From: a virus
Direction: 5' to 3' (one strand)
Virus record (IMG/VR): IMGVR_UViG_3300025096_000149
Span: 1 to 22,381 of that record
DNA: 22,381 bases
Position numbers and translations under genes: made by a program. Positions within the stretch are counted from its first letter, which is position 1; each line of letters opens with the position of its first letter. Below are positions 1 to 22,381 of the stretch, piece after piece. Under the pieces are notes generated by a model. That model did not search any database. It was given only the letters and a program-made list of their open reading frames with translations, and was not told the DNA's origin.

Positions 1-3000
1 GCGGTTGTTGTAACACCCTCAATAGAGCTATTAACACTACTACTTGTCAATCTGAATGTGGATCTACCAGTTTCAAATGTAGGGTTGGAAGGATTATCAG
101 GGTTTGGAACGAAGTAGGAACCAATAACGGTACCAATTCTGTCACTGACCATTCTTATTGTTGTAACTTTTGCTTGAGCTCCACTAGATTGGCCGGTCAA
201 GATCATTGATTCAGATACCCAACCACTAAACTCAGGAGCATCCTGAGATTGGAGACTAAACGTATCAACATTTAGAATAGTGGATGATGCTGAGTATGTG
301 GAAGGAATTTCTAAATCTCTATTATAGGGATTGCTATCATAAGTATCGGTAGGTATATTGTAAGGACCATACTTGTGGTTACTAGAGGCAACTCGGAATG
401 TAATATTTGGAACTGTTGAACCATTAGTGATCGCAGAACCACCATCACTCATTGCACCAACTACAGTCTCACCAACATTAAATGTACCATTGAGCATTTC
501 AATCTGAAGTAATTTGGGTGATACGTAGTTGTTTACATCTACATCATCAAAGAATGAGTAGACTCTTGTATAAGGTCTAAATCTTGTGCCGATGACGCTG
601 ATATTGCGCATCCTCATGAAGTGGATAATCTCTCTTCTTACAACTCGGTCACCGAGAGATTCGGTGTCAATTTGCTCATTAACGAAGAACTGTTTTCCAT
701 CTCTAGTCTGTGAAAGATTGATGGAAGTGGTCGCAGAAATATTATTTGTAGTGGTATCGGTTGTAGTAGTATCGGTATTGTTAAGAGTTGTCGTTAACCT
801 ACCACCACCACCAACACTTGAAGTAGATGAAGAAGATCTTCTTCTTCTGGAACTACTGGAAGATTGTGTGACATCATTCGACAATGAGATGTCGAGATCA
901 ACTCCTACAGTCTGCCAAGAATTCCAGATAATCGGAGATACGCCAGATCTAGAACCATCAGCTGCTGTACTAATCTCTGCACCAAGTGCTTCTGCTACAC
1001 CACGGAAGGAACCTTCCATCATGACTGAATTAGTCTCTAACCTATTAACATCAATCCATACATCTACCTCAGGAATAAGATCAATATCACCTTGCCAGAA
1101 CTGAACTAAGTAAGGAGTTACGTTTTCAACTCTAGTTGCAAATGGTTGTTGTAACCAGAGATCATCTGTGTAGTCAAGAGAGAGAACATTATCAGATCTT
1201 TTTATATTTGCACCAACAACCTCTGCAAAGTTTGCATCCTGGTTTGCATCAGAAGTAGTACCAATACCAGTGATTGTAGTAGTTCCTAGTTGGAGATTAA
1301 GTGCTGTAGTGTAGTGGGAGGGTCTGAGAACACCATTAGTTACATCGACACTATTTCTAACACCTACAGATAAATCCTGAGAATCAGTACTGGAGAAGTT
1401 ATCTACAAAAATACCAGCCTTGAATCTGTTCTGTCCGTTAGCATCTGCAACAAATGTGTTTAGGGTATTGGTTTCAAGTTGACTTAATGATGTATAATAC
1501 TCAAGATTTTTAATTCTCTGTTCAAGTTTAGAGATATCACTCATCTGATATCTCTTATGATCAATGAACTGAATATTTGCGTCAGAAACATTGAAAAGAT
1601 ATGGTGGTAGATATACATTAGCAATGTTCATTACATTGTTTAAACTATCAGGAAGTCTTGGTGTATCGTCAGGTGCACCGTACAGAACTCCAAGAGCACC
1701 ATCAGTATTGATGAAGATTCTGTCAACTCTAGGGAGATAATAATCATATCCCAAAGTCATTGACTCATCGGACGCAATAATATGAGGTGAAGAGTGTTGA
1801 TTAGGATTAACAAAATTTCTACCTTCAAATTCAAAAGGTGATCTTCCTCCCTCTACTATTGGATAATTTGCAACTCTAAATCTTCCATCAACAATATCAC
1901 AATTTCTAACACCATTTACCGTCTGAATCTCATTCCCATAATTGTAACCAACATACGAATTAACTGTCGTGATATCACCAGTGTCGGATGGATCATATGA
2001 AGACGCCGCATAGTAAATACGAACTTTTCTTGATGGGGCTTGAGCTCTTTCCCTTCTTATAATTCTAGAGTAATCGTAAAAAGTCTCTTTTTGACCATTA
2101 AAGAATTTAAAATCTGACGTAATGTCCTGGGAGCCAACTTTTACATTGGACGATACTGCATTTACACTGGAAGACTCAAAGGAGATGACCTCAGCATTTG
2201 CAAAAGTTGAATCATTCAGATAACAGAAGCATATTGCTGTATCGTCAAGTCTCTCAAGATAGATTCCTTTTGCACCACTAGTTTTTCCGACCAATACCTC
2301 ACCAATAATAAGGTCATTGGTAGTAGCAGTGATACCATCCATCTGGGATAGTGTCATAAACGGTGAAGTGGGATCTTGAGTATTCTCCGACTCAAAAATA
2401 CCATATATCCTGTATACATCAGGAATGTTCAATGAAATCTCATGATCCTGAACTCTTGTTCCATATGGCCAGTTACCAGATGTAAGACCATCATTCAAGG
2501 TAGTAGAACCGATACCCGATGCAACTTTACTTGATTTGTTGATGATCAGACTTTGAGCTATATTTCTGATCTTTGTTTTTGATGTTATATTAGATTTCCT
2601 AATCGTAGTAATAAGTTTAGTCTGCGTGTCATCACTACCAAGTCCATTTATTTGAACAGAGGTAGAACCATTAGTAAATTGGAACCTATCTTCTGTTAGA
2701 ACTTCTGTTGCTCCATCTGACCTAATAAGGGTATACCTCTCCTCATCAAAGGGTAAGAAGACTTCATTGTCTTCTGCATTGATGAGCGGAGTAGAACCGT
2801 CAGTAATAGATGTGCTATATTGTCTTCTAATAATCAGTTCACTATCGATAAGATCTACTGATGAGACGTTAAATTTGGGGAGGATACTAAAAATGGATTC
2901 ATTATTGGCCAGATTACCTGATCCAGTACCACCAGTTCCTCTTGTTTGAAGGAGTTCAAAGTTCTGAACATTCTCAACAGATGTGGGGATTGCTCCATCA

Positions 3001-4925
3001 CATGCACCATAGATTGATGCAACAGCTTCTACCGTAATATTTGTTTTGGCCACACCTACAACTTTATTCAAAGTTGAAACGTAAAATCCAGGTCTAGAAT
3101 ATCGGATGATATTTCCGGTAGAGACAATACCTACGAAAGAAAAGCCAAGATTGGCAGGAATAGAAATTAATGATTCACCACCAGACTCTGCAGATACGTT
3201 AGCAGAACCAAAGTTACGATTAATTGATTGTACTGTATCGCCGGTAAATGTTGCTGCAGTACCGACAATACCAAAGACTGACTTAACATCAGACATTGAA
3301 AAGTTTCTATCACTTACAATAAATCTTGCATTGTCGAGAACATTATTGAAAAGAAGTCTTTCACCTTTGAAAAACTCACCTTCTACATTATAAATTGTAA
3401 GAGTTGTAGAGTTAGTTACAGCTGTTTTAAGATAACCTTTCGCACCACTGGACTCACCTTTGATAAAAGTGGATACATTCAGAGTAACTGGTTCGTTAAG
3501 TTGAACGGTAGCGAACAGTTGTGTATCAAATAAAGATAGGTCCCATACATTTGTATTGGGGAGTACGGAATCATATGCTCCACTCTCCAGTACAAAATCA
3601 TAAACACGTGCAATACCAATCTCCGCACCAGGAGCGGTAAGAGAATTTACGCCAACCCTTGAGTCTCTAAGACTGAGAGTCAATGAGGTATTGATACCAA
3701 TGGTAGCAGAACCTGTAACTCTAGTGAGGTTAAGAGTAGGGCCAAAACCAAAATTTACAGCTTGATTCTCAGCATTCTTCGTAGTTCTTGGCTTTCTAAA
3801 GTCTACAAGTGTAGGAGAAATTGTCTCTACTTCATATCCCTTTACGTATGCTTTACCAGGAGATACCCTATAGATTCCTAAATCTTCACTAGGAGTACTA
3901 CCAGACTGAGTAGTTTGGTTACTATTGTAGATACCTCTATTGCCCTCATTATCATTAAGACTATTCTTGACAGAGGTTACAAATTCCTTGACGTAATAGT
4001 TACCGGACTCATCAAAAGTTCTTCTCGCAAACTCCTTACCGAGGAAGTTATAATCAGTATTTTTATTAATATGACGAAGAATTCCATCATTTACCTCAGA
4101 TAGTTGTACAAAGTTTGGTTCATCAAAACTATCAAATGGTTTCTTAGATAGAGTTGTAGATATTTTTAATCTATCAGCACCAGGTGCGGTGAAATTATTA
4201 AAACCTTGAGCGTTATCATTTAGTTTGGGATCAAGATCAGAAGAGATAATCTCCTCAATAACATCTAATCCGACTCGGTAAGATGGGGAATTACTATATT
4301 GATCAAGAATCAGAGTCTGGGAATCGACATTGACAAAATATCCTCTCAAGAAATATACGCCCTGCCCAATATTAAATGATGAACCAATAATGGCTGCATT
4401 TTGTGGGATTGTTGTTGCAAATCCTTCTCCTGCAGAAATGAAGGTAGATGCATATGTTATATTTTTACTAGTCGTCAGAATTTCACTACTTTTGAATACG
4501 TCAGGGTCTGCATCAGAAATGGAGTTGTTCTCATAGTTTACGTAAAGTGTATATACTCCCCTCTCAGACTCTTGATCTGTGATATATGTAACGACCTTTG
4601 CAGTAACGCCACTCGAAGAGCCAGTAATTGTTGTACCAACCAACTGGTCTAGATAGATACCCACTGGGATACCCAAAAATTCAGGTTCAATCTGAATTCC
4701 ATAAAAGTTGCGTAGGTAAGTTAAATCCCCAGGAATAATTTTTGCACCTTCTTTGAAGAAATGGTTGCCCATTTCTTCTACCTGATTCTGCAGAATAGAT
4801 TGCAGCCCTGTTAGCTCTCTTGCCTGAACAGGGAAGCCAGGTTTAAATAGAACCTTATAATAATTGGATTGAGGATCAAAGTCGTCAAAATAAGGAGCGA
4901 CATTGAGATTAGTTTCCTGTGGCAT
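1..4925 (-). CDS. DUF4815-type large tail/baseplate structural protein (3' end beyond window)
   Basis: The frame opens at ATG 4925 and stays free of stops to base 1: 1641 codons with no end. I checked this codon by codon over nearly all of its length. The N-terminus (MPQETNLNVAPYFDDFDP, then YYKVLFKPGFPVQARELTGL and a QSILQNQ segment) is the hallmark start of DUF4815 proteins of marine T4-like phages. Residues about 1120-1150 (KRYQMSDISKLEQRIKNLEY) look like a short coiled coil. A Ser/Arg/Gly/Thr-rich stretch lies near residues 1350-1390. RVYSFFDDVDVNNYV near residue 1458 is an FFDG-like motif seen in phage tail proteins. SSGAxA/K-type beta segments recur, for example GKTSGAKGIYLE. The start is 5 nt after the gp8 stop, with AAGAG just upstream, so it is probably translated from the gp8 transcript. 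It occupies the position of T4 gp10; a role at the baseplate periphery or in fibre attachment is inference. Confidence 0.85.
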   Translation of the reverse strand, partial: MPQETNLNVAPYFDDFDPQSNYYKVLFKPGFPVQARELTGLQSILQNQVEEMGNHFFKEGAKIIPGDLTYLRNFYGIQIEPEFLGIPVGIYLDQLVGTTITGSSSGVTAKVVTYITDQESERGVYTLYVNYENNSISDADPDVFKSSEILTTSKNITYASTFISAGEGFATTIPQNAAIIGSSFNIGQGVYFLRGYFVNVDSQTLILDQYSNSPSYRVGLDVIEEIISSDLDPKLNDNAQGFNNFTAPGADRLKISTTLSKKPFDSFDEPNFVQLSEVNDGILRHINKNTDYNFLGKEFARRTFDESGNYYVKEFVTSVKNSLNDNEGNRGIYNSNQTTQSGSTPSEDLGIYRVSPGKAYVKGYEVETISPTLVDFRKPRTTKNAENQAVNFGFGPTLNLTRVTGSATIGINTSLTLSLRDSRVGVNSLTAPGAEIGIARVYDFVLESGAYDSVLPNTNVWDLSLFDTQLFATVQLNEPVTLNVSTFIKGESSGAKGYLKTAVTNSTTLTIYNVEGEFFKGERLLFNNVLDNARFIVSDRNFSMSDVKSVFGIVGTAATFTGDTVQSINRNFGSANVSAESGGESLISIPANLGFSFVGIVSTGNIIRYSRPGFYVSTLNKVVGVAKTNITVEAVASIYGACDGAIPTSVENVQNFELLQTRGTGGTGSGNLANNESIFSILPKFNVSSVDLIDSELIIRRQYSTSITDGSTPLINAEDNEVFLPFDEERYTLIRSDGATEVLTEDRFQFTNGSTSVQINGLGSDDTQTKLITTIRKSNITSKTKIRNIAQSLIINKSSKVASGIGSTTLNDGLTSGNWPYGTRVQDHEISLNIPDVYRIYGIFESENTQDPTSPFMTLSQMDGITATTNDLIIGEVLVGKTSGAKGIYLERLDDTAICFCYLNDSTFANAEVISFESSSVNAVSSNVKVGSQDITSDFKFFNGQKETFYDYSRIIRRERAQAPSRKVRIYYAASSYDPSDTGDITTVNSYVGYNYGNEIQTVNGVRNCDIVDGRFRVANYPIVEGGRSPFEFEGRNFVNPNQHSSPHIIASDESMTLGYDYYLPRVDRIFINTDGALGVLYGAPDDTPRLPDSLNNVMNIANVYLPPYLFNVSDANIQFIDHKRYQMSDISKLEQRIKNLEYYTSLSQLETNTLNTFVADANGQNRFKAGIFVDNFSSTDSQDLSVGVRNSVDVTNGVLRPSHYTTALNLQLGTTTITGIGTTSDANQDANFAEVVGANIKRSDNVLSLDYTDDLWLQQPFATRVENVTPYLVQFWQGDIDLIPEVDVWIDVNRLETNSVMMEGSFRGVAEALGAEISTAADGSRSGVSPIIWNSWQTVGVDLDISLSNDVTQSSSSSRRRRSSSSTSSVGGGGRLTTTLNNTDTTTTDTTTNNISATTSINLSQTRDGKQFFVNEQIDTESLGDRVVRREIIHFMRMRNISVIGTRFRPYTRVYSFFDDVDVNNYVSPKLLQIEMLNGTFNVGETVVGAMSDGGSAITNGSTVPNITFRVASSNHKYGPYNIPTDTYDSNPYNRDLEIPSTYSASSTILNVDTFSLQSQDAPEFSGWVSESMILTGQSSGAQAKVTTIRMVSDRIGTVIGSYFVPNPDNPSNPTFETGRSTFRLTSSSVNSSIEGVTTT
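755..880 (-). repeat. Low-complexity Ser/Arg/Gly/Thr linker in the DUF4815 protein
   Basis: About 40 codons encode runs of five Ser, four Arg, four Ser and four Gly, followed by a Thr/Asp/Asn-rich tail (TDTTTTDTTTNN). The DNA contains ACC and TCT triplet runs and a 16-bp perfect palindrome at 829-844 (GAAGAAGATCTTCTTC). It separates the WNSWQTVGVDLD region from the RMRNISVIGTRFRPYTRVYS region, so it reads as a flexible hinge between two folded parts. The function is inferred. Confidence 0.6.
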
Positions 4926-4930
4926 ATCTC

Positions 4931-6490
4931 TTAGAATTGCAAGATAACTTTAACGTCTTCTTTCTGTGAAGATGATCTAGTAACAGAGGGTCTGTTATCA
5001 ACATAAATGATGTCACCAGAGCGTTTTTGAGACTCTGGCTTGGAAACTCCAAATGTGAATTCCTGACCCAGGTAATATGTCCTACTATTTATTGTAGTAG
5101 AGACACCTGTAAATTGAACATCAATGTTCAATATATTACCAACATTTGGATTAATTTGTAAGCTACCAGATCCCGTAGGAGAAGCAGTAAATTGTAACTG
5201 CTCAAAACCAAACTTAGGAGAGGGATCTTGAGAACCGTTGGTATTGAGACCAGCTGTAGATCTGTCCTGCCAATACTTCAAAATACCTGTTGCTTGGTCA
5301 TATGAAACAACCCTACCAACTGCAGTAGAACCTAGACCGACTGTTTGAGTAACAAATGCATCAGCAGTAAACGTTGCTTCACTATAACCAGTTCCTACAA
5401 GTTTCAGAGCATAAACCGAACTGGCTTTGTCAATCGTGAGTAATGTAGATGAATTATAATTTGTAGGATTTTTAACGATTCCTACTTGAGCAAATTGATT
5501 GCCCGTGATAAAATCTGGATTCTGAGTATCGTTTTCAAATCTAGCATAAGAAAGAACATTGTATGCTCCTAACTCACGATAGATGTCAGCACCATGCCCA
5601 CCTGAAGGAGGTATGATAACATCAAAGATTGGATCAATTGTTCCGTTTGGAACTCCACCAGTTTCTAAATCTAAAGTTCCAAAGGAGTATCCATTACCTC
5701 CGTTTGACACAGTTACAGACTCAATCTTAGAATCATTATTAACAACAACTGTGGCCTCTGCACCACGTCCATCACCCAGAATTGGTACTCTAGTATAGGT
5801 AACGTTTGCAGTACCAATACCAACGCCACGATTTCTGATGGTTACAATTTTGATCTCACCGCTAGTAGCTGCATTACCTCTTACAGAATCATATGAAGAA
5901 TTAGTATACCAGTCAGTTGGAACTGGCATGTAGTTTGTAGAGTCAAACTTAATGATCTGATTTGGTTTAATGGAATATAGATATTTCCAAATATACCCGT
6001 CACCACTACTACCAGCCTCTCTGGGTTCTAGATCGGTAAAGTTTGGTTCGTCCAAGGAAGGACCACCTCTATAACTATTCTCAGGATTGGCGTTGTTAAA
6101 CAAACAAATATAAACTTTAAACTCACTATTCACCACATAATAATTTGAATCGTAGATGTCAAACGCACCAGTTGGTTGAGAAGGATTATCTCTTGTGATG
6201 TCGTTTCTCCACATATCATATGTGGTTCCAGATTGCCACTGAATCTTTCTTATAACTTGACTTACATCTCCAGGGTTGATCTTTTTGAGAGCCAACATTG
6301 TGTCCCAATACCAGTCGGATTGATCCAAACTGTCCATTGGGGCAGGAGGACTGGAATTCCAATCAGTTTGATATTCAGTGGCGTTAGGAAGACCAATCCA
6401 CGCATAATATGAATTATTAGTATTTTGTACCGAATCTACAAAATTCCTTGCATTCACAATGCGCAATTGATCCGTAATTATTGCTGGCAT
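4931..6490 (-). CDS. 8: Baseplate wedge protein gp8
   Basis: 519 residues. In T4, gp8 is a dimer in the baseplate wedge that contacts gp7, gp10 and gp6. The N-terminus MPAIITDQLRIVNARNFVD, the DGYIWKYLYSI segment (residues 164-174) and the C-terminal IIYVDNRPSVTRS followed by a KEDVKVILQF tail match what I know of cyanophage gp8. It is longer than T4 gp8 (334 aa). The extra mass is partly beta-repeat sequence: VSNGGNGYSFGTLDL at residues 261-275 is the same GGxGY element that recurs in the giant protein, preceded by RNRGVGIGTANVTY. ATG at 6490 is 25 nt from the upstream stop. No clear Shine-Dalgarno is present (only an A-rich AAAAAAG), but a late promoter box lies 20 nt upstream. The stop (TAA) is followed 5 nt later by the DUF4815 gene. 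Confidence 0.9.
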   Translation of the reverse strand: MPAIITDQLRIVNARNFVDSVQNTNNSYYAWIGLPNATEYQTDWNSSPPAPMDSLDQSDWYWDTMLALKKINPGDVSQVIRKIQWQSGTTYDMWRNDITRDNPSQPTGAFDIYDSNYYVVNSEFKVYICLFNNANPENSYRGGPSLDEPNFTDLEPREAGSSGDGYIWKYLYSIKPNQIIKFDSTNYMPVPTDWYTNSSYDSVRGNAATSGEIKIVTIRNRGVGIGTANVTYTRVPILGDGRGAEATVVVNNDSKIESVTVSNGGNGYSFGTLDLETGGVPNGTIDPIFDVIIPPSGGHGADIYRELGAYNVLSYARFENDTQNPDFITGNQFAQVGIVKNPTNYNSSTLLTIDKASSVYALKLVGTGYSEATFTADAFVTQTVGLGSTAVGRVVSYDQATGILKYWQDRSTAGLNTNGSQDPSPKFGFEQLQFTASPTGSGSLQINPNVGNILNIDVQFTGVSTTINSRTYYLGQEFTFGVSKPESQKRSGDIIYVDNRPSVTRSSSQKEDVKVILQF

Positions 6491-6509
6491 TTTTGTTAGA
6501 CTTTTTTGT

Positions 6510-6517
6510 TATTTATT
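6510..6517 (-). promoter_or_regulatory. T4-type late promoter box AATAAATA upstream of gp8
   Basis: AATAAATA on the minus strand, 20 nt upstream of the gp8 ATG and overlapping the stop codon of the gp9-like gene. It fits the NATAAATA late motif of T4-like phages (consensus TATAAATA, at -10). It would start a short-leader transcript covering gp8 and the DUF4815 gene. Confidence 0.55.
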
Positions 6518-7490
6518 ATGATAATGTAAGAGTCGTTGAACCAATTCCAGCAACACTAAATGAGAGTTGATCTCCAGAAAAACTTATTTGAACTGCTTGA
6601 GTAGAAATTCCACTAATAAATCCACCAGTTGCTGTTACAATACCAGTATTAAACTGAGACGATGCAGTGACTACCCCTAAGGTAGAGACACCAGACACAA
6701 CTAGGGAGTCTGTTTGGATATTTGCAGTAACAGCAATACCAGTTAGATTAGAACCATCGCCAATAAAGTTAGTTGATCTGGTATTACCAATAATGGTGAC
6801 ACCATCAGCCCTTGTCTCTAATTTCTTTTGGTTATTATAATAAAGTTCAACACCAAAGTTGCTATCAGGGTTTGTTGCGAAAACTACAGCAGTTCCACTT
6901 GCAGATACCATGTTGGTATTATCACCAATAATGTTAAAGTTACCAATAGTGGTCTGTAAAACATTACCAGTGGAATCAGTATGGTATATATGGAATTCAT
7001 CCTGATTTCCCATCAGAATTTTATTTGCATTACCAAACGTCAATGATGAACCAACACTTACTTGATCAATAAATGTTGTAATACCGAGATTTGTTGGGCC
7101 AGTAACAGTAAGGACACTCGTTACACCCAATGTAGCAACAGTAGCAACACCAGTAATCTTGAGATTTACGCCAGTTGCTTCGTCATAATTGAGATCTCCA
7201 GTACAAGACCAATCCCCAATCTGCGATGTCGGACCAATAAATGTAGATGGTCCTGTAACAACTATCGACGATGATGCTGCAGAAACCGTTACAGTTCCAA
7301 AGGTTGAACTAACAGATACATTATCACCTGCAACAATACCAGTAACAATTCCTACAGCTAGTGTAGACCCATTACCGAGTAAATCATATACCTCAGTAAA
7401 ATTACTGTTAATTTTATCAGCACCTGATAAAAGAGTATCACCGGTCCCACTATTAGGACCGGTCCCCGTATTAATACCTTGGTATGCCAT
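6516..7490 (-). CDS. Fibre-like structural protein with a gp9-type baseplate-anchoring N-terminus
   Basis: 324 residues. Residues 6-40 (INTGTGPNSGTGDTLL, then GADKINSNFTEVYDLLG) closely resemble the start of T4 gp9, the wedge protein that connects the long tail fibres (there IDTGEIGNASTGDILF, then NKINSDFNAIYNAFG). After about residue 45 the similarity stops. The rest is a fibre-like array of GVxTxxxLxVTG beta repeats, with FHIYHTDSTGNVLQ (166-179), VELYYNNQKKLETRADGVTI (214-233) and GDGSNLTGI (244-252), motifs common in marine phage tail fibres. T4 gp9 is 288 aa. ATG at 7490 has a good ribosome binding site (AAAGGA) and a late box upstream. The likely role is a baseplate-anchored fibre or fibre connector. 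The N-terminal match is what I see; the role is inference. Confidence 0.75.
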   Translation of the reverse strand: MAYQGINTGTGPNSGTGDTLLSGADKINSNFTEVYDLLGNGSTLAVGIVTGIVAGDNVSVSSTFGTVTVSAASSSIVVTGPSTFIGPTSQIGDWSCTGDLNYDEATGVNLKITGVATVATLGVTSVLTVTGPTNLGITTFIDQVSVGSSLTFGNANKILMGNQDEFHIYHTDSTGNVLQTTIGNFNIIGDNTNMVSASGTAVVFATNPDSNFGVELYYNNQKKLETRADGVTIIGNTRSTNFIGDGSNLTGIAVTANIQTDSLVVSGVSTLGVVTASSQFNTGIVTATGGFISGISTQAVQISFSGDQLSFSVAGIGSTTLTLS

Positions 7491-7498
7491 CTACAAAA

Positions 7499-7504
7499 TC
7501 CTTT
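7499..7504 (-). promoter_or_regulatory. Ribosome binding site AAAGGA for the gp9-like gene
   Basis: AAAGGA, 8 nt upstream of ATG 7490. It is the clearest Shine-Dalgarno match in the window, in contrast to the gp8, giant and gp25 starts, which have none. Confidence 0.65.
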
Positions 7505-7514
7505 TGTATGTTTT

Positions 7515-7522
7515 TATTTATT
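7515..7522 (-). promoter_or_regulatory. T4-type late promoter box AATAAATA upstream of the gp9-like gene
   Basis: AATAAATA directly after the TGA of the giant gene and 25 nt upstream of the gp9-like ATG. With the box at -10, transcription would start about 15 nt before the ATG and include the AAAGGA ribosome binding site. Confidence 0.6.
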
Positions 7523-10500
7523 TCAAACAACGTAGTTGTTGTTCTTTAATGGTTTCTCTCTCTGAATCAAAGGAGAAGTTGTAATACCGGTGTATGAATT
7601 TGGTGTAAACTCTAAAGCACCTTTTGCAATTCTATTCAAGAACTGGATTTTACCCCAACTAAACTCACCCCAAATAATTTCATTATTATAAACACCACCA
7701 TATCCAGTAGCACCGAAGGCAACGTTGTTAACTTCAATCCTTCTGAGGGCAGTAGTTCCAACACCAACTGAAGGCGAATACTTAATGACCGTAAATGCTT
7801 CAGCAACCTGATAGATACCGTCAAAGTTATTGACTGTCTTAGAATTTGACAGATTGACTGTGAACCAGTCTCCTTTCTTCAATCCACTAACAGTAACAGC
7901 AGTTCCTACGATCATAGGATCTCTCATGTAAGAGTCCTCAGGAATGTACAGTTCTAATGTACCAAGTCCACCAGTAGATTGTGCGTAACCAACAATTTGA
8001 CCTTGATCACCAAAGTAAGAATTAACTCCAACATTCTCAAGTCTTACATTAGGAACTTCTACTTGTACAAGAGGTGCTTGAGTGTAACCAGTACCTGCAT
8101 TTGTAATTGTGTAGGATGTAACTCCACTTCCGCTTACATTTGCTGTAACTAATGCTCTTATACCATTAGGATCATCAGGAGTAGAGATAGAAACTGTTGG
8201 TGTGAATGTAGAATATCCAGATCCAACCAAGTCTGCTGTGATAGATGTAACACTAGAAGACCCAATCCCGGTCGTTGCAGTAGCACCAACAATAGTTTTT
8301 TGGTCAATGATAGTAATTTTATCCTGATAATCTAAAAGATTAGTCTCATTTGTAGAATTGAAGAATGGTCTTGCAGTATCTGTATAAGCAAATTGACTAG
8401 ATGTACCGACATAAGAGATTAGATATGATGCGGGTTGGATGAATGGTTCATACTCAACCCTATCCTTAGTAATAAACTGACCATTAATTACAATGTCGTT
8501 TTGCTGTTTACACCAACTAAGTGGCCTAACCAGCGATTTATTAGTTGTAACACCAGGACCATCATATGGGAAGGTTCTTACAGTATCTAAAGTTGTAATA
8601 CCAGTCACAATTCTTGGTTCCTGATAAAAACCAAAACTTTGACCCTTCTTACCATCATTCTTGAGTTGTAATGTATCACCAATCTTAATGGTTTCCCATG
8701 TATCAACTAAGACAACATCAACGTCGGGTGTTCCCTTATAGAAGATAATCTTAGACTTATCACCATTCCTAGGAGGTTCTGAAAATTCAATAACAGCACC
8801 ACCATTGAATTTATATGCCTGATTAGGAACCTGGAGGATATCGTTAATAGTAACAATCAAACATTGTGCAAGATTGATTTGAGATCCATCAGCAACTTCA
8901 ATAGCGAAGCGTTTCCCGGTGATTGTCAGATTAAATTTCTTCTGTACTCCATCAAATTGATCGTCAAGTTGATCAAATACATCAAGTTCACCAACAGTAA
9001 ATCCATTAAAGTTGTCACGATATACATCGGTAACTGTAAGTTGGAACTCATTGAATGGAATTCCAGGATCAGTTTGAATACCAGTAGTACCACCAATTGA
9101 TGCTCTAAGGATTTCACCTTCTCTATATCCAAATCCAGTACTTACAATATTGAATGAAATAACACTAGATCCTTGTCCAACCACAATATCTGCACGAGCA
9201 CCAGTACCAACACCAGAGGTTCCATCAGAATATACCAGTGGAATACCTGCATAAGGTATTGGTTCATCAATAACAATAACTGGAGGACTATTGGGATTAA
9301 GATTGGCACCAATGTAAGAAGTGGTGATAGCAACAACGTGCCCATTTTCAACAGTAGCAGTTCCAATATTGACCACAGTGGCAACACCAACTGTAGAAAC
9401 TGCGTAACCCACATTTACGGTTTGAACACCAACCCGATAACCTGATCCGCTGTTACCGATAGCAACCGAGTTAATAGTACCTGCAATAGATACAAATACG
9501 GAAGCACCAGCACCAATTAGGGGTTGATACCCCAAACCTGGGGTAGAACCAACAGATATAATGTTACCACCTCTAGGTATAGTGGCCTTGTTAGGATCGT
9601 CTTCAGACGACACACTATCACCAAGATAGGTAATACTCGTAATGCCCGCCCGTTCTTCCAATCTAAAGTCACCTAGGGTTGATTGAGCACCTTGTGGTTC
9701 CTGAAGGATATTGGAGTTAAGGACAATAGCCTGTTGTGTGGAGAAACCGAGTACATTCGCACCATTTTGAAGAATAGTGAAATACTTTGATTGTCCATTG
9801 AACTGAAGTTGGATATTATCAAATGTGTAGTTGGTCTCATATGTATCTTGGTCACTATCCTCAATACCACTTCTCATAAAGGTTCTACCTTGGAAAGATG
9901 AGTATGTGGTGATACCAACCCAGTCTCTTTGATCAGGAGCACCAGTCGTTGTGCTCATAGGAGTCTTACCATAAGGTGCCTCAACAAAATGAACAGTATT
10001 GTCCACAATATTGTAATTACCACCCATAAGTTCTACTGATGACCCACTTACATGAGTTGCAACACCTGTACCCATTTGAGCCCTAAGGACTCTCAAACTG
10101 TTAGTAGAACCAACACCAATATCCTGAATAATCATCAATTCTTCATCAATCTTAATAATATCGTTTGCCTTAAAGGAACTGATACCAGCAACAGAGAAAT
10201 CAACATCAAATACGACATTTTGTTGTAGAGTTGTGTTGTTTTGGGTCTCAGTAACAGGCGCCTGGATCATATTATCAATAGCAATAAGAGCTCTTGCATT
10301 CTGGCTGGTACAAGTAACTTTATGGAATGTACCAATACCTAGATTAGTTAAATCAATCAGAGTTGGGGGAACAACTAATGCATCTGTTGCAGATGCAGCT
10401 AAACCAACATTAACATCATTAAGTTTGACTGCATATACAGTAGAAGGTAGTTTATCTGTGGATACACCCGCAATTACTGTTGTTCCAATACCAATAGCAT

Positions 10501-13500
10501 TGGCTGAAGACAGCTGAGAGTTTTCATAGGAATATTTTAATTTTTCGCCAGTTACAAAGTAGTGGTTAGGGAGTTTCAAATAGTTATCGGTTAAATCAAC
10601 TTCAGTATCACTATTTCCTAGGAATGCTCTTTGGAATATTGGTAAATTATCATGGAACATGTTAAAGTTCCTCTTAGTATCAAGCGCAGTTCCAGTATAA
10701 TTACCAAATTCGGAGAATAGTACGTTATTATCAATTGTGATTGAGGAAGGACCAACGACATTATCGTAGTTCTTCATAGAGATACCGAATGCCCTTACAT
10801 TTACGTCAATACTTGCAATTGGAGTATAAACAAGGTTGGTGGTAGAACCAGTCTTTGTAATACCGACTGTTCCAAGTCCGACATTGGTTACAATGTCACC
10901 ATACTTAACAAAGTTCTCGTTACTAACCGAATCGAGGACTGCAACCTCAAACATTTCATATTCATTATTGGTTGTATCTGTTACCTGAACAATAAAGTAT
11001 TCACAAGCAAAAGGATTGTCGTAATTTGCAACTAAATTGGCTGTAGGAGATACAGATGCAGCAATTGTAGTGTCGTAAGAAGAAAGATTGGAAACAATCA
11101 GACTTTCAGTTCCTACACCAGTTCCTCCACCTGCAATCTCAACAATACTACAGTCAGCAGTCAAAGCTGTTCCTACATTTGGAACAAATTCGACAATGAC
11201 GTTAGAACCATCAATATATGTGTGATAAGTGCCAAAACCGGAGATACCAGCCAATCCTTGATTGTTATCAATATCACCATAATGGAGACTTTCTACTTTT
11301 GTTCCATTTTGGAGTAGATTCAGTTCATTAAAGAAATATCTCTGATTGGTATCTTCAAATTGGGCCAGAACTTTGGCAGATCTAACAGATGTTGGGAAAG
11401 TAACCACAGTTGTTGCAGTTCCAACAGGAATATCCGTAGTAGTGGCAGCAATAGAGACAATATTACCGATTGAGGTAGAACCAATACCGGCAATAATGGT
11501 AGATCCACTGAAGGTTTGATATGAGATCTGATAATTATTGTATGTTGGGAGGGTTGGGAAGAATGTTAGACCCCACTGACTAGTCCCAGCACCAATATAA
11601 CCAAAATAACCTAATGGTATGCCATTATCAATAGTAGCATACTGACTCATGTAGCCATTCGTACCATCCTGAACCATACTGACAATGCTAAATTGCTTTC
11701 TGTTGCGCAATTCAGTATCTGTAACCAATGTGAATATTTTGTTCCATGCATACTTGTCATCAAAAAAGTCAACGATAGAATACTCCGTATCTCTAGGATT
11801 ACTATTAAAATTACCACTAAAATCATCAATTCTCAGAACTCTATTACCTCTCGATTCAAAGTAATCAAGAAGAATTTTATTTTCAAAAATAATTTCATCC
11901 GAAATAATCTTATTACCTGAAATATTAATAGTAGTTTCTGTCGCACCGTCAAAATCAGGATAACAGTATAATGACTCTTCACCGACAATATCAATAACCG
12001 TAGAAATTTCTGTCTCAATTGGTGTCACAATAAGTGCAGCATTGTTATCAACCACAAGATCGGCAAATTTCTCAAATCCTGCAGTATGGTTAAGAGCACT
12101 TACTGGATCATTCCAAGTATCCAGGGGAACTCTGGATTTCAGTGAATATGAGAAGTTTTGGTAATATTCGTTATTGGGAATTACTTGTAAATTGTCATTT
12201 AACATACCCGAATTGGATTGCCAACCATAGACGAATGTCGCACCTACACCCAAGGCAATAGTAGAATCATAATCAATCGCAGATTTAATAATACCCTGAG
12301 TTCCAGATGTTTCTGATCTAAGGATTGATCCAACCTCAAAATCATCTTCTGATGTGATGAATAGATACCCACCTACATCGTCGAATCTTTCAACAGAACC
12401 TGTACGGTCAACATTGACTACTTTTTCTCCGGTAAAGAATGGTTTAATCTTAATTTCGGAATCAAAAATTGGGAAGTATGTTTTAGGTGTTACAGAACCA
12501 ACTACCTGAGAAGTGACTTTGCCTGGAGATTTACCAGCCGCAATATACTTCTCAAGACTATACTCAATGTATGCGCCTGATCCACCCAATTGACTATCAA
12601 GGGCCACAACTTCAAACAATGGATAACCGTAATCCTCAGAGTTATAACCACTACCGTCTGTACCAAAACCAATAGCTACGTTTTCAACAAGAACTGTCTC
12701 TCCAATCTTGAAGGGCCACTCCGGAGGATCACTAAACTGCTTAGAGAACCCAAGACGAACAATCTTAGAAACTTCATTATAAGTAACGGAACTGATACTG
12801 AATCCGTTAGTATTGTTAATTGGAATAATTTTAGGTGAAATATTGCTGAGAGAGTGGGTGTTCTCAACAATGAATACATCACTATCACCTAACTCATAGA
12901 AGAGTTCTACATCGAAGATTTGTTTATCAGTGACACCATCAAGGACTATTAAATCAGGTGCCTGACTATAATTAACACCACCGGAGGAAATGCCAATACT
13001 CTCAAAACTACCAAGTGCTTCAATCTCTAATATTTGAGGAAGATTGGCCACAATGTTTAATGTATTATCGGATGGATATCCAAAACCAATATTATTAAGT
13101 CTTGTCTGTAAAATACCACCAATTGAAGTACTGGTTGGTTTCAGTAAAGCACCTGTACCTTTCTTACTATTAACTTTAACATATCCAGGAAGTGACTTAT
13201 ATCCAGTTCCGTTATCAGAGGATGTTAATTTATTAATAGGACCAACAGCCCGTTGAGAACTGGTGGTATATAAAATATTTGCTGTTGTCTGGTCATAATA
13301 GACAATATCATCATCATCAAATGGAATGTTATAGTTAAAGGTCTCTGGAGTAACTCCAATTAGACTAAATCTACCATCAAACTTATTATTAAAGACATTC
13401 AGACTGTTATGCTCCAATACTGTAGTATCCTCAAAAATTCTTAGTTTTACTGGAGGAATAATATCAAAATTATCGGGAACGAACCCATAATACAAACTTG

Positions 13501-16500
13501 GGGGAATACTATCGGTAACATCAATATTAACAGAGGCGTTAGGAGTAACACCTACGGTACCAGATTTAGTAACTTCAAACTTACTAGTGGATTTGGTTGT
13601 CCAGAACTGATTGACCTTTTGGAAATCACTGTAAATATTCATATCAAAGGCTGCATAATCAATCCCCTTCTCAGTAAATGATAGTGATGAATCAGATAAG
13701 TCAAACTTTATCTTTTGATTTTTTTGAATATGAACACTTGGATTGATTCTAGAAAGTGTGGCGGTCTTGGCAGATCCAACATTGATAAATTTGGGGTTTT
13801 CACTTTGAAGTTCTGCTGCATCTAAAACTAACTTAACGGTACTTCTATCAAAAGCATAGACATAGTACATCATCTCATCAATTAGGCCTTCAGATACAAC
13901 ATCGGCAGAATAGATGATCTTATCGCCCGTAATATACTTGTTATAAGGAACATTAAAGGTGTTTGTGATGGTATTGACTCCCGTCTGCGGAATAATGTCG
14001 GGATCAAATACGATTCTTCTATTATAGTCATTATACTTGACAGAAATAGTTTTTGTAGTAGTTGGATCTACGTCAACAGTGACAACATCACTTCTCTTCA
14101 GACCATGTGTTACTCCGGTGGCAACAGTAACAATGTTTTCCGAAACTCTACCACTCAACACTTCTTTAATATTAGTATTGAAACTGTGATAACTTCCAAG
14201 TCCTACTTTATCAACAAAGTAAAGTAATGCTCCAGCTTCACTATTGATACCAACGTATTGACCTACAGAATTAACACCAACTCGCTGTGTTGCAATACCA
14301 ATCACATCTTTTGAGAATGGAATTGCAAAAACATTTCTTGATTGTGTTAGTGTAAATTCTGGAGTGTTGTCTATACCACTCCATACCTGAAGACTTGTCC
14401 CACCATTGGGATAATAAGTCATAGGAGTATTAAGTGGTAATTTGTGATCAGGAATCAGGATCTGTTGTGGATCAATTCTAACTTGTGTAACACCAATACC
14501 AGGGTTAGAGAATGTAAGTGTTGTAATACCACTTGTAGTAGAAGTTCCAATACCAACAGATTCGTTGGGTTGGAAATAATACTGTCTATTTGTTACCAAA
14601 GATCTTTGAGTTGTGATACCAAGGGATGTGAAATTAATCTTTCTGGGATCATCTCGTAAGAGTGTGCCAGCAACATGAGTTACTGCAAGTGTATTGTTGA
14701 CTCCTCTCAGTACTCTGATTCTACCTGAAGGAGGATCAATGTTGAGAACCTTCATATGTTCTTGCTCACATCTCAGAATATCGTTAACTCTAATAAAATT
14801 GGGTTCTAAGGAACCAGTGAGATAGACGTGAGTTTGGATACCAGTCTGTGTGTCTGTACCTACACCGACAGAAAGATACCATCTCTCACTACTGACACCA
14901 ATAAAATATGCACCAGTAAAGTTTTTATAGAATTCTGAGAGGGCATCAATATTGATGATGTCCCCAGGTAAGAAGTTGTGGGGGGCAGATGTAAATCCAA
15001 TAAACCCGTTTAGATTCAAATTGCCACCAAATTCCACATTAGGAATAGAAGTAGATGCAAGACTAATATTGTTTACTTCCTTACCTTTGAGTTCTGAAAC
15101 TCTATAGGTAATATTTCTACCACCAGTATCAGTAGAATTAAACTCAACTCTATCATTTATGGCATAATCTGTACCAGCATCAATAATTTCTACCTTGTCA
15201 ACAGAACCAATCGAAGTAGCTGTAATATCAACAGATTGATTTCTAACCAAATCTGAGTTGTAAATGTAATCATATTGACTATTACCACCATTGGTAAAGT
15301 AGAATTTGGTATTTCTAAACCAACTATCTGATGTTATATCGTAATCTATCTGATTGGAGGATGCTCTAAAGTTGAAAGCCTCTGGTAATGAATGATATTG
15401 GTTTCCAATTACATATGGGAATACTGGTCTTCTATACTTATTGAATGGACCTTGAGAATCAAGGTTATCAGATACTGTACAGAAGTATGCATACACACCA
15501 TTAGGAAAATCTGGTGTAACACAAAATCTTCCATTTGAAACATCTAAATCTCCATCTGCAGCAAAGATGAAGTCATCAACAAAGAAACCGTTCTCAAATG
15601 CATTATAAGAAGGTCTATTGATACCAGTAGTCTTGAGTTTATATCCACTCTGCATTCTACGAATACCACCAGAACCATCAAAGTTTCCAAATCCATATGG
15701 TCCATATATTGGATTTCCGTCATAAGCCCACCCCAAGATAGGTGAGTGGAATTGATTTTCTTCCTCTTCTCCACCACTGTTTAATATAAGGTCAGAAATA
15801 CCAAAATTAACATTATCCTCATTAAATCCATTAAGAGTAAAGAGTTCTTTTCTTAGTGGTCTAGGAGCATATAGTGCGGAATACTGTAGTGATTTGTTAT
15901 TAATATTTTCTTGTACTACAGTATCACTATCTCCCAAATTACTGAAGTTCTTCTCAAATAAGTTGACACTCCAAGCTCTAATGTTAGCTTGAATTCTTGC
16001 TGACTGACCCGCAGCAGATACTGCAACTGTTGTCTTACCTGTCTCATATCCTACACCACCTTTAGATACAATAACCTCATTGATTCCACCAACATCATTG
16101 ATGATAGGAACCAATACAGCAAAGTTTCCTGTATCACTTAGAATCTCCAGATTAGGAGGAGAGTTGTATCCTCTACCAGGAGAGTTAACAACAATCTCAG
16201 TAATTTGGCCGTTGTTGATAATAGGTGTCAATCTTGCCTTCTCACCTGCATCAAATACAACCTCGGGCTGTCTACTAAAGTCAATAATGGTAGATGCACC
16301 ATATCCTACTCCACCATCTGTCAAGTTGATGGTTTCAATAGAACCTCTGAAGATTGGTTGTAGTTTTGCCTCATAAAGAAGAATATTACCAATAAATGGG
16401 TCATCACTAATCAGCCAGTTCGCTTCCTCACGTACAAGGACATAGTACTCATCAGACATTGTACCATTACTGGTAATCTCTGCTTCTCCACCATCAGGAC

Positions 16501-19500
16501 CGGTCCATGCCAGAACAGACACAGGAGTGGCTATATTTTCTTCAACAGGAGACTCAATAATAAACAGTTCTTGAAAATCTTCAACGAATGTCTTATCGAA
16601 CGTTGCTGCAGCACCTTGCACATCAACAACAATTGGAGGATAGTTAAATGATCCTCTACCAGCATTTACAAAATCAATACAAATATTATTAGAGTAATAG
16701 AAGTTTCTATCGATACTTCCTGTTCCAATCCTTGTCAGACCAAACTCATCCTTATTGATGTATTTGACAAAGTAAGAATCTCTCTCGTTTAAACCTTTAA
16801 TAGAATCACTAGAATCTGTTGGTTTGATGTATTTGACGACATCTTGTCCATTGTATCCATGATCAGGAATCTGAACATAGTTAGAAGCAGTGTTTACTCC
16901 AATAGAAGGAATATTTCTCTCTTTATTTTCATAACCAAAACCAGGATTAGTGACGACAACACTTGATACAACCTGTTTGAGCTCAGTTGCAACAAAATAT
17001 TGTACACCATTACCATAATTGGTTATATTGACTGTATTAATCCCAGCAAATCCATCTGCTCTCGACTCATGGAGTGTCATGGAATTTTGTCCAGTAACAA
17101 ATACAAAATACTCAGTGTTATTGGTCAATCCTGTAATAGTTTTTGTAGTTCTTGGCTCATAAATGACACTTTCACCATCCTGGAATCTGTGATCCGTGGA
17201 GAATACAATCTCATTAGTAGTTAATCTGACATCACTAGGGAAGTCAGCAATAAAAGAATTCTCCAGTTTTACGGAGATCATTCTGGGTTCTGCTGCAGCA
17301 CCAAAACCATTACCACCAGTAATTGTAATAGTAGGAGCCTCATAGTAACCCATACCACTGTCTATAACTTCAAGCCTCTCTAACTGACCGACAACATTAC
17401 AGAAACCAGTGGCACCTACACCTACTTCATCTTTAATATAAAGAATGGGAGGACTGATAACATCATAACCAGATCCACCATTTGTCACTGTAAAGTTAAC
17501 AATATCGCCGTAGTAGACACTATTAAATGATTTGTAATTAAGGAGCTCAAGTCCATTGACGAAAATACCAGTATAACCGGATTCAGTTAAGATTGTCCCC
17601 TTTCTACTGACAGGCTCAAGAATCTTTCTGTATAAACCTTGAGGTTTGATATTCTTACCATAGAACTCAAGATAACTAATAGATGCGTTGACTACCGAAC
17701 CATTAAATGTAAAATATGTGCCTCTCGAAAGATCAGCTTTACTTCTAGCAAGTTTAATATCACTCTGATCAACACGATATACAAAATATGCACCAGATGC
17801 AATATCTTGGAAACCATTTCCTTCTGATTGGAACCATACAGCATCACCAGTGTAGAATCCGTGGTCAGGTAAAGTAGTGGGATTGGTTGGAAGTGGTAGA
17901 TTTTGTGTACTTGAGAGATTTGCTGAGAACGTAATCTTCCTATCGTAAGGATTAGTCTCAAGATTGTAATATCTTGGGATAGAATTAGATGCAATCAGAG
18001 TATCACCACCAAATTTGGCATACGTGTTTTGAACGTTTGCAACAAAATTATTAATGTATGGCTGTCTAGTTGAACTACCTTTTAGAAGCTGATTTTCAAG
18101 ATAAAATTGACCTGTTAGAGGAATGGGGGTATTGAATGTTACATTGACGGTAATATTATCAATGGTTCTTGTAATCTGACCCAAGATTGATACTGTCGAA
18201 TCTTCATTCTCATATCTTACAAAATAACCTTCTTTAAAAAATGTATCGTCATAAACATTAAATTTATAAACAAAGGCATTCGGATCAACTACTTCCGTTT
18301 TTGCAATTTTAAACTTTGTCTTTACATTTAAGATATAATTATTATTCTTCTTACCGGGAGCTTCATATCCTAATGACTTTATTTGAATGGTGTCATTCAG
18401 TCTAAAGTAAGCCGTAGGATCATTACCAATAAAATCCTTCAAAGTATTAGTAAATCTAACCTTTATTTCTTTCTCAGTATTACTTCCCACGTATGCATAA
18501 GAATAATTGTCCAACTTGGCATCTATTCTATTTTCAAGTGGTACATCAATTCCTACTACATTGAAGAATTGATTTGCTGTCTTACCACTATAAGCAATAC
18601 TTACTTCTTCGTCGTTCTGATTAACTACAGCAATTCTACCGTTTTCTGGAAAATCTATGGTAGAGTCTACATTGATAATAGTTGCACCGATGGCAACATT
18701 TTCTAAAATTTTTGTAAGTGGATTGGGTTTGAACTTACCGTAAATTGAACCCTCTACATCTGAGTCCCTATCATATCCCGTGTCAATGCTAATCTGATAG
18801 AATTGATACCGATCATAGGGAATCTGCTGAACGTTCGTTACAGACCCTCTAGCGTTGGTCTCACGTTGATATATGGTAAGGTTCTGCAAGTCAAGAGGAT
18901 CACCCTGCAATTTCTCAACAACAAAATCCTTGCTTACTTTGTAATCAGCGTTTGATGGTGTAAGAAGAAATTGAGATGGTTTGATAATTTCAACATCTTC
19001 ACCATACAATGCCCTGAACAATATTTCATAAGACTGATCGGTACCCTTTGATGAGTAAAAACTATCTACGTTATAGATAAAGTTCTGTTTGTTTACTCCA
19101 GAGAAAAAGGTTCTATTACTAAATCCTGGTGTGACCTGATATTTTAGTTTATTAAAGAACTGTTGAAGGAATAGAACATTTAAATTATGTACCTTTGTTC
19201 CATCTGTATGAGATCCAACTCTTGTACTACTAAATGTGCATAGCTCTGGAGCACCAGTAGTAATATATGTTGTAATACCACTAAATCCTCTGGAACAGTT
19301 TTCAAAGACCGTATCCGTTTTTGTTGCATAAAATATAATCTCATTATCAATTTTTACGATTCCATTAGTCTCAGAGAAACCTAATGTTGATTCAACTTTA
19401 ATATCATCTTGAGTATAGTCTACATCTTCTGTTAATTCTGTGTCCGTTATAAGATTAGCTAAATTCTCTACCTTAACATATTGATCAATATTGTTGAGAA

Positions 19501-19639
19501 GATCAATAGGACCACTTTCATATTCTTGAGATACGTAATATTGCTCCAGAAAATCCGTTAATAGAGGGAAGTCCTCTCTAACGTACTGTGGAAGTTGACT
19601 AGAAACAATTTCCTGAAACTTTACTCTATCTACGGTCAT
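7523..19639 (-). CDS. Giant modular virion structural protein (4038 aa), in the gp7 position
   Basis: One uninterrupted ORF of 4038 codons, roughly 440 kDa. It sits between gp6 and gp8/gp9-like, where T4 has gp7 (1032 aa), so a baseplate-wedge role is inferred from position; I cannot demonstrate homology to gp7. The N-terminal 250 residues look like a conserved head domain (VKFQEIVSSQLPQYVREDFP, then NLNVLFLQQFFNKLK, FYSSKGTDQSYEILFRALYG and DVEIIKPSQFLL), familiar from large cyanophage structural proteins. The body is beta-type modules: GGxGYxxxP elements, HGxxTGDxVxY modules, ID(N/E)E...RG modules and a YHYH domain near residues 1291-1395. Later familiar motifs are GYNSEDYGYPLFEVVALD (about 12600-12700) and NNEYYQNFSYSLKSRVPLDT (about 12120-12190). 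The C-terminus (NEIIWGEFSWGKIQF, then IQREKPLKN) also looks like a conserved end. I see no signal peptide, transmembrane segment or catalytic motif. ATG 19639 lacks a clear Shine-Dalgarno; a palindrome lies 21 nt upstream. Confidence 0.85.
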   Translation of the reverse strand: MTVDRVKFQEIVSSQLPQYVREDFPLLTDFLEQYYVSQEYESGPIDLLNNIDQYVKVENLANLITDTELTEDVDYTQDDIKVESTLGFSETNGIVKIDNEIIFYATKTDTVFENCSRGFSGITTYITTGAPELCTFSSTRVGSHTDGTKVHNLNVLFLQQFFNKLKYQVTPGFSNRTFFSGVNKQNFIYNVDSFYSSKGTDQSYEILFRALYGEDVEIIKPSQFLLTPSNADYKVSKDFVVEKLQGDPLDLQNLTIYQRETNARGSVTNVQQIPYDRYQFYQISIDTGYDRDSDVEGSIYGKFKPNPLTKILENVAIGATIINVDSTIDFPENGRIAVVNQNDEEVSIAYSGKTANQFFNVVGIDVPLENRIDAKLDNYSYAYVGSNTEKEIKVRFTNTLKDFIGNDPTAYFRLNDTIQIKSLGYEAPGKKNNNYILNVKTKFKIAKTEVVDPNAFVYKFNVYDDTFFKEGYFVRYENEDSTVSILGQITRTIDNITVNVTFNTPIPLTGQFYLENQLLKGSSTRQPYINNFVANVQNTYAKFGGDTLIASNSIPRYYNLETNPYDRKITFSANLSSTQNLPLPTNPTTLPDHGFYTGDAVWFQSEGNGFQDIASGAYFVYRVDQSDIKLARSKADLSRGTYFTFNGSVVNASISYLEFYGKNIKPQGLYRKILEPVSRKGTILTESGYTGIFVNGLELLNYKSFNSVYYGDIVNFTVTNGGSGYDVISPPILYIKDEVGVGATGFCNVVGQLERLEVIDSGMGYYEAPTITITGGNGFGAAAEPRMISVKLENSFIADFPSDVRLTTNEIVFSTDHRFQDGESVIYEPRTTKTITGLTNNTEYFVFVTGQNSMTLHESRADGFAGINTVNITNYGNGVQYFVATELKQVVSSVVVTNPGFGYENKERNIPSIGVNTASNYVQIPDHGYNGQDVVKYIKPTDSSDSIKGLNERDSYFVKYINKDEFGLTRIGTGSIDRNFYYSNNICIDFVNAGRGSFNYPPIVVDVQGAAATFDKTFVEDFQELFIIESPVEENIATPVSVLAWTGPDGGEAEITSNGTMSDEYYVLVREEANWLISDDPFIGNILLYEAKLQPIFRGSIETINLTDGGVGYGASTIIDFSRQPEVVFDAGEKARLTPIINNGQITEIVVNSPGRGYNSPPNLEILSDTGNFAVLVPIINDVGGINEVIVSKGGVGYETGKTTVAVSAAGQSARIQANIRAWSVNLFEKNFSNLGDSDTVVQENINNKSLQYSALYAPRPLRKELFTLNGFNEDNVNFGISDLILNSGGEEEENQFHSPILGWAYDGNPIYGPYGFGNFDGSGGIRRMQSGYKLKTTGINRPSYNAFENGFFVDDFIFAADGDLDVSNGRFCVTPDFPNGVYAYFCTVSDNLDSQGPFNKYRRPVFPYVIGNQYHSLPEAFNFRASSNQIDYDITSDSWFRNTKFYFTNGGNSQYDYIYNSDLVRNQSVDITATSIGSVDKVEIIDAGTDYAINDRVEFNSTDTGGRNITYRVSELKGKEVNNISLASTSIPNVEFGGNLNLNGFIGFTSAPHNFLPGDIINIDALSEFYKNFTGAYFIGVSSERWYLSVGVGTDTQTGIQTHVYLTGSLEPNFIRVNDILRCEQEHMKVLNIDPPSGRIRVLRGVNNTLAVTHVAGTLLRDDPRKINFTSLGITTQRSLVTNRQYYFQPNESVGIGTSTTSGITTLTFSNPGIGVTQVRIDPQQILIPDHKLPLNTPMTYYPNGGTSLQVWSGIDNTPEFTLTQSRNVFAIPFSKDVIGIATQRVGVNSVGQYVGINSEAGALLYFVDKVGLGSYHSFNTNIKEVLSGRVSENIVTVATGVTHGLKRSDVVTVDVDPTTTKTISVKYNDYNRRIVFDPDIIPQTGVNTITNTFNVPYNKYITGDKIIYSADVVSEGLIDEMMYYVYAFDRSTVKLVLDAAELQSENPKFINVGSAKTATLSRINPSVHIQKNQKIKFDLSDSSLSFTEKGIDYAAFDMNIYSDFQKVNQFWTTKSTSKFEVTKSGTVGVTPNASVNIDVTDSIPPSLYYGFVPDNFDIIPPVKLRIFEDTTVLEHNSLNVFNNKFDGRFSLIGVTPETFNYNIPFDDDDIVYYDQTTANILYTTSSQRAVGPINKLTSSDNGTGYKSLPGYVKVNSKKGTGALLKPTSTSIGGILQTRLNNIGFGYPSDNTLNIVANLPQILEIEALGSFESIGISSGGVNYSQAPDLIVLDGVTDKQIFDVELFYELGDSDVFIVENTHSLSNISPKIIPINNTNGFSISSVTYNEVSKIVRLGFSKQFSDPPEWPFKIGETVLVENVAIGFGTDGSGYNSEDYGYPLFEVVALDSQLGGSGAYIEYSLEKYIAAGKSPGKVTSQVVGSVTPKTYFPIFDSEIKIKPFFTGEKVVNVDRTGSVERFDDVGGYLFITSEDDFEVGSILRSETSGTQGIIKSAIDYDSTIALGVGATFVYGWQSNSGMLNDNLQVIPNNEYYQNFSYSLKSRVPLDTWNDPVSALNHTAGFEKFADLVVDNNAALIVTPIETEISTVIDIVGEESLYCYPDFDGATETTINISGNKIISDEIIFENKILLDYFESRGNRVLRIDDFSGNFNSNPRDTEYSIVDFFDDKYAWNKIFTLVTDTELRNRKQFSIVSMVQDGTNGYMSQYATIDNGIPLGYFGYIGAGTSQWGLTFFPTLPTYNNYQISYQTFSGSTIIAGIGSTSIGNIVSIAATTTDIPVGTATTVVTFPTSVRSAKVLAQFEDTNQRYFFNELNLLQNGTKVESLHYGDIDNNQGLAGISGFGTYHTYIDGSNVIVEFVPNVGTALTADCSIVEIAGGGTGVGTESLIVSNLSSYDTTIAASVSPTANLVANYDNPFACEYFIVQVTDTTNNEYEMFEVAVLDSVSNENFVKYGDIVTNVGLGTVGITKTGSTTNLVYTPIASIDVNVRAFGISMKNYDNVVGPSSITIDNNVLFSEFGNYTGTALDTKRNFNMFHDNLPIFQRAFLGNSDTEVDLTDNYLKLPNHYFVTGEKLKYSYENSQLSSANAIGIGTTVIAGVSTDKLPSTVYAVKLNDVNVGLAASATDALVVPPTLIDLTNLGIGTFHKVTCTSQNARALIAIDNMIQAPVTETQNNTTLQQNVVFDVDFSVAGISSFKANDIIKIDEELMIIQDIGVGSTNSLRVLRAQMGTGVATHVSGSSVELMGGNYNIVDNTVHFVEAPYGKTPMSTTTGAPDQRDWVGITTYSSFQGRTFMRSGIEDSDQDTYETNYTFDNIQLQFNGQSKYFTILQNGANVLGFSTQQAIVLNSNILQEPQGAQSTLGDFRLEERAGITSITYLGDSVSSEDDPNKATIPRGGNIISVGSTPGLGYQPLIGAGASVFVSIAGTINSVAIGNSGSGYRVGVQTVNVGYAVSTVGVATVVNIGTATVENGHVVAITTSYIGANLNPNSPPVIVIDEPIPYAGIPLVYSDGTSGVGTGARADIVVGQGSSVISFNIVSTGFGYREGEILRASIGGTTGIQTDPGIPFNEFQLTVTDVYRDNFNGFTVGELDVFDQLDDQFDGVQKKFNLTITGKRFAIEVADGSQINLAQCLIVTINDILQVPNQAYKFNGGAVIEFSEPPRNGDKSKIIFYKGTPDVDVVLVDTWETIKIGDTLQLKNDGKKGQSFGFYQEPRIVTGITTLDTVRTFPYDGPGVTTNKSLVRPLSWCKQQNDIVINGQFITKDRVEYEPFIQPASYLISYVGTSSQFAYTDTARPFFNSTNETNLLDYQDKITIIDQKTIVGATATTGIGSSSVTSITADLVGSGYSTFTPTVSISTPDDPNGIRALVTANVSGSGVTSYTITNAGTGYTQAPLVQVEVPNVRLENVGVNSYFGDQGQIVGYAQSTGGLGTLELYIPEDSYMRDPMIVGTAVTVSGLKKGDWFTVNLSNSKTVNNFDGIYQVAEAFTVIKYSPSVGVGTTALRRIEVNNVAFGATGYGGVYNNEIIWGEFSWGKIQFLNRIAKGALEFTPNSYTGITTSPLIQREKPLKNNNYVV
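8045..9475 (-). repeat. GGxGYxxxP beta-repeat cluster C (four copies)
   Basis: Four degenerate copies in the C-terminal third of the giant protein: IGNSGSGYRVGVQTVNVG (about 9415-9475), NIVSTGFGYREGEILRASIG (9085-9160), DLVGSGYSTFTPTVSI (8180-8250) and ITNAGTGYTQAPLVQVEVP (8045-8115). The common pattern is a beta strand, then (N/D/S)xGxGY, then a second strand often begun by AP or TP. The copies are protein-level repeats, too diverged to recombine as DNA repeats. Confidence 0.65.
12600..13235 (-). repeat. GGxGYxxxP beta-repeat cluster B plus GYNSxxY motif
   Basis: Three copies in a row: TSSDNGTGYKSLPGYVKV (about 13165-13235), RLNNIGFGYPSDNTLNIV (13045-13110) and ISSGGVNYSQAPDLIVLDG (12935-13010). 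They are followed by VLVENVAIGFGTDGSGYNSE near 12650, a related but distinct conserved motif. All lie in the middle of the giant protein. Confidence 0.6.
15455..15765 (-). other. YHYH-type domain inside the giant protein (YHYH replaced by YAYF)
   Basis: Residues about 1291-1395 contain GWAYDGNPIYGPYGF, then SGYKL, then NGRFCVTPDFPNGVYAYF and FPYVIG. This is the ordered signature of the YHYH family (GxALDGxPIYGPYG ... NGxxxxTPxxPxGxYHYH). The tetrapeptide that names the family is YAYF here, so both histidines are missing. YHYH domains occur as separate secreted bacterial proteins and inside large cyanophage structural proteins; their biochemical role is not established to my knowledge. Loss of the histidines argues against a metal-binding role for this copy and for use as a structural module. 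Confidence 0.75.
16020..17490 (-). repeat. GGxGYxxxP beta-repeat cluster A (seven copies)
   Basis: Seven copies within about 490 residues: VTNGGSGYDVISPPILYIKD (17430-17490), VIDSGMGYYEAPTITITGG (17310-17380), VTNPGFGYENKERNIPSIG (16900-16970), VNAGRGSFNYPPIVVDV (16620-16680), LTDGGVGYGASTIIDF (16270-16340), VVNSPGRGYNSPPNLEIL (16140-16205) and VSKGGVGYETGKTTVAV (16020-16090). A further weak copy, IIDAGTDYAINDRVEF, lies near 15140-15200. The last three standard copies are spaced about 130 nt apart, a period of about 43 residues. The same element appears once in gp8. Confidence 0.7.
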
Positions 19640-19660
19640 TTTATATTAGTAGGATGATCT

Positions 19661-19680
19661 GTCAGTAGATATCTACTGAC
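19661..19680. repeat. Perfect 20-bp palindrome over the gp6 stop codon
   Basis: GTCAGTAGATATCTACTGAC reads identically on both strands. In the mRNA it can fold as an 8-bp stem with an ATAT loop; the gp6 stop (TAG, complement of 19673-19675) is in the left arm. The giant ATG is 21 nt downstream. No U-run follows, so it is not a standard intrinsic terminator. A processing site, a translation-coupling element or a protein-binding site are possible. Confidence 0.7.
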
Positions 19681-21658
19681 TGTACTTAGAAATTCCAACA
19701 TCGACAGTTGTAATGGGAACACCCCTTACTAGACGGTTTGAACCGTAACTTGAAGAGACTATGTAGTTAGTTCCTGAGATGTCATTTCCTGAAGAAATGT
19801 TGTCTGCGATAACATTAACTGTTGTATTATTTACATCCAATTGTAGATAGAGATCTTGGAGACCAATCACATCATTTGAGTATGGCTGAGCCGATACTTC
19901 TATCAGTGGTGAGTCTCTATTAACGATGGTTGAGATAATATTTATTGGATTCAGTTTAATTTCACCCTTCATATAATCAATGGTACCAACATTTTGTTTT
20001 ACAATAATAGGTTCGGAGGGTGAATTCAGTTTAAAGAAGAACAATGTACCTTTCCTGAGGGTACAATCAGGTTTATCACCCAAATAAACGGTACCACTAA
20101 TACCACTTACAGTAAATCCACTAGTTCTAATGTTATAACCCAACAAATTACCAGAGAAAACCGCAGAGTGCCCATGGTTTTTGATGTAAAAACGGTTACC
20201 ATAACACAGCTCATACTCTGCAAACTGGTTGAGTCTGGCAACCATATCTCGCCTAACGTCAATATTTGTAATATTGGATGTCACCGAATCACTACTTTGA
20301 TCAATAATTTTCTGGAACTGAGAATACTTAAACCTAGCACCAAATTGATTTAAGTCAGAAGAATTTGAATAATTTGCAACATTCTGTGTAACAATATTTT
20401 GAACAGAAGAAGGGGAAGATGCTAAATTACTATTATAATAAACATCACAATCAGCTTCAACATAAAGATACTTCAGATCGATGATTTCAGGTCTAATACC
20501 GGCAACTGAGTAGTTTTTGATCTGGAATTGAAGGTTTTGTTTGATGGCACTTGACAAGTATACGCCATTATAAGGCTTAATACTAATATAAACCTTTCCA
20601 TACTGAGGAGGACTTAAGTCTTCGCCACCAAATGCCGATACAGATTCGGCTTCTGGGTAGATTTTAGGAATTAAACCCTCATAATCGACCGCTGTGACTG
20701 CCCGATTTTGCGATGCGTAGATCTGTGGAGCGTATTTTTTAACTGATGCAATACTCTCAATGGGTTTTCCGCCTCTTGATTGCACATCAGTACTCACAAC
20801 CGACACACCTTGACTAATGGAATTGCCATTATTGCCGGCCATGTTACCAATAAAGGTAAAATTAGTGATATTATTGGCCACACTACCCGATGTAGTGATG
20901 TAACTGGCCTCAATATAGTTGTTATTTTCTAATTTTACGCCAAAAATGTCGTCTCCGAACAAAAGTTCGTACCTTTCTTGACCAATTTCTTGAATAAAGT
21001 AAGATCTAGTCGAAGCTGTAACGTCAAAAAGACTATTAAAGAGGTCAAATTTTCTTGAAACCGTCGAATCCTTAGTATCTCTGACTATAACAGACAATAA
21101 ATCAGTATCAATACCAGAATTTGGTAGTATAAACTTCTGCTTTGGGTTTCCTGCATCTACAGTATAAGTTTGTGTGATGTAAGTTCCTTCATATACCTCG
21201 ATATTGGAGAATCTTGCCTGTCCAAACGAGTTTACAGGGACTGTAATATCATTAGGGATAGAGAATATGAAGTTTTGATTCTTATTAACACCTGTAGATC
21301 TGGAGGTAAGTACTGCTCCAGCCTTAAGAGTGACTGTAACTGCGGTGGTGTTACTTACATCTACACTAAAAGATATATTAGCACGTGCTGCTTTACGTGA
21401 TCTCGGAACATATCCTATATTGCGTGCTAGAGAGACTACATTCTCCCTTAACGTGGCACTATCTATGAATACCTCATTAGTTACCATATTGGCATTATAT
21501 GAGGTTATATAAGTATTATACGCTAAAGCATCGATTATTGTACTTAGATTAGATCCCTCAAAATCGTAGTCAGTAAAATTTGAGTTGGTACGAAGATAAT
21601 CCTTGATGGATTCCTTGATCCCATTAAAATCTAAGTTACTAAAGTTAACTAATGGCAT
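19673..21658 (-). CDS. 6: Baseplate wedge protein gp6
   Basis: 661 residues, against 660 for T4 gp6. gp6 is a baseplate J-like protein that forms the dimeric ring core of the wedges with gp25 and gp53. The N-terminus carries the family signature: YDFEGSNLSTIIDALAYNTY (31-50), then NEVFIDSATLRENVVSLA (61-78) and GYVPRSRKAARA (82-93), matching the T4 pattern FDFEGSN...LAYNTY...LGYTPRS. The middle portion YEGLIPKIYPEAESVSAFGG near residue 325 is typical of the J-like core. ATG 21658 follows the gp25 TAA with no gap (TAAATG), with AGGT just upstream, which indicates translational coupling to gp25. The C-terminus ends inside a 20-bp palindrome. Confidence 0.95.
   Translation of the reverse strand: MPLVNFSNLDFNGIKESIKDYLRTNSNFTDYDFEGSNLSTIIDALAYNTYITSYNANMVTNEVFIDSATLRENVVSLARNIGYVPRSRKAARANISFSVDVSNTTAVTVTLKAGAVLTSRSTGVNKNQNFIFSIPNDITVPVNSFGQARFSNIEVYEGTYITQTYTVDAGNPKQKFILPNSGIDTDLLSVIVRDTKDSTVSRKFDLFNSLFDVTASTRSYFIQEIGQERYELLFGDDIFGVKLENNNYIEASYITTSGSVANNITNFTFIGNMAGNNGNSISQGVSVVSTDVQSRGGKPIESIASVKKYAPQIYASQNRAVTAVDYEGLIPKIYPEAESVSAFGGEDLSPPQYGKVYISIKPYNGVYLSSAIKQNLQFQIKNYSVAGIRPEIIDLKYLYVEADCDVYYNSNLASSPSSVQNIVTQNVANYSNSSDLNQFGARFKYSQFQKIIDQSSDSVTSNITNIDVRRDMVARLNQFAEYELCYGNRFYIKNHGHSAVFSGNLLGYNIRTSGFTVSGISGTVYLGDKPDCTLRKGTLFFFKLNSPSEPIIVKQNVGTIDYMKGEIKLNPINIISTIVNRDSPLIEVSAQPYSNDVIGLQDLYLQLDVNNTTVNVIADNISSGNDISGTNYIVSSSYGSNRLVRGVPITTVDVGISKYSQ
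19939..19946 (-). promoter_or_regulatory. Possible intragenic late promoter box in gp6
   Basis: AATAAATA on the minus strand inside the 3' part of gp6, about 300 nt upstream of the giant gene. The three genes behind the canonical gp25 box span more than 14 kb, so an internal promoter for the giant gene would make sense. A chance occurrence in AT-rich coding DNA is equally possible. Confidence 0.25.
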
Positions 21659-22060
21659 TTACCTAGTGGGCTGTAATGCAAATGATAATTGTTGTGATAA
21701 TACATCAATACCAATAATGTCGTAGGTAATGACACAACTAAACTCATTACGGTCAAAGTTTGGAGTAACTTTAACAGAATTAAGACTCACTCTAGGCTCA
21801 AAGTTATCAATAGTATTCTCAATTTCTGTTTGAATAGAACTAGCGGTAATACGATCTAGATTCTCAAACAATAATCCTGAGACATTACTTCCAATATTGG
21901 GTCGGAAAGGTTTCTCACCAGGTAAAGTAAATACGAGATTACGAATTGCACGTGCAATAGCATTCTCATTTCTCGTTACAATCACATCACTATTGATGGG
22001 ATTGACCTGAAACGACGCACTAACGTCTAAAAAACCTTTACTAACCCTTTGAACAGGCAC
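21659..22060 (-). CDS. 25: Baseplate wedge protein gp25
   Basis: 133 residues, against 132 for T4 gp25. This small core wedge protein binds gp6 and links the baseplate to the sheath start. GEKPFRPNIGSNVSGLLFEN (48-67) is the central family motif, and FEPRVSLNSVKV (87-98) holds the conserved EPR triplet (E88-P89-R90). The start is GTG at 22060: it gives MPVQRVSKGFLDVSASF, the expected N-terminus, and no in-frame ATG lies nearby. There is no obvious Shine-Dalgarno; the TATAAATA late box lies 26 nt upstream, giving a leader of about 15 nt. gp6 follows immediately. Confidence 0.93.
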   Translation of the reverse strand: MPVQRVSKGFLDVSASFQVNPINSDVIVTRNENAIARAIRNLVFTLPGEKPFRPNIGSNVSGLLFENLDRITASSIQTEIENTIDNFEPRVSLNSVKVTPNFDRNEFSCVITYDIIGIDVLSQQLSFALQPTR

Positions 22061-22085
22061 TTAATAATATACAACAATTCTCAGT

Positions 22086-22093
22086 TATTTATA
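22086..22093 (-). promoter_or_regulatory. Canonical T4 late promoter box TATAAATA upstream of gp25
   Basis: An exact TATAAATA on the minus strand in the 48-nt gap between the 51-aa ORF and gp25, preceded by C (CTATAAATA). It is the only exact consensus box I found, and it heads the gp25-gp6-giant unit. A 6-bp inverted repeat (TCAGTT 22081-22086 / AACTGA 22100-22105) flanks it. Confidence 0.75.
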
Positions 22094-22108
22094 GTGATAA
22101 ACTGACAA

Positions 22109-22264
22109 TTATTCAGTTAACATCTCACTAACATCCTCATTCTCCCAGAAGTCCTTATAATCTGCCTCACTTGCTTCATAAAATCCATCTTCACGAACGT
22201 TCTTACGGTTCTTAGGTGTCTTCTGATCGTTTGTAATCTCTCTTAGGAAGTTTTTATTATCCAT
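22109..22264 (-). CDS. Small acidic protein of unknown function (51 aa)
   Basis: ATG 22264 to TAA 22109. The sequence starts MDNKNFLREITNDQKTPKNR and ends SEADYKDFWENEDVSEMLTE; the N-terminal half is basic (KTPKNRKNVRE) and the C-terminal half strongly acidic with aromatic residues. Codons are A/T-ending, like its neighbours. A late box (AATAAATA) lies 14 nt upstream and an in-frame TAG just before it, so the ATG is the only plausible start. No clear Shine-Dalgarno is present. I do not recognise a family. The placement between late genes suggests a minor virion or assembly protein, but this is inference. Confidence 0.6.
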   Translation of the reverse strand: MDNKNFLREITNDQKTPKNRKNVREDGFYEASEADYKDFWENEDVSEMLTE

Positions 22265-22277
22265 ATCATTTTTTGAC

Positions 22278-22285
22278 TATTTATT
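22278..22285 (-). promoter_or_regulatory. T4-type late promoter box AATAAATA upstream of the 51-aa ORF
   Basis: AATAAATA on the minus strand, 14 nt before ATG 22264. The leader would be only a few nucleotides if the box works at -10, which fits the lack of a ribosome binding site but is shorter than at the other late boxes here. Confidence 0.45.
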
Positions 22286-22313
22286 TAAAGGATTCCATCC
22301 TAAGAGTGATCTA

Positions 22314-22381
22314 TCAATCAGATTCTCCTTGTCTTGGTTTATATGGATTACCAGTTGGTTTGTGTGCTGCTGCTCTCCTAT
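22314..22381 (-). CDS. C-terminal end of an upstream gene (5' part beyond window)
   Basis: A frame entering from the right edge reads RRAAAHKPTGNPYKPRQGES plus a final Asp, then TGA (complement of 22314-22316). About nine in ten of its codons end in A or T, as in the confirmed genes. A second open frame over the same DNA reads on to TAG at 22277-22279 and ends DRSLLGWNPLNK; its codon ends are less phage-like at first but become so after 22315. I prefer the first frame. The gene is not identified. Confidence 0.4.
   Translation of the reverse strand, partial: RRAAAHKPTGNPYKPRQGESD

Follow-up and report, generated by a model that had tools for sequence, protein, structure and literature searches.

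We propose that, in a T4-like marine cyanophage (Kyanoviridae), the giant gene on the 22,381-base stretch of phage DNA analysed here (the window, an IMG/VR fragment) codes for the wedge protein gp7, one copy of which would join two gp6 subunits in each wedge while a giant arm extends outward. We put the probability of this reading at roughly 0.85. By sequence comparison we show that the core of the protein is homologous to that of T4 gp7 and that the gene order gp25-gp6-gp7-gp8 is conserved. The gene family was already known, and the evidence presented here pins down the small portion of the protein that is equivalent to T4 gp7. Very large cyanophage proteins share this core with T4, contrary to the published view that this group lacks gp7 (PMC7029224). 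With the shared part and the sites of added material now located, the role of the arm becomes testable.

The giant gene, its family and its neighbours

Every recognised gene in the window lies on the minus strand, including the ORF of 4038 codons at 7523-19639, which starts with ATG, has no internal stop and encodes a gp7-type baseplate wedge protein of 4038 aa (442 kDa, pI 4.6). A metagenomic relative (L024 and L104, which form one contig with an identical overlap) spans the gene with 4039 codons. Over the first 3583 codons its protein is 83% identical to that of the window at a dN/dS of 0.16, with values of 0.10 to 0.22 in each 500-codon block, and we show in this way that the giant gene is under purifying selection. 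All 70 homologues from IMG/VR are free of in-frame stops in the N-terminal 465 codons, and 69 of them stay open up to the end of the sequence; the other, L077, stops at 2539 aa. The counterpart in S-B05, the closest isolate, has 4024 aa. The window DNA contains no direct repeats of at least 30 bp and no tandem repeats able to cause a misjoin. The relatives, the isolates, the low dN/dS and the lack of repeats bear out the preliminary description, which had claimed a single intact ORF of 4038 codons and left its strand unstated. The gene is thus confirmed as real and intact, with no detectable artefact or misassembly.

By tblastn, some 460 phage records contain homologues, frequently annotated as gp7 or as a "baseplate wedge initiator"; almost all of these records are Synechococcus or Prochlorococcus myoviruses. 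The PHROGs family phrog_2885 ("baseplate wedge subunit", 4179 positions) is matched by the window protein with 3140 bits, and the closest protein, QCW22831.1 of S-B05, is 66-71% identical over the whole length. Proteins in the gp7 slot range from 896 aa (Melnitz), 1006 (phiN3) and 1032 (T4) through 1937 (S-CREM2), 1942 (S-H34), 3446 (S-WAM2) and 3884 (S-CAM9) to 4067 (Bellamy), 4120 (S-SCSM1), 4156 (S-SM2), 4225 (ACG-2014f), 4307 (P-TIM68), 5195 (P-SSM2) and 6619 aa (S-SZBM1), with about 6395 in S-RIM8 and 6603 in P-RSM4, both taken from annotated coordinates. Its size had been placed near the upper end of what is known, which these longer homologues contradict: within a range of 896 to 6619 aa the window protein is mid-range, and it is a typical member of an already catalogued giant gp7-like family seen in hundreds of phages. 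Evidence for a place in the virion comes from homologues rather than from the window phage. Mass spectrometry of virions detected S-SZBM1_208 (6619 aa) with 71 peptides (PMC9146016), a protein that we find by sequence comparison to be homologous to the window giant, and S-CREM2 gp122 (1937 aa) with 91 unique peptides (PMC10665884). The S-SCSM1 record also labels its homologue as a virion protein.

Read along the minus strand, the window begins with a gp25-like wedge gene with a GTG start (21659-22060), identified by where it lies and by the succession of gp25 and gp6 seen in relatives, followed by the gp6 baseplate wedge gene (19673-21658; phrog_219, E 3e-191), whose product is the expected partner of the gp7 core. 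After the giant gene come a small protein like the N terminus of T4 gp9/gp10 (6516-7490; PF07880), the gp8 wedge gene (4931-6490; phrog_438, PF09215) and a DUF4815 structural protein that runs off the window edge (3-4925) and is VrlC-like in that it occupies the VrlC slot of relatives. The giant thus sits between gp6 and gp8 with one gp9/10-like gene before gp8; S-B05 and P-TIM68 likewise carry one gene there, and synteny of gp25, gp6, the gene in question and gp8 holds in the relatives inspected. The spot between the giant and gp8 is variable, with different genes or none in relatives.

All six copies of the motif NATAAATA, taken here as the late-promoter consensus of cyanophages, are on the strand that carries the genes; the opposite strand has none. 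Three of them directly precede a gene: gp25 (copy at 22086-22093), the gp9/10-like gene (7515-7522) and gp8 (6510-6517). The giant gene has no copy directly ahead of it, a hint that it shares a transcript with gp25 and gp6. A perfect 20-nt palindrome at 19661-19680 spans the gp6 stop codon (RNA hairpin of -11.8 kcal/mol, z -3.3) and is absent from L024, whose sequence differs at this place. Without that stop the gp6 frame would run about eight codons further, to the stop position of relatives; gp6 as read here therefore ends slightly early, through either a real variant or a sequencing error.

The N-terminal gp7 core

The correspondence with T4 gp7 lies in residues 1-290 (18770-19639), which comprise N-terminal helices and a segment homologous to T4 gp7 residues ~725-814. 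The signature FYSSKGTDQSYEILFRALYGEDVEI (residues 185-225; 18965-19087) aligns with T4 gp7 725-765. In a search of all PDB sequences with a profile (A3) that combines 71 N-terminal sequences, the two best matches were T4-type gp7 proteins (E 2.5e-5 and 3.8e-5; next match 0.05), and A3 positions 189-222 aligned with T4 gp7 725-758. The depth of this profile was required, as phmmer searches of the PDB with the whole protein gave only noise; a 13-sequence alignment (A1) was too diverse for scanning. Profile-profile comparison (hhalign) with five T4-type gp7 sequences gave an E of 7.9e-11 over 90 columns, pairing window residues 185-286 with T4 725-814. The shallower 13-sequence profile reached 1.8e-9 against T4 gp7 in hhalign, and 13 other T4 proteins, included as controls, all remained above 0.07. 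When residues 1-465 were modelled with AlphaFold (mean pLDDT 67.7), a Foldseek search ranked T4-type gp7 chains first and second, as the sole matches below 1e-3; with a TM-score of 0.12 and a model of moderate confidence, this ranking is support, not proof. Three methods (profile, profile-profile and fold searches) support a gp7 equivalent at the N terminus.

A protein of phage phiN3 bridges the cyanophage giants and T4-type gp7, as judged from its matches to both: it is recognised by A3, and it matches the T4 gp7 family phrog_964 with an E of 8.6e-7, its residues 10-208 falling at 643-832 of that family. From this alignment the window protein would begin at about T4 gp7 residue 643, where the Pfam gp7 helical domain starts, with the helices themselves aligned weakly; the helical bundle at residues 8-60 has a pLDDT below 50. 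In T4, the stretch from ~643 to 814 attaches gp7 to gp6. Only about 90-130 of 4038 columns can be matched to the T4 sequence, and T4 gp7 residues 1-640 (domains I-IV) have no counterpart in the N-terminal region of the window protein.

The preliminary description had regarded the gene as a gp7 equivalent with conserved head and tail domains. The alignments support a gp7 link for the N-terminal ~290 residues only, and the rest of the protein is unmatched to T4 gp7. The C-terminal region (residues 3787-4038; 7526-8281) is conserved among the giants and is unrelated to T4 gp7: comparison of the last 252 residues with T4 gp7 gave E values of 0.43 and 0.78, with no relation in sequence or fold. A gp7 tail domain was rejected, since the model of this region matched nothing in the PDB below an E of 0.001.

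Composition and growth of the arm

What had been called an expanded middle is more aptly an extension on the C-terminal side of the gp7 core, which in T4 is itself preceded by the 640 unmatched residues. The expanded part contains ten diverged copies of a module of ~40-90 aa, GxGY, which was counted with an HMM that replaced a regular expression and makes up about 15% of the protein. Single modules lie at residues 710-774 (17318-17512), 858-915 (16895-17068), 1476-1530 (15050-15214) and 3771-3861 (8057-8329), and pairs at 1098-1230 (15950-16348), 2131-2247 (12899-13249) and 3385-3511 (9107-9487). T4 gp7 has none, Melnitz two, S-CREM2 and S-H34 six each, and P-RSM4 and S-RIM8 have 16-18 in pieces of ~5.9 kaa. 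Longer proteins carry more copies (Spearman 0.76 across 15 entries, relatedness not corrected for). One GxGY module also occurs in gp8 (residues 209-272; 5675-5866), and the head-closure family phrog_460 matches the module too, which suggests that it is common to several virion proteins.

Alignment with marine equivalents allowed the variable segments to be mapped, and insertions and deletions cluster at few sites. An optional block of 308 aa (residues 2612-2919; 10883-11806), with a weak repeat inside, is absent in S-CAM9. Residues ~1022-1088 are missing from all seven distant homologues compared. An insertion site at residues ~3394-3440 is used in P-SSM2, ACG-2014f, P-TIM68 and S-SM2, with more than 1,000 additional residues around 3394-3439 in P-SSM2. 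In the ~6-kaa forms about 510 residues are inserted within the gp7 core, after window residue 112. Identity to the seven distant homologues peaks at 1-300, 1351-1500, 3151-3300 and 3601-3750 and is lowest at 901-1050 and 2701-3000. The 1.9-kaa homologues retain the N-terminal core and the block at ~1093-1523, with its GxGY modules and YHYH domain. In S-SSM7 (L012, 19992-39086) the giant is split into two gp7-annotated genes of 3007 and 3001 aa, with another structural gene between the halves and the break near window residue 3180.

Growth by internal duplication had been suggested from the sequence alone. The ten GxGY modules and their rise with length uphold this in part. The modules account for no more than ~15% of the protein, however, several of the length differences are discrete insertions, and no duplication survives at the DNA level; DNA repeats, of which the window has none, were dismissed as the source of the growth. 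The protein has therefore grown partly by internal duplication and partly by block insertion. A further, tentative idea, which we would not bet on at present, is that the arm is a modular platform for receptor-binding fibres, on which blocks gained or lost at residues ~112, ~1020, ~2612 and ~3400-3440 would change host contacts and leave the wedge core unaltered.

The YHYH domain (PF14240) occupies residues 1295-1391 (15467-15757) and scores 88.9 bits against a cut-off of 25. The histidines that give the domain its name are not intact: the window reads YAYF at residues 1383-1386. The aligned cyanophage homologues have YAYF, YAYH (P-TIM68) or YCYF (S-CREM2 and S-H34), never YHYH, and this favours a structural over an enzymatic role, which we regard as the more likely. 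A genome scan for YHYH proteins used a search pattern containing YAYF and is thereby biased, so that no YAYF frequency is drawn from it; the Pfam family in the control genomes offered no canonical YHYH protein for comparison. The YHYH domain is 43-55% identical to proteins in genomes of Bacteroidota and other bacteria (e.g., L195, L227 and L236). Several of these matches have 400-500 aa; others (L183, L184 and L229) lie on MAG contigs as long ORFs of phage-like character.

Role in the baseplate and comparison with known systems

As inferred from T4, Vibrio phage XM1 and the type VI secretion system (T6SS), one copy of the giant protein per wedge would join two gp6 subunits, so that a virion would contain six copies. 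A 2:1 complex is common to T4 gp6-gp7 and TssF-TssG (PMC6300606). The other ~3,750 residues would make up an elongated, acidic arm rich in beta structure, which would broaden the periphery of the baseplate and bear, or make contact with, gp8, the VrlC-like protein and the receptor-binding fibres. This arm may have grown by small beta modules (GxGY), one YHYH domain and larger blocks at few sites; T4 would instead have built upon the 640 residues ahead of its core. In the XM1 gp7 orthologue (242 aa) the core bundle is N-terminal, and the tail spikes are held by a loop and the C-terminal part (PMC10457771). By analogy the cyanophage additions, which lie within the core and on its C-terminal side, would sit where this minimal gp7 attaches receptor-binding proteins, and the arm probably carries the baseplate periphery. 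An enlarged or decorated baseplate, which the preliminary description had raised, is plausible.

Other readings of the gene are possible in principle. The single gene could be a product of misassembly, or of a hidden frameshift fusing two genes; the window is a 22-kb metagenomic fragment, and in S-SSM7 the same content is spread over two genes. The same long ORF nevertheless recurs in independent contigs and in isolate genomes, the latter all but refuting misassembly, and the window lacks DNA repeats. Misassembly was rejected on the relative with its 4039-codon ORF and dN/dS of 0.16, and we give this reading practically no chance. A real protein might still be a cyanophage-specific structural component that merely occupies the gp7 position, with the true gp7 function performed by VrlC. 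Cyano- and pelagimyophages have been reported to lack gp7, with VrlC indicated instead (PMC7029224), and most of the giant protein has no T4 match. We consider this unlikely, since the N terminus matches T4 gp7 in all three of these kinds of search (profile, profile-profile and fold), with clean controls, and since phiN3 has both its phrog_964-matching gp7-like protein and a separate VrlC. The window, too, combines a homologue of gp7 with an occupant of the VrlC slot.

An arm that is mainly enzymatic, in which the YHYH domain, as a metal-dependent hydrolase, would breach the cell wall when the phage infects, is very improbable in our judgement. Phage YHYH domains are predicted to bind Zn via three histidines and an aspartate and to be hydrolases (PMC7824862); H1298 and D1307 are kept in the window protein, and the domain persists even in the 1.9-kaa homologues. 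Against such a role stand the altered naming motif, here and in all aligned homologues, and the fact that the domain accounts for only ~100 of 4038 residues.

Among named systems, XM1 gp17 and TssG of the T6SS resemble the core in its expected 2:1 role with a gp6-type protein, by analogy rather than sequence comparison, and they lack the giant arm. Sinorhizobium phage phiN3 gp105 (1006 aa) and the protein of Methylophilales phage Melnitz (896 aa) share the N-terminal core and contain 2-4 GxGY modules, with neither the giant arm nor the YHYH domain. T4 gp7 (1032 aa) occupies the same slot, and its residues 725-814 correspond to window residues 185-286; unlike the window protein, it has neither GxGY modules nor a YHYH domain, while its residues 1-640 and C-terminal domain VI found no counterpart in the window. 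The giants of P-SSM2, S-RIM8, P-RSM4 and S-SZBM1 share the slot, the gp7 core and the YHYH block with the window protein and differ from it by extra blocks. S-B05 and phrog_2885 come closest, with the same gene order, the same size and similarity over the full length, and are set apart from the window protein by ordinary divergence only.
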